Origin: Nitrospirota bacterium
Lineage (GTDB): Bacteria; Nitrospirota; Thermodesulfovibrionia; Thermodesulfovibrionales; JdFR-88
Assembly (NCBI GenBank): GCA_021789215.1
Contig: JAJYJS010000009.1
Location: 1 to 64,000, forward strand
DNA: 64,000 nucleotides
Direction: 5' to 3'
In this document: in pieces, positions 1 through 64,000 of the stretch
Position numbering within the stretch: position 1 is the stretch's first letter
How the letters are laid out: each line of letters opens with the position of its first letter
Made by a program: the position numbers and the translations under genes
The notes under the pieces: model-generated
The model's input: the letters and a program-made list of their open reading frames with translations, nothing else
Database searches by the model: none
Told to the model about the DNA's origin: nothing

Positions 1-756
1 GTGAAAAAAACGGTCCTGCCAGTCTTGTTTTCCTTAATCCTGTCTCTGCTGTTTTCTTCCAGATCGTATGCCGCGGGTATCGAAGCCGCCATCGGCTTCT
101 GGAGGGAAGACCCTTCCGGCAGCATCGCCTATAAGGGAGATTCCCTTGACGTAAGGGACAACCTCAATTACACGAGGCACGATAAACTGACCGGCAGGTT
201 GAAAGTCTATCTGCCCGGTCCGCTTCCTAATATGTACCTGATGGCCACTTCGGTAAAATACGAGGCGACCGGAAAGAAGAGCACGTCTTTTGTTTACAAC
301 CAGCAGACATTCGCAGGCAACATACCTTTTTATTCCAGGGTCAAACTGAACCATTACGACATCGCCGCATTCTATTCGCTCACAAGGATGCTCCCGACAC
401 GCATCATTAACGTGGAACTCGGGCTTAACGCGCGGGTGATAGATTTCCGTTCGGAACTGAACCAGGGCACCACCGGAGCTTTTGCCGCAAAGAACGCCAC
501 CATAGTAGTCCCGATGGTATATGCCGGGGCCCAGTTCAGGCCTGTAGACTTCTTAAGCATCGAGGCCGAAGGCAGGGGAATCCTTTACAACTCGGAACAT
601 TATTATGACGTAATAGGAAGGGTCAAGATAATCCCCGTTTCGCCCATTTTCGTGGCGGCCGGCTACCGGTGGGAAGACCTCAAGATTGACCGTCAGGATT
701 TGGATGCGCAGGTCAGGATAAAGGGGCCTTTCGCAGAGGCTGGAGTGATGTTTTAG
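1..756 (+). CDS. TIGR04219-like outer-membrane beta-barrel protein
   Basis: This 251-residue protein begins at a GTG that coincides with the first base of the window, so its upstream signals cannot be seen. A basic start, a hydrophobic segment and an Ala-rich cleavage region (residues 1-25, SYAAG) form a Sec signal peptide. The rest is alternating polar and hydrophobic strands rich in Tyr, Phe and Arg and ends in Phe, as in outer-membrane barrels. The opening after cleavage (GFWREDPSGSI) resembles the TIGR04219 outer-membrane family, whose function is not defined. It converges on phoU with 27 bp between them and is probably unrelated to the Pho genes. An upstream start cannot be excluded. Confidence 0.7.
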   Translation: MKKTVLPVLFSLILSLLFSSRSYAAGIEAAIGFWREDPSGSIAYKGDSLDVRDNLNYTRHDKLTGRLKVYLPGPLPNMYLMATSVKYEATGKKSTSFVYNQQTFAGNIPFYSRVKLNHYDIAAFYSLTRMLPTRIINVELGLNARVIDFRSELNQGTTGAFAAKNATIVVPMVYAGAQFRPVDFLSIEAEGRGILYNSEHYYDVIGRVKIIPVSPIFVAAGYRWEDLKIDRQDLDAQVRIKGPFAEAGVMF

Positions 757-783
757 GGGAAAACGGCTGGAGGTGGCTTGAGG

Positions 784-1464
784 CTATTCCTGCTCCAGTT
801 CCTCAAGCTGTTCCGGGAGCATGTGCCTGATCATCCTGCCTTTTACCATGTAGACGACCATCTCCGCGATATTTGTCGCGTGGTCGCCGATACGCTCCAG
901 GTACTTGGATATGTAGCTTATCTTCATTGCGCGTGAGACAGTCGCCGGGTCCTGGGTCATGATGAAGGTCAGCTCAAGGAGGACGGCCTCGTTGAGGTCG
1001 TCAATTTCGTCGTCCTGCTTTATCACCTCTATCGCCAGGTTCTTGTCCTCATTCAGGAACGCGTCTATCGCGTTTTTGACCATCCCCTGAGATATCTCGC
1101 TCATTTTCGGGATGTCTATATAGGGCTTCAGCTGGGGCTCCTCATTAAGTTCAAGCGCCCGCTCGGCTATGTTGACGGCGTTGTCGGCAATGCGCTCCAG
1201 GTCGGTGGTAATCTTCATGGCGGTGGTAAGCGCGCGCAGGTCCCTGCCCATCGGCTGGCTGAGCGCGATGAGTCTTATGCACTCTTCGTCTATCTTCACG
1301 TCGTAGGTGTTTATCAGCCTGTCGCCCTCGATAACCGCCCTGGCCAGGTCTGAATTCCGCTCCACGAGACTCCTGACGGATTCCTTTATGGCCGTCTGCA
1401 CAAGCTGGGCCATTGTGAGCAGGTCTTCCCTGAGCTTTGCGAAATCCTCTTTTCTGACTGTCAT
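784..1464 (-). CDS. phoU: Phosphate-signalling accessory protein PhoU
   Basis: PhoU couples the PstSCAB transporter to the sensor kinase PhoR and damps Pho signalling when phosphate is plentiful. The 226-residue length and two tandem three-helix PhoU repeats (roughly 15-105 and 118-210, each with a Glu/Asp-rich metal-binding helix such as ERIADNAVNIAE and ERIGDHATNIAE) are diagnostic. It is the last gene of the leftward pst operon, 28 bp after pstB. The ATG is used as start; upstream GGGTTAAAGG gives only a weak ribosome-binding site. Confidence 0.95.
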   Translation of the reverse strand: MTVRKEDFAKLREDLLTMAQLVQTAIKESVRSLVERNSDLARAVIEGDRLINTYDVKIDEECIRLIALSQPMGRDLRALTTAMKITTDLERIADNAVNIAERALELNEEPQLKPYIDIPKMSEISQGMVKNAIDAFLNEDKNLAIEVIKQDDEIDDLNEAVLLELTFIMTQDPATVSRAMKISYISKYLERIGDHATNIAEMVVYMVKGRMIRHMLPEQLEELEQE

Positions 1465-1492
1465 TTGCCTTTAACCCTACCCTCTTCTGTCA

Positions 1493-2251
1493 TTATCCGA
1501 ACCTGCCTGTAACGTAATCTTCCGTGAGCTTCTCCCTGGGGACCGTGAACATCGCCTCGGTCCTGCCGAACTCGATGAGCTCGCCAAGCATAAGGAACCC
1601 GGTCCATTCGGACACCCTCGCGGCCTGCTGGAGATTGTGCGTAACGATTATGATTGTAACATTTTTTTTAAGCTCTTCAAGAAGTTCTTCTATTTTTGCC
1701 GTTGAAATAGGGTCCAGCGCCGACGTGGGCTCGTCGAAGAGGAGCGCCTCGGGCTCTACCGCAAGGGCCCTGGCAATCACGAGCCGCTGCTGCTGGCCTC
1801 CGGAGAGGGCATACGCGCTCTGGTGCAGCTTGTCTTTTACCTCCTCCCACAGCGCGGACTGCTTCAGCGCGTGCTCCACCTTTTCCGAAAGCAGGGACTT
1901 CTTTTTCACGCCCCGCAGCCTCATGCCATATGCGATGTTGTCGAATATGGTCATCGGAAAAGGCGTGGGCTTCTGGAAGACCATCCCTATCCGGCTCCTC
2001 AGGTCTATGAGGTCCATGTCCTTTGCAAGGATGTTCCTCTGCTGGAATATTATCTCGCCCTCATAGCGGTTGCCCGGATAGAGGTCGTGCATCCGGTTGA
2101 AACAGCGCAGGAGGGTGGTCTTGCCGCATCCCGAAGGCCCTATGAGCGCAGTGACCGTGTTCTTGTAAATGCTCAGGTTTATGTTCTGGAGCACCAGGTG
2201 GCTGCCCGCGTAGTAGAAGTTAAGGTCCTTCACTTCCATGTCAAGTGTCAT
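1493..2251 (-). CDS. pstB: Phosphate ABC transporter ATP-binding protein PstB
   Basis: PstB is the ATPase that powers high-affinity phosphate import through PstC/PstA. In the 252-residue product the Walker A motif is GPSGCGKTT (38-46), the ABC signature LSGGQQQR (149-156) and Walker B ALLFDEP (169-175). The reading frame stays open upstream to 2338, but the ATG at 2251 was chosen because it forms a four-base ATGA overlap with the pstA stop and gives the usual PstB length. Translational coupling with pstA is likely. Confidence 0.95.
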
Positions 2252-3096
2252 TTCCTGCCGTACCTCATTCTTATTATCAGTTTGCCCGTTATCGTAATGA
2301 CGAGTATGAAGAATGTTATCACAAGGGCCGCCGCCCATGCCTGCCTGTGCCAGTCATCGTAGGGGCCCATCGCGTACTGGAATATTGTCACCGTGAGAGA
2401 GGAAATGGGGTTGTTCATGTCAGTCGAGAAGAAATTGTTGTTGAAGGACGTGAAAAGCAGCGGAGCAGTCTCCCCTGCCACCCTGGCAATCGAAAGCAAT
2501 ATGCCCGTCAGGATGCCAGTTGCGGCCCCCCTGTAAACCACCTGTATGATGACCTTGTAATAAGGGGCGCCAAGGGCGAAGGCGGCCTCCCTCAGCGTCC
2601 ACGGGACCAGCGTGAGCATGTTCTCGGTGGTCCTGAGGACGACCGGTATCATTATTATCGCAAGCGCAAGCGCCCCGGCCCAGCCGCTGAAATGGCCCAG
2701 GGGCTTGACCATCCAGGCGTAAACGAATGTGCCGACAACTATCGTGGGCACGCTGACCATTATGTCCGAAAGCACGCTTATCAAACGGGCGAACTGTTTG
2801 CCCCTGGCATATTCAGCCAGAAAAGTGCCGCCGAGCACGCCTATCGGAACGCCGATCACCGTGGCGAAAACCGTTATAAGGAGCTGCCCCACGAAGGCGT
2901 TCTTGAGGCCGCCGCCCGACACGCCCGGAGGGGCCGGATTGTTTAAAAAAAGGCTCAGGTTAAGCGCGCTGGCCCCCTGCACAATCACGTCCCCGATTAT
3001 GAAAACAAGCCAGAAAAGCCCCAGCAAAGTGGCAAGGGCGCTCAGCGAGAGCGCAATGAAACTTTTTGCCTTTCTTATCCGTTCCCTGTTTATCAT
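2248..3096 (-). CDS. pstA: Phosphate ABC transporter permease PstA
   Basis: PstA is one of two inner-membrane permease subunits of the phosphate importer. The 282-residue protein has a cytoplasmic basic N-terminus, about six hydrophobic helices and the EAA coupling loop near residues 172-195 ([14 protein letters not shown]), which contacts PstB. It overlaps pstC upstream and pstB downstream by four bases (ATGA at both junctions), so the three subunits are probably made in a fixed ratio. Confidence 0.95.
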
Positions 3097-4070
3097 CTAG
3101 AGGCCGTGCTCTTTTCAGTTTTAATGAGGAAAAGCTTGGCCACGGCAAGGATTATAAAGCTGAATATGAACAGCAGGAGCGCCAGATAGAACAGGGATGA
3201 AAGATAGATATCCGAGCTTGCCTCCGTGAACTCGTTTGCAAGGGTCACCGTTATGGTCGCCGCGGCATCGAGCAGGGATGACGTTATCTGGTGGTTGTTG
3301 CCGAGCACGAACGCCACGGCCATTGTCTCGCCAAGCGCCCTGCCCAATGAAAGTATCACGCCGCCCGCAATGCCCAGCTTGGAATAGGGGATAACGATAT
3401 TGCTTACAACCTCCCATTTTGTCGCGCCTACCGCGTATGCGGACTCCTTTATTATCGCCGGGGCCAGGTTGAACGCGTCCCTTGAGATGCTGGCCGTAAA
3501 GGGGATTATCATTATGCTGAGTATGACGCTTGCCGTGAGCAGGTCTATGCCCATCGGGGTGCCCTGAAAAAGCACGCCCACGACCGGCAGCTTGCCTATT
3601 GTATCTATCAGGGCCGGTTCTATGTAGTTCTGCATTATGGGGGCAAGAGTAAAAAGCCCCCACATCCCGTATATTATGCTCGGGATGGCCGCCAGAAGCT
3701 CGATTGCCACTCCCATGGGCCCCTTAAGAAAATCCGGGGCGATTTCAGTTATGAATATGGCTATCCCGAGCGCGACGGGAATGGCTATCGCAAGCGAGAG
3801 CAAGGTTGTTATTAATGTGCCGTAGATGTTGGTGGCCGCGCCAAAAACATCTCTTACCGGGTCCCACTCCTTCGAAAAAATGAACCTGAAAAAGCCGAAT
3901 GTCTTTATCGCAAGGGCTGACTGCTGGAACAATACATACAGGATGCCCAGAAAAACGGCAACCGTGGACAGCGCGGCAAGCGCGGTCAGGCCGGTGAAGG
4001 TTATGTCAACCGGATTCCTTTTATAAAACGGTATTTTTATTAAAGCCAATTTATCATTTCCAAAGGGCAT
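3093..4070 (-). CDS. pstC: Phosphate ABC transporter permease PstC
   Basis: PstC pairs with PstA to form the phosphate channel. The 325-residue product has an N-terminal helix near residues 25-50, a periplasmic stretch, then the permease core with the EAA-like loop KESAYAVGATKWEV. The ATG at 4070 has no recognisable Shine-Dalgarno sequence. Just upstream lies the inverted repeat at 4075-4111, which may lower pstC expression relative to pstS. A downstream TTG (codon 8) is an alternative start. Confidence 0.92.
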   Translation of the reverse strand: MPFGNDKLALIKIPFYKRNPVDITFTGLTALAALSTVAVFLGILYVLFQQSALAIKTFGFFRFIFSKEWDPVRDVFGAATNIYGTLITTLLSLAIAIPVALGIAIFITEIAPDFLKGPMGVAIELLAAIPSIIYGMWGLFTLAPIMQNYIEPALIDTIGKLPVVGVLFQGTPMGIDLLTASVILSIMIIPFTASISRDAFNLAPAIIKESAYAVGATKWEVVSNIVIPYSKLGIAGGVILSLGRALGETMAVAFVLGNNHQITSSLLDAAATITVTLANEFTEASSDIYLSSLFYLALLLFIFSFIILAVAKLFLIKTEKSTASR

Positions 4071-4074
4071 TTTT

Positions 4075-4111
4075 AAACGGGCCAGGATATATTAAGCTCC
4101 CCGGCCCGTTT
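4075..4111 (-). promoter_or_regulatory. Inverted repeat between pstS and pstC
   Basis: A perfect 9-bp inverted repeat (AAACGGGCC at 4075-4083, GGCCCGTTT at 4103-4111) encloses a 19-base loop. It lies in the 63-bp gap between the pstS stop and the pstC start. On the mRNA strand only three U residues follow the stem, so it is not a strong intrinsic terminator. It more likely attenuates or processes the transcript, as intercistronic stem-loops after binding-protein genes often do. On the plus strand it is followed by seven T residues. Confidence 0.6.
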
Positions 4112-4133
4112 TTTTCAATTTTCAATCCTCTTT

Positions 4134-5153
4134 TTAATACACACCCTCTTTCTTCCAATAGCCCCTGATTTTTTCCTTCAGAGAGGCCGGAAGCGGGACA
4201 TACGCGAGGTTCTCCGCAGTCCTGTCCCCATTTTTGAATGCCCAGTCAAAGAACCTGGCCACTTTCTTATTCGCGGCGGGCTGCTCTTTGGAGAGCAGTA
4301 TGAATGTCGCCCCGGCTATCGGCCATGCGTTCCTGCCAGGGGCATTGACCATCCAGAGATAAAAATCCTTTCTGGGGTCGAAATTGGCCGTGGCGGCCGC
4401 TTCCTTGAAGGTCGCGAAGGTGGGCGCGACGAAATTGCCGGCGGCGTTTTTAAGAAGGGTGTATGTCATCCTGTTCTGCAGGGCATAGGCAAACTCCACA
4501 TAGCCTATCGAGTAAGATGTCCTCTTTACGTAATTGGAAACACCCTCGCTTCCCTTGCCGCCGATGCCCACGGGCCAGTTCACGGCATTTCCTGAACCGA
4601 CCCTCGTCTTCCAGTCCCTGCACACCTCGCTCAGGTACGTCGTGAATATGGCCGTTGTGCCAGACCCCTCCGACCTGTGCACCACCGTTATCGGCCTGTG
4701 CGGCAGATTCATTCCCCTGTTCAACGAGGTAATCCTCGTGTCGTCCCAGAATTTGATGTTGCCAAGGAATATGGCGCAGAGGGTGTTTGGGTCCAGCTTA
4801 AGGGCCCCGGGCCGCATCCCGGGCATGTTAACGACTATGACCACGCCGCCCATTACAGCAGGGAACTGAAGAAGCCTGTCCCTTTTGAGCTTCTCCGGCT
4901 TCAGCGGCTCGTCGGACGCCCCGAAGTCCACCGTCCTGTTGATTATCTGCTGCTGCCCGCCGCCCGAGCCTATGGACTGATAATTGAGCTGTACGCCCGT
5001 AGACCTGTTATAGGCATATGCCCAGGCAGAGTATATGGGGTATGCGAAAGTGGACCCCGCCCCGTTCATGGCCGCTGCCGCAAAGGCCAGGCCGGATGCA
5101 AGCACGATTATTGAAAGCACCGCGGCCAGAACCATCTTCAACGATGTCTTCAT
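4134..5153 (-). CDS. pstS: Periplasmic phosphate-binding protein PstS
   Basis: PstS captures phosphate in the periplasm and delivers it to PstC/PstA. The 339-residue precursor has a Sec signal peptide (1 to about 28, ending AFAAAA) and the PstS phosphate-contact motifs GAGSTF (31-36) and RSEGSGTT (160-167). An AGGAGG ribosome-binding site lies seven bases before the ATG (5160-5165 on the plus strand). It is the first gene of the pst operon and follows a Pho box and -10, so strong induction on phosphate starvation is expected. Confidence 0.96.
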   Translation of the reverse strand: MKTSLKMVLAAVLSIIVLASGLAFAAAAMNGAGSTFAYPIYSAWAYAYNRSTGVQLNYQSIGSGGGQQQIINRTVDFGASDEPLKPEKLKRDRLLQFPAVMGGVVIVVNMPGMRPGALKLDPNTLCAIFLGNIKFWDDTRITSLNRGMNLPHRPITVVHRSEGSGTTAIFTTYLSEVCRDWKTRVGSGNAVNWPVGIGGKGSEGVSNYVKRTSYSIGYVEFAYALQNRMTYTLLKNAAGNFVAPTFATFKEAAATANFDPRKDFYLWMVNAPGRNAWPIAGATFILLSKEQPAANKKVARFFDWAFKNGDRTAENLAYVPLPASLKEKIRGYWKKEGVY

Positions 5154-5195
5154 CTGCGTCCTCCTTGTTGATGCATATTCATTTTGTTTTTTAAA

Positions 5196-5240
5196 ATTAT
5201 AGGGGAGGAATATTACAGGAGTGTTACAGGAGTGTTAATT
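5196..5240 (-). promoter_or_regulatory. Pho box and -10 element of the pst operon
   Basis: Read on the minus strand, two direct repeats CTGTAAC (5223-5229) and CTGTAAT (5212-5218) are separated by four bases, giving an 11-bp period. A third degenerate copy (5234-5240) lies one period upstream. Exactly 10 bp after the last repeat is a perfect TATAAT (5196-5201). This reproduces the enterobacterial Pho box, in which CTGTCAT repeats replace the -35 element. PhoB binding here should drive pstSCAB-phoU. Confidence 0.85.
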
Positions 5241-5256
5241 TTGGTCTGATGGCTTT

Positions 5257-6501
5257 TTATTTTATGTAGATGCGCACGGAGGTGCCCTTGCCCAGGTCGC
5301 TGTCTATGTGCATCTTCCAGCCCTGCGCAAGTATCAGGTGTTTAACAATCGCAAGCCCCAGGCCCGTGCCGCCAAGCTCGCGCGAGCGGGAAGGGTCCAC
5401 CCGGAAAAACCTCTCTCCCAGCCTGGAGATGTATTTCTTCGGCACGCCTATGCCTGTGTCCGAAACCGTAAGGACGCACTGCCAGTTGTCCGCCTCCCTC
5501 GCCCTGATGATGAGGCCGCCAGAGTCCGTGTATTTGATGGCGTTGTCAAGCAGGTTCACCAGTATTTGCATCAGCCGTTCCGGGTCGGCGTCTATCGAGT
5601 CGCACTCTATGTCTTTTTTCAGGTAAAGGCCTTTCGACGAAGCCTTTTCCTCAAACAGTGAAAACACGTTGTCAACTATTCCGGGAAGCGAAACGGCCTT
5701 TTTCTCTATCGGCACCGCCCCGAATTCTATCTTCGAGAGCACTATCAGGTCTTTTATGAGCTGCTCCATCCGCTCCGACTGGAACTTTATCGTGTTCAGG
5801 AACCTTACCGAGTCCTCCCTGTTGTCGAGCGCCCCGTCCAGCAGTGTCTCTGCAAACCCCTTAATGGCCGTAACGGGCGTCTTCAGCTCATGGGACACGT
5901 TGGCGACAAAATCACGCCTTATCTCGTCTATCCTCTTTTCAGCCGTTATATCGCGGGCGACAAGCACAGAGCCCGCATAGTGCTCCTGCGGGCCGGAAAA
6001 GGGGAATGCGCTTACGCTTATGTACTTGGAGTCTATCGTGAAGATTTCGCTTTTCCCGGCGCCGTTTTCCCTGGCATTGCCGATGAGCTTGTTCAACCCG
6101 GTCACGTTCAGGGCCTCGGCAAGCCTCCTGCCCGAAATGCCCGCACCCTTCACGTTGAAAATCCCCTCAAGCGACGGATTGACCGTTTTTATCCTGTTTT
6201 TTGAATCGACGAGTATGATGCCGTCCGGAGTGCTTTTCATCAGCACGTCCATCCTGCGCCTCAGTTCTTCGGCCTCCTTTATCCTGTCCTGAAGGTTGGC
6301 CGCAAGTATGCTCAGGTTGGTCATAATTCTGGGGAAGCCGTGTTTCCCCTTGAGGTAAAGCCTCTTTTCGAGATTGCCTTTGGCCAGTTCCTCTATGAAC
6401 CCGCCAAGCTCCCGGAGCCGCCTGAAGGTGAAGAGCCCTCTTACCGCAATGTAGACCACCGCAACCAGAATTATGAAGAGCGCGAATTCGAGCGTTATCA
6501 T
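5257..6501 (-). CDS. phoR: Phosphate-regulon sensor histidine kinase PhoR
   Basis: PhoR phosphorylates PhoB when phosphate is scarce. The 414-residue protein has one N-terminal membrane helix (about 3-22) with no periplasmic domain, a HAMP-like linker (about 28-80), a PAS domain (about 83-190), the dimerisation helix with phospho-acceptor His204 in SHELKTP, and a C-terminal ATPase domain with NLLDNAIKYT, DTGIGVP and GGTGLGLAIVK. Lack of an external domain fits the family, which senses transport status through PstSCAB/PhoU. Its ATG overlaps the phoB stop (ATGA). Confidence 0.93.
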   Translation of the reverse strand: MITLEFALFIILVAVVYIAVRGLFTFRRLRELGGFIEELAKGNLEKRLYLKGKHGFPRIMTNLSILAANLQDRIKEAEELRRRMDVLMKSTPDGIILVDSKNRIKTVNPSLEGIFNVKGAGISGRRLAEALNVTGLNKLIGNARENGAGKSEIFTIDSKYISVSAFPFSGPQEHYAGSVLVARDITAEKRIDEIRRDFVANVSHELKTPVTAIKGFAETLLDGALDNREDSVRFLNTIKFQSERMEQLIKDLIVLSKIEFGAVPIEKKAVSLPGIVDNVFSLFEEKASSKGLYLKKDIECDSIDADPERLMQILVNLLDNAIKYTDSGGLIIRAREADNWQCVLTVSDTGIGVPKKYISRLGERFFRVDPSRSRELGGTGLGLAIVKHLILAQGWKMHIDSDLGKGTSVRIYIK

Positions 6502-7214
6502 CCTTTTTTCCCGCCCGCCTCGCGGGTGAAATAATACCCTATGCCTCTTTTTGTCAGTATGTATTCCGGATTGGACGGGTCGTCCTCTATCTTCTCTCTC
6601 AGCCTCCTTACGTGTACGTCGACCGTCCGGGGCTCCACATATGACTCGTCGCCCCAGACGGCATCCAGAAGGAAATCGCGGCTCATGACCTTGCCGGGCC
6701 GTTGGGCAAGGTAGAGGAGCAGCTTGAACTCCATTGCGCTAAGCTCGACGGATTTGCCATCCTTCATGACAGAATACCTATCGGGGTCTATGACAAGCTT
6801 GCCTGCGCTAATAAGGCCCGGTTCCGTTCCGGAAACAGGGGTGTAGCGCCTCAGGACCGCCTTGACCCGCGCCATAAGCTCCCGGGGGCTGAAGGGCTTG
6901 GTGACGTAGTCGTCCGCCCCAAGCTCAAGGCCCAGGACCTTGTCTATCTCCTCGGAGCGGGCGGTGAGCATTATCACCGGAATGCCCGCCGTGTCTTTTC
7001 CGGACTTTATCAGGCGGCACAGCTCAAGCCCGTCCATGCCCGGCAGCATGAGGTCAAGCAGGATCAGGCCGATGCCCCCCTTCCGGATCTTCCCCAGGGC
7101 ATCCAGGCCGTCCCTGGAGGACTCGGTAGAATAGCCCTGCTTCCTGAGGTTGTATTCTATCAGCTCCCTTATATCGGCTTCATCCTCCACTATGAGGACC
7201 TTCTTGATGTTCAT
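6498..7214 (-). CDS. phoB: Phosphate-regulon response regulator PhoB
   Basis: This 238-residue OmpR-class regulator has a receiver domain (acidic pair E10/D11, phospho-acceptor Asp54 in LLDLMLPGMDG, Lys in VTKPFSPREL) and a C-terminal winged helix ending in the R-G-I-G-Y motif. Its position directly before phoR and the pst genes identifies it as PhoB, the expected ligand of the Pho box at 5212-5229. No Shine-Dalgarno sequence is visible before the ATG; a possible promoter lies close upstream. Confidence 0.93.
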   Translation of the reverse strand: MNIKKVLIVEDEADIRELIEYNLRKQGYSTESSRDGLDALGKIRKGGIGLILLDLMLPGMDGLELCRLIKSGKDTAGIPVIMLTARSEEIDKVLGLELGADDYVTKPFSPRELMARVKAVLRRYTPVSGTEPGLISAGKLVIDPDRYSVMKDGKSVELSAMEFKLLLYLAQRPGKVMSRDFLLDAVWGDESYVEPRTVDVHVRRLREKIEDDPSNPEYILTKRGIGYYFTREAGGKKG

Positions 7215-7226
7215 ACCAGATATTAA

Positions 7227-7255
7227 AACATACCTGAAGGAGTCCCTGTGTGCAA
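7227..7255 (-). promoter_or_regulatory. Candidate phoBR promoter
   Basis: On the minus strand TTGCAC (7250-7255) and TATGTT (7227-7232) are 17 bp apart and end 12 bases before the phoB ATG. The match is moderate and would give a leader of only about five bases. No Pho-box repeat like that of pstS is evident here, so autoregulation by PhoB is not supported by sequence. Confidence 0.35.
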
Positions 7256-7520
7256 CTTTTCACAGCCCGGCCATGCGGCAGCCGCGCCCCCGCCAGAAAA
7301 ACCGGATTTCCCGTCCATTATGCGCTCCGCCATAATTAATAAATTTTACCATTGAAAGGCCCAAAAGTCGTCTTCACAAAAAGCTTCCGCTTTTGCAACT
7401 GAACTATTTATTTTTAAAGCATTTTTATGACGCATTTTTACGGAAATCCAGCATTTTCAATGGTTTTGGCCTATATCCGTTTTGCAATTGCCTGATAAAT
7501 AAGGTTTTTATATATGATTA

Positions 7521-7550
7521 TTGACTTTTGGCAGTTTGAGAGAGTATTAT
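7521..7550 (+). promoter_or_regulatory. Sigma-70 promoter of clpC
   Basis: TTGACT (7521-7526) and TATTAT (7545-7550) are separated by 18 bp and lie 53 bases upstream of the clpC ATG. A purine-rich AAGGAAGG ribosome-binding site follows at about 7589-7596. This looks like an ordinary vegetative promoter rather than a heat-shock sigma element. Confidence 0.65.
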
Positions 7551-7603
7551 GATTTTAAGAGATAAAGGTTTCCGCAATCAGGCCAAAAAAGGAAGGTTTT
7601 GAA

Positions 7604-10042
7604 ATGTTTGAGAAGTTTACCGAAAGAGGAAGAAAGATAATCATATACGCCAAGGAAGAGGCGGAAAAAAGACAGAATGATTATCTTGGGACCGAGCACC
7701 TGATACTGGCTCTCCTGAGAGAAGAGGATTCCCTTCCCGTTACCATTCTCAAGAAGATGGGTCTTTCAACAGAGGAACTGAAACTGGAAGTTGAAAGAAA
7801 CATTCCGGCGGGAACCAATGTGCTTACTTTCAGTGATGTCCCGTTCACTCCCAGGGCAAAAAAGGTCCTGGAACTGGCCGTGGAGGAGGCAAGGCTCCTG
7901 GGGCATAATTATATCGGCAGCGAGCACCTCCTGCTGGGCATAATCAGGGAAGACGAAGGCATAGCGGGCAAGATACTGCGCAACTTCGGCGCAAACCTGC
8001 TCGGGGCCAGGCAGCTCACGATAAATCTTTCGATGAAGGCATATACGCAGCCGAAGGAGAGGAAAAGCACTACACCCGCCCTGGATGAGTTCGGCAGGGA
8101 CCTCACCCAGATGGCCCGCGAGTCCAAGCTGGACCCTGTAGTGGGCAGGGAAGACGAGATAGAGCGCATAATGCAGATACTGGGCAGGCGCATAAAGAAC
8201 AACCCCGCGATTATAGGAGAGCCCGGCGTCGGGAAAACGGCCATAGTGGAAGGGCTCTCGCAGCAGATAATTGCCGGAGACGTCCCTGAGAACCTGCTTG
8301 GCAAGCGCATTGTGGGGCTGGACCTTGGCGCCCTCATAGCCGGGACCAAGTACAGGGGCCAGTTCGAGGAGAGGCTGAAAGTGGTGATGAAGGAGATAAT
8401 GCAGTCTGACAACATCATCCTCTTCATCGACGAGTTCCATACGATAATAGGCGCGGGGGCCGCGGAAGGCTCTGTGGACGCATCCAGCATGCTTAAACCC
8501 GCCCTTTCAAGGGGCGAGATCCAGTGCATAGGCGCCACTACCCCGAACGAATACAGAAAATACATCGAAAAAGACGGGGCGCTGGAAAGAAGGTTCCAGC
8601 CCGTCTACATAAACCCGCCCCAGGTAGAGGAGGCCGTCGGCATCCTGAAGGGGCTGAGGAGCCGCTACGAGTCTCACCACAAGGTGAAATACAATGACGA
8701 GGCAATCTCTCAGTCGGTGAAGCTCTCGGACAGGTATATAACCGACCGCTTCCTGCCCGACAAGGCCATTGACGTCATTGACGAGACCGGCGCGAGGCTG
8801 AGACTGAAACGGTACATCCCGCCCGCCGAACTCAAGGAGATCGAGGACGACCTGGCGCGGATAACAAAGGAAAAGAACCTCTACGTGAGGCTCCACGACC
8901 TTGAGAAGGCCGCCTCGCTGAGAAACGAGGAGGAGCGGCTCAAGAAGCTGTACGAACAGCTGAAGGCCCAGTGGAAGAGCAATCTGCAGAAAGAAATTCC
9001 CGTCGCAACCGAAGAGGATGTCGCCTACACGGTGGCCAAGATGACCGGCATCCCGCTCATAAAGATCGAGGAGAAGGAGTCCGAAAAGCTCCTGCGCATG
9101 GAGGACGAGCTGCATAAAAGGATCATCGCCCAGGACGAGGGCATAAAGGTCATCTCCAAGGCGATAAGGCGTTCAAGGGCAGGGCTCAAGAGCAGGCGCA
9201 AACCTATTGGCTCGTTCTTCTTTCTGGGGCCCACGGGCGTCGGGAAGACCGAGCTTGCTAAGGCGCTGGCGGAATTCCTTTTCAACGACGAAAACGCGCT
9301 TGTGAAGATAGACATGTCGGAGTACATGGAGAGGTTCAACGTCTCCAGGCTTACGGGAGCGCCTCCCGGCTACGTGGGCTACGAAGAAGGCGGGCAGCTT
9401 ACCGAGAAGATCAGGAAACGCCCCTACTCCGTCGTGCTCTTTGACGAGATCGAAAAGGCGCACCCGGACGTGTTCAACATACTCCTGCAGGTGCTGGACG
9501 AGGGCATTCTCACGGACAGCTTCGGCAGGAAGGTGGACTTCAAGAACACGGTCATAATCATGACCTCCAACCTGGGGGCGCGTTTCATCGACAAGGCGAC
9601 GCCGCTTGGTTTCCAGACGGTCTCTGCAACAGAGACATACCAGAAGATTAAAGACAGCGTGCTTGACGCCTTGAAAAAGACCTTTAATCCGGAGTTCCTG
9701 AACAGGGTGGACGAGACTGTGGTATTCCATCCGCTTGAGAAGGAGCACCTGTTCAGGATAATAGACCTGCTCGTCTCCGAGACGAACAAGCAGCTTGTGG
9801 AGCAGGAGCTTATGGTAGAGCTTACGCCTGAGGTCAAGGAATGGCTGGTCGAAAAATACTATCAGCCGACCTACGGCGCAAGGCCGATGAGGCGTGCGGT
9901 GCAGAAAGAGATTGAGGACCCCCTCTCGGAGGAGATACTCAAAGGGAAGTTCAAGGAGGGCACAAAGATAAAGGTTGTGCTCGAAGGCAACGCTCCGGCC
10001 TTTGTGCCTGCTGAAGAAGACGTACTTAGCAGCGTCAACTAG
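7604..10042 (+). CDS. clpC: AAA+ unfoldase ClpC
   Basis: ClpC unfolds proteins and feeds them to ClpP. The 812-residue chain has the two-repeat Clp-N domain (1 to about 145), a first ATPase module with Walker A GEPGVGKT (205-212), a coiled middle domain with a UVR-like segment near 430-460 that marks ClpC rather than ClpA or ClpB, and a second module with GPTGVGKT near 542-549. A tripeptide LGF in the second module sits where ClpC proteins carry the VGF loop that docks ClpP, so a protease partner is expected. ClpP and adaptor genes are not in the window. A promoter and ribosome-binding site precede it. Confidence 0.95.
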   Translation: MFEKFTERGRKIIIYAKEEAEKRQNDYLGTEHLILALLREEDSLPVTILKKMGLSTEELKLEVERNIPAGTNVLTFSDVPFTPRAKKVLELAVEEARLLGHNYIGSEHLLLGIIREDEGIAGKILRNFGANLLGARQLTINLSMKAYTQPKERKSTTPALDEFGRDLTQMARESKLDPVVGREDEIERIMQILGRRIKNNPAIIGEPGVGKTAIVEGLSQQIIAGDVPENLLGKRIVGLDLGALIAGTKYRGQFEERLKVVMKEIMQSDNIILFIDEFHTIIGAGAAEGSVDASSMLKPALSRGEIQCIGATTPNEYRKYIEKDGALERRFQPVYINPPQVEEAVGILKGLRSRYESHHKVKYNDEAISQSVKLSDRYITDRFLPDKAIDVIDETGARLRLKRYIPPAELKEIEDDLARITKEKNLYVRLHDLEKAASLRNEEERLKKLYEQLKAQWKSNLQKEIPVATEEDVAYTVAKMTGIPLIKIEEKESEKLLRMEDELHKRIIAQDEGIKVISKAIRRSRAGLKSRRKPIGSFFFLGPTGVGKTELAKALAEFLFNDENALVKIDMSEYMERFNVSRLTGAPPGYVGYEEGGQLTEKIRKRPYSVVLFDEIEKAHPDVFNILLQVLDEGILTDSFGRKVDFKNTVIIMTSNLGARFIDKATPLGFQTVSATETYQKIKDSVLDALKKTFNPEFLNRVDETVVFHPLEKEHLFRIIDLLVSETNKQLVEQELMVELTPEVKEWLVEKYYQPTYGARPMRRAVQKEIEDPLSEEILKGKFKEGTKIKVVLEGNAPAFVPAEEDVLSSVN

Positions 10043-10047
10043 AACGA

Positions 10048-10572
10048 ATGCGGGAAACAGCGCTGAAGGCAAAAAAAGTGCTTCCGGTGCTGTTTCTCGT
10101 TTTTTTGTTTTCATGCAGCAAAAGCGGCACCACGCAGACGGCCACCCCGGGCAAACCCGCCCCAAATATAAGCGTGGTAGACTTCCAGGGAAAGCCTCTC
10201 ACGCTGCCGGCCCTGAGGGGAAATATTGTCCTTGTCAATTTCTGGGCCACATGGTGCGGCTCCTGCCAGCTTGAGAAACCGACACTCAATGCCTTTTATA
10301 AAAAGGTCTCAGGGCTGCCCGATTTCAGACTTGTGACCGTCCTTTACAACGACACGCCCGAAAACGCCAAACAATACATCGCACAGCACGGTTATACAAT
10401 ACCGGTGTTTTCTGACCCCGGCGGAAAGACGTTTGCCGCCTACGGCTGCACCGGCGTGCCGGAAAGCTATCTCATAGACAAAAAAGGCATACTGCGGGAC
10501 AAGATCATCGGCCCCATAAACTGGGACTCCCCCGACGTGGTCTCCTACATAGAAAAGCTCGCAAAAGAATAA
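10048..10572 (+). CDS. TlpA/ResA-like thioredoxin lipoprotein
   Basis: The 174-residue precursor has a basic start, hydrophobic core and lipobox (LFSC, Cys near residue 23), so it should be a lipoprotein. The thioredoxin fold follows, with redox motif WCGSC in FWATWCGSC and the cis-proline segment GVPESYLID. Family members reduce disulfides of apocytochromes or other envelope proteins; the specific substrate is not shown here. It begins five bases after the clpC stop, probably in the same transcript. A GTG at 10078 with a GAAGG site is an alternative start but would lose the basic n-region. Confidence 0.8.
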   Translation: MRETALKAKKVLPVLFLVFLFSCSKSGTTQTATPGKPAPNISVVDFQGKPLTLPALRGNIVLVNFWATWCGSCQLEKPTLNAFYKKVSGLPDFRLVTVLYNDTPENAKQYIAQHGYTIPVFSDPGGKTFAAYGCTGVPESYLIDKKGILRDKIIGPINWDSPDVVSYIEKLAKE

Positions 10573-11144
10573 TGGGCGTACCCAGAAAAGCCGTGCAGAA
10601 GGCAATGCTGCTGGTCGGCGCGCTCTATTGCGACGCGGCATATCTTGAAAAGGCGGAAAAGGCGCTTGCTTCCGAGTTCGGAAAAATATTTTATGAAACC
10701 GGCCCCGGGGACTGGCATTCGGAGTATTACCGGGACGAGCTTGGCTGGCCCATCAAGCGAGTTTTTCTCTTTTTCGACATCCTGATTGACCCCGGCCTGC
10801 TTGCGGACATAAAACTGCTGACCAACAGGCTTGAGGCGGATTTTTTTTCCGGACCGGGCTCAAGGCGGATGATAAACCTCGACCCAGGCTACATTACACC
10901 CGCAAAGCTGGTCCTTGCGAGCACAAAGGACTATTCCCACAGGGTTTACCTGGGCAAAGGCATTTTCGCCGAGGTCACACTTATGTACTCGGCGCGGAAA
11001 AAGACCTTCGTGCCGCACACCTACACTTACAGAGACTTCAAGGACGCCGCAAATGTGCTGGCGTTCAATGAAATGAGACAGGCCCTTATGGAAAGGCTCG
11101 GACTTTCAGGAAAAGGGAAAAGAGAGGTCAGGCATGTTTCGTAA
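10572..11144 (+). CDS. DUF4416 family protein
   Basis: This 190-residue protein belongs to DUF4416, recognisable by the opening LVGALYCD, the central RVFLFFDILIDP and NLDPGYITPAKLVLASTKD. It has no signal peptide or membrane helix. Function is unknown; the family occurs mainly in Nitrospirota, Desulfobacterota and related anaerobes. Its ATG overlaps the TlpA-like stop (TAATG), so the two are coupled. Its last 17 bases overlap the end of proB on the opposite strand. Confidence 0.8.
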   Translation: MGVPRKAVQKAMLLVGALYCDAAYLEKAEKALASEFGKIFYETGPGDWHSEYYRDELGWPIKRVFLFFDILIDPGLLADIKLLTNRLEADFFSGPGSRRMINLDPGYITPAKLVLASTKDYSHRVYLGKGIFAEVTLMYSARKKTFVPHTYTYRDFKDAANVLAFNEMRQALMERLGLSGKGKREVRHVS

Positions 11145-12228
11145 GCACGAGGTTGTCCCTGTGGATGACCTCATCGGAGTACCGGTAGCCAAGGATAACC
11201 TCTATCTCGGACGTCTTTCTCCCCCTGATCTTTTCAATCTCCCACGCGGAGTAATTGGAAAGACCCTTGGCAATCCTCTCCCCTTCCGGGGAGATGCAGT
11301 AGACCGGGTCTCCCTTGTCGAAACTGCCCTCCACTGAGACAATCCCCGAAGGCAAAAGGCTTTTTCCCTTTGAGAGCAGGGCCTCTTTTGCCCCCTCGTC
11401 TATTATGAGCCTGCCCTTGGCCTTGAGCCCGTATGCTATCCATCCCTTTCTGGCGGAAAGCCTCCCGTTGCCGGGGCGGAATTCGGTGCCGCAGGCGCGG
11501 CCTTCGAGGATCTCGATTAACAGGTTATGTTTCCTGCCGTTTATTATGTTTACGGTTATCCCGGCGCCCATGGCCTTTTTGGCCGCAAGGATTTTTGAGT
11601 ACATGCCGCCCGTGCCGACAGCGCTTCCCGCGCCTCCGGCCAGTTTTTCCATCTGAGGGGTTATTTCGGTCACAAGGGGTATTATCCGCGCGTCCGGGTC
11701 CTGCTTGGGGTCAGCCGGATAGAGTCCGTCCACGTCCGAAAGTATCACAAGCCTGTCGGCCTCCACCAATGAGGCGACAAGCGCGGCAAGATGGTCGTTG
11801 TCGCCGAACTTTATCTCCTCCACCGAGACGGTATCGTTCTCGTTTATGACCGGGATTACGCCAAGCCCCAGAAGCGTAATGATGGTGTTCCTGGAATTGA
11901 TGTACCTCGCCCTGTCCGTAAAAACATCCCTCGTGAGGAGTATCTGGGCGACCTTTTTGCCGGTCTCGCCAAACACCTTCTCGTACGCCCACATGAGGGC
12001 GGACTGACCTACCGCCGCAACCGCCTGCTTGAGCTGGATGTCAGAGGGTTTTTTCTTCAGGCCAAGCTTGCCAATGCCCGCGGCAACGGCGCCGGAAGAG
12101 ACAAGGACGGCTTCGTGCCCGGCCGCGGAAATCCTGGCGATATCGGAAGCTATCGACCTCATCCTGTTTTCATCCAGGACACCCTTGGGGGCCAATATGT
12201 TCGAGCCTATCTTGATTACAAGCCTCAT
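11128..12228 (-). CDS. proB: Glutamate 5-kinase
   Basis: ProB phosphorylates glutamate, the first step of proline synthesis. The 366-residue product has the amino-acid-kinase domain (1 to about 260: KIGSNIL at the start, SSGAVAAG, NENDTVSVEEIKFGDND, GTGGMYSKI) and a C-terminal PUA domain (about 275-360), the usual long form. Its ATG overlaps the obg stop (ATGA). proA is not adjacent. The 3' end overlaps DUF4416 convergently, leaving no room for a separate terminator. Confidence 0.94.
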   Translation of the reverse strand: MRLVIKIGSNILAPKGVLDENRMRSIASDIARISAAGHEAVLVSSGAVAAGIGKLGLKKKPSDIQLKQAVAAVGQSALMWAYEKVFGETGKKVAQILLTRDVFTDRARYINSRNTIITLLGLGVIPVINENDTVSVEEIKFGDNDHLAALVASLVEADRLVILSDVDGLYPADPKQDPDARIIPLVTEITPQMEKLAGGAGSAVGTGGMYSKILAAKKAMGAGITVNIINGRKHNLLIEILEGRACGTEFRPGNGRLSARKGWIAYGLKAKGRLIIDEGAKEALLSKGKSLLPSGIVSVEGSFDKGDPVYCISPEGERIAKGLSNYSAWEIEKIRGRKTSEIEVILGYRYSDEVIHRDNLVLTKHA

Positions 12229-13229
12229 CCCTTGTGTCCTTCCGTCTTTTTTGCCAGATAAAGCAAAAGCCTGTCCGTACCCTCTTTTCTTACGGCAGAT
12301 ACGGCAAAAAAGTCAATACCGTTCTTGCGGCAGTGGGCCTTGAGCTTTTCCAGCTTGTCCTTGTCCGCCGAGTCTGTCTTGGTTGCGGCAACGGCCTGGG
12401 GCTTTTCCATAAGCTCCGGGCTGTAGAGCAAAAGCTCCCTGTTTATCTTCAGGAAGTCCTCAACCGGGTCTCCGGGTGAGTTTACCGACACATCGACCAG
12501 ATGGAGCAGAATCTTTGTCCTTTCCACATGCCTAAGAAACTGGAAGCCCAGGCCCACCCCCTTGTGGGCGCCCTCGATAAGGCCCGGGATATCGGCTACG
12601 ACAAAACTCCTCAAGTCGGAGTATTTTACCACTCCCAGTACGGGTTCCAGCGTGGTGAACGGATAATCCGCCACCTTGGGCTTTGCCGAGGAGATGACGG
12701 ATATGAGAGTGGACTTGCCCGCGTTCGGGAGCCCTATGAGCCCCACGTCCGCAAGGAGCTTCAGTTCCACTACTATGTCCTTTTCCTCTCCCGGCTCGCC
12801 TGGCTGTGCGAACCTGGGTACCTGCCTGGTGGCTGTAGCGAAATGGGAATTGCCGAGCCCTCCCCTGCCTCCGCGCGCGGCCACGCACTCCTTGCCGGGA
12901 GCATCCAGGTCGGCCAGCGTCTCCTCTGTCTGAGCGTCGGTCAGGACGGTGCCCACCGGGACACGGACAACGAGGTCTTTTCCGTCCCTGCCGTGCATCT
13001 TTTTCTTCATCCCGTTCTGGCCCCTTTCAGCCGTATAATGGCGCTGGTATCTCAAGTCCAGAAGGGTCGCAAGCTCCGGGTCCGCCCGGAAAATAACGTG
13101 CGCTCCCCTGCCGCCGTCGCCTCCGTCCGGGCCGCCCCTGGGCACATATTTCTCCCTGCGGAAGCTGACCATGCCGCTGCCGCCGTCACCGGATTTTATA
13201 TGCACCTTTACGTAGTCGATGAATTTCAT
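12225..13229 (-). CDS. obg: Obg-family GTPase, ribosome assembly
   Basis: Obg/CgtA is an essential GTPase acting on 50S assembly and stress signalling. The 334-residue protein has the Gly-rich Obg fold (1 to about 158) and a GTPase domain with G1 GLPNAGKST, switch segment YPFTTLEP and G3 DIPGLIEGA. The G4 position reads TKTD where NKxD is usual, a conservative change seen in some Obg proteins. There is no extra C-terminal domain. It lies in the classical order rplU-rpmA-obg-proB. Confidence 0.94.
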   Translation of the reverse strand: MKFIDYVKVHIKSGDGGSGMVSFRREKYVPRGGPDGGDGGRGAHVIFRADPELATLLDLRYQRHYTAERGQNGMKKKMHGRDGKDLVVRVPVGTVLTDAQTEETLADLDAPGKECVAARGGRGGLGNSHFATATRQVPRFAQPGEPGEEKDIVVELKLLADVGLIGLPNAGKSTLISVISSAKPKVADYPFTTLEPVLGVVKYSDLRSFVVADIPGLIEGAHKGVGLGFQFLRHVERTKILLHLVDVSVNSPGDPVEDFLKINRELLLYSPELMEKPQAVAATKTDSADKDKLEKLKAHCRKNGIDFFAVSAVRKEGTDRLLLYLAKKTEGHKG

Positions 13230-13295
13230 TTATCAGGAAAATAAAAAGGCGGTCTCAACGACCGCCCCTGTTATATGTTATATGAGATTTGTTTT

Positions 13296-13559
13296 TCAGC
13301 TTGCCTGAGCGGGAACGACGTTGACTTCAAGCCTTGTGCGGTCCTTGCGCCCGAAAGTCAGTATGCCGTCTATCTTGGCGAAGATAGTATGATCCCTGCC
13401 CATCCCGACGTTGTCCCCAGGGTGGTATTTTGTCCCCCTCTGCCTGACAAGGATGTTGCCTGCCTTCACGAACTGCCCGCCAGCCCTCTTCAAGCCGAGC
13501 CGCTTGGATTCGCTTTCCCTGCCGTTTCTGGTGCTTCCGACTCCCTTTTTATGTGCCAT
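13296..13559 (-). CDS. rpmA: 50S ribosomal protein L27
   Basis: L27 reaches toward the peptidyl-transferase centre. The 87-residue sequence starts [10 protein letters not shown] and has the family core [11 protein letters not shown] and [11 protein letters not shown]. It begins directly with MAHKK, without the cleavable extension of Firmicutes. It is six bases downstream of rplU, in the same transcript. Confidence 0.96.
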
Positions 13560-13565
13560 GGCCCT

Positions 13566-13883
13566 TTATCCTCCGATCTTTATCTCTTTGATCCTGACCT
13601 CAGTGAATGGCTGCCTGTGGCCCCTCAACTTCCTGTGCCCTTTTCTGGCCTTCTGCTTGAAGACGAGCACCTTGTCCGCCTTGCCCTCCGAGACTACCTC
13701 GGCCGTTACCGAAGCCTGCGGCACGAACGGATTGCCCACAACGGGGCCGTCTTCCTTTGCCACCACGAGCACCTTGTCGAACACCACCTCGCTGCCGGAG
13801 TCAAGGTCAAGCTTCTCGACCGCGACCTTTTCGCCCGAGGCAACCCTGTACTGCTTTCCACCCGTCTCTATTATTGCATACAT
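13566..13883 (-). CDS. rplU: 50S ribosomal protein L21
   Basis: The 105-residue protein matches L21 (start MYAIIETGGKQYRV, C-terminal GHRQPFTEVRIKEI). The frame is open upstream to 13982, but the ATG at 13883 was chosen: a GGGAGG site lies 10 bases before it, while the next ATG upstream is almost on top of that site, and L21 proteins begin with MYAII. First gene of the rplU-rpmA-obg-proB operon. Confidence 0.96.
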   Translation of the reverse strand: MYAIIETGGKQYRVASGEKVAVEKLDLDSGSEVVFDKVLVVAKEDGPVVGNPFVPQASVTAEVVSEGKADKVLVFKQKARKGHRKLRGHRQPFTEVRIKEIKIGG

Positions 13884-13953
13884 AAATTTCATACCTCCCA
13901 AAACCAGTATAGAAGATTCTCTGCGAAAAAACCGCGTGTTCCACTTCTGCAAC

Positions 13954-13970
13954 CAGCCCCGGAGGGGCTG
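13954..13970 (-). promoter_or_regulatory. Hairpin in the rplU leader
   Basis: A perfect 7-bp stem with a three-base loop (CAGCCCC, GGA, GGGGCTG) lies about 70 bases upstream of the L21 start. Structured leaders before rplU exist in other bacteria. Similarity to the known L21 leader family was not established, so this is only a candidate regulatory RNA element. Confidence 0.35.
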
Positions 13971-14014
13971 TAAAACGCCCAACTATTCATTTAACTAAAT
14001 TTTACACCAGAATG

Positions 14015-14452
14015 TCAATACTTTTCAGTGGGTTCTGCCGGATTTCCCCCATCCAGGAGCCTTGCCACAATCAACCCTATCTCGTCCCGCGCCCTGCGGA
14101 ACTCCTTCAGAACGGTTTCCGGGTCACCCGGCGTACCGGCCGGGTCCTTCACGGAAATATGGACAACTCTCCTTTCCGCGGGAACCGCCGGACAGGACTG
14201 CCTGGCGTTGTCGCACAGGGTAACGACCATGTCCATCTCTTCAAGGGGGATATCCTCGATGGTCTTGGACCACTGGGAGGCTATGTCTATCCCTATCTCT
14301 TTCATGACGGCAACGGCGTTGGCGTTAACTCCCGCGGCGATTACCCCGGCGCTGAACGCCTTCACGTGGCCGCGGCCCATGAGGGCGGCGAAACCCTCCG
14401 CCATCTGGCTCCTGCACGAGTTCCCCGTGCAAAGGAAGGCTATCTTTTTCAT
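14015..14452 (-). CDS. Arsenate reductase / LMW protein-tyrosine-phosphatase family
   Basis: This 145-residue protein has the phosphatase loop CTGNSCRS at its N-terminus, the general-acid motif KDPAG near residues 100-105, and two further cysteines (TLCDNARQSC) spaced as the redox pair of thioredoxin-coupled ArsC. That pattern favours an arsenate reductase over a plain tyrosine phosphatase. No other ars gene is nearby, so the physiological role is uncertain. The ATG at 14452 was chosen over a TTG two codons upstream; an extended -10 (TGCTATAAT) lies only five bases before it. Confidence 0.8.
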   Translation of the reverse strand: MKKIAFLCTGNSCRSQMAEGFAALMGRGHVKAFSAGVIAAGVNANAVAVMKEIGIDIASQWSKTIEDIPLEEMDMVVTLCDNARQSCPAVPAERRVVHISVKDPAGTPGDPETVLKEFRRARDEIGLIVARLLDGGNPAEPTEKY

Positions 14453-14474
14453 TATCAATTATAGCAATAATTGA

Positions 14475-14504
14475 TTGACAAAAACACCCTTTAGCGGGTA
14501 ATTT
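14475..14504 (+). promoter_or_regulatory. Promoter of the tRNA-Lys/tRNA-Glu unit
   Basis: A perfect TTGACA (14475-14480) is followed after 18 bp by TAATTT (14499-14504), placing the start of transcription a few bases before the tRNA-Lys 5' end. No GC-rich stringent discriminator is evident. Confidence 0.6.
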
Positions 14505-14515
14505 ATATATTTACA

Positions 14516-14588
14516 GGGCCGCTAGCTCAGTTGGTAGAGCAACGCCCTTTTAAGGCGTGGGTCGAAGGTTCGAATCCTTCGCGGCTCA
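14516..14588 (+). tRNA. tRNA-Lys (TTT)
   Basis: The 73-base sequence folds into a standard cloverleaf: acceptor GGGCCGC pairs with GCGGCTC, the D-arm contains AGCTCAGTTGGTAGAGC, the anticodon stem ACGCC/GGCGT encloses CTTTTAA with anticodon TTT (14549-14551), and the T-arm contains GGTTCGAATCC. The discriminator is A. The 3' CCA is not encoded and must be added enzymatically. tRNA-Glu begins after a single spacer base. Confidence 0.97.
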
Positions 14589-14589
14589 T

Positions 14590-14667
14590 GTCCCCATCGT
14601 CTAGCCCGGCCTAGGACATCGCCCTTTCAAGGCGGTAACACGGGTTCGAATCCCGTTGGGGACGCCA
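14590..14667 (+). tRNA. tRNA-Glu (TTC)
   Basis: Acceptor GTCCCCA pairs with TGGGGAC, the anticodon loop CTTTCAA gives anticodon TTC, and the T-arm reads GGGTTCGAATCCC. Discriminator G is followed by an encoded CCA (14665-14667), unlike the neighbouring tRNA-Lys. Both tRNAs share the upstream promoter and the terminator directly downstream. Confidence 0.97.
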
Positions 14668-14675
14668 AGGAAATC

Positions 14676-14706
14676 AAGGGGCTACAGCATGTAGCCCCTT
14701 TTTATT
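14676..14706 (+). terminator. Rho-independent terminator of the tRNA unit
   Basis: An 11-bp perfect stem (AAGGGGCTACA at 14676-14686, TGTAGCCCCTT at 14690-14700) with a three-base loop ends in a T-rich tract. It is the strongest intrinsic terminator seen in the window. The following stretch to 14836 holds no gene that can be supported. Confidence 0.92.
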
Positions 14707-14836
14707 TCCCTCGCTGTGCCCCTTTTTGCGCCCCCATTCCGAGGTCTCAATTGCCCGCCTCAAACCATCAACTGCTGTCAATGAAGAGATTCCGGTCCAG
14801 GACATTCAAAGTGGAAAAGCAACGCGAGCATTTGCC

Positions 14837-15424
14837 TTATAAGGGCCGTATGCCGAATTTTTTCAATGTCATGAGTAACGCGCTCAACGGAAGGCCGACC
14901 ACGTTAAAGAAATCCCCTTCTATCTTCCTCACAAGGGCTGCGCCAAGCCCCTGTATGGCGTATGCTCCGGCCTTGCCGACTGGCTCGCCCGTCTTTACAT
15001 AGGAATCCATCTCGTCTTCCCCCAGCCGCCTGAAATAGACCTTCGTTTCGGAAGATCCGGATATCCGCCTGCCGTTTGAAGAATCCATCACGGTATAGCC
15101 TGTAATAACAAGGTGCGGTCTTCCGCTTAATGCCTTGAGCATCGCCCTGGCCTCCGTCTGGTTATGCGCCTTGCCGAGATACCGGCCATTAATGATTATG
15201 AAAGTGTCCGCCGCGATTATTATCGCATCTTTTTCTTTTGCCGCAACGGCGGCCGCTTTCTGTCTCGAAAGGAGACGGGCAAGCCTTCGGGGCGGCATGC
15301 CGGCGTGCATCTCCTCCTCGATTCCGCTCTCCTTAACTAAAAACTCAAGCCCCGTCAGGCTCAATATTTCTCTTCTTCTTTCAGAGGCGGATGCAAGTAT
15401 TATTTTTTTACTTTTTTTATGCAT
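14837..15424 (-). CDS. maf: Maf-family nucleotide pyrophosphatase
   Basis: Maf proteins hydrolyse non-canonical or pyrimidine nucleoside triphosphates and are linked to septum control. The 195-residue product shows the family opening LASASERRREIL, the catalytic region IIAADTFIIING with LGKA, and C-terminal GKAGAYAIQGLGA. The ATG at 15424 was chosen: the sequence then begins MHKKSKK directly before the motif and overlaps the upstream flavoprotein stop by eight bases. The usual LGKP motif reads LGKA here. Confidence 0.9.
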   Translation of the reverse strand: MHKKSKKIILASASERRREILSLTGLEFLVKESGIEEEMHAGMPPRRLARLLSRQKAAAVAAKEKDAIIIAADTFIIINGRYLGKAHNQTEARAMLKALSGRPHLVITGYTVMDSSNGRRISGSSETKVYFRRLGEDEMDSYVKTGEPVGKAGAYAIQGLGAALVRKIEGDFFNVVGLPLSALLMTLKKFGIRPL

Positions 15425-16583
15425 ATTTGCCCGCCGCGCAGCCAGACGCCCATGCCCAGTGCAGATTATATCCCCCAAGCTGGCCCGTTACGTCCACCAC
15501 CTCTCCGGCAAAAAAAAGGCCGGGCACTTTCCTGCACTCCATCGTCCTTGAAGAGAGTTCCCTGGTATCCACGCCGCCAGCCGTCACCTCCGCCGTCCTG
15601 TATCCCTCCGTTCCGGATGGCCGAAAGGTCCAGTTATGAAGGCCCTCAGCGGCCCTCTCAAGCTCCGGGGCAGAATAGAGGCGCAGAGGTTTGGAGCCTG
15701 AAAAAAGCTCGCACCACCTCAGGGCGAAACGCCGGGGCATATGCCCCGATAGATAATTACGCATCTCCGTGGACCTGGCCCTGTCATGTATGAACATTCC
15801 CTTGATGTCGATATCAGGCAGGAGGTCTATCGCCACCCCTCCGCCAGTCCAGTACAAAGACGCCTGCAAAACTGCCGGACCGCTCAGCCCCTTGTGGGTA
15901 AAAAGGACATCACCCCTGAAGGACTTTTTGCCATAGGTGATCCCGGCCTTCAGTGACAGACCGCTGAGGCCGCTGAACCTCTTTAATTCTTCCGGGCCGA
16001 ATGTAAACGGCACAAGGGCCGGCCTCAGCGGGGTAACCCTCAAGCCGAATTGCGATGCTATCCTGTAGCCAAGGTTTGTGGCCCCCAGCTCCGGGCACGA
16101 GAGCCCGCCGGTTGCCACCACCATCGAATCCGCGTCGAATTGCCCTTTATCCGTATTCACGGTGAAGCGGCCGGAGTTTTTCCCCACGCCCTTTACCTTC
16201 ATGCCGGTAATTATATCTGCGCCGTTGTCTTTACATTCACCAAGCAAAAGGTCCATGAGGTCCCTGGACTTCCCCCTTAGAAAAAGCTGCCCGTTTCCCT
16301 TGTCGTCAAACATCACTCCCCGGCTTTCAAGGAACTGGACGATGTCGGCGGGGGTAAACCCGGCCAGCGCGGACTTTGGGAAATCGGGATTTTCAGAGAG
16401 GTAATTATCGGCCGAGAGGTTAAGATTCGTGAAATTGGAGCGGCCGCCTCCCGAGGCAAGCACCTTCCTGCCGGGTTTTCTCCCGTGCTCCAGAGCGATA
16501 ACGGACCGCCCCCGTCTTGCGGCCTCTATCGAGCACATCAGCCCCGCGGCGCCAGCCCCGATGACAAGGACATCACATTTCAT
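15417..16583 (-). CDS. HI0933/YhiN-family FAD-dependent oxidoreductase
   Basis: The 388-residue flavoprotein begins with a dinucleotide-binding motif (VIGAGAAGLMCSIEAARRG), continues with the HI0933 signature GRKVLASGGGRSNFTN and ends with the FAD-closing segment GLFFAGEVVDVTGQLGGYNLHWAWASG. Substrates of the family are not established. An AAGAAGG site and an AT-rich TATAAT lie just upstream of the ATG, suggesting its own promoter. maf follows with an overlapping start. Confidence 0.88.
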   Translation of the reverse strand: MKCDVLVIGAGAAGLMCSIEAARRGRSVIALEHGRKPGRKVLASGGGRSNFTNLNLSADNYLSENPDFPKSALAGFTPADIVQFLESRGVMFDDKGNGQLFLRGKSRDLMDLLLGECKDNGADIITGMKVKGVGKNSGRFTVNTDKGQFDADSMVVATGGLSCPELGATNLGYRIASQFGLRVTPLRPALVPFTFGPEELKRFSGLSGLSLKAGITYGKKSFRGDVLFTHKGLSGPAVLQASLYWTGGGVAIDLLPDIDIKGMFIHDRARSTEMRNYLSGHMPRRFALRWCELFSGSKPLRLYSAPELERAAEGLHNWTFRPSGTEGYRTAEVTAGGVDTRELSSRTMECRKVPGLFFAGEVVDVTGQLGGYNLHWAWASGCAAGKYA

Positions 16584-16643
16584 CCTTCTTATTATATTAA
16601 CTAAATTTAACCGCCGGAAAATCTTCCGCTAAACGAAATGGCT

Positions 16644-16677
16644 CCGGCTGACAGAAACGATCAAATGGAACAGCCGG
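16644..16677. repeat. Inverted repeat downstream of queE
   Basis: CCGGCTG (16644-16650) and CAGCCGG (16671-16677) form a 7-bp stem around a 20-base loop in the gap between queE and the HI0933-family gene. No U-tract follows on the minus strand, so termination is uncertain. Confidence 0.35.
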
Positions 16678-16703
16678 CATTATTGAAAAAATGATTTATT
16701 ATT

Positions 16704-17339
16704 TCACACGCCCCGTTTTTCGGGCCCGAAGATGTATTTGTGCGCCTGGAGGTTGAAGATAACGTCCAGCCTGTCCTCAAGCATCCAGTTGGCCAGCCTT
16801 ACCGGCTCCAGATGGCCGAACGCAGGGGAAAAGAGCAGTTTGCATTTTTTTTGCAGGCGGTGTTCCTTTATGAACTCCCTGGACCATTCGTAATCCACCC
16901 TGCCCGTAATGACGAACTTGACTTCATCGGCGGGCTTCAGGAAATCCAGGTTCGACAGGTCCATCTCCTCGGACATCCGGCTGCCTGGGGTCTTTATGTC
17001 GAGGATTACAACCGCCCTCGGGTCTATGTCCTTTATGCTCAGGCTGCCGTTTGTCTCAACCAGCACCTTGTGCCCGTCGTTCAGAAGACGCCCGATAAGA
17101 TGGAAAACCCCTTCCTGCAAAAGCGGTTCGCCCCCCGTTATGGTTATCAGGTTCACGCCCACCACCGAGACCTCGTTCATTATCTCGGCCTCCGTCAGCT
17201 CCATGCCGTCCTGATAGGCATATTTTGTATCGCAGTAGGTGCACCGGAGATTGCAGGTGGCAAGCCTTATGAAAGTGGAGAGCTGACCTACATAGGTGGA
17301 CTCTCCCTGTATGCTGGTAAAAATCTCGCAAATATTCAT
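16704..17339 (-). CDS. queE: 7-carboxy-7-deazaguanine synthase (radical SAM)
   Basis: QueE converts 6-carboxytetrahydropterin to 7-carboxy-7-deazaguanine in queuosine synthesis. The 211-residue protein begins with EIFTSIQGES, then the radical-SAM cluster C-x3-C-x2-C (CNLRCTYC) and the SAM-binding TITGGEP. Length and motifs fit the compact QueE family. The ATG at 17339 was preferred to a TTG three codons upstream. queC, queD and queF are not adjacent. Confidence 0.92.
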   Translation of the reverse strand: MNICEIFTSIQGESTYVGQLSTFIRLATCNLRCTYCDTKYAYQDGMELTEAEIMNEVSVVGVNLITITGGEPLLQEGVFHLIGRLLNDGHKVLVETNGSLSIKDIDPRAVVILDIKTPGSRMSEEMDLSNLDFLKPADEVKFVITGRVDYEWSREFIKEHRLQKKCKLLFSPAFGHLEPVRLANWMLEDRLDVIFNLQAHKYIFGPEKRGV

Positions 17340-17449
17340 GTTATCCAATAAAAAAAGAAACGTCTCGCGAGTAATATAACATTTTCGCTTTTGTTTTTAA
17401 AAGCAAACGATTTGTTTTTTAAAACATTGTTTAAAGACCTGGCTGAGAA

Positions 17450-18910
17450 TCAGTTTCCGGGGAGAAAATCATCCAGCAGCCTGCCGGAGGCCTGCTCCAG
17501 TTTTGTCAGGGCAAGGGCATAATCTGCCCTGGCCCTGTTCTCATCGGAGAGCGAGCTGCTGTAGTCAACCTCGTATCTAAGCACATCGTTCAGGGCGGAA
17601 AGGCCGACTGAAAAACGCTCTTTCTCGGCCTCGTATCTTTTCCGGGCCGCGACCTTTTTGCTTGATGCGGCCTCTATGGTATCGTATGCCGTCTGAAGAG
17701 CCCTTTCAGCCTCCCTCAACTCGTACCTGATGTTCTGCTCCAGTATCCTTAAATTTATCTGCGCCTTCTGCTTCTCGTACTCCGCCTTTAAATAGGCGCC
17801 CCTTGCCGTCCTGTTGCCGATTGGGATGGTAAGGTTCATGCCTATTTCCCAGGAATAAAAATTCCCGGACCCCAGCCCTTCCAGCGTGCTGTCGTAGCCG
17901 GAATTGAGCCCGTTGAGGCCGGATGACGCATAGGCGTCCAGCTGGGGCAACTGCTGGTTCTTGTAGAACCTGGCCTGAAGCTCCATATTTTTAAGGCCGG
18001 AAAGCGCCGCCTTGTAGTCCCATCTCCTCTGGAGAGCATCGCCCAGGGATTCCCGTTTTTCCCTCAGGACCGGGGCGGGAAGGCCCTCAACAGGTATTAT
18101 GTCAGCCGTCCAGTCGGAAAGGTCCAAAAGGTTTTTAAGAGTGTCCTCCTCGTCCTTAACGGCCTTTTCAGCCTTGAAGAGGCCTTCACGGCGGGCATAG
18201 ACCTCCGCTTCCGCCTCATAGACGTCCACCGGGGGCAGATAGCCCGCGCTTATCTTCTCTTTGGTCTCATTCAGCAGGGATTCCGCCAGCCTGAGCGAAA
18301 GCTTCGCCACATTAACGTCATCCATCCTGAACTTGAGGTCCCAATAGCCCTGAACGGCCTGCATCACAATCGATTCCGCCTTCTGCCGCTCCTTGAAGGA
18401 GGTTATGTCGAAGGTGTTTTTAGCCATGTTCAAGGCGGTCTCCTGGACCGAGCGCCCCCTGTCCTTTAGCAGGGGCTGGGTCAGCGTAAGGGTGACCTCG
18501 GAGGAGTAATAGGGGTTCAGGATGAGGCCGAAGGTATCGCTTGTGCGCACCCTGTCGTTCACCCATTTCAACTCGTATCTCGTGCCATAGGGGACCTTCC
18601 CTGAAAAACCGAGCGAAACCTCTGTCTTTCTCTGCATGGAAACGAAAATTATGCTTGCCGGAGGGGTCCTTAAATAGTTCATTAGCGCGCCGGCCCGGAA
18701 AGCGGGGTCGAATTCACCTTTGGCGGTCATGATGCCGGCCCTCGCGCCGGAGATGTTCAGCCCCTCCTGCTTCAAGAGCAGGTTCTGCCTGAGGGCGAGC
18801 CCCACCGTCTTGCCGAGCGTAAGCTCAAGCCCGTCCTGCGCATGGGAAATTTTTCCCCCGCACAAGGCAAAAAATATGGCAAGCAAAAACGCAAAAAAAA
18901 CCCGTTTCAT
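17450..18910 (-). CDS. TolC-family outer-membrane efflux protein
   Basis: The 486-residue precursor has a signal peptide (1 to about 24, ending KISHA) and two long alpha-helical coiled repeats with short beta segments, the two OEP domains of TolC-like export ducts (TQPLLKDRG and NLTIPIGNR are typical strand/turn regions). Inner-membrane pump partners are not in the window, so the exported substrate is unknown. It appears to have its own promoter and, unusually, almost no 5' leader. Confidence 0.88.
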   Translation of the reverse strand: MKRVFFAFLLAIFFALCGGKISHAQDGLELTLGKTVGLALRQNLLLKQEGLNISGARAGIMTAKGEFDPAFRAGALMNYLRTPPASIIFVSMQRKTEVSLGFSGKVPYGTRYELKWVNDRVRTSDTFGLILNPYYSSEVTLTLTQPLLKDRGRSVQETALNMAKNTFDITSFKERQKAESIVMQAVQGYWDLKFRMDDVNVAKLSLRLAESLLNETKEKISAGYLPPVDVYEAEAEVYARREGLFKAEKAVKDEEDTLKNLLDLSDWTADIIPVEGLPAPVLREKRESLGDALQRRWDYKAALSGLKNMELQARFYKNQQLPQLDAYASSGLNGLNSGYDSTLEGLGSGNFYSWEIGMNLTIPIGNRTARGAYLKAEYEKQKAQINLRILEQNIRYELREAERALQTAYDTIEAASSKKVAARKRYEAEKERFSVGLSALNDVLRYEVDYSSSLSDENRARADYALALTKLEQASGRLLDDFLPGN

Positions 18911-18919
18911 TCAGCCATT

Positions 18920-18948
18920 AGTGTAAAATAACCGTCCGGAAGTATCAA
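18920..18948 (-). promoter_or_regulatory. tolC-like gene promoter, possibly leaderless
   Basis: On the minus strand TTGATA (18943-18948) and TACACT (18920-18925) are 17 bp apart. Only nine bases separate the -10 from the ATG, so transcription should start within one or two bases of the start codon. No Shine-Dalgarno sequence fits in that space. Confidence 0.55.
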
Positions 18949-18949
18949 T

Positions 18950-20119
18950 TCAAATAAGGGGTCCAAGCGGCAGGTTTCTGATGTTTTCCAGCGTGCGGTG
19001 TCTTAACTGGCGGGCATCGGGGATGCCGATAAGCCCTTTCCCGTTTTCAAGCACCGGTATGAGGATATCGCTGAAACTGCCCCCGCACCCGCATGAATGT
19101 TCCTGGTTTCCGTTTGGCACAATCCGGCGGCCGCCGCAGGCCGGGCACCTCAAGACCCTTTTGCTGCCGGACCATTTGCCCCGCTTGGCATAAGGTTTGC
19201 CGTCCTTTTCCATTATGTCCATCGCAAAATCCACCACGGGGGCATTGCTGATGGAGGTGCCTATGCCGTACCCCGCGACCAGCGGGTTGATGACGGGAAC
19301 GTCTTTTTCCCTTATCCCGCCGCTCACAAGGAATTTGATGCCTCTGTGCCCCCTCAGGTCAAGCTCCCACCGGCACTCCTCCAGTATCCTGTAAAAATCG
19401 CCACGCCTTGTGGCAGGAGTATCGAACCGGACGGCGAAGAGCTTGTCCCCAAACGCTTCAGCCACGTTTATGCACTCGAATTTTTCATCGAGAAAAGTGT
19501 CTATAAGGGCCACCCTTTTCACCTCCGGGGCGACAACCTCGTCATAAGCACGCACGGCTTCCACGGTTGATCCGATGCAGAGGATAAGCGAATGGGGCAT
19601 CGTGCCCGATGCCTTTTCCCCTATCCGTTCGCCGGAGGCCACTACCGAGACCCCGTCGCAGCCGCCTATGTAGGCGTTCCGCTCTATCATCGGGGCCAGG
19701 ACTGGATGCATCCTCCTTGCGCCAAAGCTTATCAACAGCCTATCCTCAACCAGCAGCCTGAACCTGGCCGCCTGCGTGGCGATACCGGACGCCTGGCAGA
19801 CAAGCCCGAGGATGGCCGTTTCATATACGCAAAAGTCCTGGTATCTCCCCTCTATCTCCATGACGGGCTCGTACGGATAGAACACCGTCCCCTCCTGCAT
19901 CGCCCTGACAGCGACAGGGAGGGCCTTCAAAAGCCGCATTGCCTCCTCAAGCCCGGCAAAAACGGCCCAGGGCCAGCCCCCGGGCAGACCCTTGGCTATG
20001 ACCTCCATCTTTACGACAGGGTTTATGCCTTTTTCCCTGAGGACATGCAGGGTCCTTTCGAAGTAAACATCCGTTATCCTGCCTTCGAGGACATCTTCGG
20101 GCCGGGCCGTATGGAACAT
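18950..20119 (-). CDS. pncB: Nicotinate phosphoribosyltransferase, archaeal-type with zinc ribbon
   Basis: The enzyme makes nicotinate mononucleotide from nicotinate and PRPP in NAD salvage. The product (389 residues from this start) opens with MFHTARPEDV and TDVYFERT, typical of the short archaeal-like class, and carries SGGIREKDVPVINPLVAGYGIGT for phosphate binding. A C-terminal Cys-rich knuckle (CPACGG with CGCGG) is known from the Thermoplasma enzyme. A GGAGG site lies 11 bases before the chosen ATG; a GTG at 20137 would add six residues. It follows the nicotinamidase-like gene, a matching pathway step. Confidence 0.88.
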   Translation of the reverse strand: MFHTARPEDVLEGRITDVYFERTLHVLREKGINPVVKMEVIAKGLPGGWPWAVFAGLEEAMRLLKALPVAVRAMQEGTVFYPYEPVMEIEGRYQDFCVYETAILGLVCQASGIATQAARFRLLVEDRLLISFGARRMHPVLAPMIERNAYIGGCDGVSVVASGERIGEKASGTMPHSLILCIGSTVEAVRAYDEVVAPEVKRVALIDTFLDEKFECINVAEAFGDKLFAVRFDTPATRRGDFYRILEECRWELDLRGHRGIKFLVSGGIREKDVPVINPLVAGYGIGTSISNAPVVDFAMDIMEKDGKPYAKRGKWSGSKRVLRCPACGGRRIVPNGNQEHSCGCGGSFSDILIPVLENGKGLIGIPDARQLRHRTLENIRNLPLGPLI

Positions 20120-20148
20120 CGCTAACCAGTCCTCCACTTTGCGGCGGT

Positions 20149-20676
20149 CTATTCAAATTTTACTTTAAGTGTGTTCCCCATTATCCTTATGGCGGCTTCT
20201 TTGTCCTCAGGTGTGATGTCGGCAATGCCGTCCTTTACAACCACCACCCCATAGCCGTTCATCGCCGCCTCATACGCCGTAAAAAGTACGCATATATGCG
20301 CGAGGCACCCGGTAAGCCTCACTGAACCCGCCCCCAACCTATCAAGTGTCTCTTTAAGTTTAGTATCAAAGAACGCGGAATAATGGGTTTTTTTAATAAT
20401 TATATCGTCGGACCGGGGCTTAAGCTCATCCACAACCTGCTGGCCTCTTGAGCCGCGTACCCCGTGAGGCGGCCAGCCGAACCTTGAAAACTCTTCATCG
20501 TCGGGGGCATGGTTGTCGCAGACGTAAATGACGGGGTTCCCAGCCACCCTGGCCTTTTCCATCTCCCTCCTGATGGCCGGTATTATTTTCCTGTTTCCGG
20601 GCACCTCCAAAGGGGAGCCTTCGCGAGTGAAATCGTCGAGCATGTCCAGGACAAGAAGGGCTTCCTTTTTCTCCAT
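20149..20676 (-). CDS. Isochorismatase-fold hydrolase, probable nicotinamidase
   Basis: The 175-residue protein has the cysteine-hydrolase triad of the family: Asp11 (LLVLDMLDDF), Lys96 (IIKKTHYSAF) and Cys129 (GCLAHICVLFTAYEA). Nicotinamidase deamidates nicotinamide to nicotinate, exactly the substrate of the next gene in the operon, so this role is likely. The family also contains isochorismatases and ureidohydrolases, so the assignment rests on context. An AGGGAGG site lies nine bases before the ATG. Confidence 0.8.
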   Translation of the reverse strand: MEKKEALLVLDMLDDFTREGSPLEVPGNRKIIPAIRREMEKARVAGNPVIYVCDNHAPDDEEFSRFGWPPHGVRGSRGQQVVDELKPRSDDIIIKKTHYSAFFDTKLKETLDRLGAGSVRLTGCLAHICVLFTAYEAAMNGYGVVVVKDGIADITPEDKEAAIRIMGNTLKVKFE

Positions 20677-20693
20677 CTGGAAAAACCTCCCTA

Positions 20694-20708
20694 GGACCGG
20701 TCCGGTCC
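20694..20708. repeat. GGACCGGTCC palindrome
   Basis: A 10-bp perfect palindrome (20694-20703) is extended by a further GGTCC just before the ribosome-binding site of the nicotinamidase-like gene. It could be a small operator or a fold near the translation start; nothing further supports either. Confidence 0.25.
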
Positions 20709-20774
20709 CTCACAAGTCTGGAGAACGAAAGGTCTTTTAAAAAAATCCCAGATTATTCAGCTACTTGGGGTCTT

Positions 20775-21251
20775 TTACTTAAACTTTGCCTTAAGGGCCC
20801 TTTCCACATTTTCAGGGACAAGCCCTGTCACGCAGCCGCCGTATGAGGCGACTTCCTTTATGATGGTGGCTGTAAGGAAAGTATACTCCAGGGAAGGCGT
20901 AAGGAAAACCGTTTCCACTTCCGCATCGAGGCTGCGGTTCATGAGGGCCATCTGGAACTCGTATTCAAAGTCCGAAACCGCACGGAGCCCCCTTATTACC
21001 GCGCTCGCCCGCTTTGATTTTACATATTCGACAAGAAGCCCGCTGAACGGCTCCACCTTGATGTTGCCAATGTCCTTCGTGGCCTCCCGTATAAGCTCGA
21101 TCCTCTCTTCTATCGTGAAAGTCGGCTGCTTTTTCGGGTTCGGGGCCACGGCGATTATAACCTCGTCGAATATCCTCAGCCCCCTTAGAAGTATATCGAA
21201 ATGGCCGTTCGTGAATGGGTCGAACGTGCCTGGCAGGACCGCCCTTTTCAT
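20775..21251 (-). CDS. coaD: Phosphopantetheine adenylyltransferase
   Basis: CoaD transfers AMP to 4'-phosphopantetheine, the penultimate step of coenzyme A synthesis. The 158-residue length is typical. The nucleotidyl-transfer motif TNGH occupies residues 14-17 and the second motif TIIKEVA lies near the C-terminus. The ATG overlaps the rsmD stop (ATGA), the common rsmD-coaD arrangement. Confidence 0.96.
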   Translation of the reverse strand: MKRAVLPGTFDPFTNGHFDILLRGLRIFDEVIIAVAPNPKKQPTFTIEERIELIREATKDIGNIKVEPFSGLLVEYVKSKRASAVIRGLRAVSDFEYEFQMALMNRSLDAEVETVFLTPSLEYTFLTATIIKEVASYGGCVTGLVPENVERALKAKFK

Positions 21252-21793
21252 TGTTCCCCCTCCTCCCTTTCCATTGCAACATACAAAGTCAGGGACGTAT
21301 CCCCGTATTTATAGACTTTCTTTTTCCTGAGAATCCCGGTCTCCTCCGGCAGGGAGACCTTGGACGAATGCTCCGCGATGACCACCGCGCCTTCAGCCAA
21401 TACCTTTTCCGAAGTAATCCTCGGCAGGATTTTTTCAAGCTCCCCGGAGGCGTAAGGCGGGTCGAGGAAGACGATGTCCGCCCGGACGCCCTCCTTCCCG
21501 GCCCGCTTTAAAAAGGCATCTGCCTTCACGGGAAGAATATGGGCCTTCGGCCTGCACCCGCAGCCTTCGAGCAAATCCCTTAAAATTCCGGCGGTTTTCC
21601 TGTCCGACTCGACAAAATAAACCTCCCTTGCCCCCCTGCTCATTGCCTCCATCCCGATGGCCCCGGTGCCTGCGTAGAGGTCCATGAAGACCGAGCCCTC
21701 AACCCTTCGGGCGATTATATTGAAGATCGCCTGCCTCACCTTTGAGAGCGTCGGCCTCAGTCCGGTCTTCCTGAGCTTCAATGCCTGGGCCAT
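21248..21793 (-). CDS. rsmD: 16S rRNA (guanine966-N2)-methyltransferase RsmD
   Basis: RsmD methylates G966 of 16S rRNA in the small subunit. The 181-residue protein has the GLRPT segment (11-15) and VRQAIFNI, SAM motif AGTGAIG (41-47) and catalytic DPPY (111-114). The N-terminus lacks the first ten or so residues (the RIIGGKxKGR part) of most RsmD proteins; an AGGAG site seven bases before the ATG supports the start as annotated. Confidence 0.93.
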   Translation of the reverse strand: MAQALKLRKTGLRPTLSKVRQAIFNIIARRVEGSVFMDLYAGTGAIGMEAMSRGAREVYFVESDRKTAGILRDLLEGCGCRPKAHILPVKADAFLKRAGKEGVRADIVFLDPPYASGELEKILPRITSEKVLAEGAVVIAEHSSKVSLPEETGILRKKKVYKYGDTSLTLYVAMEREEGEQ

Positions 21794-21822
21794 TAACGGA
21801 CTCCTGACAGCGTCTTCATTTC

Positions 21823-22479
21823 TTATTGCCCGATCGGGGGATTTATGAGCGGCAAAAAACCGTCCGGGACTTCATGGCCCTTTATAACGACCTTTTTTCC
21901 CCTGACCTCCAGCCTGCCCTCGGCAAAAAGCCTCACGGCCTCGGGGTAAATCATATGCTCGCATTTGAGAATGCGCGCTGAAAGGCTGTCTTCGGTGTCG
22001 CCGTGACTGGCCGGAACGGCTGCCTGGATTATAACGGGGCCAGTGTCCATCCCCTCGTCAACAAAGTGCACGGTGCACCCGGATATCTTCACCCCGTAGT
22101 CAGCCGCCTGTCTCTGCCCGTGCAGGCCGGGGAACGACGGCAGGAGTGCGGGATGGATATTCATGACCCTCATCGGAAAGGCATCGAGGAGCGGTTTTCT
22201 GACTATCCTCATGAAACCCGCGAGCAGGACGAGACCCGCTTCCCTTTTTTGAAGCTCGGCTGCTATGGCCTTGAAATAATCGTCCTTCGAGGCAAATGCC
22301 TTCGGGTCCGCGTATAGCGCCTCTATGCCGTTTTCCTTTGCGCGCTGCATGGCATAAGCGCCCGGTTTGTCCGTTATGAGCACCCGCAATCGGGCCTTTA
22401 TTCTGCCGCTTTTAACGGCGTCTATGATGGCCTGAAAATTCGACCCCCTCCCGGAGGCAAGCACCCCGACTTGAAGCAT
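21823..22479 (-). CDS. purN: Phosphoribosylglycinamide formyltransferase PurN
   Basis: PurN transfers a formyl group from 10-formyl-tetrahydrofolate to GAR in purine synthesis. The catalytic residues are Asn107, His109 (MNIHPALLPSFPG) and Asp145 (VDEGMDTGPV). The N-terminal LASGRGSNFQ binds the ribose phosphate. At 218 residues it is the usual size. An AGGGAGG site lies 14 bases before the ATG with a short AGGT/ACCT inverted pair between them, which could modulate access. Confidence 0.94.
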   Translation of the reverse strand: MLQVGVLASGRGSNFQAIIDAVKSGRIKARLRVLITDKPGAYAMQRAKENGIEALYADPKAFASKDDYFKAIAAELQKREAGLVLLAGFMRIVRKPLLDAFPMRVMNIHPALLPSFPGLHGQRQAADYGVKISGCTVHFVDEGMDTGPVIIQAAVPASHGDTEDSLSARILKCEHMIYPEAVRLFAEGRLEVRGKKVVIKGHEVPDGFLPLINPPIGQ

Positions 22480-22502
22480 GAGTAAGGTAAAAACCTCCCT
22501 TT

Positions 22503-22958
22503 TTAAGCTATTTCCTTTATGAAAGCGTATTCATTGCAGTCCGGGAATTTGGGGCACCTGATGCAGTCCCCCCAGATCTTGTGGGGCAGAGCGGTCTTGT
22601 CCACTTCCGTAAAGCCCAGCTTTTTGAAGAACTCCGGGGCGTAGGTAAGGGCAAAGACCTTTTTCACCCCGAGCTGCCTCGCGCCGGAAATGCATTTTTT
22701 GATCATGGACGTGCCTATCCCCCTGTCGCGGGCGTTTTTTTTGACGGCCAGGGAGCGTATCTCGGCCAAATCGTCCCAGACGATATGGATGGCGCACGTC
22801 CCTTTTATCTCCCCGTCCTCCTCATAGACGTAAATGTCCCGGATATTTTCGTAAAGCTCGTTCAGGGCGCGCGGGAGCATCTCCTGCGAGCGGGCGAACT
22901 CATTTACCAGCGTATGGACCTTTTTTATGTCCGGGATGCGGGCCTTCCTAATCGCCAA
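22503..22958 (-). CDS. GNAT acetyltransferase, possible short N-acetylglutamate synthase
   Basis: The 151-residue protein has the GNAT core: EIRSLAVKKNARDRGIGTSMI contains the acetyl-CoA loop (RxxGIG), followed by FFKKLGF. The C-terminus has a conserved cysteine knuckle (WGDCIRCPKFPDCNE). Short proteins of this type act as N-acetylglutamate synthases (argA) in some bacteria, so a role in arginine synthesis is possible but inferred. The start is a TTG at 22958 overlapping the end of the oxidoreductase gamma gene by 11 bases; no other in-frame start exists nearby. Confidence 0.75.
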   Translation of the reverse strand: MAIRKARIPDIKKVHTLVNEFARSQEMLPRALNELYENIRDIYVYEEDGEIKGTCAIHIVWDDLAEIRSLAVKKNARDRGIGTSMIKKCISGARQLGVKKVFALTYAPEFFKKLGFTEVDKTALPHKIWGDCIRCPKFPDCNEYAFIKEIA

Positions 22959-23481
22959 TGCACTCCCAGCCTTTTTCGAGCGCAGTCATGTTGGCTTCCA
23001 GTACCCTGCCGCGCTTTGGCGAAAGCTCTTCCAGCGCCTTCTTTAGCCCCTCAAGCGTACAGAGCGACTCCGCACGGGCAACGGCCCCGGTTATGACCAT
23101 ATTTGCCGAAAGCGGCGCCCCCAGGGACATGGCTATATCACCTGCCGGGACTTCTACGACGCGCATATCGCCCCTTCCGGGCCGGGCCTTGACCATTGTC
23201 GAGTTCAGTATTACGCAGCCCCCTTTTTTGGGCCTCTCCTGGAAGCGCCCGAGCGACGCCTCGTTCATGACCACAACGGTGTCCGGGTAGCGCACCACGG
23301 GCGAGCCTATCATCCCCTCTGAAATGACGACCGTGCAGTTTGCCGTGCCGCCGCGCACCTCCGCCCCGTAGGAGGGAAACCACGTCACGTTCCGGCCCTC
23401 GTTCATCACGGCCTGTGCCAGGAGCTTGCCCGCAAACAGTATGCCCTGTCCGCCGGAGCCGGCTATGAGCAGGCTATGCAT
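22948..23481 (-). CDS. 2-oxoacid:ferredoxin oxidoreductase, gamma subunit
   Basis: The 177-residue protein has the gamma-subunit signatures LLIAGSGGQGILFAGKLLAQA and WFPSYGAEVRGGTANC. Gamma subunits pair with TPP-containing beta subunits in ketoacid oxidoreductases that make acyl-CoA and reduced ferredoxin. The ATG at 23481 was chosen over an upstream start because MHSLLIAG matches family N-termini and gives an eight-base overlap with the beta gene. The specificity (pyruvate, 2-oxoglutarate or branched-chain) cannot be read from the sequence. Confidence 0.88.
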   Translation of the reverse strand: MHSLLIAGSGGQGILFAGKLLAQAVMNEGRNVTWFPSYGAEVRGGTANCTVVISEGMIGSPVVRYPDTVVVMNEASLGRFQERPKKGGCVILNSTMVKARPGRGDMRVVEVPAGDIAMSLGAPLSANMVITGAVARAESLCTLEGLKKALEELSPKRGRVLEANMTALEKGWECIGD

Positions 23482-24235
23482 TTGCGGCCGCCCCGGCGAA
23501 TTTGTCCTTGAAGACCCCAAGCGGGAATATCTTCTGCATATCGTTTTCTATCCATTTAAGCGACTCCTCCGGGGTCATTTTCCAGTCTGTCGGGCACGGG
23601 GAAAGCACCTCCACAAGGCTGAACCCCTTCCCTTCCATCTGGTAGCGCAGGGCCTTCTCGAAAAGGCGCCTGGTAGCGATGGTGTTTTTCGGGCTGTCGA
23701 TGGCCGTCCTTGCAATATATGCGCTTCCCTCCAGCGTGGAAAGAAGCTCCGCCATCTTCATGGGATATCCGGCCTCAGCCACGCTCCTGCCGCCGGGGGT
23801 CGTCGTCGTCTTCTGGCCGCAGATGGTCGTGGGGGCCATCTGGCCGCCCGTCATCCCGTATATGCCGTTGTTCACAAAAAAAACCGTGATGTTCTCCCCC
23901 CTGTTTGCGGCGTGGACGATCTCGCCCATCCCTATTGCCGCCAGGTCTCCGTCGCCCTGATATGATATCACTATGCTTTCAGGCCGCGCCCTTTTCATGC
24001 CCGTTGCCGCGGCAGGCGGCCTGCCGTGCGGTATCTCTATCACGTCAAAATTGAAATAATCGTACGCATATACGGCGCACCCCACCGGCCCTATAGCGAT
24101 GCTCCGCCCCCTGATGTCCAGCTTGTCCACGCACTCGGCCACAATCCTGTGCAGGATGCTGTGGCCGCAACCGGGGCAGAACCTGAAGGGGGCATCCTTA
24201 AGCCCCTCGGGCCGGCCGAAAACCTTTTTCCTCAT
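23474..24235 (-). CDS. 2-oxoacid:ferredoxin oxidoreductase, beta (TPP-binding) subunit
   Basis: The 253-residue protein has the beta-subunit opening FRFCPGCGHSILHRI, the thiamine-diphosphate motif YQGDGDLAAIG (with VNNGIYGMTGGQMAPTT after it) and further cysteines as in Kor/Vor enzymes. No ferredoxin-like delta subunit or alpha subunit is next to it; upstream is a diguanylate cyclase gene ending six bases before its ATG. The active enzyme must therefore take its alpha chain from elsewhere. A GGAGGG site precedes the start. Confidence 0.88.
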   Translation of the reverse strand: MRKKVFGRPEGLKDAPFRFCPGCGHSILHRIVAECVDKLDIRGRSIAIGPVGCAVYAYDYFNFDVIEIPHGRPPAAATGMKRARPESIVISYQGDGDLAAIGMGEIVHAANRGENITVFFVNNGIYGMTGGQMAPTTICGQKTTTTPGGRSVAEAGYPMKMAELLSTLEGSAYIARTAIDSPKNTIATRRLFEKALRYQMEGKGFSLVEVLSPCPTDWKMTPEESLKWIENDMQKIFPLGVFKDKFAGAAANA

Positions 24236-24241
24236 TCCTTT

Positions 24242-25603
24242 CTACCCTCCCGCCATGCGGATCTGCTTCTTGCCCATGGCCTTCGCCTCGTAAAGGGCCA
24301 TATCGGCAGAATAAAGCAGCTTTTTTTCGTCGCCGCCGTCTTCAGGGAAGGCCGCGACCCCGCCGCTTATGGAAATTTTCAGCTTGCCCCCCAGGTAGCT
24401 CCCGCCCTCAATTGCGTTCTTGACCCTTTGGGCCTGTTTGAAGGCTTCCTCCCTGGAGGTGCTGGCAAGAATTATAACAAACTCTTCGCCGCCATATCTC
24501 GCCACCACGTCGGACTCCCTGGAAACCTGCTTCATAATGGAGGCTATGTCCCTCAGCACCTCGTCCCCCGCCTGGTGCCCGTATGTGTCGTTTATCGTTT
24601 TGAAATCGTCGATATCGAACACCGTCAGCGAGAACCTGTTGCCATAGCGTTTTCCGCGCGCGGTCTCAAGCCCCAGGGCGTCATAAAAATATCTTAAATT
24701 GAACAGCCCTGTCAGGGCGTCCGTCCTGGCAAGGTATTCCGCCTCCTCGTAAAGCCTCACCTTCTCAATTATGAGCGATACGTGATTGCCTATCAGATGG
24801 ATGAGCGCGGCCAGGTCGAACCCGAGTGAAACCGGGGCCCTGTTGCCGATTGCAAGCACGCCGGCCCTGTCGGGGCCTATGGCAAGCGGCTGGGCCACAA
24901 GAAAGGCCAGCCCCTCGGCCCCGAAATCGGGGTAATCTTTCAGGCCCTCTGGCTCCAGGACGAAAAACGGCTCTCTTGAGACCATCACCATTTCATGGAA
25001 ACCGTCCAGCCTGCCCGATTCCAGCTTCTCCCTGAAGTCGCGGGAGATGCCCAGCGCCCCCCTGAGGACAAAACCGCCCTCTTTCTCCTTAAGCACTATC
25101 CAGCAGACGCCGAGATCGGTAACAAGCTGTATCTTTTCGAGGAGTTTTCCGAATACGGAGCCGATGTCCTCGGAATAGATGAAGGCCGTCGAGATAGTGT
25201 TTATAGTCATCAGGAGCCTGTTTCGTCTTACAAGCTCGTTTTCCAGGTCAACAAACTGCGTTATGTCCTGAAATGCGATGCTGAAGAGTTTTTTCCTGTC
25301 CTCTCCGTCCGGCTTGACGGGATATATCAGCGCATTATAAATATGGTCTGCAAGCCTTACCTGTTCTATCCTCTCAAGCCCCGCGCGGATACTGCTCTCT
25401 ATACCTGCGGCAAGCGGGCCAAAACCTTCTATGTCCGTTATGCGCATGCCCTGCATTGATTCCTTTCCAATCTTCACCATGCGGGCCATGGACTCATTGG
25501 TCTCCACGATGCATGCGCCGGAGTCAAAAATCGCCGCGGGCTCCCTGATATAATCAAAACAGGGGGCGATCAGCCTTTTTTTAAAAACGCTCCTCAGTTT
25601 CAT
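24242..25603 (-). CDS. PAS-GAF-GGDEF diguanylate cyclase
   Basis: The 453-residue protein has a PAS-like domain (about 10-125), a GAF domain (about 135-285) and a GGDEF domain (about 295-450) whose active site reads RYGGEEF. An inhibitory-site RxxD (RESD) lies five residues before it, so feedback inhibition by c-di-GMP is expected. No membrane helix is present. The ATG at 25603 is preferred to a TTG six codons upstream. It overlaps the end of the ppx/gppA-like gene by 23 bases. Confidence 0.9.
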   Translation of the reverse strand: MKLRSVFKKRLIAPCFDYIREPAAIFDSGACIVETNESMARMVKIGKESMQGMRITDIEGFGPLAAGIESSIRAGLERIEQVRLADHIYNALIYPVKPDGEDRKKLFSIAFQDITQFVDLENELVRRNRLLMTINTISTAFIYSEDIGSVFGKLLEKIQLVTDLGVCWIVLKEKEGGFVLRGALGISRDFREKLESGRLDGFHEMVMVSREPFFVLEPEGLKDYPDFGAEGLAFLVAQPLAIGPDRAGVLAIGNRAPVSLGFDLAALIHLIGNHVSLIIEKVRLYEEAEYLARTDALTGLFNLRYFYDALGLETARGKRYGNRFSLTVFDIDDFKTINDTYGHQAGDEVLRDIASIMKQVSRESDVVARYGGEEFVIILASTSREEAFKQAQRVKNAIEGGSYLGGKLKISISGGVAAFPEDGGDEKKLLYSADMALYEAKAMGKKQIRMAGG

Positions 25604-26522
25604 CCGGGATGTCCTCTGCAAGCTCTGAAATGATTCCCTCTGGCAGGCCGGTATCGCTTATTTTCACCTTTTCAAAGGCCAGAAACTCCATTATATTTAT
25701 TGTAAGCCGGATACCCGGTATTATCAAGTCGGCCCTGTCGGGCTCCAGCCCCCTCACATTTTTTCTCTGCTCCGGGGAAAGCGCCGTCAAAAAACCGCAG
25801 ATATCTTTAAGGCGGGCAAGCGGCAGGACCCTCCCGTGGATCTTTTCGTGTTCATAGCGCGCAAGCCCCGCATCAATCGAGGCCAGCGTGGAGCCTGTCC
25901 CACCGGTAAGGACAAGGGTTGTACCCCTTGGAAGGGGCGCGGCGGCTTCCCCCAGTTTCCGGGCAAGCATGGCGGCCTCCTTTCCGGCGGCCTCCGTCCC
26001 TTCTTCCACACCCCTCTCTTTTATCAGCCCGGCAAGCTTTACGACCCCTACCGGGAAACTTCCGCTTCCGGCGGCCTTTTTCCCCCTGGCCAGTGTCCAT
26101 TCCGTGCTCCCGCCGCCAATGTCCAGAATAAGCGCCCTGTCCAAGTCGAGGGACCGCAAGACCCCTTTTGCCGAAAGCTCGGCCTCTTTTTGCTCCGGGA
26201 TGATATCTATGCCGATTCCCGTTTCGCGCAATACCCTTTCCAGCAGTTCCCCGGAGTTTGCGGCCTCGCGCAGCGCGCTTGTGCCCACAGCCCTCATCCG
26301 GCAAACATGCAGTCCTGAGAGGATGCCGGAATACTTTCTGAAGGCGCTCACGGTGTCCTCCATGCTTTCCGGTGAAATGGTTTTCCCCTTTGAGGAAAAA
26401 CCCGCGGCGAGCCTGGTGGTGGTCCGCTCGTACCGGAGCCTTTTTATTTGCCCCTTTTCGTACCCGGCAACCAGCATCCTTATGGCGTTTGAGCCCGCAT
26501 CTATGGCGGCAAGCAGAAGCAT
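25581..26522 (-). CDS. Ppx/GppA-family exopolyphosphatase or pppGpp phosphatase
   Basis: The 313-residue protein has the ASKHA-fold phosphatase motifs: AAIDAGSNAIR (phosphate 1), LDIGGGSTEW, VLTGGTGS and GLEPDRADLI. It lacks the C-terminal HD-like domain of E. coli Ppx, so it is the short form. It hydrolyses either polyphosphate or pppGpp; sequence alone does not decide. It is the first gene of the leftward operon, and a TATAAT sits only five bases before its ATG. Confidence 0.88.
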   Translation of the reverse strand: MLLLAAIDAGSNAIRMLVAGYEKGQIKRLRYERTTTRLAAGFSSKGKTISPESMEDTVSAFRKYSGILSGLHVCRMRAVGTSALREAANSGELLERVLRETGIGIDIIPEQKEAELSAKGVLRSLDLDRALILDIGGGSTEWTLARGKKAAGSGSFPVGVVKLAGLIKERGVEEGTEAAGKEAAMLARKLGEAAAPLPRGTTLVLTGGTGSTLASIDAGLARYEHEKIHGRVLPLARLKDICGFLTALSPEQRKNVRGLEPDRADLIIPGIRLTINIMEFLAFEKVKISDTGLPEGIISELAEDIPDETEERF

Positions 26523-26527
26523 CCCAC

Positions 26528-26605
26528 ATTATAGCCCAGAGCGCGTTTTAAAAGACTTCAAATAAGGATTTAAAGACTCCGGACGAGGCAGAGGTATGTT
26601 ATAAT
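26528..26605. promoter_or_regulatory. Divergent promoter region with start-proximal -10 boxes
   Basis: A TATAAT on the minus strand (26528-26533) lies five bases from the ppx/gppA-like ATG, and a TATAAT on the plus strand (26600-26605) lies eight bases from the ATG of the NtrC-type regulator. Neither has a clear -35 or a Shine-Dalgarno sequence. Both could give leaderless or near-leaderless mRNAs. Confidence 0.4.
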
Positions 26606-26613
26606 TTTGTGTT

Positions 26614-27969
26614 ATGCAGTGTATCCTCATTGTCGAGGACAGGGAATCGATGGCTCAGATGCTGAGGGCCACACTGGAAGCCGAAGGTTTTCAGGTAATA
26701 ACAGCCAGAGACGTCTCCGCCGCGTTAAAAAAGCTCCGGGAAGAAGACATAGACCTTGTGCTGACCGACCTGAAGCTCCCCGGGAAAAGCGGCATAGAAG
26801 TCCTCCGCGCCTCGCGCGAGGGCTCCGCTTTAAGGCCTGTCATCGTGATGACCGCTTACGGCTCCGTGGAAGGCGCCGTGCAGGCGATGAAGCTTGGGGC
26901 CTACGATTTCATAACCAAGCCCTTCGATACCGGACACCTTGTGCTCCTCATAAAACGGGCGCTTGAGAACAAGAGGCTCCTTGCCGAAAACATCCTGTTG
27001 AAAGAGGAATTCGCCCCCAGGGTCTTCCCGGTGATTGTCGGCAAGAGCGAGGCCATATCGGCCGTAGCGGAAAAGCTGAAGCGCGTCGCCCCGGCCAAAA
27101 GCACGGTATTGCTGATGGGCGAAAGCGGCACCGGGAAAGAGCTTTTTGCAAGGGCGATACACTGCCTCTCCCCGAGGAAGGATTATCCCTTCGTCCCCAT
27201 AAACTGCGCCGCCATCCCCGGCGAGCTGCTTGAGTCCGAGCTTTTCGGGCATGAAAAAGGCGCTTTCACCGGCGCGGACAGGACAAAACCCGGCAAATTT
27301 GAGCTTGCGCATATGGGCACCGTCTTCCTGGACGAGGTCGGCGAGCTTGGGCTCCCGCTCCAGGCAAAGCTGCTGAGGGCGCTCCAGGAAGGGGAGATAG
27401 AGCGCATAGGCGGGCAAAGGCCCATAAGGATAGACGTGCGGGTGGTAGCCGCGAGCAACAGGGACCTGGAGGCCGAGGTGGCCAATAAAAGGTTCAGGGA
27501 GGACCTTTTCTACAGGCTTAACGTCTTCCCACTCACGATACCGCCCCTCAGGGAGCGCAGGGAGGACATCCCGCTCCTTGCCGTGTATTTCGTGGAAAAA
27601 TACGCCGCAGAGCTTAAAATCGGCAACAGGACAATATCGCCCGATGCCATTGAAATGCTCGTCTCCTACAACTGGAAAGGCAATGTCAGGGAGCTTGAGA
27701 ACACTATTGAAAGGGCGCTCATCCTATGCGACGGGGACACGATAAAACCCGGGCACCTGAGCCTGAACATGAGCTCGCCCGGGCCGGAGAGGCTTCATAT
27801 GGACAGTTCCCTGGAAGAGGTTTCCAGGCAGGCGCAGAGGATAGCGGAGACCGAGAGGATAAGGCGGGCGCTTGCCCGGTCAAACGGCAATAAGAGCAGG
27901 GCGGCCGAAGCCCTCAAGGTAAGCTATAAGACCCTGCTGACCAAGGTAAAGGAGTACGGCCTGGAGTGA
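26614..27969 (+). CDS. NtrC-family sigma-54-dependent response regulator
   Basis: The 451-residue protein has a receiver domain (phospho-acceptor Asp52 in LTDLKLPG, Lys in ITKPF), an AAA+ domain (Walker A GESGTGKE, sigma-54 contact loop GAFTGAD, arginine-finger region [14 protein letters not shown]) and a C-terminal Fis-type helix-turn-helix ([23 protein letters not shown]). It should activate RpoN promoters. No histidine kinase is adjacent, so it is an orphan here. The downstream SUMF1-domain gene overlaps it by four bases. Confidence 0.93.
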
Positions 27970-28850
27970 TAAAGCAATTTTTCCTGTTTGCGCTCGCAAT
28001 GGTCTTTTCCGCCAGCCTTGCGGGCGCTGCCGGTCTTCCAAACAGCATCACGGGCAGGGACGGGGAAGAGATGATGCTCATCCCGGCGGGGATATTCACA
28101 ATGGGCAGCCCCGATTATGTCGAGGGTAAATTCGGGTTCAAGCCCCACAAGGTGTACACCGACGCCTTTTACATGGACAAATACGAAGTCACCAACGGGC
28201 AATTCGCCAGATTCCTGAACCATCTTGCCGCAACCGGGCATAAAAAAGACATCTGGGATTTTGTGGTGACCCGCTCCGACCTGCAGACCGCCGACAGAAA
28301 GGACTGGTGGCCGACGGAGATAATCCTTGAGGGCGGGAACTACAAGCCCTTCCCAAGCTTTGAAAGGTATCCGGTCATATCCGTGAGCTGGTTCGCCGCG
28401 TATGATTACTGCAAGTGGGCCGGCGAACGGCTCCCGACCGAGGCCGAATGGGAAAAGGCCGCACGCGGAGGACTTGAGGGCAAGATATACCCCTGGGGCA
28501 ACGAGATACCCACGGGCGGGGTCATCTTCAGCCGTTCATGGACGGACAACTCCGTCCCGGCTCCGGTAGAGCAGGTCGGCAATTACTTTCCCAACGGCTA
28601 CGGGCTTTACGACATGGCAGGCAACGTCTGGGAATTCTGCTCCGACTGGTACGACGAGAACTATTACGAGCACTCTCCCCAGAACAACCCCAAAGGGCCC
28701 GAAAAAGGGCAACTTAAGGTTGCAAGGGGCGGTTCATGGTATAATTCAGCATTGTTCCTCAGGGTTGATTACAGGAACACGGCCGATCCGTATGCAACCG
28801 ACGACGCCGTCGGATTCAGGTGCGCAAAAGACGCCGGGGAGAATAAATGA
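27966..28850 (+). CDS. Exported SUMF1/FGE-fold protein without the catalytic cysteines
   Basis: The 294-residue precursor begins at a GTG in a GTGA overlap with the regulator gene and has a signal peptide (1 to about 22, SLAGAA). The rest is a formylglycine-generating-enzyme-like domain: [58 protein letters not shown] and GFRCA. In true FGE the segment between RGGSW and GFRC contains two catalytic cysteines; here it has none. A sulfatase-activating role is therefore unlikely, and binding or another modification is more plausible. Confidence 0.82.
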
Positions 28851-29524
28851 AAAGAAAGAAATCCGATTTGAGGCTGTTGGCTTTTTTACTGGTGCTTCCA
28901 GTCCTTATGGTATCGTGCGCGGGCCAGGTCAAAAAGGCCCCGCCCCCTCCGGCGCCGGCTGCAGGGAAGCCGGAGTCCAGACTGCCAAAGGCGGAGCAGG
29001 AAAAGCTCGCGTTCAAGGCGTTCAACAACATCCTGAACCTCACGGTCGACAAGCCCAGACAGCAGATACTGCCGGACTTGGAAAAGGCTTACCACGATAT
29101 AATCAACAATTACCCGGATACATATATAGCCCAGGAGAGCTATCTGCACCTGATAGAGATGGACCTCGATGATTTCAATCCGCGCAGGATTGACGACGCA
29201 ATGCACCTTTACAGGGAATACGAACAGCGATATCCTGACTTCAAGTTCGGCGCGGTCATACAGGACAAGCTGGCCCGGTTCTTCTACGAAAACAGGTTAT
29301 GGGGCGACCTCATGCAGATCATAAGGCCCACCATAGCCAATTACATAAAGACCGGAAAGATAAACGGGCCGTTCTTCCTGTTCCTCTACGCGGAAGACAA
29401 GCTCAATACGGGCGACCGGGTGGAAGCTGAAAAAGGCTATAAAACCGTGATACAATATTTTTCGGCCTCGACGGAAGCAAGACTTTCCAGGGGCCGTCTT
29501 GAGGAAATGAAAAAGAAAAAATAG
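28847..29524 (+). CDS. TPR-like lipoprotein of unknown function
   Basis: This 225-residue precursor has a basic start, a hydrophobic core and a lipobox (LMVSCA, Cys near residue 24), followed by a Pro/Ala-rich linker (about 31-40) and an alpha-helical region with TPR-like spacing ([33 protein letters not shown]). It resembles the YbgF/BamD class of helical lipoproteins only in general form. It is coupled (ATGA) to the SUMF1-domain gene, so the two exported proteins probably act together. Confidence 0.65.
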
Positions 29525-29540
29525 AGGGAGAAGAAACCCC

Positions 29541-30290
29541 ATGTCAGGACACTCAAAATGGGCACAGATCAAGCATAAAAAGGCCGCCACGGACGTAAAA
29601 AAGGGCAAGACGTTCTCCAAGCTGGCCAAGGAAATATCCATAGCGGCCAGGATCGGGGGCGGAGACCCCGGCGGCAACCCGCGTCTGAAGACCGTAATCG
29701 AAAAGGCCAAAGAGGCCAATATGCCGCAGGAGAACATAAAGAGGGCCGTCCTCAAGGGGACCGGGGAACTGCCCGGCGCAAGCTACGAGGAAGTCATATA
29801 CGAGGGCTACGGCCCCGGGGGCGCCGCCATCCTCATGGAGGTGCTTACAGACAACAAGAACCGCACCGTATCCGAGCTGAGGCACCTCATGTCCAAGAAC
29901 AACGGCAACATGGGCGAGGCGGGCTCGGTCTCCTGGATATTCGACAAACGCGGCTACATACTCGTTGACAAGAAGACCGTGGACGAAGACACGCTGATGA
30001 CCGTGGCACTCGATGCCGGGGCGCTCGACATGAAGAATGATCCCACGGAGGACAACTACGAGATAATCACCGCCCCTGAGGAGTTCATGAGGGTGAAAGA
30101 GGCCATAGAAAAGGCCGGGATAGCCGTCTCGCTTGCCGAGATTACCATGCTCCCCAAGAACTACGTGCCCATAGACGCCCGTCAGGGCGATCAGATGACA
30201 AGATTGATCGAGGCCCTTGAGGACCATGACGATGTCCAGAACGTGTACTCAAATTTCGATATGCCCGAAGAGGTGATGGAAAAGGCTTGA
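29541..30290 (+). CDS. YebC/PmpR family transcriptional/translational regulator
   Basis: The 249-residue protein has the YebC hallmark start [18 protein letters not shown] and the family's acidic central and C-terminal domains ([23 protein letters not shown]). YebC proteins help ribosomes through difficult sequences and can act as DNA-binding regulators. A GGGAG site precedes the start. It lies within the long plus-strand series after the lipoprotein. Confidence 0.95.
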
Positions 30291-30315
30291 TGCCCACAGG
30301 GTTTTTTTATTTGGC

Positions 30316-30924
30316 ATGACATCGATAAGGCTGACATTCAAGCGCAAGTTCCTGGCGGGTCTTGTTGTGTCAATACCGGCCCTTGTCACCGTATTCCTCC
30401 TCGCATGGATTTTCAGGACGATTGACGGCTTTCTGAGCCCGGTCTACGACGGCCTTTTCAAGCGCCACATGCCGGGGCTGGGGTTCATTTCAGCCATAGT
30501 GCTCATCTTCATACTGGGCCTCATCTCCACGAACGTCTTCGGACAGAAGGTGATACGCTCGATAGAGAAATCCCTGCTGAACATACCCGTTTTCAAGAGC
30601 TTTTACGCGCCGATAAAGTCGATAATGGACGCTTTTTCGAATTCGTCCTCGTTCAAGAAATTCGTCATAGTGCAGTATCCGAGGCCGGGCGTTTACGCCT
30701 TCGGCTTTCTTACGCGGGAAAACACTATAAAGACGTTCAATAACGGAGACACGGAATCCCTGATGGCGGTATACATCCCCACAAACAACCTCTATCTTGG
30801 GGAAGTGGCGCTGTTCAGCCGGGAGGACATCTTCTTCACGAATATCCCCGTTGAGGACGGGATAAAAATAGTGCTCTCCGGCGGCATCGCAACGCCCCAG
30901 CAGATACTGGAGGAAAAGAAGTGA
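30316..30924 (+). CDS. DUF502 membrane protein
   Basis: The 202-residue protein has two membrane helices (about 12-34 and 55-78), then a soluble domain with NIPVFKSFYAPIKSIMDAF and YPRPGVYAFGFLT, which identify DUF502. Function is not established. Its stop overlaps the GTG of glmU (GTGA), suggesting co-expression with UDP-GlcNAc synthesis. Confidence 0.88.
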   Translation: MTSIRLTFKRKFLAGLVVSIPALVTVFLLAWIFRTIDGFLSPVYDGLFKRHMPGLGFISAIVLIFILGLISTNVFGQKVIRSIEKSLLNIPVFKSFYAPIKSIMDAFSNSSSFKKFVIVQYPRPGVYAFGFLTRENTIKTFNNGDTESLMAVYIPTNNLYLGEVALFSREDIFFTNIPVEDGIKIVLSGGIATPQQILEEKK

Positions 30925-32372
30925 GGGGGAAAGACCCGGCCGGGAAAAACGCGGTAGCCTGCGTGGTGCTCGCGGGCGGGCTTGGCAAAAGGATGAAGTC
31001 CCCGCTGCCCAAGGTCCTCCACCCGCTCCTCGGCAGCCCGATGATATTCTATGCCCTGGACGCGGCGCTCTCCCTGAACCCCGTGAAAACCATCGTCGTC
31101 ACGGGCAAGTTCCACAATGAGATTGAAAGATCGCTCGCGCCATACGGCGGCAGGGTGGATTTCGCCATACAGGAAAAACCCCTGGGGACAGCAAACGCCC
31201 TGCTCCAGGCGGCAAGGCGGCTGAAAGGTTTTTTTTTCAATGGCAGCACAATAGTCCTGAACGGGGATTCCCCCCTGATGACGCCGGGGACCCTTAAGCG
31301 CCTTGTCTCCCTTCACAGGAAAAACGGGAACTCCCTTTCGCTCGGGTCTTTTATTACGGATGAGCCGGGCGCTTACGGGCGCATACTGAGGGACGGCAAG
31401 GGCTCCCCTGTGGGCATAGTCGAAAAATCGGACCTCTCCGGGGAACAAATTGAAATCAGGGAGGTAAACAGCGGCCTCTATGTGCTTGAGCCCCAGGCGC
31501 TTGCGCTCCTTGACGAAATCCCGATGAACCCCAACAAGAAAGAATATTATCTCACCGACATCCTCCGCCTTGCCATGACCAGGGGAATGAAGGCCGGAGT
31601 CTACCCGCTTGCCACCGAGGAGGAGTTCGCGGGCATCAATAACCCCCTTGAGCTAAGACAGGCGGAACTTGTCCTCAGAAAAAGGCAGACAGAGGGCCTC
31701 GTTAAAAAAGGGGTGCGCCTTATGGAACCAGCGCTTGTCTTTATAGAATCCGGGGTAAAGATTGCGCCGGGTGCGGTGATATACCCGAACGTCCACCTGC
31801 AGGGCCGCACGGTAATCGGCAAGGGATGTATTATTTACCCAAACGTGCGTATAATAGATAGTGTCCTCAGGGAGGGGGCGGTAGTGAAGGATTCTTCTGT
31901 AATCGAAAACTCCACAATCGGAAAGAATGCCCAAATCGGCCCTTTTGCTCATCTGCGCCCCGGGGCCGTCATCAACCCTTCGGCAAAAATAGGCAATTTC
32001 GTGGAGATAAAAAATTCCGAAATCGGCGCCGGGACAAAGGCCATGCACCTCTCTTATATAGGCGATGCGTCTGTCGGCAGAAAAGTGAACATCGGCGCGG
32101 GCACGATCACCTGTAATTACGACGGAGTGAACAAGAACAGGACCGTCATAGAAGACGGCGTTTTCATCGGGAGCGATTCGCAGCTCATCGCGCCCGTATC
32201 GGTTAAAAAAGGCGCTTACGTGGCGGCAGGCTCCACCATAAACAGGGACGTCCCTCCCGGAAGCCTCGCAATAAGCCGTACGGAGCAGAAAAACCTTTCC
32301 GGATGGGTCAAAAACAGAAAAAGAAAACAGGCACATGAAGATAAACCGGCGCACGGGAAAAAGGGAAGATGA
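30921..32372 (+). CDS. glmU: Bifunctional GlmU: GlcNAc-1-P uridyltransferase / GlcN-1-P acetyltransferase
   Basis: GlmU makes UDP-GlcNAc for peptidoglycan and LPS. The 483-residue protein has the uridyltransferase domain (VVLAGGLGKRMKSPLPKVLHP near the start, QEKPLGTANAL, LNGDSPLM) and a C-terminal left-handed beta-helix of hexapeptide repeats (about 265-450: IGPFAHLRPG, HLSYIGDASVG, NIGAGTITCNYDGVNK). The start is a GTG overlapping the DUF502 stop. A basic tail of about 25 residues follows the helix. glmS follows in the same direction, completing the pathway. Confidence 0.95.
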   Translation: MRGKDPAGKNAVACVVLAGGLGKRMKSPLPKVLHPLLGSPMIFYALDAALSLNPVKTIVVTGKFHNEIERSLAPYGGRVDFAIQEKPLGTANALLQAARRLKGFFFNGSTIVLNGDSPLMTPGTLKRLVSLHRKNGNSLSLGSFITDEPGAYGRILRDGKGSPVGIVEKSDLSGEQIEIREVNSGLYVLEPQALALLDEIPMNPNKKEYYLTDILRLAMTRGMKAGVYPLATEEEFAGINNPLELRQAELVLRKRQTEGLVKKGVRLMEPALVFIESGVKIAPGAVIYPNVHLQGRTVIGKGCIIYPNVRIIDSVLREGAVVKDSSVIENSTIGKNAQIGPFAHLRPGAVINPSAKIGNFVEIKNSEIGAGTKAMHLSYIGDASVGRKVNIGAGTITCNYDGVNKNRTVIEDGVFIGSDSQLIAPVSVKKGAYVAAGSTINRDVPPGSLAISRTEQKNLSGWVKNRKRKQAHEDKPAHGKKGR

Positions 32373-32400
32373 CCCCTCCGCCTTGCTCTCATAAAAAATC

Positions 32401-34233
32401 ATGTGCGGCATAATAGGCTATATAGGGCCCCGGAATGCCGTATCCATAACCTTGGAGGGGCTTAAGAGGCTCGAATACAGGGGCTACGACTCCGCGGGCA
32501 TCGCCCTGCTCGAAGGCGGCGGGATAAAGATAATCAGGTGTGCCGGAAAAATCCGGCAGCTTGAAGGCCTTCTTGGCGAAAAAGGAACCGCGAGCGCCCG
32601 GCTTGCAATCGGCCACACAAGGTGGGCCACCCACGGCGGGCCGTCCGAAAAAAACGCACATCCCCACAAATCCGGAGGCATCGTCCTTGTCCACAACGGC
32701 ATCGTCGAAAACTACATATCCCTGAAGAGGGGCCTTGAGGCGGAAGGCTGCAAGTTCAATTCCGAAACGGACACCGAGGTCATCTGCCATCTTGTAAACA
32801 AATACTCGAAGGCCCTGCCCTTTGAAGAGGCTGTGATGGCCGCGGTCAAGGACCTGAAAGGCGCTTACGCCCTTGCAATACTCAGCGAAAAAGAACCGCA
32901 AAAAATCATCGGGGTGCGCAAGGACAGCCCCCTTGTGTTTGGCGTGGGCGACGGCGAATATTTCCTGTCCTCTGATGCCGCGGCATTTCTCAATTACACA
33001 AAAAGGGCCATATTCCTCGAAGACGACCAGATAGTCGTCGTATCGCCCGATGGCTACAGGATAATGTCCGCGGACGGCAGCCCGGTTGAGAAAAATCCCC
33101 AAATGCTCCTCTGGAGCGCAGGGGCCGCCGAGAAGGACGGATACAAGCATTTCATGCTCAAGGAGATACACGAGCAGCCAAGGGCGATTTCGGACACCAT
33201 CCGCGGCAGGCTGGACGCCGAGACAGGCGAAGTGAACCTGGAGGAGTTCGGCCTTACGGAAGACATCCTCAAAAAGACGGAGAAGGTGATAATAGCCTCC
33301 TGCGGGACCTCGTGGCACGCGGGCCTTGCCGCCAGGTACATAATGGAGCCCCTGGCCCTGGTCCCCGTCGAGGTGGACATCGCCTCCGAGTTCAGGTACA
33401 GGAAGCCCGTTGTAAAGGGCAGCGAGCTTTTCATCGCGATAACCCAGTCCGGCGAGACGGCCGACACCCTTGCCGCCCTGAGGCTTGCAAAATCGATGGG
33501 CGCCAGGACGCTCTCCATCACCAACGTAATCGGGAGCACTGCGGCCCGCGATGCGGACTCTGTCTTTTTCACCCGCTCCGGGCCGGAGATAGGGGTGGCT
33601 TCCACAAAGACGTTCACGACCCAGCTTGTGAGCCTTTACATGCTTGGCATAGCCTTCGCGCGGGCAAAAGGCGCCATCACGGCTGACCAGTCGAAGGCCC
33701 TCCTTGGGGAGCTCCTGTCGATCCCGGAGAAGATAGAACTCATCCTCAAGGAAAAGGAAAAGGTGGAGGAGATAGCCCGCGGGGTCTTCAAGAAGAAGGA
33801 CTTCCTCTTCCTTGGCAGGGGGATAAACTACCCCATAGCCCTTGAAGGGGCCCTCAAACTCAAGGAAATCTCCTACATTCACGCCGAGGGCTATCCGGCC
33901 GGGGAGATGAAGCACGGGCCTATCGCGCTCATAGACGAGGATATGCCTGTGCTCTTCCTGCTCCCGACGGAGAGCTTCCTCAGGGAAAAGATAGTATCGA
34001 ACATGGAAGAGGTGAGGAGCCGGAGGGCAAGCCTCATCCTCATCACGGACGGACAGGACGAGGAGCTTGAAAGGCTTTCCACGAGCCATTTCAGCGTGCC
34101 GGGGACAAACGAGTTCCTTACGGCGGTGCTGATGGCCGTGCCGCTTCAACTCCTTGCATACTATATAGGGGTGCTCAGGGGGTGTGATGTTGACCAGCCA
34201 AGAAATCTTGCCAAGAGCGTAACCGTTGAATAG
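32401..34233 (+). CDS. glmS: Glutamine--fructose-6-phosphate aminotransferase GlmS
   Basis: GlmS makes glucosamine-6-phosphate from fructose-6-phosphate and glutamine. At 610 residues it is full length: an N-terminal glutaminase with nucleophile Cys2 (MCGIIGYIG), GHTRWATHG and a Ntn-type amidotransferase fold, then two SIS isomerase domains (SCGTSWHAGLAARY, TQSGETADT, FLGRGINYPIALEGALKLKEISYIHAEGYPAGEMKHGP) and the C-terminal PRNLAKSVTVE. No glmS ribozyme was recognised in the 28 bases upstream, and no Shine-Dalgarno sequence is obvious. Confidence 0.96.
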   Translation: MCGIIGYIGPRNAVSITLEGLKRLEYRGYDSAGIALLEGGGIKIIRCAGKIRQLEGLLGEKGTASARLAIGHTRWATHGGPSEKNAHPHKSGGIVLVHNGIVENYISLKRGLEAEGCKFNSETDTEVICHLVNKYSKALPFEEAVMAAVKDLKGAYALAILSEKEPQKIIGVRKDSPLVFGVGDGEYFLSSDAAAFLNYTKRAIFLEDDQIVVVSPDGYRIMSADGSPVEKNPQMLLWSAGAAEKDGYKHFMLKEIHEQPRAISDTIRGRLDAETGEVNLEEFGLTEDILKKTEKVIIASCGTSWHAGLAARYIMEPLALVPVEVDIASEFRYRKPVVKGSELFIAITQSGETADTLAALRLAKSMGARTLSITNVIGSTAARDADSVFFTRSGPEIGVASTKTFTTQLVSLYMLGIAFARAKGAITADQSKALLGELLSIPEKIELILKEKEKVEEIARGVFKKKDFLFLGRGINYPIALEGALKLKEISYIHAEGYPAGEMKHGPIALIDEDMPVLFLLPTESFLREKIVSNMEEVRSRRASLILITDGQDEELERLSTSHFSVPGTNEFLTAVLMAVPLQLLAYYIGVLRGCDVDQPRNLAKSVTVE

Positions 34234-34328
34234 AAAAACCCGCAGAAATCCGCCTTGCAAAAAACGGCGAGTCATGAAAAATCTGGATTAAAATCAATGG
34301 ATTTTGTTATTATCAAAAGGCAGGCACT

Positions 34329-36419
34329 ATGTCTAAAAACATTCTTTCAGAGCTGAACCCACAGCAGAAGGATGCAATCCTTCACTGCGGAGGCCCTCTC
34401 CTGATACTGGCAGGGGCCGGCAGCGGAAAGACGAAAGTAATAACCCACAGGTTCGCTCACCTGTCGAAAAAAAACCAGCCGTGCTCCATTCTTGCTGTAA
34501 CGTTCACCAACAAGGCCGCCAGCGAGATGAAGGAGCGCGCCTCTCTTATCCTGGAAAAAGACCTGAAGCAGTGCTGGATGGGGACTTTCCATTCCCAGTG
34601 CGTCCGCATACTGCGGAAAGAGATAGGCAATCTGGGCTACAGCCAGGACTTTTCCATCTACGACGATGACGACCAGCTCAGCCTCATACGCCACATACTA
34701 AAGGAGCTGAACCTTTACGAGGCATTGTATAAAGGCGTCCTTCAAAAGATAAGCTGCCTCAAGTCCTGCCTGATAAAGCCCGAGGAATTCCTGTCCAAGT
34801 CCGACGGCTTCGGTTTCGAGGAAAGGCTTGCCAAGGTCTACATGAGATACCAGGACGAGCTTAAAAAGAGCAACGCCCTGGATTTTGACGACCTCATCAT
34901 GCTTACGATAAAGCTCTTCGAGGAGCACCCGAAGGTGCTCAAAAAATATCAGCAGATGTTCGAGCATATCCTGGTCGACGAATTCCAGGACACGAACGCC
35001 GCGCAGTACAAGCTGCTGAAGATACTTGCCGACGGGCACAGGAACATCTGCGCCGTCGGCGACGACGACCAGAGCATATACCGCTTCAGAGGTGCGGACC
35101 TCAATAACATCCTGAGTTTCGAAAGGGATTTCCCCGAGGCCAAAATCATAAAACTGGAACAGAGCTACCGGTGCACCCAGAACATACTGGACGTATCGGG
35201 CGGCGTAATAAGCAAGAACCTCAAGCGCAGGCACAAGAGCCTCTGGACCGACAAGGGCAGCGGCGAGTCGGTCTGCTATTTCTGGCTCAACTCCGAGGAG
35301 GAGGAGGCCCGCCAGATAGCAAAGATAATCAGGGAATTTTACCTGAAGAACACCTACGGCTACGGGGACTTCGCCGTCCTCTACAGGATAAACACCCAGT
35401 CCAGGGTGCTTGAGGACCATCTCCAGTCCGAAGCCGTGCCTTATAAGGTCCTGGGCGGCATCAGCTTCTACCAGCGCAAGGAAATAAAAGACATAGTCGC
35501 GTATCTCAAGCTGATACTGAACAGGGACGACAACGTCTCCCTGAGGAGGATCATCAACTGCCCCCCGAGGGGCATAGGCGCCTCCACGCTCTCCAAGGTG
35601 GAGCAGCACGCGAAGAAAAAAGGGCTGAGCCTCTATGCCGCGATAAAAAGCCTGCTCAGGGGAAACGGGCTCATGGCCGCGATGAAGGAGAAACTTGAGG
35701 CATTCACGGAGCTTATGGACAAGCTCACGGAGCGCAGGCACAAAGACGCCGCGGACCTCATCAAGGACGTGCTTGAGTCCACCGCCTACGAAGAGGCCAC
35801 TGACGATGACCGGACGGAAAACATCAGGGAATTCATCGTTTCGGCCACGGGGAAGGACATAAAAGACTTCGCCGACGGGCTATCGCTCGCAAGCAGCACC
35901 GATGACGACTGCAAGGGCGGCCATGTATCGCTGATAACCCTGCACAGCGCAAAGGGTCTTGAGTTCCCCGTCGTGTTTATCGCAGGGCTTGAAGAGGGGC
36001 TTCTGCCTTATTTCAAGGCCAAGACCCCCGATGAACTGGCCGAGGAAAGAAGGCTCCTCTATGTGGGGATGACCCGCGCCAGGGAGGTCCTCATACTCAC
36101 CGGGGCAAGACGCAGGCGCCTCTTTGAAAAGATAAAGGAGCAAAAGCCCTCGCGCTTCCTCCAGGACATACCCAAAAACAGTTGTGTTATCATAGAGAAA
36201 ACGGTAAGCAGCGCCGTGCGCCGCGAGGAGCCCGCCGCCGCCCAGCCCATGCCGTCGCCTTATGTGACCGGCACGAGGGTAAAGCACCCCAAATGGGGCG
36301 TGGGCATTGTAAGGGACTGCCACGGCGAAGGCGATGAGGCGAAGGTGACGGTAAATTTCCCCAATATAGGGGTGAAAAAACTTAACGTCAAGTTCGCCAA
36401 TCTGGAAACGCTCAGATGA
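34329..36419 (+). CDS. UvrD/PcrA-type 3'-5' DNA helicase
   Basis: The 696-residue SF1 helicase has motif I LAGAGSGKT (27-35), motif Ia AVTFTNKAASEMKER, motif II VDEFQDTNAAQY, motif III AVGDDDQSIYRFRGA, motif IV YRCTQNIL, motif V TLHSAKGLEFPVVF and motif VI EERRLLYVGMTRA. The C-terminal GTRVKHPKWGVGIV segment is the Tudor-like domain that PcrA/UvrD proteins use to bind RNA polymerase. It acts in nucleotide-excision and mismatch repair. A TATTAT box and an AGGCAGG site precede the ATG. gatC overlaps its stop by four bases. Confidence 0.94.
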   Translation: MSKNILSELNPQQKDAILHCGGPLLILAGAGSGKTKVITHRFAHLSKKNQPCSILAVTFTNKAASEMKERASLILEKDLKQCWMGTFHSQCVRILRKEIGNLGYSQDFSIYDDDDQLSLIRHILKELNLYEALYKGVLQKISCLKSCLIKPEEFLSKSDGFGFEERLAKVYMRYQDELKKSNALDFDDLIMLTIKLFEEHPKVLKKYQQMFEHILVDEFQDTNAAQYKLLKILADGHRNICAVGDDDQSIYRFRGADLNNILSFERDFPEAKIIKLEQSYRCTQNILDVSGGVISKNLKRRHKSLWTDKGSGESVCYFWLNSEEEEARQIAKIIREFYLKNTYGYGDFAVLYRINTQSRVLEDHLQSEAVPYKVLGGISFYQRKEIKDIVAYLKLILNRDDNVSLRRIINCPPRGIGASTLSKVEQHAKKKGLSLYAAIKSLLRGNGLMAAMKEKLEAFTELMDKLTERRHKDAADLIKDVLESTAYEEATDDDRTENIREFIVSATGKDIKDFADGLSLASSTDDDCKGGHVSLITLHSAKGLEFPVVFIAGLEEGLLPYFKAKTPDELAEERRLLYVGMTRAREVLILTGARRRRLFEKIKEQKPSRFLQDIPKNSCVIIEKTVSSAVRREEPAAAQPMPSPYVTGTRVKHPKWGVGIVRDCHGEGDEAKVTVNFPNIGVKKLNVKFANLETLR

Positions 36420-36703
36420 AGATAGACAGGAAAGAAGTCATAAACATCGCGAAGCTCTCAAGGCTCGTCCTCTCCGAGGGAGAGATAGACCTTTACTCCG
36501 AACAGTTGAGCAACATACTTGGGTATATCGGCCAGCTGAACGAAGCAGGCACCAAAGACGTCCCGCCCACCTCCCACGTGCTGGACCTTAACAACGTGCT
36601 GAGAGAGGACGAGGTGAAACCGTCCCTCCCGCCGGAAGAGGCCCTGAAGAACGCGCCCGACCCGGCAGACCACTTCTACCGCGTCCCACGGATAATAGAG
36701 TAA
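36416..36703 (+). CDS. gatC: Asp/Glu-tRNA amidotransferase subunit GatC
   Basis: GatC is the small scaffold of the GatCAB amidotransferase, which makes Gln-tRNA and/or Asn-tRNA from the misacylated forms. The 95-residue sequence has the family pattern: VINIAKLSRLVLSEGEID, DVPPTSHVLDLNNVLREDEV and the C-terminal FYRVPRIIE. gatA and gatB are not adjacent. It is coupled to the helicase stop by an ATGA overlap. Confidence 0.94.
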   Translation: MKIDRKEVINIAKLSRLVLSEGEIDLYSEQLSNILGYIGQLNEAGTKDVPPTSHVLDLNNVLREDEVKPSLPPEEALKNAPDPADHFYRVPRIIE

Positions 36704-36712
36704 AATAAAAGA

Positions 36713-37057
36713 ATGAAAAGATGTCTTTTGAGGGCTAAACTGCACATGGCCTGCGTCACCGAGGCAAACCTCAGGTACGAGGGCAGCATAACCATAGACT
36801 CGGGTCTGCTTGAGAAGACAGGCATTGTCCCTTACGAAAAGGTCCATATCAGCAACATGAGCAACGGCGAGCGGTTCGAGACATATGCAATCCCGGGAAA
36901 ACCCGGAGAGATTTGCCTGAACGGGCCGACGGCCAGAAAGGGCCTCGTGGGAGACCGGATAATAATCTTCAGCTACTGCTACCTTGACGACAACGAGATA
37001 AAGGGCTTTTCCCCCGTCATCGTAAAACTGGACGAAAACAACAACCCCGCAGGCTGA
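36713..37057 (+). CDS. panD: Aspartate 1-decarboxylase PanD
   Basis: PanD makes beta-alanine from aspartate for pantothenate. The 114-residue proenzyme self-cleaves between Gly24 and Ser25 (RYEGSITID) to create the pyruvoyl group. The tail NGPTARKGLVGDRIIIFSY is conserved. It starts nine bases after gatC. Confidence 0.95.
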   Translation: MKRCLLRAKLHMACVTEANLRYEGSITIDSGLLEKTGIVPYEKVHISNMSNGERFETYAIPGKPGEICLNGPTARKGLVGDRIIIFSYCYLDDNEIKGFSPVIVKLDENNNPAG

Positions 37058-37085
37058 TTTCTCCCTCAGGCGAAAGGGCTCTCCA

Positions 37086-37664
37086 ATGGAAAAGAAATTC
37101 GACGTAAAGAAACTCGAAAAGCTTAACAATCCCAAAATGCTCGAATACGTCAACCCGGACCTTGTCTGGAACACTCTGGCCCTTGGTAAAGCCAAAACGC
37201 TAGTCGACATAGGGGCCGGGACAGGCGTGTTCGCAGTCCGTTTCATGAAAAAGACCGCAAACGGAAAGATGTACGCCTGTGACATCTCTGATGCGATGAT
37301 AGACTGGATGAATGAAAACCTGCCGGCGGACGCGAGGGACTCGGTGGTCCCGGTGAAGATGGAGGAAAGCTCCGTCCCGCTCCCTGACGGCATGGCGGAC
37401 CTGGTTTACATGATAAACCTCCATCACGAGCTTTACGAGCCAGAGAAAGTCATAGCGGAGTGCCATCGCCTCCTGAAGGGAGGCGGCAATCTCATGATAA
37501 TAGACTGGAAAAAATCCGAAACCCCCTACGGCCCGCCGGTTTCAATCCGGGTTGACGCAGACACGATAGCAGCCCAGATGCAGAAGGGCGGGTTTTCCGG
37601 TGTCAAGGTCCATGGCGTGCTGCCATACCACAGCTTTGTAGTCGGGACAAAAGACAAGGGCTAA
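37086..37664 (+). CDS. Class I SAM-dependent methyltransferase
   Basis: The 192-residue protein has motif I LVDIGAGTGVFAVRF, motif II YACDISDAMIDWM and ADLVYMINLHHELYEPEKVI, so it is a Methyltransf_11-type enzyme. The substrate is not deducible. It is the last gene of the plus-strand series and converges on ribD across a 144-bp gap. An AAAGGG site lies seven bases before the ATG. Confidence 0.8.
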   Translation: MEKKFDVKKLEKLNNPKMLEYVNPDLVWNTLALGKAKTLVDIGAGTGVFAVRFMKKTANGKMYACDISDAMIDWMNENLPADARDSVVPVKMEESSVPLPDGMADLVYMINLHHELYEPEKVIAECHRLLKGGGNLMIIDWKKSETPYGPPVSIRVDADTIAAQMQKGGFSGVKVHGVLPYHSFVVGTKDKG

Positions 37665-37758
37665 AATCAGGGCCCCTTCAGCTTTCGAACCGCATAATCA
37701 TCCCGGAGAGCCCGGCGCCACAAATTCAGACAAAAAGCAATGCCGCTTAATAACGGAT

Positions 37759-37778
37759 TGCCCGCAATCGGGCGGGCA
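37759..37778. terminator. Hairpin between convergent methyltransferase and ribD
   Basis: TGCCCGC (37759-37765) and GCGGGCA (37772-37778) form a GC-rich 7-bp stem with a six-base loop in the gap between the two convergent genes. No T-tract follows on either strand, so it would be a weak or Rho-assisted bidirectional terminator. The rest of the gap 37665-37808 shows nothing recognisable. Confidence 0.35.
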
Positions 37779-37808
37779 GATATGCGGTCTTTCGTGAAAG
37801 GAGCTGAA

Positions 37809-38957
37809 TTATCCGGGACCACCTGGCCTGAGTGAATGGATTGCCCTGCCGGACGGTTTTTCTCCTGTTGGTAAGGTGTAACCCTCTATAAGGACATCTT
37901 CCCCGATTTTCCTCACCGAAAGGTTTTCAAGCCTGCACGCCTCGATTAATTTTTCCACTCCCCTGCCCCCGATGGAAGGGAACGCGTCCTTTCCGCCGAT
38001 GACCAGGGGGGCATAAAAGAGCATCATCTTGTCTACTACGCCTTCCTCAATCGCGTGCGCGTTAAGCGACGAGCCGCCCTCTATGAGCAGCGACGTAATG
38101 CCCATCGAACCCAGCTTTTCCATCAGCCAGGCAAGAGAGAGCCTGCCCTCGAAATTTATTATTCCCACACCCTTGCCTTCAAGCGACTTTGAAAGCGGTT
38201 TCCGGCTGACTATGATGGTCTCGGGAGGGACTAAGAACACCTTCGAGTCTTCCGGACTCAGCATTTCGGGGTCTATTATTATCCTGATGGGGGTTTTCCC
38301 GCCTTTTATCCTCGCTGTAAGCTCAGGGTTGTCGGCCTTAACCGTGCCCACGGCAGTCATTATGGCGTCCACGCCGGAGCGCACCCTGTGGACAAGCCCC
38401 CTTGCCTTTTCTCCGGTAAGCCATTTGGACTCGCCGGTTTTAGTGGCGATTTTTCCGTCCAGGCTCATCGCCGATTTGAGTATTACAAACGGCCTTTTCG
38501 TAGTGATGTACTTGATATAGGCCTCATTCAAGGCCCTGGCCTTTTCTTCGAGGACGCCGGTTTTCACCTCGATTCCGGCCTTGCGCAGCTCGCTGATGCC
38601 GCATCCGGCTACAAGCGGGTTAGGGTCTGGCATCGCGGCCACAACACGCTTCAACCCCGCCCGGATGACAGCCCCTGTGCAGGGCGGCGTGCGCTTGTTA
38701 AGGTGGCAGCAGGGCTCCAGGGTCACATAAAGCGTGGCCCCCCTCGCCTTCTGTCCGGCATTTCCTATCGCCACGGCCTCGGCATGCGGCAGTCCGGCCT
38801 TCCTGTGAAAGCCTTTCGCTATCACCTTCCCGGCCTTTACGATAACGGCCCCCACCATCGGGTTGGGGCTAGTGTTTCCCCACCCCTTGAGCGCAAGGGC
38901 GAGGGCCTGTCTCATGTACGCCTCGTCGGCCTTTTTCCCGCTTTTTTCAGATGGCAT
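37809..38957 (-). CDS. ribD: Riboflavin biosynthesis deaminase/reductase RibD
   Basis: RibD deaminates and reduces the pyrimidine intermediate of riboflavin synthesis. The 382-residue protein has the zinc deaminase domain (HAEAVAIG, EPCCHLNKRTPPCTGAVI) and the C-terminal reductase domain (ILKSAMSLDGKIA, LLIEGGSSLNAHAI). The ATG at 38957 is preferred to the TTG one codon upstream. No FMN riboswitch was recognised between it and thrS. Other rib genes are not adjacent. Confidence 0.94.
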   Translation of the reverse strand: MPSEKSGKKADEAYMRQALALALKGWGNTSPNPMVGAVIVKAGKVIAKGFHRKAGLPHAEAVAIGNAGQKARGATLYVTLEPCCHLNKRTPPCTGAVIRAGLKRVVAAMPDPNPLVAGCGISELRKAGIEVKTGVLEEKARALNEAYIKYITTKRPFVILKSAMSLDGKIATKTGESKWLTGEKARGLVHRVRSGVDAIMTAVGTVKADNPELTARIKGGKTPIRIIIDPEMLSPEDSKVFLVPPETIIVSRKPLSKSLEGKGVGIINFEGRLSLAWLMEKLGSMGITSLLIEGGSSLNAHAIEEGVVDKMMLFYAPLVIGGKDAFPSIGGRGVEKLIEACRLENLSVRKIGEDVLIEGYTLPTGEKPSGRAIHSLRPGGPG

Positions 38958-38998
38958 CAAAAAAGGATAACATAAAATCCGGCGGCAGATTAAACATG

Positions 38999-39026
38999 TT
39001 GAAAAAAGGTGTAAAAAGCTTATAAT
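38999..39026 (+). promoter_or_regulatory. Promoter of the thrS-infC-rpmI-rplT-pheST operon
   Basis: TTGAAA (38999-39004) and a perfect TATAAT (39021-39026) are separated by 16 bp. Transcription would begin about 25 bases before the proposed thrS start, leaving no room for an attenuator or a T-box leader. Confidence 0.65.
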
Positions 39027-39045
39027 ATAATGTTTATTTTTCTTC

Positions 39046-39061
39046 AGGAGGTTTTGAGATC
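39046..39061 (+). promoter_or_regulatory. thrS ribosome-binding site with ATC start codon
   Basis: A perfect AGGAGG (39046-39051) is followed, after seven bases, by ATC (39059-39061) in the thrS frame. The frame has no ATG, GTG or TTG between the upstream stop at 39023 and codon 25 of the protein (ATG at 39131). The residues read from ATC onward have the expected length and character of a TGS domain, so ATC is the likely start. Confidence 0.65.
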
Positions 39062-40957
39062 AAACTGCTTGTTGACGATAGGCAATACGAGGCCCAAAGC
39101 CCGGAAAAGGCGGAAAAGCTTCTGAAAGGAATGGGGGTTTTTGTCCTCTCGGTTGAGGGCAGGCTTCTGGACATGGGCGCGCTAAAGGAAATCCCCGCCG
39201 TCGGCACGGTGCAGGGGCTCGCGTTCTCGTCCACGGAGGGCAGGGAGGTCTACAGGCACAGCGCCTCGCACATCCTGGCCCATGCCGTAAAAGAGCTTTT
39301 CCCTCAGGCAAAGCTCGCCATCGGCCCGGCCATCGAGGACGGCTTTTACTATGACTTCGATATCGACAGGCCCTTCAGTCCGGAAGACCTTGCCGCCATC
39401 GAGAAAAAGATGGCCGAGATAATAAAGAAAAACAGCCCGTTCACCAGGAGAGAGATTTCGAAAAAAGAAGCGCTCGAAATGTTTGGAAAGATGGGCGAAA
39501 TATACAAGATGGAGCTTATCGAGGCCCTGCCGGATGAGACCGTCTCCTTATATGAGGAGAACGGTTTTACCGACCTCTGCCGCGGCCCGCACGTCCCGGG
39601 GACGGGACGCATAAAGGCCGTAAAACTCCTTTCCGTCGCGGGCGCTTACTGGCGCGGGGACGAAAAAAGGAAGATGCTCCAGCGCATCTATGGAACGGCC
39701 TTCGACAGCAAGGAAGACCTCAAGAAATACCTTGAGTTCCTCGAAGAGGTCAAAAAAAGGGACCACAGGAAGCTTGGCAGGGAGTTGGACCTCTTCAGCA
39801 TAAACGAGGAGATAGGCGCAGGGCTCATCCTCTGGCACCCCAACGGCGCGCTCATAAGGAAGACCATAGAGGACTTCTGGCGCGGGGAGCACCTGAAGAC
39901 CGGGTACAAGCTCATCTTCTCCCCCCACATGGCAAAGCTCGACCTTTGGAGGAGGAGCGGCCACTGGGATTTCTACAGGGAGAACATGTACTCGCCGATG
40001 GAAGTGGAGGGTGTGGAATACGAGATAAAGCCCATGAACTGCCCCTTCCACATAGAGGTCTACAAAAGCTCGCTGAGGAGCTACCGCGAACTGCCCATAC
40101 GGTACGCGGAGCTTGGGACGGTCTACCGGTTCGAGCGCTCCGGCGTCCTGCACGGGCTTTTGAGGGTGAGGGGCTTCACTCAGGACGACGCGCACATATT
40201 CGCCCGCGAGGACCAGATAGAGGACGAGGTGCAGAGGATTCTGGACTTTACGCTCTTTGTCCTCAACACCTTCGGGTTTTACAATTACGATATCTATCTC
40301 TCCACGAGGCCGGAAAAATACGTCGGCTCGGACGAGAACTGGGAACGGGCGACAAACGCCCTCAGGCTCGCGCTTGAGAAGAAGGGGCTCAAATATGCCG
40401 TGGACCCCGGGGAAGGCGTCTTCTACGGGCCCAAGATAGACATAAAGGTCAAGGACTCGCTTGGAAGGGCATGGCAGTGCAGCACCATACAGGTGGACTT
40501 CAATAACCCCGAGCGCTTCGATGTCACATACAGGGGAAGCGACGGGCAGGAGCACAGGCCCATCATGATACACAGGGCGCTTATGGGCTCCCTTGAGCGG
40601 TTCTTTGGCATCCTTATAGAACATTATGCCGGGGCGTTCCCGCTGTGGCTGGCCCCCGCGCAGGTGGATGTGCTCACAATAGCCGAGCGGCACGCCGAAT
40701 TTGCCCTCAAAGTGGCCGAAGCGCTCAGGGCGGAGGGCATAAGGGCCGAAACAAACCTTGAAAATGAAAAAATCAATTATAAAATAAGAATATCGGCCAT
40801 GCGAAAAACGCCGTATTCGGTTATAATAGGCGACAAGGAAGTATCTGAGGAAGGCAGTGCGCTTTCTATCAGGAAGCGCAGCGGGGAGACTGTCGGCCCT
40901 TTAAGTATTTCAGGTTTCATCGAACTTTTGAAGGATGAAATAAATTCGCGGAGGTGA
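39059..40957 (+). CDS. thrS: Threonyl-tRNA synthetase
   Basis: ThrRS charges tRNA-Thr. From the ATC at 39059 the protein is 632 residues, close to the usual 640, with an N-terminal TGS domain (1 to about 60), the editing domain (HSASHILAHAVKELFP, then CRGPHVPGTG) and the class II core (motif 2 YRFERSGVLHGLLRVRGFTQDDAH; motif 3 MIHRALMGSLERFFGILIEHYAG) with the C-terminal anticodon domain. Starting at the next ATG (39131) would delete 24 residues of the TGS domain and has no usable ribosome-binding site. First gene of the translation operon. Confidence 0.93.
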   Translation: MKLLVDDRQYEAQSPEKAEKLLKGMGVFVLSVEGRLLDMGALKEIPAVGTVQGLAFSSTEGREVYRHSASHILAHAVKELFPQAKLAIGPAIEDGFYYDFDIDRPFSPEDLAAIEKKMAEIIKKNSPFTRREISKKEALEMFGKMGEIYKMELIEALPDETVSLYEENGFTDLCRGPHVPGTGRIKAVKLLSVAGAYWRGDEKRKMLQRIYGTAFDSKEDLKKYLEFLEEVKKRDHRKLGRELDLFSINEEIGAGLILWHPNGALIRKTIEDFWRGEHLKTGYKLIFSPHMAKLDLWRRSGHWDFYRENMYSPMEVEGVEYEIKPMNCPFHIEVYKSSLRSYRELPIRYAELGTVYRFERSGVLHGLLRVRGFTQDDAHIFAREDQIEDEVQRILDFTLFVLNTFGFYNYDIYLSTRPEKYVGSDENWERATNALRLALEKKGLKYAVDPGEGVFYGPKIDIKVKDSLGRAWQCSTIQVDFNNPERFDVTYRGSDGQEHRPIMIHRALMGSLERFFGILIEHYAGAFPLWLAPAQVDVLTIAERHAEFALKVAEALRAEGIRAETNLENEKINYKIRISAMRKTPYSVIIGDKEVSEEGSALSIRKRSGETVGPLSISGFIELLKDEINSRR

Positions 40958-40964
40958 CAGCATA
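40950..40964 (+). promoter_or_regulatory. infC ribosome-binding site with ATA start codon
   Basis: GGAGG (40950-40954) overlaps the thrS stop and is followed after seven bases by ATA (40962-40964) in frame with infC. No ATG, GTG or TTG occurs in frame upstream. The next in-frame candidate, TTG at 41064, would remove about 34 conserved residues. In E. coli infC starts at AUU so that IF3 can reject its own start codon; an AUA start fits the same autoregulation. Confidence 0.8.
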
Positions 40965-41456
40965 CAGAAGGATATAAAGGTAAACGAGAAGATCAAGTCC
41001 CGTGAAGTCCGGCTTGTTGACGCGGACGGGCAGCAGGTTGGGGTCGTCCCCATCTCCGAGGCCTTGAGGATATCCAAGGAGAGGGGGCTGGACCTGGTGG
41101 AGGTGGCCCCGCAGGCAAAACCGCCCGTTTGCAGGGTAATGGACTTCGGGAAATACAAGTATCAGATAAGCAAGAAGCAGACTCAGAAAAAGACGATAGA
41201 AGTAAAGGAGATAAAGATCAGGGTCAGGATAGAGTCGCACGACCTGGAACTGAAGGTCAGGAACCTGAGGAGGTTCCTTGATGAGGGCAACAAGTCCAAG
41301 ATCACGATGTATTTCAGGGGAAGGGAGATAGTAAGGCCCGACCTCGGGATGAAGGTTTTTGAAAAGATTCTGGAGCTTCTGCCGGGCAAATACAGCGTGG
41401 AGCAGCCCGCGAGGCTTGAAGGCAACCATATAACGATGGTGTTGGGGCCGAAATAA
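40962..41456 (+). CDS. infC: Translation initiation factor IF-3
   Basis: IF3 binds the 30S subunit and checks start-codon pairing. From the ATA start the protein is 164 residues, with the N-domain opening QKDIKVNEKIKSREVRLVD, the linker and the C-domain (KEIKIRVRIESHDLELKVRNLRRFL). The non-AUG start is the classical autoregulatory arrangement. The genes for L35 and L20 follow as in most bacteria. Confidence 0.94.
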   Translation: MQKDIKVNEKIKSREVRLVDADGQQVGVVPISEALRISKERGLDLVEVAPQAKPPVCRVMDFGKYKYQISKKQTQKKTIEVKEIKIRVRIESHDLELKVRNLRRFLDEGNKSKITMYFRGREIVRPDLGMKVFEKILELLPGKYSVEQPARLEGNHITMVLGPK

Positions 41457-41490
41457 GAACGCCAAAGTAGAGACGGAGGTCAGATAGAAA

Positions 41491-41685
41491 ATGCCCAAGC
41501 AGAAGTCACACAGGGGAGCGGCAAAAAGGTTCAAGCTCACCGGGACAGGCAAGGTCAAGATAAGGAAAGGCTACAAGAGCCACCTTCTTACCAGCAAGTC
41601 TCGCAAGAGAAAGAGAAATCTCGCTAAAAGCGCGATTCTTGGCGGCAAGGAAGCACAGAACATCAAAAGACTGCTGAACGCATAG
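41491..41685 (+). CDS. rpmI: 50S ribosomal protein L35
   Basis: The 64-residue basic protein starts [15 protein letters not shown] and has [16 protein letters not shown], typical of L35. A GGAGG site lies 11 bases before the ATG. It is between infC and rplT in the conserved order. Confidence 0.96.
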
Positions 41686-41698
41686 GAGGATTCGTCAG

Positions 41699-42058
41699 AT
41701 GCCGAGAGCAAAGGGTGGTTTCAAGACCAGGAGAAGGAGAAAGAAAGTCCTTGAGATGGCAAAGGGCTTCTACAGCGGGAGAAGCCGCCTTTTCAGGATA
41801 GCCACCGAGGCCGTCGACACGGCCATGGGGCATTCTTACAAACACAGGAAGGAAAAGAAGAGGGAGTTCCGCGCGCTCTGGATTGTCCGCATAAACGCAG
41901 CTGCCAGGGAGAAGGGGATTACATACAGCCAGCTCATGTCCGGGCTCAAGAAGTCTGATATAGGGCTCAACCGGAAAGTGCTTGCCGATATGGCGGCCAA
42001 TGACCCCCAGACATTCGGACAGCTCGTCGATTCAGTGAAGCAGAAGCTCGCCTCTTAA
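41699..42058 (+). CDS. rplT: 50S ribosomal protein L20
   Basis: The 119-residue protein begins [26 protein letters not shown]-like and contains [25 protein letters not shown], both characteristic of L20. In other bacteria L20 represses its own operon by binding the rpmI leader; no such structure was confirmed here. AGGAGG lies nine bases before the ATG, and its stop overlaps the pheS start (TAATG). Confidence 0.96.
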
Positions 42059-43071
42059 TGGATGACCTTTCCTCAATCAAGCAGTCTTTCCTTCATGAAT
42101 TAAGCCTGGTTCAGGGGATAGCAGGGCTGGATGATATAAGGGTGAAATACCTCGGCAAGAAGGGTGTGCTTACCGGGAAGCTGAAGACCCTTGGGGCCCT
42201 GCCCCCGGACGAAAGGCGGTCCGCGGGCATTGTCCTCAATGAGATGAAGGTCCTGATGGAGAATGAGCTTGCGCTCAGGAAGCAGGCCCTGAAGAACCGG
42301 GAACTGGAAAAGAAGCTCGCCTCCGAGGCGCTGGACATTACGATCCCCGGCAACTACACTCCTCCGGGCAGACTACATCCGCTCACCCAGACGATGCTGG
42401 ACATTATAGACATCTTTTCCGCAATGGGCTTTTCCGTCGAGGAAGGCCCGGAGGTCGAGACGGACTATTATAATTTCGAGGCCCTGAACATACCAAGGGA
42501 GCATCCCGCCAGGGACATGCAGGACACCTTTTACGTAAGCGACGATGTGGTCCTCCGCACCCACACCTCGCCCGTGCAGATAAGGGCCATGCAGAAGAGG
42601 AAACCGCCTTTCAGGATAATAGCGCCAGGGAAGGTTTACAGATGCGATGCCGACATATCCCATACCCCGATGTTCCACCAGATAGAGGGCCTGATGGTCG
42701 GCGAGGACATCTCCTTCAGCCATCTTAAAGCGGTGCTCGAGGCCTTTCTTCACAGGTTTTTTTCCCCTGATGTCCCGGTGCGGTTCAGACCAAGCTACTT
42801 CCCATTCACGGAGCCTTCCGCCGAGGTGGACATAGGATGCATATTCTGCAAGGGCGCGGGGTGCCGGACGTGCAAGACATCCGGCTGGATAGAAATACTT
42901 GGCGCGGGCATGGTGAACCCACGCGTCTTCGAGATGTCCGGCTACGACCCTCAGGTCTATTCCGGCTTTGCGTTCGGGATGGGCATAGAGCGGATTGCCA
43001 TGCTCAAATACTCGATTGACGATATAAGGCTTTTCTACGAAAACGACATCCGTTTCCTGAGGCAGTTCTGA
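42058..43071 (+). CDS. pheS: Phenylalanyl-tRNA synthetase alpha subunit
   Basis: PheS is the catalytic class II subunit. The 337-residue protein has an N-terminal coiled coil (1 to about 85), motif 1 HPLTQTMLDIIDIFSAMGF, motif 2 around KVYRCDADISHTPMFHQIEGL and motif 3 FAFGMGIERIAMLKYSIDDIR. A four-cysteine pattern (CIFCKGAGCRTCKTSGW) sits in the expected insertion. Its stop overlaps the pheT start (TGATG), giving coupled 1:1 synthesis. Confidence 0.96.
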   Translation: MDDLSSIKQSFLHELSLVQGIAGLDDIRVKYLGKKGVLTGKLKTLGALPPDERRSAGIVLNEMKVLMENELALRKQALKNRELEKKLASEALDITIPGNYTPPGRLHPLTQTMLDIIDIFSAMGFSVEEGPEVETDYYNFEALNIPREHPARDMQDTFYVSDDVVLRTHTSPVQIRAMQKRKPPFRIIAPGKVYRCDADISHTPMFHQIEGLMVGEDISFSHLKAVLEAFLHRFFSPDVPVRFRPSYFPFTEPSAEVDIGCIFCKGAGCRTCKTSGWIEILGAGMVNPRVFEMSGYDPQVYSGFAFGMGIERIAMLKYSIDDIRLFYENDIRFLRQF

Positions 43072-45125
43072 TGCGCGTATCACTGGACTGGCTTTCAGAA
43101 TTCATCACCCTCGACAAACCGGCCGAAGAGATTGCCGACATCCTCACGATGGCCGGGCTGGAGGTCGAGGCCATTGAGCTTGCGGACGACGATTTGATAC
43201 TGGAGGTAAACGTAACCCCTAACAGGGGAGACTGCCTGAGCCTGCTCGGAATCGCGAGGGAACTTGCGGTTTTAACGGGCAAGCCCCTTAAAATGCTCCC
43301 GTGCGAGGTAAAGGGCGAAACGGAGCCCGGCAAGAAAATAGAGATACGCGATGAGACCCTTTGCAGAAGATACACCGGAAGGATAATAAAGAATATAAAA
43401 CCCGGCCCTTCCCCCCGGTGGCTTCAGAAGAGGCTGGAAAGCTACGGGATGAGGCCGATAAACAATATAGTGGATGTGACCAATTACGTTCTTGTGGAGC
43501 TGGGACATCCTCTCCACGCGTTTGACCTGAACACGCTCAAGGGCGACAGCATAATAATCGACACCGCGGACAAAATATACCAGAAGATAAAGACCCTGGA
43601 CGGCATCGAACGGAAGCTCCCCGAAGACGCACTCGTCATAGCGGACACCGAGGGGCCTGTGGCCGTTGCGGGCGTAATGGGCGGGGCGCTTACGGAAGTG
43701 GAGGAATCGACGACCTCCATTTTCCTTGAATCGGCATGGTTCAAACCCCAGAGCATCAGGAAGACATCAAAAGCGCTGGGCCTTGGCTCGGAATCCTCAT
43801 ACAGGTTTGAAAGGGGCACCGACCTGGAGATATTGCCCGTCGCGCTGGACAGGGCAACCTGCCTTCTACAAGAGCTTGCCGGAGGGGTGCCGTCCAAAAA
43901 ACTGGATGCCTATCCTGTAAAGTTCACGCCCGCAAGGATTGAGACCAGCCCCGGCAGGGTAAACCGTCTGCTGGGCACCGCCATAGAAAAGAAAAACATG
44001 ATATCGATACTGGACAGGCTCGGATTCAGCCCGGAGGAGAAGGCCTCCTCGATAATGGTGACTCCGCCTTCCTACCGCAATGATATCGAGCGCGAAGCCG
44101 ACATCGTGGAGGAGATCGCAAGGATATACGGCTATAACGGGATTCCAACGGCCCTGCCCTCTTCCAGCCTTTCCGCTGAAGGCATAGGCCCGATGCGGAA
44201 GTTCATGAGACAGGTAAAAAATGTCATCAGGGGGGCCGGCTTCGACGAGGCCATCAATTTCAGCTTCATGAGCCCCGATGCCCTGGATTTTCTGGAGCTT
44301 GCGCCGGGAGACATCAGGCGGAACGCCGTGCGGATATTGAACCCGCTGCGCAAGGAGGAATCTCTCCTGCGGACGACGATAATCATGTCACTGCTTGAGG
44401 ACCTGAAATACAATCTTTCAAGGGACATAAGAAGCATCAGGCTTTTCGAGGTGTCCAAGGTTTTTATCCGCGATGAAGGGGAAGACCTTCCCCGCGAGCC
44501 GCTCAAGCTGGGCGGGATATTCATGGCCCAGAAGACCTATCGTTTCTGGCAGAAAAACGGCGAGGATTTTTACATCGTCAAGGGTGTTGTCGAGGCCCTT
44601 CTGGATGAGTTCCGGATAACCGGGCGGTCTTTCGAGAAATGCCAGGAGCCGTTCCTTCATCCGGGGAAATCCGCGAAAATAGTCATCGGCGGAAAGGATG
44701 CCGGTTTTGTGGGCGTCCTGTCCCCGGTGCTGAAGGAGAAGCTCGACATTAAGGCAAGGGAAGACGTGCTGGTGTTCGAGCTGGATCTGTATATGGTGAT
44801 TGAGAACCTGCCCGCTGTGCCGGTCTATGGGCCTATACCCAAATTCCCCTATATGGAGCGGGATGTGGCGATTGTGGTCGAGGAATATCTGCGCGCGGCG
44901 GATATCTTAAAGCTCATCAGGGAATATCCGTCGGAATACATAGAAGACGCCGTAGTGTTCGATTTATACAAGGGCGGGAAGCTGGGCCCCGGTAAAAAGA
45001 GCCTTGCCTTCAACATCCGCTACAGGTCCGGGGGGAAAACGCTTACCGAAGAGGAAATCGACTCGATTCACAAAGGCGTCATCGCAAGCCTGCTTGAAAA
45101 AACCGGCGGATCCATCAGGCAATAG
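43071..45125 (+). CDS. pheT: Phenylalanyl-tRNA synthetase beta subunit lacking the OB-fold domain
   Basis: PheT carries editing and structural domains of the (alpha-beta)2 enzyme. At 684 residues it is about 110 shorter than the usual form. The N-terminal DWLSEFI...MAGLEVEAIE joins almost directly to EVNVTPNRGDCLSLLGIAREL, so the EMAP-II-like tRNA-binding OB fold normally between them is missing. B3/B4 (editing), B5, the core and the C-terminal anticodon-binding FDX-ACB domain are present. No frameshift is evident; this is a clean absence rather than a truncation. Confidence 0.94.
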   Translation: MRVSLDWLSEFITLDKPAEEIADILTMAGLEVEAIELADDDLILEVNVTPNRGDCLSLLGIARELAVLTGKPLKMLPCEVKGETEPGKKIEIRDETLCRRYTGRIIKNIKPGPSPRWLQKRLESYGMRPINNIVDVTNYVLVELGHPLHAFDLNTLKGDSIIIDTADKIYQKIKTLDGIERKLPEDALVIADTEGPVAVAGVMGGALTEVEESTTSIFLESAWFKPQSIRKTSKALGLGSESSYRFERGTDLEILPVALDRATCLLQELAGGVPSKKLDAYPVKFTPARIETSPGRVNRLLGTAIEKKNMISILDRLGFSPEEKASSIMVTPPSYRNDIEREADIVEEIARIYGYNGIPTALPSSSLSAEGIGPMRKFMRQVKNVIRGAGFDEAINFSFMSPDALDFLELAPGDIRRNAVRILNPLRKEESLLRTTIIMSLLEDLKYNLSRDIRSIRLFEVSKVFIRDEGEDLPREPLKLGGIFMAQKTYRFWQKNGEDFYIVKGVVEALLDEFRITGRSFEKCQEPFLHPGKSAKIVIGGKDAGFVGVLSPVLKEKLDIKAREDVLVFELDLYMVIENLPAVPVYGPIPKFPYMERDVAIVVEEYLRAADILKLIREYPSEYIEDAVVFDLYKGGKLGPGKKSLAFNIRYRSGGKTLTEEEIDSIHKGVIASLLEKTGGSIRQ

Positions 45126-45138
45126 CTTTTTTATCCGT

Positions 45139-45978
45139 CTAAAAACTAAACCCCACCCCAGCCTTGGCGCCGTACATGTCCGTTGTGCTGTCGGGTTCGA
45201 ACGCAGTATCAACGGGAATTCCGTTTTTTGTGAGCACTACGTCGGGGCTTTTCCCAATGGCCCAGTGCTGGTAATAGGGAGTGAGGAACAGGAAGCCCCT
45301 TATGTTGCCGCTGCTTCGGGCCATGTACGTAACAGGCAGCTCGACCCTGTAACCAGGCTTTGAACCCAGATTAAAAGCGGCTTTGTCCACTGTGCCTGCC
45401 ACATTGGTTTCCATTCTCATATCAAATGGCGTCTGCACTGCGGCATCAACGCCCAAAGAGACATTCTCAAAGAAGGCCGTGCAGGCAACGCCAAACGCTC
45501 CGTAAGGCCAAGTGTATGATTCCCGGTAATCGGGAAGCACGTCATCCCCCCTTTCCCAGTCCCTGTAGCCGATTCCGGCGTACGGGGCGACCTCAACGGC
45601 CCTGTTTTCAATGAGCTTGTATCCAAGGTCGGCCTCGTACCTGTAAAATGTCTCCCACGTCCGCATCCTCATGGGCGTGCCGTCCTGAAGCGCTCCGTTA
45701 TAAGTGGCATTGCTGGAACCGGAGAACTCAAACAGCCCCTTCATAAAGAAGTATGTGTTTTCGTACTTTATCGAGGCGTTTGCGCCATTAAGCCATCCCG
45801 TGTCCCTGTCTATGACGGCCCCTTTGTTTTTTTCCTTGTAGTCGAGCCAGCCGCCGTCATATCCAAGCATCACTGTAAAAATACCGTTTCCAGGATAAAC
45901 AGGATTCCGTGCCAGGACCGGATTTGCAAATACGAGAAGCGCGCCTGAAAACAGAAACATCATTTTGATTACATTCAT
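45139..45978 (-). CDS. Outer-membrane beta-barrel protein, unknown function
   Basis: The 279-residue precursor has a signal peptide (1 to about 24, ending PVLA) and amphipathic strands rich in Tyr and Trp, with a C-terminal GAKAGVGFSF ending in Phe as required for insertion by BamA. No specific family was recognised. A GGGAG site precedes the ATG. It is convergent with pheT with a 13-bp gap, and sits downstream of dtd on the same strand after about 80 bp. Confidence 0.7.
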   Translation of the reverse strand: MNVIKMMFLFSGALLVFANPVLARNPVYPGNGIFTVMLGYDGGWLDYKEKNKGAVIDRDTGWLNGANASIKYENTYFFMKGLFEFSGSSNATYNGALQDGTPMRMRTWETFYRYEADLGYKLIENRAVEVAPYAGIGYRDWERGDDVLPDYRESYTWPYGAFGVACTAFFENVSLGVDAAVQTPFDMRMETNVAGTVDKAAFNLGSKPGYRVELPVTYMARSSGNIRGFLFLTPYYQHWAIGKSPDVVLTKNGIPVDTAFEPDSTTDMYGAKAGVGFSF

Positions 45979-46057
45979 GAAGGAACTCCCACTTCCAGTC
46001 TATTATTTGCGTCCTGTCATTTTTATCGCCGCAATCCGGAAAAAACTTTAATCACTT

Positions 46058-46501
46058 TCATTTCCCGGATTCGAGCAGGATGGTAACAGGCCCGTCATTC
46101 ACAAGGGATATCTTCATATCCGCCCCGAACACACCTTTTTTCACTTCCAGGCCGGAGCCCTCAAGACGCAATATGAAATGCCTGTAAAGAGACCTGGCCT
46201 TGCCTGGCTCCTCGGCCTTTTCGAAAGACGGCCTGTTGCCTTTTCCCGTATCGGCTGCAAGGGTGAACTGCGAGACAACCAGCACACCGCCTTTGATATC
46301 GGAAACGGAAAGGTTCATCCTGCCTTTGGGCTCCTCGAATACCCTGAGCTTTGATACCTTGGCGGCCAGGTAGTCCGCGCCGGCTTCCGAATCGCCTTTT
46401 TCCACGCCGAGGAAGACAAGGAGCCCCCGGCCTATTGAAGACACGGGCTTGCCCGCCGCAAAGACTGACGCTCCGTCAACCCTCTGGACAAGCGCTTTCA
46501 T
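46058..46501 (-). CDS. dtd: D-aminoacyl-tRNA deacylase
   Basis: DTD removes D-amino acids (and Gly from tRNA-Ala) from mischarged tRNA. The 147-residue sequence has the two catalytic motifs SQFTLAAD and NDGPVTI and the family start MKALVQRVDGASV. The ATG at 46501 is preferred to a TTG one codon upstream. It follows cheY by 11 bases and may be carried in the chemosensory transcript. Confidence 0.94.
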   Translation of the reverse strand: MKALVQRVDGASVFAAGKPVSSIGRGLLVFLGVEKGDSEAGADYLAAKVSKLRVFEEPKGRMNLSVSDIKGGVLVVSQFTLAADTGKGNRPSFEKAEEPGKARSLYRHFILRLEGSGLEVKKGVFGADMKISLVNDGPVTILLESGK

Positions 46502-46512
46502 CAAAACGCTTT

Positions 46513-46881
46513 TTATTTGCTTAAAAAATCGCCAACAAGCTTTACGAGCTGCTGGGTCTGGACGGGTTTTGTGAGATAGGCATTGGCGCCGATGGAAAGT
46601 GCCCTCTTCTTGTCTTCCTCGGCCCCCTCAGTGGTAATCATGATTATGGGGATTTCCTTGTAAGCAGGGTTGCCCCTTACGAGGCTCACAAGCTTCAGCC
46701 CGTCCATCACGGGCATGTTTATGTCGGCAAGGATGAGGTCCACGCCGTTTGAAGAAAGCTTCTTCAGCGCGTCAACTCCGTCTGTGGCCTCTATCACTTT
46801 GGAAGCGGGCACACGGCGCATGGCGAAGCTTATGAGCTGTCTCATCGTAGGGGAATCTTCAACTACCAGGATATTGGGCAT
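46513..46881 (-). CDS. CheY-like single-domain response regulator
   Basis: The 122-residue protein is a bare receiver domain: acidic pair E8/D9, phospho-acceptor Asp in LILADINMPVMDG, Thr in IMITTEG and Lys in YLTKPVQ. It is the likely phosphorylation target of the chemosensory system encoded upstream, either as output or as a phosphate sink. No output domain is attached. Confidence 0.9.
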   Translation of the reverse strand: MPNILVVEDSPTMRQLISFAMRRVPASKVIEATDGVDALKKLSSNGVDLILADINMPVMDGLKLVSLVRGNPAYKEIPIIMITTEGAEEDKKRALSIGANAYLTKPVQTQQLVKLVGDFLSK

Positions 46882-46887
46882 CCGCCT

Positions 46888-47703
46888 CTATCTCCTGGGC
46901 TTGTCCTTGAGCAGGTCGAGAAAACCCTGTATCGTGGAAAGCTTTCTCTCGGACTGCGTGTAAAGCTTGGATGAAAAAATAGCTGTCGCCGCATGCCCCG
47001 CGAGCAGATTGAAAAGCTCGTAATCGACATGGGAAAAGCTCCGCTTCTGCACAAGGAGCGAATATATGGCGATAACGCCTATCACGTGCTCTTTTATCTT
47101 GAGCGGGATGCACACTATCGGCTCATCCGGTTTCCTGGAGGACGCCTCAATGTTTTCAGAGAAATAGCTGTCCCCCTCCTTTGCCACTTTCCCTATAAGC
47201 CCTTCCCCGATGACGACCCGCGGCAATTCGGAAGCGGAGATGCCCTCAGCGGCAACAGCCTCAAGCTCGTTCGTCTTTTCATCGACAAGATACAGGCCGA
47301 AGCATTCGGCCCCGATGAGATTTATCACTATTTCCAGCACGATCCTCAGCACCTCGGAGAAATCGAGCGTCGAATGGAGCTGGTAACTGGCCACATAGAG
47401 GTTTGCAAGGTTGTTGTTTTCCTCCTCAACCTCCAGGTATTTGGAGGCAAAATCCTTGTTCTCCTCCTCAACCTGCATAAACCTTTCCTTAAGGGACTTG
47501 AGCTCGTCCTCCAGAAGTTTTATGCGGTTTGCATAAACCCCGGCGCGGGCCTCCTCGCCGCCCCTGGCAAGCATCTCCTCAACTTCTGCAAGCTTGAAGC
47601 GCAGGCGTTCGTTCTCGCGGAGGATGTCTTTGGTGAATTCCTCGCCTTTCTTGAATACCTGGAGAAATTCGTCAGCCTTCTTTATGATGCTGCCTTCTTC
47701 CAT
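46888..47703 (-). CDS. Coiled-coil and GAF-domain protein
   Basis: The 271-residue soluble protein has an N-terminal coiled coil (about 20-100, heptads with ENERLRFKLAEVEEML and EENKDFASKYLEVEEENNNLA) and a GAF domain (about 110-250: LVDEKTNELEAVAAEG, GLIGKVAKEGDSYF, IPLKIKEHVIGVIAIYS). No catalytic output domain follows. It lies between cheB and cheY and could pass a cytosolic ligand signal to the array; the ligand is unknown. Confidence 0.8.
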   Translation of the reverse strand: MEEGSIIKKADEFLQVFKKGEEFTKDILRENERLRFKLAEVEEMLARGGEEARAGVYANRIKLLEDELKSLKERFMQVEEENKDFASKYLEVEEENNNLANLYVASYQLHSTLDFSEVLRIVLEIVINLIGAECFGLYLVDEKTNELEAVAAEGISASELPRVVIGEGLIGKVAKEGDSYFSENIEASSRKPDEPIVCIPLKIKEHVIGVIAIYSLLVQKRSFSHVDYELFNLLAGHAATAIFSSKLYTQSERKLSTIQGFLDLLKDKPRR

Positions 47704-47704
47704 T

Positions 47705-48751
47705 TCACCTTCCAGTCTTTGCTATCCTGATCATCTCGGGCGGTATATCGGTTAAAGGAAGCACTTTCATGGCCGCTCCGGCCTTTATGGCCTCCTGCGG
47801 CATCCCGAAGACAACCGCGGTCTCCCTCGATTCCGCTATAGTATAACCGCCTTTCGATTTTATTTCCAACATGCCCTGCCTGCCGTCACTGCCCATTCCG
47901 GTAAGCAAAACTCCTATTGAACGCTCCCCGCACACTTCCGCAACAGAGGCCATCATTATATCCACCGAGGGGGTGTACCTGTCCTCCTTCGAGGCGTCCT
48001 TCAGAAAGATCTTCGTTTTTCCGGCCCTCTTTTTCAGGACCAGATGGCAGGCCCCCGGGCAGATAAAGGCGCGGCCAGGTTCTATTACGTCCCCCCCTTC
48101 CGCCTCCTTTATGCTGATGTTAGAGAGCTTGTTAAGCCTTTCGGCAAGCGGTCCGGTAAACCCCTTTGGCATGTGCTGGCTTATCACTATGCCCGCAGGA
48201 AAATCCTCCGGCATCCTCGTGAGTATTATCTGGAGCGCGGCCGGCCCTCCCGTCGACGAGCCTATCGCCACGACGTCAACGGTGTTTTCCGCAACCGGGA
48301 CCGGCTTTTCGATGGCCGGTTCCAGCAGGCGGATGTTCTTGCTCAGCACCTCCATATTGAGCCCGCGCACTGCGTTCACCTTCTGTTTGAGGTCCTTTTC
48401 TATGCCTTTCAGGTCTACCGATGCCCTTTTTGAGGGCTTGTTTATGAAATCGATTGCCCCCAGTTCGAGCGCCTTGAAAACCGTTTTGGTATCGGAGTAT
48501 GAGCTGACTATTATCACGGCCGTCGGCTTCTGTATCATTATCCACCGGAGAAAACTGAACCCGTCCATCTCCGGCATTTCCAGGTCGAGCGTAATGAGGT
48601 CCGGCTTCAGCCGCATCGTCTTTGCGATTGCGTCTATGCCATTGCCGGCAAGGCCGATGACCTCCACGCCCGGACACTCTTCGAGTATCCTCCTGATCGT
48701 CTGGCGGCTGAATGCGGAATCGTCAACAACAAGCGCCCTGAGAGTTTTCAT
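47705..48751 (-). CDS. cheB: Chemoreceptor methylesterase CheB
   Basis: CheB demethylates or deamidates receptor glutamates. The 348-residue protein has a receiver domain (phospho-acceptor Asp in LDLEMPEMDG) and a methylesterase domain with the triad in IGSSTGGP (Ser), ISQHMPKGFT (His) and LLTGMGSDG (Asp). The ATG at 48751 overlaps the cheR stop (ATGA); a GTG four codons upstream is a weaker option. Confidence 0.94.
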   Translation of the reverse strand: MKTLRALVVDDSAFSRQTIRRILEECPGVEVIGLAGNGIDAIAKTMRLKPDLITLDLEMPEMDGFSFLRWIMIQKPTAVIIVSSYSDTKTVFKALELGAIDFINKPSKRASVDLKGIEKDLKQKVNAVRGLNMEVLSKNIRLLEPAIEKPVPVAENTVDVVAIGSSTGGPAALQIILTRMPEDFPAGIVISQHMPKGFTGPLAERLNKLSNISIKEAEGGDVIEPGRAFICPGACHLVLKKRAGKTKIFLKDASKEDRYTPSVDIMMASVAEVCGERSIGVLLTGMGSDGRQGMLEIKSKGGYTIAESRETAVVFGMPQEAIKAGAAMKVLPLTDIPPEMIRIAKTGR

Positions 48752-49647
48752 TTGTCGCTCCACATGAACCCGGCGGGCGGGCGTGCCGTCGCGCCCTTCC
48801 CGTCCGGCTTCTGGTATCCGATGTCGTTTTTAAGGTGTTTAAGCGTGAACGCCGTCGATATGTTTATCAGGGATTCGGCGTGGCCCAGCATGAGATAGCC
48901 CAGGTCTGAAAGCCTGGTGTAAAAATTTTCGATGACTTTTTTCCTGGATTCGGGATCGAAGTAAATTAGCACATTCCGGCAGAAGATTATGTCCACGGTG
49001 CCAACGAACCGGACCTTCAGCGGGTCCATAAGGTTTATGCAGCTGAAGTCGACAAAGCGCCTGACGGAGTCCTTAATCCTGTAAAGGCCATCGCCCTCCG
49101 CCTCGAAATATTTCTTAATGTAGTAATCCTCCGTGGTCCTGAAAGAGTTTTTCCTGTAAACACCCTTTCTGGCCGTCTGCAACACCCGCTGATTTATGTC
49201 GCTTGCCACTATAACCACGTCCCAGCCCTTTTCCGGAAGGCCCTTTTCCATGGCAAGCATAGCCAGAGTGTACGGCTCTTCTCCCGATGAGCACCCCGCG
49301 GACCATATCCTCAATTTCCTGTCTTTCCTGAGACCCGTGAACTCTTCAAGCAACTCGTCGGAAAAGGCCTTTAATTGCGCCTGCTCCCGGAAGAAATAGG
49401 TCTCGTTTACGGTCAGGTTGTCCATGACCGCCGCAAGCTCCTCGCCCCTGTTCCTGCCGTAGAGCAACAGCCGGTAGTAATCCCTGAAGTTGTCGAGGTG
49501 ATGGGCCTCTATACGCCTGGAAAGCCTCTTCTCAAGGAGGAACCGGGAGGAGTCATCGAAATAGATGCCGCAGTAGTCCTTTATCAGATCCCTTAAAAGC
49601 CTGAACTCCTCTTCGGGCAGCTTTATTATTTTTTCGTTTTCAAACAT
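48748..49647 (-). CDS. cheR: Chemoreceptor methyltransferase CheR
   Basis: CheR methylates receptor glutamates using SAM. The 299-residue protein has an N-terminal helical domain with NETYFFRE, then the SAM motif WSAGCSSGEEPYTLAM, ASDINQRVL and IIFCRNVLIYFD. It is coupled to cheB downstream and overlaps the HEAT-repeat gene by eight bases. Confidence 0.94.
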   Translation of the reverse strand: MFENEKIIKLPEEEFRLLRDLIKDYCGIYFDDSSRFLLEKRLSRRIEAHHLDNFRDYYRLLLYGRNRGEELAAVMDNLTVNETYFFREQAQLKAFSDELLEEFTGLRKDRKLRIWSAGCSSGEEPYTLAMLAMEKGLPEKGWDVVIVASDINQRVLQTARKGVYRKNSFRTTEDYYIKKYFEAEGDGLYRIKDSVRRFVDFSCINLMDPLKVRFVGTVDIIFCRNVLIYFDPESRKKVIENFYTRLSDLGYLMLGHAESLINISTAFTLKHLKNDIGYQKPDGKGATARPPAGFMWSDK

Positions 49648-51643
49648 TTCCGGTTTTCAGAAGACCTTCAAGCGCCTTCCTCACGACAGGGTCGTCTTCT
49701 GTGTCAAGGAGGGATTCAAGCTCCCCTGCGGAATAGTCCTGTCCCGCAAGCACCTCGACGGCGGCCATCCTTGTCGCCCAGTCCGGGTCTTTTACAAAGC
49801 GGAGGGCGCAATCCTTCACATCCCTGAACCCTGCGAGGGCCTTCAGGGCCGTCCTCCTGATTTCGAGGTCGTCTGATGAAAGCATGCTCAGGAGGGCCTC
49901 CCTTGCCGCGTCCCCACCGATCCTGCCCAGGGCGTTCATCGCCGCGGTAATCACAAAGCCGTTCTTGTCATAGAGGAGCCGGACAAGACAGTGCACCGCT
50001 TCCTTCTTCCCCAGAGCGCCCAATGCCTTTGCCGAAACGGCCCTGACTATGTCCTCAGGGTCGCCGGAGAGGATGCACAGCGGCTCGAAAGCGGCATCGC
50101 TTCCGGAGGAACCCAGCGAGATTGCGGCAGACGCCCTGATATCCGGATTCTCGTCGGCAAGCGCAAGTATCAGATATCTTATCGACTCCGGTGTTTTCAG
50201 GGCGGACAGGGAAGCTATTACCGCCTTCCTGACCTCAATATTTTCGTCCTTCATCGCGAAGCCAAGCCCCGGAATGGCCTGTTTTGCCCCGATTTTTCCT
50301 ATCAGGTATGCCGTGTTCTTCCTTATAACGGCCTGCTTGCTTTCCAGGCCTTTTAGTATCCCCGGAAGATCGAGCCCTTCCTTGAGCTTGGCCAGGGAAT
50401 CGACCGCGGCCTCCTGGACATCGGCATACATGTCGTTCAAAAGCCCCCTGATATGCGGTATGCCCCTCGAGTCCCCAATCGCGGCAAGTCCGCGGCAGGC
50501 AATCGCCCTGACGTGGCCGTCCTCATCTTTAAGCAGCTTTAGAAAAGCATCGTAATAAAGCGGGCTGGCCGCACTGGCCGCCACGCTGGCCACAAATCTC
50601 CTTATATGCGGGTTGTCCCTTTCGAAAAGGGGCAGAAGGATTTCAGGTTTCGCCCTGCTTATGCAGACGAGCGCCTTGCCCGCATCGGCGGTAAAATCGC
50701 TTTCGAATGACAGCTCCAGCAGGCTTTCGACCGCCCTTTCGTCCTTGAGAAAGCCAAGCAGCAGGATTGCCGATATCTTCACTTCGGCCTTTATGCTGTG
50801 GGCGTGCCCGGTCAGCACCTGCACGGCCTCTTCGCCGTAACTGCTCCGTATGGCCCCCGCGATAAGGTCGGAGGGCGTGCCCCTGCGATGGATGCGCTCT
50901 ATTGACTTGAGCGCCTGCTCCTGTATCGTTTTTGAGGGGTCTTCCAGAAAAGGCGCGATGAGCCTTGCAGTCTCTCCGTCTCCAAGGGCCCCAAGCGCCT
51001 TCAGGGCAGGCTCCCTGAGCGCCTTCCTGTCAAGCGCCGCAAGAAGAGACGGAATGGCCCTTTTGTCCCCTATCCTGCCAAGTGCGTCCGCCGCCGGATA
51101 GGCCGTCCACAGGTCTCCGTTTTCAAGGATGTTCATCAGCGCGTCAACCACCGAAGGCTCTCCCATTGCGCCCAGGTGCTCCACAGCCGAGGCCCTTACG
51201 TTTTCGTCCTCGTCCTCCAGCGCTTCGAGCATTACAGGCAGGCTCCTGCGGTCCCTGAATTCCCCAAGCACGTCTATGATGAACTTCCTTACGTCCGTGT
51301 TCGCGGTTTTAAACGCGTTCACCAGGTAAGGAGTGGCCAGCCTGTTCAGGCGGGAGAGCATTTCTATGGAGGCGTTCCTGGCGCCCGCATTGTCTTCGAT
51401 GTACAAAAGGCCGATAAGCCCGCCGGCGTATTCCTCAAGGCTGAATTCATCGATAAGGAGGTCCTCGGCCGTCTTTCTTACACGCCAGCTCTGGTCAGTC
51501 AGGGCAACCAGGAGCGCTTCTGCACACTTTTTCCTCAGGTCCTTGTCATGGGAGCCGGTAAAAAAACCTTTAAGCGACAGGACAGCGGCACGCCTTATCT
51601 CGATGTCCGGATGCTTCAGATCTTTGTGCACTGCTTCAAGCAT
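49640..51643 (-). CDS. HEAT-repeat protein in the chemosensory operon
   Basis: The 667-residue protein is built almost entirely of about 18-20 HEAT/PBS-lyase-type helical repeats (recurring patterns such as DEDENVRASAVEHLGAMGE and DENPDIRASAAISLGSSGS). There is no signal peptide or enzyme motif. Such solenoids bind partners; CpcE-like HEAT proteins occur in some chemosensory clusters, for instance Myxococcus Che7. The ATG at 51643 overlaps the cheW stop by eight bases and has an AGAAGG site; the open frame upstream overlaps cheW and is unlikely to be used. Confidence 0.85.
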   Translation of the reverse strand: MLEAVHKDLKHPDIEIRRAAVLSLKGFFTGSHDKDLRKKCAEALLVALTDQSWRVRKTAEDLLIDEFSLEEYAGGLIGLLYIEDNAGARNASIEMLSRLNRLATPYLVNAFKTANTDVRKFIIDVLGEFRDRRSLPVMLEALEDEDENVRASAVEHLGAMGEPSVVDALMNILENGDLWTAYPAADALGRIGDKRAIPSLLAALDRKALREPALKALGALGDGETARLIAPFLEDPSKTIQEQALKSIERIHRRGTPSDLIAGAIRSSYGEEAVQVLTGHAHSIKAEVKISAILLLGFLKDERAVESLLELSFESDFTADAGKALVCISRAKPEILLPLFERDNPHIRRFVASVAASAASPLYYDAFLKLLKDEDGHVRAIACRGLAAIGDSRGIPHIRGLLNDMYADVQEAAVDSLAKLKEGLDLPGILKGLESKQAVIRKNTAYLIGKIGAKQAIPGLGFAMKDENIEVRKAVIASLSALKTPESIRYLILALADENPDIRASAAISLGSSGSDAAFEPLCILSGDPEDIVRAVSAKALGALGKKEAVHCLVRLLYDKNGFVITAAMNALGRIGGDAAREALLSMLSSDDLEIRRTALKALAGFRDVKDCALRFVKDPDWATRMAAVEVLAGQDYSAGELESLLDTEDDPVVRKALEGLLKTGNV

Positions 51644-52088
51644 CGCCTTCTCCGGCAATAAGGAGCAGCTTTTCTTCCGATGCCAGGACACGGCCCATAT
51701 CAAGCAGTATCGCCACCTCGTTTTTCGTCTTTGCGAGCCCTTTCAGGTATTCCATATGCAGGCCCTTGAAAACAGCAGGCGGAGGAAATATTTCCTTCTC
51801 GCTGAACCCCTTGATTTCGAACACCTCGTCAACAATGAGGCCCACCCTTTCCCTGCCGTTTTTCACTATTATGATGCGCTCCTTTTGGGGCTCGGGGGCG
51901 ATGCCGAACCTTTTTCTCATATCCATGACGGGTATTACCGCCCCCCTTAGTGTTATAACCCCGGCAATATAACCGGGCATCTCGGGAAGACGGTTCACTT
52001 TGATGGAATCAAGAATCTCGACTACCTGGCCGATCCCGATGCCGAACAGTTCGCGGCCAGCCCTGAAAATGATATACTTATCGCTCAA
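51636..52088 (-). CDS. cheW: CheW coupling protein (first copy)
   Basis: CheW links receptors to the kinase CheA. The 150-residue single-domain protein has the CheW core: FRAGRELFGIGIGQVVEIL, LPEMPGYIAGVITLRGAVIPVMDMRKRFG and VGLIVDEVFEIKGF. The start is a TTG in a TTGA overlap with the upstream chemoreceptor stop; no ATG or GTG is available before the conserved core. Confidence 0.9.
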   Translation of the reverse strand: MSDKYIIFRAGRELFGIGIGQVVEILDSIKVNRLPEMPGYIAGVITLRGAVIPVMDMRKRFGIAPEPQKERIIIVKNGRERVGLIVDEVFEIKGFSEKEIFPPPAVFKGLHMEYLKGLAKTKNEVAILLDMGRVLASEEKLLLIAGEGDA

Positions 52089-54109
52089 GTCCTGAATGTC
52101 TCCATTTCCTTGGTAAGGGCGATTATCTCGGAGTGCAGGGCCGATATCGAATGGGCCACATCCTCAACGTCCTTGAGCGTGCTCAAGCCGACGCTCTTTA
52201 TGCGCTCGACCGCCTGGACAATGTTCTCGTTGGATTTCTGCTGGCTCTGGACAGACTGGTTTATATCGGCTATCCTGTCATTGGCAATTTCCAGGTTCCC
52301 CGTTATGTGCTTTGTGCCGACCGCCTGTTCGCGCGTGCCCTTTTTGGTGGTCTCGGCAATCTCCTTGACCTCGCTCATCTTCTCCAGCATGTAATTGGAG
52401 CTTTTGAACTGCTCTTCCGTGGCGTGGGCCATCTTGTATATCATGTCCCTTATGCGGTCAATAGTGATCGTCATCTGGGAGAGCCCGCGGGCCTGCTCCT
52501 CCGTTGCCTTCTGGATGGAATGCGCCATTGAGGCGGAGTTTTGCGCCACGGTGACTATCTCGCCGGTGGAAGTGCCAGCCTTGTAGAACACCTGCTTGCC
52601 CGTTTCCATCATATCCATGGTCTCCTCGATAATCGAGACGACGTCCTTTATCTCGGTGTGTATAGTCCCGACTATGCCCTCGATGTCCTTTGTGGAGACC
52701 GCTGTCCGTTCGCTGAGGGCGTGTATCTCATCGGCGACGACGGAAAAACCCTTGCCATATTCGCCGGCCTGGGCGGCAAGTATCGCGGCGTTCAGGCTCA
52801 GGAGGTTTGTCTGCTCCGTCACGTTCTTGATCACCGACAGCATGCCTTCTATGTCCTTTGACCGCGCACCAAGCCTTGTGACCATTCCGACGGCGGACTG
52901 GACCTTTTCGGATATCTTCTCCATGGCGTCAATGGCTTCGGTCATCACTATCACGCCTTCCTCAGCGGCGACCTGCCGCACTTTTTCGGCAAGTTCGGTT
53001 GAGTCCTTTGCGCCCCGCTCTATTTCCCTTACGGAGGCGTTGATCTCCTCCACCGAAGCGGAAGTCTCCTCCACCGAGGTAAGCGCCTCCTGCGAGCTTT
53101 CGGCTATCCGCTTGGCCGTCTGGGAAAGCTCCGCTACAGCGGAATAGGAGTCGTCAACCGCCTGGAACAGCCTGTCCGTGCTGGCCGCTATCTCCTCCGA
53201 AGTGGCCTTCACCTCAAGGAGGGATGTCACGTTCTCGGTGGAAAACTCGGCCAGTTGTTCAGTCCCGGCCGTTATCTTGCGCTGGGACTCGGCCGCGATC
53301 CTGAGCGAGGTGGATATCTCCCCTATCGAGTTGCTCTGCGCCTCCATCCCTTTTTTAACGCTGTTGAATGTGCCGTTAAGCTGGGTAATGGCCCTGCTTA
53401 CATCTGCGGATGTGGCATTGAGTTTTTTTATGGTCCTCGCAAGGCTTTCCTTGAGGAATTTGAGCCCCGATCCTATGCCCCCTATTTCGTTGTCCTCGCC
53501 AGGGTCTATCTCGACGGCCAGGTCGCCGTCGGTTATGGCGCCAAGCCTTGCATTGAGCTTCTCCACAGGCCTGCCGACCTTTTTCTGGAAGAAGAAATAA
53601 ATGGCGTATATGATGAGTACAAAGACCAGCAGCTGCCCTATTGGCGCTATGGTAATCAGCCTTTCCAGGGCGAGGTTCGCATGGTCTCCGCTGTATTTGA
53701 TGCGGATGTTCCCTTCGTTCTGGCCGGAGGACGTGACTACAGGCAGGTCATAGGTGCTCTCGGCGGGCAGATACAGCAGCCTGAAGACCGCGCTCACATC
53801 CGTGGTGTCCGGCCTGAAGCTCTTCTGCCTGATTATGCCGCCGTCCCTGCCGGTAATGGTGACCGACAGGATGTCGTTGTCGGTTGACAGCGCGTCGATA
53901 TAGTTTTCCAGGTAACCGTAATTATTGCCGGTAATTGCGGCGTTGGAAACGCTCCCCAGAAGGAGAGCCGTCAGCCTTATTTTTTCGTCGAGCAGTTTCT
54001 CGTAATGTTTTTTCTGGCCTTGAAGGAACCAGACCCACAGCAGCCCCTGGCCTATTATCAGGATCATGAGCACGATAAGGATAAAGCTCCTGGACAGCGA
54101 TCTCCTCAT
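52085..54109 (-). CDS. Methyl-accepting chemotaxis protein with periplasmic sensor domain
   Basis: The 674-residue receptor has a first membrane helix (about 8-29), a periplasmic sensor region (about 30-155, with INAAITGNNYGYLENYI-type helices), a second helix (about 156-178), a HAMP domain and the cytoplasmic signalling rod, whose tip reads [38 protein letters not shown]. No PAS or ligand family was recognised in the sensor. The ATG at 54109 is used; a GTG one codon upstream is equally possible. Confidence 0.9.
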   Translation of the reverse strand: MRRSLSRSFILIVLMILIIGQGLLWVWFLQGQKKHYEKLLDEKIRLTALLLGSVSNAAITGNNYGYLENYIDALSTDNDILSVTITGRDGGIIRQKSFRPDTTDVSAVFRLLYLPAESTYDLPVVTSSGQNEGNIRIKYSGDHANLALERLITIAPIGQLLVFVLIIYAIYFFFQKKVGRPVEKLNARLGAITDGDLAVEIDPGEDNEIGGIGSGLKFLKESLARTIKKLNATSADVSRAITQLNGTFNSVKKGMEAQSNSIGEISTSLRIAAESQRKITAGTEQLAEFSTENVTSLLEVKATSEEIAASTDRLFQAVDDSYSAVAELSQTAKRIAESSQEALTSVEETSASVEEINASVREIERGAKDSTELAEKVRQVAAEEGVIVMTEAIDAMEKISEKVQSAVGMVTRLGARSKDIEGMLSVIKNVTEQTNLLSLNAAILAAQAGEYGKGFSVVADEIHALSERTAVSTKDIEGIVGTIHTEIKDVVSIIEETMDMMETGKQVFYKAGTSTGEIVTVAQNSASMAHSIQKATEEQARGLSQMTITIDRIRDMIYKMAHATEEQFKSSNYMLEKMSEVKEIAETTKKGTREQAVGTKHITGNLEIANDRIADINQSVQSQQKSNENIVQAVERIKSVGLSTLKDVEDVAHSISALHSEIIALTKEMETFRT

Positions 54110-54184
54110 CACTTGCAGGCCGCCCCGCTTCCGGAATAAATGGCATTGCCTACGATCATTTTTACCTCCCCGTTTATAATATTT

Positions 54185-57028
54185 TCAAAACATGCCTATG
54201 GAAGACATCATCTTCCTGATGCCGCTGAAGTCTTCATCCGATGCCTCCATGAACCCGGTGTAGCCGGGATCGATGGATTTCAGCACCGGGGAATCCGCCC
54301 CGCTCGAATTCAGCTCGGCAAGGGCCTTCTTCAGCCTGCGGACAGTCTCCTCATCCGTTTTGCCGGACACTATGTTGAACTCCGGTATCTCAGCCGAGAA
54401 TTTCAGGAATGTGAGCCCTTTGGCCTTGTACTTGTATGCGGTGGACTCCATCAGCCCGCCCGCATCGAATTCGCCTTTCAAGACAGCATCGGCGACGTCG
54501 TTGTGATGGCCCAGGTAATTGTAGTAGGAAAGGTCTTTGAGGTCGATGCCGTCTTCAAGCAGCATCGCCCTGGGCACTATGTGGCTGGACGTGGAGTTCT
54601 CGTCGCCGAAGGCGAACGATTTACCCTTGAGGTCCTTGAGCGATTTGATATGCCCGCCTTCCCTGGCCACAATAACCGAATGCTGGAAGGGCTTGCCCTC
54701 CCTCAGCGCCTTCACCAGCACCTTCACCCCGTATGTCTTGTTGGCCAGGATATAAGTGGATGGCGTCATGTAGCAGAAATCCACCATTCCCTGGCCTATT
54801 TCCTTTATGGCGGACTCAAAGTTCGAAGCGACCCTGAGCTCCACCTTCCTGTCCAGCTTCCGGGTAAGGTAGCCGGCAAGCGGGGCGAACTTCTTGTACA
54901 TCTCGACCGGGGACTCAAGAGGCGTGATGCCGAACCTGATGATATCCTTCCCGGACTCGGACAGCTTGAAACGCTCCATCTCCACGTTCAGGACCTCGGC
55001 ATCCTTGAGCAGCTCCCTCAACGAGCGGTTTATCCTGAAAGAAAGGTCCCGGCTCCGGCCGGGTATCTCCTTTATCTTCTCCACCGATGTCCATATCTGG
55101 TTGGAGCCGAGCTTCTGCTCATTTATAGCCTTGGATATGTGCTGGCTTTTTTCCGAGACCACCTCTATCGCGTTGGATATCTGGCGGCTGCTCTCAACCT
55201 GCTGGCTCGTGGTGTTTCTGACCTGGATGGAGGCGTCCCTCATCCTGTCAGCGGCAGTCGCTATCAACGCGACCCCTTTTGACTGCTCGGAAGTCGCCTG
55301 GGCCATGCGTCCGACCATTATCCTCACGCGCTCCAGCGATTCTGAAACCAGCTTGGCGGATTTCGCCTGCTCAGAGGTGGTCCGGTCTATCGACTTCACC
55401 ATCTCGGAGGATTTTGTCGAGCCCTCCAGTATCTTCTTGAGCGACCCCCCGGCCTCCCTGGTTATGGATATCCCGTCATCAACAGCCTTGATCCCCTCCC
55501 TCATCGCCTCGCCAGCCGTCTTGACCTCCAGCCTGACGCCATCTATGAGAGAGCCTATCTCCTGGGTGGAAAGCGCCGTCCTTTCCGCGAGGCTCTTTAT
55601 TTCATCGGCAACGACCGAAAAGCCTTTCCCCTTCTCCCCGGCCTGGGCGGCGAGAATGGCCGCGTTCAGGGCAAGGAGGGTCGTCTGTTCGGTTATTTCG
55701 TCTATGACTGTAAGTATCTTCCCTATTTCCTCTGAGCGGGTATCGAGCTTCTTGACAGCCTCACTGGTCTTCTCGACGGACGACTTTATCTTCTCCATGC
55801 CCTTTATCGTCTTGTCGATTGAGGAAACACCAAGGGTGGAGGCCTCTGTTGCGACCCGCTCGGAGAAGGTTGCTGAATCCCTGGCCTTCTGTTCCACTTC
55901 CTTGATTGAATGGATTATCTCCTCGACGGCTGAAAGCGTCTCGTCGGAAGTCTCCGCAAGCTCCTTGGCCCCTCCGGCCACCTCCCTGAGGGTTGCGGAG
56001 AGCTGTTCTATCGAGGAGCCTGTCTCGTCAACCGCTCCCGAAAGCTCGGTGGCCACCGTGGAAATGCTTTCGATGCTGGCGGCAATCTGCTCCACGGACG
56101 CGGCCGTCTGCTCCATGGACGCGGCAAGTCCGTCCACGCTTTCGGCTATCTCTGAAATGGAGGCGTTCAGTTCCTCGACGGATGTGGATATGTCGCCGAC
56201 CGCTTCGCTCTCAAGCTGAGTGAACTCTATCATCCGGCCGGAGTCCTTCTCGACGTTCTCGGTAACGTCCTCTATGCGCCTTGATATCTCCTTCACGCGG
56301 CGCAGTATATTGCTTATGGACGCGAGCGAGTTCCGTATGGAGTCCTGCAATTTGCCTATCTCATCTTCCGAATGGATGCTGGTCCTGAATGAAAGGTCTC
56401 CTTCGGCCAGTTTCCCTGCGGATTTTTCTATGTCCTTCACCGGCGCTATGACAAACCTGTTGAGTATGTACCAGAAGAGGACCGCAAGCAGGATGGCGCC
56501 GATTGCGCTGCCCGTGCCGATTTTGTAGGCGAACGCCTCTATCCTGCCGTATTCGTTGTCCAGCCTGGCGGACACGCGGACGACGCCCAGTATGCCGGGG
56601 AAACCGGAATGGCAGACCTTGCACTGCGGCTTGTTCTCAAGCGCCCTGTACAGTATGAGCCTGGTCTTGTCCTTCTCGAGTATGGGGCCGCCTTTTTCCT
56701 TGAGCCTGTTTATCATGTCCATCGCTTCCGGCGCGGCGCCGTTCTTGAAGGCCTCTTTCCCCTCCCAGTTGAAAAGCTTGACGGATTCGAGCGCCTTCAT
56801 CCTGCCCTGTTCGGGGATCATGAGCTTGACCACTTCGCTCTTGCCGGTCAGCATGGCGGTCTGTATGTCATTGAACAGCACGTCCGATACTGCATTGAGC
56901 CTTTGTTCCGCAAGCTGGTAAACGTCTTCACGCTGTTGGATCAGCACAAAGAAAGTTATGAAAATAATCCCCATGAACAGGATCAAAAAGCCTGCGCCAA
57001 GGATCTTGAATTCAAGCTTGTTTTTCAT
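54185..57028 (-). CDS. Chemoreceptor with CxxCH periplasmic sensor and C-terminal PhnD-type binding domain
   Basis: This 947-residue protein is built from five parts. Membrane helix 1 (about 9-30) leads to a periplasmic domain (about 31-170) with a single haem-c attachment motif CKVCH (136-140). Helix 2 (about 172-194) and a HAMP domain follow. The MCP signalling rod (about 230-690) has its tip at [30 protein letters not shown] (447-476). A complete PhnD/PtxB-type periplasmic-binding-protein domain (about 696-947) ends the chain, with [12 protein letters not shown] (808-819), YMTPSTYIL and LGHHNDV as the phosphonate-contact regions. MCP topology places this last domain in the cytoplasm. An AAGGAG site precedes the ATG, which overlaps the upstream cheW by 17 bases. 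Confidence 0.93.
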
Positions 57029-57881
57029 CGGGCTCCTTCGTTAGTTTCAGGACTTCACTGGATTTCATAATGGAAATGAACCTCCCCTCCCATAAGGCTA
57101 TGCCTTCTATGAACCTTACCTCCACATCGGACAAATGGGCGGGCGGCTCCTGGATTGAACTATCCGGGATTCTCACGACCTCATCGACGCTGTCCACCCA
57201 TACCCCTATGGAGCCCTTCGGGCCCCTCAGTATCAGCACCCTTGCATGTTTTTCAGGTGCATAGGCGCCACTCAGGCCAAGCCTTCTCCTCAGGTCTATG
57301 ACCGGTATTATCTTGCCCCTCAGGGAACTCACGCCGGTTACAAAAGCCTCCATGCGCGGCACCGCCGTTATCCGCTGCGGCTTTATTATCTCTTCTATCT
57401 CGTCCACCTTGAAGGCGTAATTCTCGCTGGCCAGCTTGAAGGAAAGGAACTCGCGGAGTTTTTCGTCCTCAGCCGCTTTGCCTTCGCCAAAAAAATCGTC
57501 TTCGGATTCCGCCTGGACCGGGGCTTGGGCGGCGTCAGCGGGAGATTGCGGTTGGGCCGCAACAGGCAATTCAGGCGGCTGATATTCAGCAGTGGCGTCA
57601 GCCTGAGGAGGCTCATCCGCCGGGATTTGGAAAGGCTCTTCAATATAGGCAGGGGGCATCTCAGGCGCGGACTCCTGCTCTTCCAGCCCCGGATAATCCG
57701 TGCCAGGCTCCGGAACGGAAACGGGCGGGGCCTTGACGCTTTCCACTACAGGTTCGCTTGCTTGCTCTGAAGGGAGTTCATCCGCCTGGCGGTTTTCATC
57801 TCTTGCTTCTTCCCTGGCCTCGTCCGGAGGACGCCTGCCCCCGGATTCCTTCAGCTTTTTTCTGAGCCTTGCAAGGTCCAT
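57012..57881 (-). CDS. CheW coupling protein with long Pro/Ala/Glu-rich N-terminal linker
   Basis: The 289-residue protein has a basic helix (1-15), a disordered Pro/Ala/Glu-rich region (about 20-140) and a C-terminal CheW domain (about 145-280: [51 protein letters not shown]). The long linker is absent from ordinary CheW. It is the first gene of the chemosensory operon. The ATG at 57881 follows a GGGAG; the frame is open upstream to 57947 but has no better start. Confidence 0.88.
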
Positions 57882-58061
57882 ATGCTCCCTTTTTAAAAAG
57901 TGACTAATTTTCACATAAATTACCGGAAAAAGTAAAGGAAAGTTCATGAATATCAGCTATTTAGAGGTATTTTTCAAAAATTGGCTTTAATTATCGCAAA
58001 TTAGCTCCGCCCGCGGCTTTTATTTGACTTTGGAAACGGACTGGGCTTAAACTTAATTTTC
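57882..58061. other. Divergent intergenic region cheW/argS
   Basis: This AT-rich stretch separates the chemosensory operon from argS. The right end holds the argS promoter. A promoter for the leftward cheW operon is expected here, but no convincing -35/-10 pair was picked out. No conserved motif or small gene was recognised. Confidence 0.4.
58024..58052 (+). promoter_or_regulatory. argS promoter, possibly leaderless
   Basis: TTGACT (58024-58029) and TTAAAC (58047-58052) are 17 bp apart. Only nine bases lie between the -10 and the argS ATG, with no Shine-Dalgarno sequence, so the mRNA may begin at or next to the start codon. Confidence 0.5.
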
Positions 58062-59726
58062 ATGGTTGAAATAGTAACGGATACAATCAACGGAGCCCTC
58101 AGGGCGCTGGGAATCGAGCCGCCGGAGCGCATTGAAGTTGAGGTGCCAAAGGACGAATCCCTTGGAGACCTCTCCACCCCCGTTGCCATGTCCCTTGCCA
58201 AGGTGCTGAAACAGCCGCCCAGGAAGATAGCCGCTGACATCCTTTCGAAAATAGACGAGGCCCGGAAAAACAGCTATTTTGAAAGCATAGAGATAGCCGG
58301 GCCCGGCTTCATAAATTTCAGGCTCAAAGGGGAGTTCATATCGAAAGCCCTTTGGGAGGTGCTTTCAAACGGCGGTAAAAACCTCAGAAAAAATATCGGC
58401 AGGGGCGCAAGGGTCCAGGTTGAATTTGTAAGCGCCAACCCGACAGGGCCGCTCCACCTGGGGCATGGAAGGGGGGCAGCGGTTGGCTCCGCCCTCTCCA
58501 ACCTGCTCAAGGCGGCAGGGTTTGACGTCACAAGAGAATTCTATATAAACGATGCCGGAAGGCAGGTGGCCCTCCTTGGGCTTTCCGTTTTCGCCAGGTA
58601 TCAGGAACTGCTCGGCGTAGAGTGCCCATTCCCGGAAGACGGGTACAGGGGCGATTACATCGCGGACATCGCTAAAGAGATAATCTCCCAGGCCGGGGAC
58701 AAATACAAGGGGGCCGGTTTCGATTCCGCCGGGGAGTTCTTCAAGGGATTTTCAAGAGACATGATGCTCAGGCAGATCGAAGCCGATCTGGCCGCGTTCG
58801 GTGTCCATTTTGACATCTGGCAGAGCGAAAAGGAACTCTACGGCCGGGGCGAAGTGGAAAACACGATACAGTACCTGCGCGCAAAGGGCCACATCTATGA
58901 AAAAGATAAAGCCCTGTGGTTCCGGGCAACCGCCTTCGGAGACGAAAAAGACCGCGTAATCGTAAAAAGCGACGGCCAGTACACGTATTTCGCATCCGAT
59001 ATCGCTTACCACAAGAAAAAAGTGGATGGCGGATATGCCGAGCTGATAAACCTCTGGGGAGCGGACCACCACGGGTATATCCAGAGGGTGAAGGCCGCGA
59101 TAGAGGCGCTTGGCTACGACAGGGAAAGGCTGAAGGTAATCCTTGTGCAGATGGTGAACCTGCTCCGGGGCGGAAAGCCCGTTCAGATGTCCAAGCGGGC
59201 CGGGGAGTTTGTTACGCTGAGAGAGGTCATGGAGGAGGTGGGCGCGGACACCACCAAGTTCATCTTCCTCACGCGCCGCTCGGACAGCCACCTTGATTTC
59301 GACCTGGAGGTCGCCAAGGAGTCTTCCGCCGAAAACCCGGTCTTCTACGTCCAGTACGCAAACGCGAGGATAAACAGCATCTTCAGGCATGCGGCCGAGA
59401 AGGGCATGGGCATGGAAAGCATCGGGGGCATCTCTCCCTCCGTGCTTGGCCTCTTGAAAGAGCCTGAAGAGGTGAGGATAATGAAGAAACTCCTTATGTA
59501 CCCCATGGTCTTCGAGGCATCCGCCCTGGCCAGAGAGCCTCACAGGATAACCTATTATCTTCAGGAGATTGCTGGCATGTTCCACCCGTATTACAACCGG
59601 CACCGCATCGTTAGCGAAACCGGGCCTGAGCTGACACTGGCGCGGCTTGCCCTTGTGGAGGCGGTGCGGCTTGTGCTCCGGGACGGCCTTGAAATACTGG
59701 GCGTGACCGCTCCCGAGCGCATGTGA
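58062..59726 (+). CDS. argS: Arginyl-tRNA synthetase
   Basis: ArgRS charges tRNA-Arg. The 554-residue class I enzyme has the ArgRS N-terminal domain (1 to about 110), HLGHGRG (132-138) as HIGH motif, FYINDAGRQ, GADHHGYIQRVKA and QMSKRAGEFVTL as the KMSKS-equivalent, and the DALR anticodon domain at the C-terminus (YYLQEIAGMFHPYYN). Size and order are normal. ilvE follows after 50 bp with its own promoter. Confidence 0.95.
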   Translation: MVEIVTDTINGALRALGIEPPERIEVEVPKDESLGDLSTPVAMSLAKVLKQPPRKIAADILSKIDEARKNSYFESIEIAGPGFINFRLKGEFISKALWEVLSNGGKNLRKNIGRGARVQVEFVSANPTGPLHLGHGRGAAVGSALSNLLKAAGFDVTREFYINDAGRQVALLGLSVFARYQELLGVECPFPEDGYRGDYIADIAKEIISQAGDKYKGAGFDSAGEFFKGFSRDMMLRQIEADLAAFGVHFDIWQSEKELYGRGEVENTIQYLRAKGHIYEKDKALWFRATAFGDEKDRVIVKSDGQYTYFASDIAYHKKKVDGGYAELINLWGADHHGYIQRVKAAIEALGYDRERLKVILVQMVNLLRGGKPVQMSKRAGEFVTLREVMEEVGADTTKFIFLTRRSDSHLDFDLEVAKESSAENPVFYVQYANARINSIFRHAAEKGMGMESIGGISPSVLGLLKEPEEVRIMKKLLMYPMVFEASALAREPHRITYYLQEIAGMFHPYYNRHRIVSETGPELTLARLALVEAVRLVLRDGLEILGVTAPERM

Positions 59727-59739
59727 TGATGCTTAATTA

Positions 59740-59767
59740 TTGATGTATCTGCCGGTGTTGTTATAGA
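59740..59767 (+). promoter_or_regulatory. ilvE promoter, possibly leaderless
   Basis: TTGATG (59740-59745) and TATAGA (59762-59767) are 16 bp apart and the -10 ends nine bases before the ATG. An AAGG is present but only two bases from the ATG, too close to serve as a normal ribosome-binding site. Confidence 0.5.
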
Positions 59768-59776
59768 ATAAAGGCC

Positions 59777-60697
59777 ATGCTCGAAAAGACAGACAAGATA
59801 TGGATGGACGGCAAGCTCGTCAACTGGGATGACGCAAAAATACACGTCCTTACCCATTCGCTTCATTACGGGCTTGGCATCTTTGAGGGGATACGCTGCT
59901 ACAACTCCAAAAAAGGCCCGGCGGTGTTCAGGCTGGAAGAGCACGTCAAGAGATTTTTCAATTCCGCGCATATCTTCAACATGAAGCTGCCTTTCTCCGA
60001 AGAGGAGATAGCCGGCGCAATCTGCAAGACCGTAAAGGCCAACAAGATGAAGGAATGCTACATCAGGCCGCTTGCCTTCTACGGGTACGGCGTGATGGGA
60101 GTGTCTTCCAAGGGCTGCCCCGTGAATGTTTCCATAGCCGTATGGCCCTGGGGCGCATACCTTGGAGACGACGGCCTCGCCAACGGCATACGCATGAAGA
60201 CGTCCTCGTTCCTGAAGGGCCATGTAAATTCCAACATGTCCATGGCCAAGGTGAGCGCGTATTACGTGAACTCGCAGCTTGCCAAGCAGGAAGCGCTCTC
60301 CTGCGGATATGACGAAGCGCTCCTTCTGGATACCGAGGGCTATGTCTCGGAGGCGACCGGGGCCAATATCTTCATGGCGCGCGACGGCGTAATAAAGACA
60401 ACCCCTCTCACTTCCATACTCGAAGGCATAACCAGGAACACCGTAATCGAACTGGCCGGGGAAAAGGGGTTCGATATTCGCGAAGAGAGGTTCACGCGGG
60501 ACGAGATATACATAGCTGACGAGGCCTTCCTTACCGGCACAGCCGCGGAGATAACCCCGATCAGGGAACTTGACGGGAGGACTATCGGCACCGGCAAGCC
60601 CGGCAATATAACAAAGGAGCTTCAAGACCTTTTCTTCAACGTGGTAAAAGGCAAGAGCAAAAACAGGAAACACGAGCGCTGGCTCGCTTATCTTTAA
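59777..60697 (+). CDS. ilvE: Branched-chain amino acid aminotransferase
   Basis: IlvE interconverts leucine, isoleucine and valine with their 2-oxo acids using PLP. The 306-residue fold-type IV protein has [13 protein letters not shown], the PLP lysine at about 158 in SMAKVSAYY, and [21 protein letters not shown]. Size and motifs match the IlvE group. It precedes a TatA-like gene after 141 bp. Confidence 0.93.
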
Positions 60698-60745
60698 AGA
60701 GGTTTTTACACCCCGGTTGTCTCCCCTGCTTTTTGGGATTTTTTC

Positions 60746-60763
60746 CCGGCCCCATCTTGCCGG
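60746..60763 (+). terminator. Weak terminator after ilvE
   Basis: CCGGC (60746-60750) and GCCGG (60759-60763) form a 5-bp stem with an eight-base loop and are followed by ATTTTATT. It is the only plausible stop signal between ilvE and the next gene. Confidence 0.4.
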
Positions 60764-60769
60764 ATTTTA

Positions 60770-60799
60770 TTGAAATACATACCCAATGCCTGATAGATT
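60770..60799 (+). promoter_or_regulatory. Candidate promoter of the TatA-like gene
   Basis: TTGAAA (60770-60775) and TAGATT (60794-60799) are separated by 18 bp and lie about 40 bases upstream of the GTG start. Confidence 0.4.
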
Positions 60800-60838
60800 A
60801 GAACTGTACCGCTCAGATAAAACGGAAGGGGGCCGGTT

Positions 60839-61141
60839 GTGTTAGAAGGGCTTTTTCAGCCCATGCATATAATTATAATTCTTGTCCTTGCGCTGGTTTT
60901 TTTTGGCCCGAGGAGGCTGCCCCTTTTTGGAGCGGCACTGATAGGCTTCTCCATAGCCATGTTTTTCATGGCCATCCCGATGATGGCCATAACGGGTTTT
61001 ATGGCTTTTTGCGCTGGCATTGTGCTTTTAAAGCTCTTCCTGCCCCGTTCCCGGGCGGAAAAAATCAAACCAAAAAGAAACAGGCAGGTCATGGAGATAG
61101 AGGCGGTCGAGACCGAAGCGCCTGAAATAAAGAATTCCTGA
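60839..61141 (+). CDS. TatA-like protein with a second hydrophobic segment
   Basis: The 100-residue protein opens like TatA: a short start, a membrane helix (IIIILVLALVF, about 11-21) and the hinge FGPRRLP (22-28), all characteristic of TatA/TatE. In TatA an amphipathic helix then lies along the membrane; here residues about 33-68 are strongly hydrophobic (AALIGFSIAMFFMAIPMM...GIVLLKLFL) and look like a second transmembrane segment. A basic/acidic tail follows. It could be a divergent Tat component or an unrelated protein sharing the motif. A GAAGGGGG site lies six bases before the GTG. Confidence 0.6.
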   Translation: MLEGLFQPMHIIIILVLALVFFGPRRLPLFGAALIGFSIAMFFMAIPMMAITGFMAFCAGIVLLKLFLPRSRAEKIKPKRNRQVMEIEAVETEAPEIKNS

Positions 61142-61203
61142 TATTTTTTGCGCCTAATCCGGGCGGGAAAACTGTTATAATGAGATTTCGGGGTCTTTGA
61201 AAA

Positions 61204-61671
61204 ATGGACCAGACAGACAAAAACATCCGTTTTATGAAGGCGGCCATTGATGAGGCCGCAAAGGCCGTCCCCGAAGGCGATGTGCCTGTTGGGGCGGTGC
61301 TGGTTGTGGACGGAGAGATATTGGCCGCGGCCCACAACCGGAAGGAGTCGTCAAACGACCCCACGGCCCATGCGGAGGTACTGGCCCTGCGGGAAGGCGC
61401 AATGAAGCTTGGCCGCTGGAGACTCAGCGACGCGATACTTTACGTGACCAAGGAGCCCTGCCCGATGTGCGCTGGCGCAATGGTGAACGCGAGGCTTGGC
61501 GCACTTGTTTATGGATGTGCCGATAAAAAAGGCGGCGCGGCGGGGAGCCTGTTCGATATCCCCTCCGACGGCAGGCTTAACCACCAAGTGCATATAGAGT
61601 CCGGCGTGCTTGAGGACGAATGCCGCGGTCTGCTTAAGGGCTTTTTTTTCGCAAGACGAATGGCCGTTTGA
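61204..61671 (+). CDS. tadA: tRNA-specific adenosine-34 deaminase TadA
   Basis: TadA converts A34 to inosine in tRNA-Arg(ACG). The 155-residue protein has the zinc deaminase motif with His56 and Glu58 (TAHAEVLALRE) and Cys86/Cys89 (EPCPMCAGAMVNAR). Its stop is one base before tRNA-Ser(CGA), so gene and tRNA are probably on one transcript. Confidence 0.93.
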   Translation: MDQTDKNIRFMKAAIDEAAKAVPEGDVPVGAVLVVDGEILAAAHNRKESSNDPTAHAEVLALREGAMKLGRWRLSDAILYVTKEPCPMCAGAMVNARLGALVYGCADKKGGAAGSLFDIPSDGRLNHQVHIESGVLEDECRGLLKGFFFARRMAV

Positions 61672-61672
61672 A

Positions 61673-61762
61673 GGAGAGGTGCCGGAGCGGTTGAACGGGG
61701 CGGTCTCGAAAACCGTTGTGGGGGCAACCCCACCCAGGGTTCGAATCCCTGCCTCTCCGCCA
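61673..61762 (+). tRNA. tRNA-Ser (CGA)
   Basis: The class II tRNA has acceptor GGAGAGG pairing with CCTCTCC, an anticodon stem GCGGT/ACCGT around CTCGAAA with anticodon CGA (61707-61709), a long variable arm (about TGTGGGGGCAACCCCACC) and a T-arm GGGTTCGAATCCC. Discriminator G is followed by an encoded CCA (61760-61762). It reads UCG codons. Confidence 0.95.
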
Positions 61763-61800
61763 TACCTTCACCAGGAAAAAACCATGCGTGGGGGTGATGG

Positions 61801-62355
61801 CTACCAGAACCTGTAACTCCTCCGGAACCGTAGTATCTTGTGCTCGCGCCGGTACTGCCAGGGCGGTATGGGATTGGGGTCGGCCCATAGCCCTTTTTTA
61901 AGGTCCCGGGCCTCACGCTCAAGCGCCGCAAGCCTTTGGGAGTTGGAATATCTTGTATACTGCCATGCCATTCCGGCCCTGAGGAGCTCTTCATCCAGGC
62001 TCTTCCCGCCGGGCGTGAACACTTCGCCGACAATCCTGCCGTACCTGTCGCGGTACAAAGATTTTATCCAGACCTTTTTCCCGGCGATAAGCCCTGAGGT
62101 GAACCGTTTTGCGCTCCGTCCGTAAGGCTGATCCAGTTCGGGAGCGTCAACCCATGCCAGCCTGATTCTTGTCTCCTCGTATTTCCCATCATGCTCCTTG
62201 AGGACGATAAAACTGTCCCCGTCCGACACATGCACGACCTTTCCGCTCCAGAACGCGTTCTCAGCCGCCCGCAGGGGGAGTGCGGCAAAGGACAGGATAA
62301 AAATTAAAAGGAAAAAAGGACGGATACCTCTGAAAGGCCGGGCGCTTTTAATCAA
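61801..62355 (-). CDS. Secreted thermonuclease-like (SNase) protein
   Basis: The 184-residue precursor has a signal peptide (1 to about 30, ending LPLRAA) and a staphylococcal-nuclease fold: VVHVSDGDSFIVL, IRLAWVDAPELDQPYGRSAKRF, RDRYGRIVGEVF and LLRAGMAWQYTRY. The catalytic Arg, Glu and Arg positions appear to be represented (RLAWVDAPE, DRYGR). It would degrade extracellular or periplasmic nucleic acid. The start is a TTG in a TTGA overlap with the DUF1992 stop. Confidence 0.85.
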   Translation of the reverse strand: MIKSARPFRGIRPFFLLIFILSFAALPLRAAENAFWSGKVVHVSDGDSFIVLKEHDGKYEETRIRLAWVDAPELDQPYGRSAKRFTSGLIAGKKVWIKSLYRDRYGRIVGEVFTPGGKSLDEELLRAGMAWQYTRYSNSQRLAALEREARDLKKGLWADPNPIPPWQYRREHKILRFRRSYRFW

Positions 62356-62726
62356 CGCTCTATTTTCTTTTCCAAAACCTTTTCGTACAGGCGGTTCTCG
62401 TATTCTTCCTGGTGGAGCGGACGGTTAAGCATCATGCCCAGCCTGGCTATCTTGAAATCGAGTTCCCTCAGCTTCCTGAGCCTTTCCCTGTCGTCATCAA
62501 TGGTGCTGATCAGTTCTTTGAGATTGAGTATCTCTTTTTTAAGCTCAATTTCGGGAGGCGTGAAACCCGCGTTTTTCAGTACGCGGTAGGCAAGCCGCAG
62601 GTCTTCGGGGACGAAAGCCTCGTCCTCAAAGGTAAGGGGTTTTCCGGCGCCGGAAAGATTCTCGAAGGCCCCTTCCCGCATGGCCTCCTCGAGCCTGCGC
62701 TCAGCTATCTTTGTGAATATGTCCAC
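62352..62726 (-). CDS. DUF1992 (DnaJ-homologue subfamily C member 28-like) protein
   Basis: The 124-residue protein matches DUF1992: IAERRLEEAMREGAFENLSGAGKPL, FVPEDLRLAYRVLKNAGFTPPEIELKKEI. No J-domain HPD motif is present. Function is unknown. The start is a GTG; it overlaps the end of hypB by 26 bases. Confidence 0.85.
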   Translation of the reverse strand: MDIFTKIAERRLEEAMREGAFENLSGAGKPLTFEDEAFVPEDLRLAYRVLKNAGFTPPEIELKKEILNLKELISTIDDDRERLRKLRELDFKIARLGMMLNRPLHQEEYENRLYEKVLEKKIER

Positions 62727-63354
62727 TGAGCCAGTCCATCCATCCTGAAATCCCGTCGGAATTCCTGGCCGAGACCTCGAATATTTCCAGAGAAGGGTTC
62801 AGGGAAAGCGAATCTTTTCTTATCTTGTCAACGCTGACATCCAGATAGGGTTTCAGGTCCGTCTTGTTTATTACAAGCGCCTTCGATTCCTGGAACATGA
62901 GCGGGTATTTGAGGGGCTTGTCATCCCCCTCCGCTATGCTCAGAAGCATCACCTTTGCGTGCTCCCCCACGTTGAACTCCGCCGGGCAAACAAGGTTCCC
63001 GACGTTCTCTATTATGAGGAGGTCTATATCTGCAAGCGGGATGCCTGGAAGGGCCTCTTTTATCATGTTGGCGTCCAGGTGGCACGCCCCGCCCGTGTTA
63101 ATCTGCACGACCGGGACCCCAAGGCTCCCTATCCGCTCCGCATCGGCGGTGCCCTGTATGTCTCCCTCTATGACCCCTGCTTTTATTTTTCCGTTTAACG
63201 CCCGGATGGTCTTTTCTATAAGCGTGGTCTTCCCTGCCCCGGGGGACGACATTATGTTTACCACAAATACGTTGTGCTTTCTGAACAGCTCCCTGTTCTG
63301 TTCGGCGAGGCGCTCGTTGGCGTCAAGTATCCTGGAAACCACGTTCAGTTTCAT
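62701..63354 (-). CDS. hypB: Hydrogenase nickel-incorporation GTPase HypB
   Basis: HypB is the GTPase that helps load nickel into [NiFe]-hydrogenase precursors (or urease). The 217-residue protein has Walker A SSPGAGKTT (36-44), a Cys-His metal site (TGGACHLDA, Cys91/His92), NVGNLVCPAEF and NKTDL. There is no His-rich N-terminal nickel store. The ATG at 63354 was chosen for its TGATG overlap with the hypA stop; the frame runs upstream to 63483 but inside hypA. Confidence 0.94.
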   Translation of the reverse strand: MKLNVVSRILDANERLAEQNRELFRKHNVFVVNIMSSPGAGKTTLIEKTIRALNGKIKAGVIEGDIQGTADAERIGSLGVPVVQINTGGACHLDANMIKEALPGIPLADIDLLIIENVGNLVCPAEFNVGEHAKVMLLSIAEGDDKPLKYPLMFQESKALVINKTDLKPYLDVSVDKIRKDSLSLNPSLEIFEVSARNSDGISGWMDWLSGHIHKDS

Positions 63355-63698
63355 CAGGACACCTCCATCTCCACAAAATCGAGTTCCCTGCCCTGCCGGA
63401 CCTCTATATCGGGACTGCCGCAGCGGGGGCAGTTGAATATGAATTTTTCGCCTGTGGTAAAACCCTTGCCGCACGCGCCGCATGTCCCCCCAACTGGGAC
63501 TTCCTCGACCAGCAGGGCGGCGCCCGCAAGCGGCGAGCCGTGCTTCATGGCCTCAAACGCGAACATGAGAGAATCCGTCAGGATGCCGCTTGCCTGCCCC
63601 ACTTTTATGGAAACCGAGTCTATTTTCGTGTACCCCGAGTCTTCAAGCTGTCTTAATGCCATATCCATTATGCTCTGCGCTATTGAGGCCTCGTGCAT
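63354..63698 (-). CDS. hypA: Hydrogenase/urease nickel metallochaperone HypA
   Basis: HypA binds nickel through the N-terminal MHE motif and structural zinc through two CxxC pairs (C73/C76 and C90/C93). The 114-residue length is standard. It starts five bases after the ytxH-like stop. Hydrogenase structural genes and hypCDEF are not in the window. Confidence 0.95.
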   Translation of the reverse strand: MHEASIAQSIMDMALRQLEDSGYTKIDSVSIKVGQASGILTDSLMFAFEAMKHGSPLAGAALLVEEVPVGGTCGACGKGFTTGEKFIFNCPRCGSPDIEVRQGRELDFVEMEVS

Positions 63699-63703
63699 TC
63701 CGG

Positions 63704-64000
63704 TCAGGAAGCCTGCTCTTTCCCGCCGTCGTGCTCCACCCTCTCCTTTTCCCTGGAATAGGCCTCCTTGCCGGCATCTATGGCGGACCTTATCATGCTC
63801 TTTCTTTCCTGGACGGCCTCTACGCCCTTGTGGACAGTATCGGCTACCTTGCCGCGCACATCGCCCGCGTATTCGGTCACCCTGTTCTTGACGTCGTCAG
63901 CAAAGTCCCTTATTTTTTTCCTTGTATCCCTTCCCGAACCGGGGGCAAAAAGAATGGCGGCAGCCGCCCCGATGAGTCCGCCTATTACAAATGACAGGAA
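63704..64000 (-). CDS. YtxH-domain protein (5' end cut by the window edge)
   Basis: The reading frame is open from the right edge to a TGA at 63704-63706 and gives at least 98 residues. It opens FLSFVIGGLIGAAAAILFAP, a glycine-rich membrane helix with the YtxH APGSG motif, and continues with a long amphipathic helix (RDTRKKIRDFADDVKNRVTE, then KGVEAVQERKSMIRSAIDAG) ending KEQAS. Such proteins are small, membrane-anchored and of unknown function, often stress-induced. Its start lies beyond 64000. Confidence 0.8.
   Translation of the reverse strand, partial: FLSFVIGGLIGAAAAILFAPGSGRDTRKKIRDFADDVKNRVTEYAGDVRGKVADTVHKGVEAVQERKSMIRSAIDAGKEAYSREKERVEHDGGKEQAS

Follow-up and report, generated by a model that had tools for sequence, protein, structure and literature searches.

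The DNA analysed here (the window) is a stretch of 64,000 nucleotides at the start of a contig from a Nitrospirota bacterium. On its minus strand lies a gene for a 947-residue chemoreceptor (MCP) in which the signalling rod is followed by a domain with the PhnD/PtxB fold. The features of this gene are as follows.

54185..57028 (-): MCP-PhnD receptor gene, 947 aa, ATG start (open reading frame and Pfam domains; architecture shared by 92 of 396 phylum genomes)
56948..57004 (-): first transmembrane helix (TM1), residues 9-27 (hydropathy; present in orthologs)
56519..56947 (-): heme-c Cache sensor domain, predicted to be periplasmic, residues 28-170 (PF21563, model, Foldseek match to GSU0935)
56609..56623 (-): CxxCH heme-attachment motif (CKVCH, residues 136-140); Cys, Cys and His invariant in 41 of 41 aligned sensor domains
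56456..56518 (-): second transmembrane helix (TM2), residues 171-191 (hydropathy)
56315..56464 (-): HAMP domain, residues 189-238 (PF00672, E 3e-9)
54965..56314 (-): cytoplasmic signalling hairpin, residues 239-688, tip at about 452-465 (PF00015; arm lengths constant in orthologs)
54188..54943 (-): C-terminal PhnD/PtxB-fold domain, residues 696-947 (PF12974, E 2e-59; model; Foldseek match to PtxB)
54587..54595 (-): S812-T813-S814 oxyanion motif, equivalent to PtxB S124-T125-S126 (S812 invariant in fused domains)
54503..54505 (-): H842, equivalent to PtxB H155 (His in 56 of 59)
54377..54379 (-): F884, replacing the capping Tyr203 of PtxB (Phe in 56 of 59; 61 of 64 in a larger set)
54917..54919 (-): L704, replacing the Asp16 by which PtxB holds its cap (a hydrophobic residue in every fused domain)

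The receptor has the two transmembrane helices, the HAMP domain and the signalling hairpin with a conserved tip (MCPsignal, E 3e-46 in Pfam) that are expected of an MCP. Genes for CheW, CheR and CheB adjoin it, and the cognate CheA gene lies on contig C20 of the same genome and is adjacent in most relatives. The Phosphonate-bd match spans residues 699-934 (E 2.3e-59; 201 bits, with the cut-off at 27). An earlier, sequence-only reading had described a two-helix MCP with a complete PhnD/PtxB-like domain after its rod and an STSS motif in that domain, and our analysis agrees: hydrophobic segments at about 9-27 and 171-191 precede the HAMP and MCPsignal matches, the Pfam result is matched by AlphaFold and Foldseek, and STSS lies at residues 812-815. 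Its coordinates, domain order and fold all stood; what it missed was the heme-c sensor, with CxxCH at residues 136-140, as well as the conservation of the architecture and the cognate CheA. Overall, the sequence supports the predicted structure, topology and modularity of the receptor well.

The outer domain matched Mcp40H-20_sensor (PF21563) in 40 of 41 orthologs, with Tll0287-like matched as well in 5; the window's own domain scored 26.7 bits against a cut-off of 27, and the others among the 41 aligned are only 17-39% identical to it. A model of the domain (pLDDT 86.3) had GSU0935 (3b42) as its best structural match (Foldseek E 6e-9), with a high r.m.s.d. that we attribute to the swapped dimer described for heme-c sensor domains of this kind (excerpt of PMC3460858). 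The fold also matched the Cache domain of WalK in the structure search. The domain thus has the CxxCH motif within a single Cache fold that is characteristic of sCache_heme and Mcp40H-20 domains, and it belongs to a recently described heme-containing Cache family. In that family, members joined to signalling modules act as NO sensors, and Phosphonate-bd is not listed among the frequent partners in the Figure 2 legend (excerpts of PMC12889525). On sequence and model, the outer domain is a recognisable heme-c sensor, which would be loaded with heme. The Geobacter chemoreceptors GSU0935 and GSU0582 likewise have a CxxCH sensor domain; however, the excerpted source on them mentions no C-terminal binding-protein domain, and the rod of the receptor described here has, by comparison, about 32 heptads per arm.

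Attachment of heme c takes place outside the cytoplasm. The heme domain thus fixes the predicted topology, with the outer domain in the periplasm and the HAMP domain and rod inside the cell. Beyond residue 570 of the 947-residue receptor the Kyte-Doolittle mean reaches no more than 0.72, so that hydropathy analysis shows no further hydrophobic segment there, and it shows neither a signal sequence nor a transmembrane segment before the PhnD domain; in the window receptor and its orthologs alike there are only two transmembrane segments. Because heme c is attached on the outer side and no third membrane segment follows, the sequence strongly indicates that the PhnD domain is cytoplasmic. The cytoplasmic C terminus that had been proposed is upheld by the same observations, by the placement of CxxCH on the opposite membrane face and by receptor forms with two adjacent transmembrane helices that keep the PhnD domain.

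An AlphaFold model of residues 688-947, built from 52 sequences, had a mean pLDDT of 94.7 and matched PtxB, ArrX, E. coli PhnD and HtxB (Foldseek E 1e-29 to 1e-23, TM about 0.8-0.86); with PtxB matched at E 1e-29, structure prediction bears out the fold assigned from the sequence. A sequence search of the PDB with the C-terminal part of the protein returned PtxB (E 1e-29), HtxB, ArrX, AioX and PhnD. The domain has the two-lobed binding-protein fold of PF12974, with S812, T813, S814 and H842 present in the window and mostly kept in relatives, and with E861 corresponding to PtxB E174. Against an overall identity of about 60% per column in the fused-domain alignment, S812 (59/59), H842 (56/59), E861 (58/59) and F884 (56/59) are near-invariant, whereas T813 and S814 are variable in some lineages. 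In superpositions, the model fits PtxB in its closed, ligand-bound state (TM 0.83) more closely than the apo form (0.68-0.70), a result to be read in the light of the fact that predictors often favour closed forms.

The pocket departs from that of PtxB in its latch, where a capping Tyr held by an Asp gives way to F884 and L704: the Asp16 position is hydrophobic in 64 of 64 fused domains and the Tyr203 position is Phe in 61 of the 64. Further pocket positions near the latch also differ. In Te_PtxB from Trichodesmium, the Tyr208Phe change shifted the Kd for phosphite from 0.17 to about 295 μM, with phosphate at more than 60 mM, and left essentially no binding of phosphate or methylphosphonate (PMC5700983); given the other pocket differences, transfer of these numbers to the fused domain is only suggestive. 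With the PtxB latch missing, ligand binding could be weak or gone.

The fused domain shares its fold and the S-T-S and His oxyanion residues with the ABC-transporter binding proteins PtxB, PhnD and HtxB. Unlike them, it is part of a larger protein, lacks a signal peptide, is predicted to be cytoplasmic and has Leu-Phe in place of the Asp-Tyr latch; nor did any partner permease PhnE score over the cut-off in its own genome, which is 89% complete. In the arsenic-related proteins ArrX and AioX, a PhnD-like fold serves sensing rather than uptake, as proposed here; ArrX is the closest match of the model by TM-score (0.84-0.86). ArrX and AioX are separate periplasmic proteins that act on a sensor histidine kinase, whereas here the fold is a domain of the receptor itself, inside the cell.

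The arms of the rod have constant lengths across orthologs. HAMP ends 225 residues before the hairpin tip in every long receptor with a matched tip motif, and 231-238 residues separate the tip from the first PhnD strand; the corresponding distances in short paralogs are 140 and 142 residues. The two arms are therefore symmetric, with about 32 heptads each in the long receptors and about 20 in the short paralogs. This symmetry suggests that the PhnD domain begins at the level of HAMP, next to the membrane, and by such arithmetic the domain would sit beside HAMP.

The receptor gene belongs to a chemosensory cluster, and the neighbouring genes in the window are listed below.

57012..57947 (-): CheW-like coupling protein with a long N-terminal extension (PF01584, E 7e-34; conserved upstream neighbour)
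52085..54112 (-): second MCP, 675 aa, absent from some relatives' clusters
51636..52088 (-): CheW (PF01584, E 3e-35)
49640..51703 (-): HEAT-repeat protein, 687 aa, a fixed member of the cluster (PF13646, E 6e-83; conserved)
48748..49647 (-): CheR methyltransferase (PF01739, E 2e-59)
47705..48763 (-): CheB methylesterase (PF01339, E 8e-63)
46888..47703 (-): coiled-coil and GAF protein (PF13492, E 2e-18; conserved)
46513..46881 (-): CheY-like receiver, 122 aa (open reading frame and sequence)

The end of the CheW-like gene overlaps the start of the receptor gene by 17 bases. Relatives carry, at the position of the window's CheY, a receiver of 120-125 aa that matches the CheB REC domain, and the gene order among them is DUF4388-CheY-CheA-AAA ATPase-CheW2-receptor-(second MCP)-CheW-HEAT-CheR-CheB-GAF-CheY; the fused architecture is usually found within this one conserved cluster. 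In the window's own genome, CheY, CheA and the AAA ATPase lie on contig C20 (L187:6411-9536) and the remaining cluster lies in the window. Near relatives also split the cluster over two contigs, and in other families it is continuous. The C20 CheA is 60% identical to the CheA of genome G044. The other CheA of the same genome is encoded on C35, a contig that also carries flagellin, so the flagellar pathway and that of the receptor's CheA are distinct. In this genome three PilT-family ATPases scored over the cut-off, and twitching or another non-flagellar output is our guess for the pathway.

Receptor and cognate CheA coincide in 68 of 150 genomes, with 1 genome having only the receptor and 5 only the CheA (Fisher p 2e-35, a value that overstates independence because the genomes are related; the CheA was counted in 73-74 genomes). 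Among the CheA-only exceptions, G143 is explained by a contig end, its receptor carrying the start of PhnD, and the other four have PhnD-less receptors.

The fusion recurs widely. Within the same order, 67 of 150 genomes have a PhnD domain in a frame of 790 aa or more, plus two that are cut short, and 59 sequences, including that of the window, were read and aligned. A match to the rod end plus PhnD at E <= 1e-55 is present in 92 of the 396 phylum genomes; the frames are almost all about 825-1000 aa long, with a few short paralogs and truncated or stand-alone frames among them. Recurrence in scores of genomes means that the fusion is not due to chance, and an assembly artefact was excluded on the same ground. 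Named records assign the architecture to Nitrospirota (Thermodesulfovibrionales and relatives). A scan of 84,980 species with one peptide pattern, of which the best 80 loci were kept so that rarer or more distant fusions could be missed, returned fusions from Nitrospirota and from records without a phylum name (L105 and L113). L105 is an uncultured bacterium record; L113:1582-4062, from the unassigned bin Dive96_bin10.193, encodes a PhnD-bearing receptor that lacks the outer domain and may come from outside Nitrospirota. In G163 (C59:29241-30275), the open frame that contains the receptor-PhnD match is 1417 aa long, far longer than in other genomes.

Natural variants separate the two sensors. 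Six receptors without the outer domain keep PhnD (frames of 825-839 aa, with two adjacent transmembrane helices where checked). Conversely, in G012, G050, G059 and G079 the same receptor, at the same position in the cluster, ends soon after residue 688 and has no PhnD domain; G012 retains the heme motif, and the other three lack both sensors. Relatives therefore show all four combinations: both sensors, the heme sensor alone, PhnD alone or no sensor. The independent loss of each domain points to separable inputs, the PhnD-less forms mark the domain boundary, and their existence indicates that PhnD is not required for the pathway. In a tree, the long receptors (L121, a 951-aa MCP, included) and the heme-less ones have fused PhnD domains that form a single group at 99/95, with the exception of heme-less L113, and the short forms with 20-heptad arms are a separate, fully supported group; PhnD may thus have been fused to receptors more than once. 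These short chemoreceptors (L085, L086, L087 and L088; 635-655-aa open reading frames) have about 20 heptads per arm, no outer domain and a C-terminal PhnD. On contig C13 (L089:7375-8964), the window's own genome also encodes a protein of 529 aa in which two PhnD domains stand in tandem and a single hydrophobic segment lies at the N terminus; similar tandem proteins occur in L143 and L164.

What the cytoplasmic domain does can be approached through the alternatives. It had been proposed from the sequence that the domain senses intracellular phosphonate, phosphite or phosphate and ties phosphorus metabolism to chemosignalling. Its fold, the mostly conserved S-T-S and His residues and a Pho regulon within the same window favour this; the Pho genes (PhoU, PstB, PstA, PstC, PstS, a PhoR-type kinase and a PhoB-type regulator, 784-7214) are real. 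However, they lie 47 kb away, no conserved link between receptor and Pho genes was found, and the receptor sits in a conserved che cluster, so the connection with the regulon was abandoned. Cytoplasmic phosphate is millimolar, and a tight phosphate site would therefore always be full. Moreover, Leu-Phe stands in place of Asp16-Tyr203, a change of the kind that strongly weakens phosphite binding in Te_PtxB (PMC5700983), and no PhnE scored over the cut-off in the 89%-complete genome; these pocket and transporter tests spoke against phosphite or phosphonate sensing as the main reading, and phosphorus sensing as a whole now appears quite unlikely. The characterised PhnD/PtxB proteins matched here are periplasmic (general knowledge; PMC5700983), which would favour a C-terminal domain that is exported or cleaved off to act as an ordinary periplasmic binding protein. 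This is highly improbable: neither a hydrophobic segment nor a signal sequence precedes the domain and the tip-to-domain length is nearly constant in all relatives, the two grounds on which it was rejected, and there is again no PhnE over the cut-off.

Alternatively, the fold may have lost ligand binding; at the base of the rod it would then have a structural or docking role, such as binding a partner protein. The missing latch, the variability of T813 and S814 in some lineages and the four genomes that have lost the domain from the same receptor without losing the pathway are consistent with such a role, but the near-invariance of S812, H842, E861 and F884 in a domain about 60% identical overall fits a kept pocket, as does, with the caveat about closed forms given above, the model's closer resemblance to ligand-bound PtxB; we consider a structural or docking role without ligand binding unlikely. 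If the domain binds a ligand, the compound would probably be small, cytoplasmic and anionic (an oxyanion or a phosphorylated compound). A weak site would suit a sensor that faces millimolar cytoplasmic anions, although this is speculation.

We think it probable that the protein is a receptor with two inputs, an outer heme sensor and a cytoplasmic binding domain for a small ligand, and that it serves a non-flagellar CheA pathway. The c-type-heme Cache domain outside the membrane would respond to redox state or to a gas, for instance NO, and its signal would pass through TM2 and HAMP. The two-lobed PhnD/PtxB-fold domain, fused where the ascending arm regains the level of HAMP, would bind a small cytoplasmic ligand, and the opening or closing of its lobes would alter how the rod packs near HAMP, thereby biasing the cognate CheA. 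The pathway (CheY-CheA-AAA ATPase-CheW2-receptor-CheW-HEAT-CheR-CheB-GAF-CheY) would operate apart from the flagellar cluster. With rather less confidence, and at slightly below even chances, we suggest a conserved receptor class in which a binding-protein fold has moved into the cytoplasm, sits at the end of the rod nearest HAMP, integrates an intracellular metabolite signal with an extracytoplasmic heme signal and has had its pocket, with the Leu-Phe cap, retuned to weak binding in the millimolar range, as would suit the cytoplasm.

Aer-type MCPs sense in the cytoplasm. So do HemAT and, for ethanol, McpB of B. subtilis (excerpt of PMC7542364), where the signal likewise enters the rod from inside the cell. 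These receptors have no two-lobed binding-protein domain, however, whereas the receptor described here pairs such a domain with an outer heme sensor. The open-licence papers searched contained no description of an MCP-PhnD fusion; as far as the open literature shows, the architecture is new, although each single part is ordinary.

PhnD-type folds normally bring outside nutrients to transporters or periplasmic receptors, and here one is apparently used inside the cell, in a phylum whose sensory biology is little studied. If our reading is true, one receptor combines a signal from outside the cell with one from inside it, and the four natural sensor combinations found in relatives make the logic of this signal integration directly testable.

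Follow-up and report, generated by a model that had tools for sequence, protein, structure and literature searches.

The window analysed here is the first 64,000 bp of contig JAJYJS010000009.1 (forward strand) from a Nitrospirota bacterium (GCA_021789215.1; 2.2 Mb draft genome, 89.31% complete, 50 contigs), and near its right end a TatA-like open reading frame (ORF) lies between an ilvE-type and a tadA-type gene (Table 1). Codon statistics trained on eight genes of the window, which themselves score 0.19-0.49, give the TatA-like frame 0.21 per codon vs -1.03 to -0.03 for the five other frames; the middle part of the ORF is only weakly gene-like (0.106), which counts against the reading preferred below. 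An opposite-strand open frame of 159 codons (60856-61335, -) overlaps the gene and probably does no more than mirror the coding strand.

Table 1. The TatA-like gene, its parts and its neighbours, in window coordinates.
Feature	Codons	Position	Strand	Remarks
ilvE-type aminotransferase, upstream neighbour		59777..60697	+	Pfam Aminotran_4, 170 bits
Shine-Dalgarno-like GGAAGGGGG		60824..60832	+	Read from sequence; 6 nt 5' of the TatA-like GTG start
TatA-like ORF, 100 aa, GTG start		60839..61141	+	Pfam TatA_B_E match
TatA-type short transmembrane helix	10-22	60866..60904	+	Polar H10, then 12 hydrophobic residues, I11-F22
Hinge FGPRRLP (F22-P28; R25, R26)	22-28	60902..60922	+	Sequence, panel comparison
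Former amphipathic helix	29-47	60923..60979	+	Charged positions now hydrophobic; P47 ends helix
Further hydrophobic segment	48-69	60980..61045	+	K65 the sole charge; probably the third span
Basic stretch (7 K/R in residues 70-82), then acidic tail	70-100	61046..61138	+	Probably cytoplasmic
tadA-type deaminase, downstream neighbour		61204..61671	+	Pfam MafB19-deam and dCMP_cyt_deam_1

The helix-hinge of TatA/E, recognised in a preliminary description made from the sequence, is borne out by N-terminal matches to TatAs and, narrowly, by Pfam TatA_B_E (PF02416), which aligns profile positions 4-29 of 53 to residues 9-34 with 22.4 bits vs a cut-off of 21 (22.6 bits in a profile search of the whole genome); the NCBIfam tatAE cut-off (TIGR01411) is missed, with 23.9 bits vs 53.9. 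An FG hinge after the first helix is a TatA/TatE motif, and it is present in the ORF and in the panel of hinge frames surveyed below. The N-terminal helix of TatA/TatE is described as having a hydrophobic run kept short, at about 12 residues, by a polar residue (PMC13186574), and the ORF has both the polar residue and a 12-residue helix. Its first 45 residues match TatA, with BLAST matches ending by residue 47 in a search of 101 genomes, and over the matches covering residues ~1-45 it shares 45-68% identity with FQPMH-type TatAs. With such TatAs of the same phylum (L009, L012 and L002) it has in common the FQPMH segment, the polar residue with 12 hydrophobic residues, an FGP.RLP or FGP.KLP hinge, and the G, A, L, G, S, I, F and A positions of the next helix; it differs from them in carrying no charge at six charged helix positions, one inserted residue, an extra hydrophobic segment and then a basic stretch. 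Compared with TatB, the ORF has the TatA-type start in common but lacks the long charged amphipathic helix, and TIGR01410 covers residues 11-29 only (17.5 bits, cut-off 56.5). When the first 34 residues of 49 sequences are placed in a tree, the ORF groups with L012 and with L078 (support 0.64 and 0.75) and away from the TatA on contig C48 of its own genome, with support too weak for a claim of gene transfer. Derivation of the ORF from TatA is supported at the level of sequence.

The strongly hydrophobic segment reported earlier does occupy the place of the amphipathic helix, although it is longer than the roughly 35 residues first given: the longest uncharged run comprises residues 27-64 (38 aa), and the hydrophobic stretch runs from residue 29 to 69 (about 41), with K65 its only charge before the basic tail. 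A survey of hinges, made with no charge filter, collected 48 distinct frames in which a hydrophobic segment precedes a GP..L(P/L) hinge and 30 or more residues follow; the C43 TatA of the same genome has no GP motif and is not among them. In the 30 residues that follow its hinge the ORF carries 0 charges, and its best Kyte-Doolittle mean over 19 residues is 2.22. The corresponding values are 7-15 charges and -0.68 to 0.56 for the 46 ordinary TatA/B among the 48 frames, and 6 charges and 1.58 for one chance non-TatA frame (in L007). With Hessa apparent free energies, the best 15-residue window in residues 27-50 of the ORF sums to -1.49, and the sums after the hinge in a panel of 47 TatAs, mostly of FQPMH type and pre-filtered for at least four charged residues after the hinge, have a median of 14.68 (8.57 to 18.13).

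A hinge-anchored profile of 18 positions was built from the same panel, and residues 29-48 fit it best with one insertion, I35, scoring -1.33. Same-letter shuffles average -46.9 (sd 9.1) and 0 of 20000 reach this score; among 1250 natural uncharged hydrophobic 20-mers none does, the best scoring -23.5. The strong support comes from this hinge-anchored test only, with a panel filtered for charged helices, and the score of an unanchored local HMM is equalled by 220 of 5000 shuffles over residues 29-48 and by 1000 of 5000 over residues 29-70; both points count against the preferred reading. Two weak PDB matches, 2l16 (TatAd, E 0.03) and 2lzr (E. coli TatA, E 0.32), both place the I35 insertion, and in the alignment to E. 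coli TatA, G36 corresponds to G33 and F42 to F39. Of the 12 uncharged consensus positions of the amphipathic helix 8 are identical in the ORF, and none of the six charged ones is kept (E, K, R, E, K and K have become L, F, A, M, F and M, respectively). The FK motif retains F42 and has F43 in place of the lysine, leaving the ORF without the charged amphipathic helix of TatA/TatE. Given the profile result and the agreement of the PDB matches on I35, the amphipathic helix seems to have kept its apolar positions while its polar side was rewritten, so the helix described as replaced appears to have received no foreign segment. Five of the six charge-to-hydrophobic changes need at least two nucleotide changes from any codon for the consensus residue. 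A simple frameshift is disfavoured as their origin: against the 36 of the 47 panel TatAs with equal spacing to the hinge, DNA identity after codon 35 has a median of 0.44 in frame vs 0.15-0.31 at eight other offsets (single shifts).

For residues 47-100 no recognisable relatives were found in profile, phage-protein and genome searches; PHROGs matches (best E 0.0045, function unknown) and matches to SMR transporters (E 0.04) in this half were taken as hydrophobic noise. Under the positive-inside rule, which is well established, R25/R26 and the seven K/R in residues 70-82 would put both flanks of the hydrophobic stretch in the cytoplasm, with an even number of passes between them. The rule is stated in PMC11867995. 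The stretch would then form a hairpin turning near P47, and the charge-stripped helix is probably inside the membrane, not on its surface, since its charged residues are lost. Because about 41 hydrophobic residues with basic flanks on both sides are long enough for two crossings, three spans (N-out/C-in) are likelier than two helices. The membrane topology untypical of TatA that had been put forward is retained as to an extra membrane segment, suggested by hydrophobicity, and changed as to its number of spans, probably three rather than two. TatA-type proteins are described as single-spanning (PMC5777986), and no multi-span TatA appeared among the open-licence PubMed Central papers listed in literature searches; where TatA/TatE are single-span N-out/C-in proteins, the hydrophobicity of the ORF suggests more spans. 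Structure prediction, which the preliminary description had proposed, gave from the single sequence (AlphaFold2) one continuous helix over residues 3-67 with low global confidence (mean pLDDT 71.9, pTM 0.30); it contains neither hinge nor hairpin, and this counts against the preferred reading without settling the topology.

Whole-protein searches (E 0.001) matched 28 of 101 genomes and, in the phylum, 71 of 395, the own genome included in each, and the matches other than the window gene are ordinary TatAs (fetched loci judged by sequence, the rest by match range). Match ranges end by residue 47 in the 101 genomes and by residue 52 in the 395, except for two longer alignments, of which G362 is an ordinary TatA (77.6 bits) and G401 is a noise hit, interrupted by in-frame stops and without a TatA motif. 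A scan of contigs from 84,980 species, which reaches close relatives only, yielded two ordinary TatAs, and plasmid, phage and viral-contig searches yielded no relative of the ORF. When 176 genomes of the order, its own included, were searched with the C-terminal half, the self-match alone was convincing; inspection covered 20 loci with self, down to E 0.13, and the 19 others, the best of them at E 0.001, resemble frames on the opposite strand, unrelated frames, or membrane proteins of rhomboid-like and other kinds. Within the family (12 genomes) 38 TatA_B_E matches exceed the cut-off, and the 37 other than the ORF reach at least profile position 37. Across 47 genomes of the order (E 0.01, own genome included) the ORF is the sole TatA_B_E match ending at the hinge among 137 (a sum of per-genome counts), the next shortest ending at position 36. 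Weak TatA matches in 8 of 11 family relatives were rejected as orthologues on their mobA-like/alr context and their retained charged helices. The family search also gave matches below the cut-off (E 0.11-0.72), some of which end near the hinge; most are in long frames (8 in frames of 248-1044 aa), and they were taken as noise.

A tadA match is present in 10 of 11 family relatives, and in 7 of these 10 ilvE stands directly upstream with no TatA-like gene between, the distance from the ilvE stop to the HAE codons of tadA being 210-349 nt, whereas the window has 671 nt. Translated in six frames, none of these seven gaps matches the TatA profile (best 2.3 bits vs 45.1 for the window), and G002, G005 and G008 have other genes upstream of tadA. 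Homologues sharing the two-helix form, a search for which had been suggested, were not found within the collections and sensitivities used, nor was any orthologue of the charge-stripped ORF, which counts against the preferred reading. On the sequence evidence, the charge-stripped TatA variant is real and unusual, and is present here in one draft genome only.

The genome does carry a Tat system, a point on which the preliminary description had made its assignment depend: a profile search found one tatC on contig C45 (PF00902, 245.1 bits) and, besides the ORF, three ordinary TatA-type genes, on C45 beside tatC, on C48 and on C43. The C43 TatA sits between MobA-like and alanine racemase genes with NiFe-hydrogenase genes nearby, and the hydrogenase small subunit on C43 begins with a Tat-type SRRDFMKF, a signal identified by eye in the same frame as the Pfam-matched part. 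No tat gene adjoins the ORF, with ilvE and tadA on either side and tatC elsewhere, and neither neighbour was recognised as a Tat substrate; both observations count against the preferred reading.

We tentatively favour, at a probability of about 40%, a diverged TatA paralogue whose amphipathic helix would now be membrane-inserted and followed by another hydrophobic span, serving as an accessory subunit, anchor or brake. The modified Tat component or Tat regulator suggested in the preliminary description may still apply. The N-terminus would lie outside and the RR hinge and basic tail inside, with three spans. TatA is described as binding a TatC TM5/TM6 site through the polar residue of its helix (PMC5201420), and helix 1 of the ORF could still dock on this polar-cluster site or join TatA assemblies, such Tat binding being entirely conjectural. 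An AlphaFold 3 model of TatA rings has the surface helices ordered by the FK motif (F39/K40), and F39A is described as giving irregular, inactive assemblies and as dominant negative (PMC13186574). Lacking a surface helix and the FK lysine, the protein of the ORF should not complete a transport-competent assembly. With its docking side kept and its surface helix lost, it may be an accessory, non-transporting or inhibitory subunit, taking up TatA/TatB sites and acting there as a fixed anchor that cannot be extracted, or as a brake. Competing models are discussed for the movement of the TatA amphipathic helix with respect to the membrane in the course of transport (PMC13186574, PMC6708511); immersion of this helix is proposed to preserve membrane integrity without cargo, and G33 is described as critical (PMC6708511). 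It is a more speculative and unlikely proposition that the ORF is a Tat component of more than one span, a TatA that evolution has fixed in its membrane-inserted form by moving the amphipathic helix into the bilayer, so that TatA assembly would gain an intrinsic inhibitor or a stationary point of nucleation. As a natural TatA relative with its charged positions rewritten to hydrophobic ones, the protein would be a ready-made probe for TatC docking, dominant-negative effects and topology.

The closest competitor, somewhat less probable than the favoured accessory subunit, is a TatA duplicate that has left the Tat system and now serves some unrelated purpose as a small protein with several membrane spans, its TatA features kept by descent. 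The location between ilvE and tadA away from the tat genes, the loss of the charged helix positions and the lack of recognisable relatives for residues 47-100 all suit such a protein, but the positions important in TatA are kept (polar residue, 12-residue helix, FG hinge, and the equivalents of G33 and F39). We consider it unlikely, though like the lost Tat role a serious rival, that the frame has no selected product and reflects a decaying duplicate, a recent acquisition or an assembly error. Its occurrence in a single, incomplete draft genome and the weak middle codon signal would fit, as would a local GC that falls to 0.47 and the ORF's third-position GC of 0.57 vs 0.71 in ilvE and 0.67 in tadA; however, the frame is intact and preceded by a ribosome-binding-like site, and a helix that turned hydrophobic at all six charged positions yet conserved 8 of the 12 others, mostly through multiple nucleotide changes per codon that a single frameshift does not explain, speaks against it.

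Least probable of the three, and distinctly improbable, is a chance recombination that fused TatA residues 1-28 to an unrelated hydrophobic membrane segment. The Pfam match does end at residue 34 and the BLAST matches by residue 47, beyond which nothing recognisable is matched, and the unanchored HMM score is weak, yet the hinge-anchored score of residues 29-48, unreached by shuffles or natural hydrophobic segments, means that a foreign part could begin only at about residue 47.

The mobA-like/alr locus holds a divergent TatA gene in 8 of 11 family relatives (L129-L136), whose counterpart in the window's own genome is the C43 TatA (L003, L092) and not the window gene. These TatAs score 17.9-33.6 bits, two of the eight below the Pfam cut-off, and hydrogenase-type genes are visible nearby, by eye, in four of the eight stretches (L129, L130, L131 and L135). 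Like the ORF they are drifted TatA paralogues with altered hinges, here eroded (e.g. FGKGR, ITGFSR), but they keep the charged helix after the hinge. Elsewhere in the window, a methyl-accepting chemotaxis protein (54185-57028, -) with HAMP and MCPsignal domains carries a C-terminal phosphonate-type periplasmic binding domain (PF12974, 201.1 bits), which stands after the signalling domain, where a cytoplasmic location is expected.
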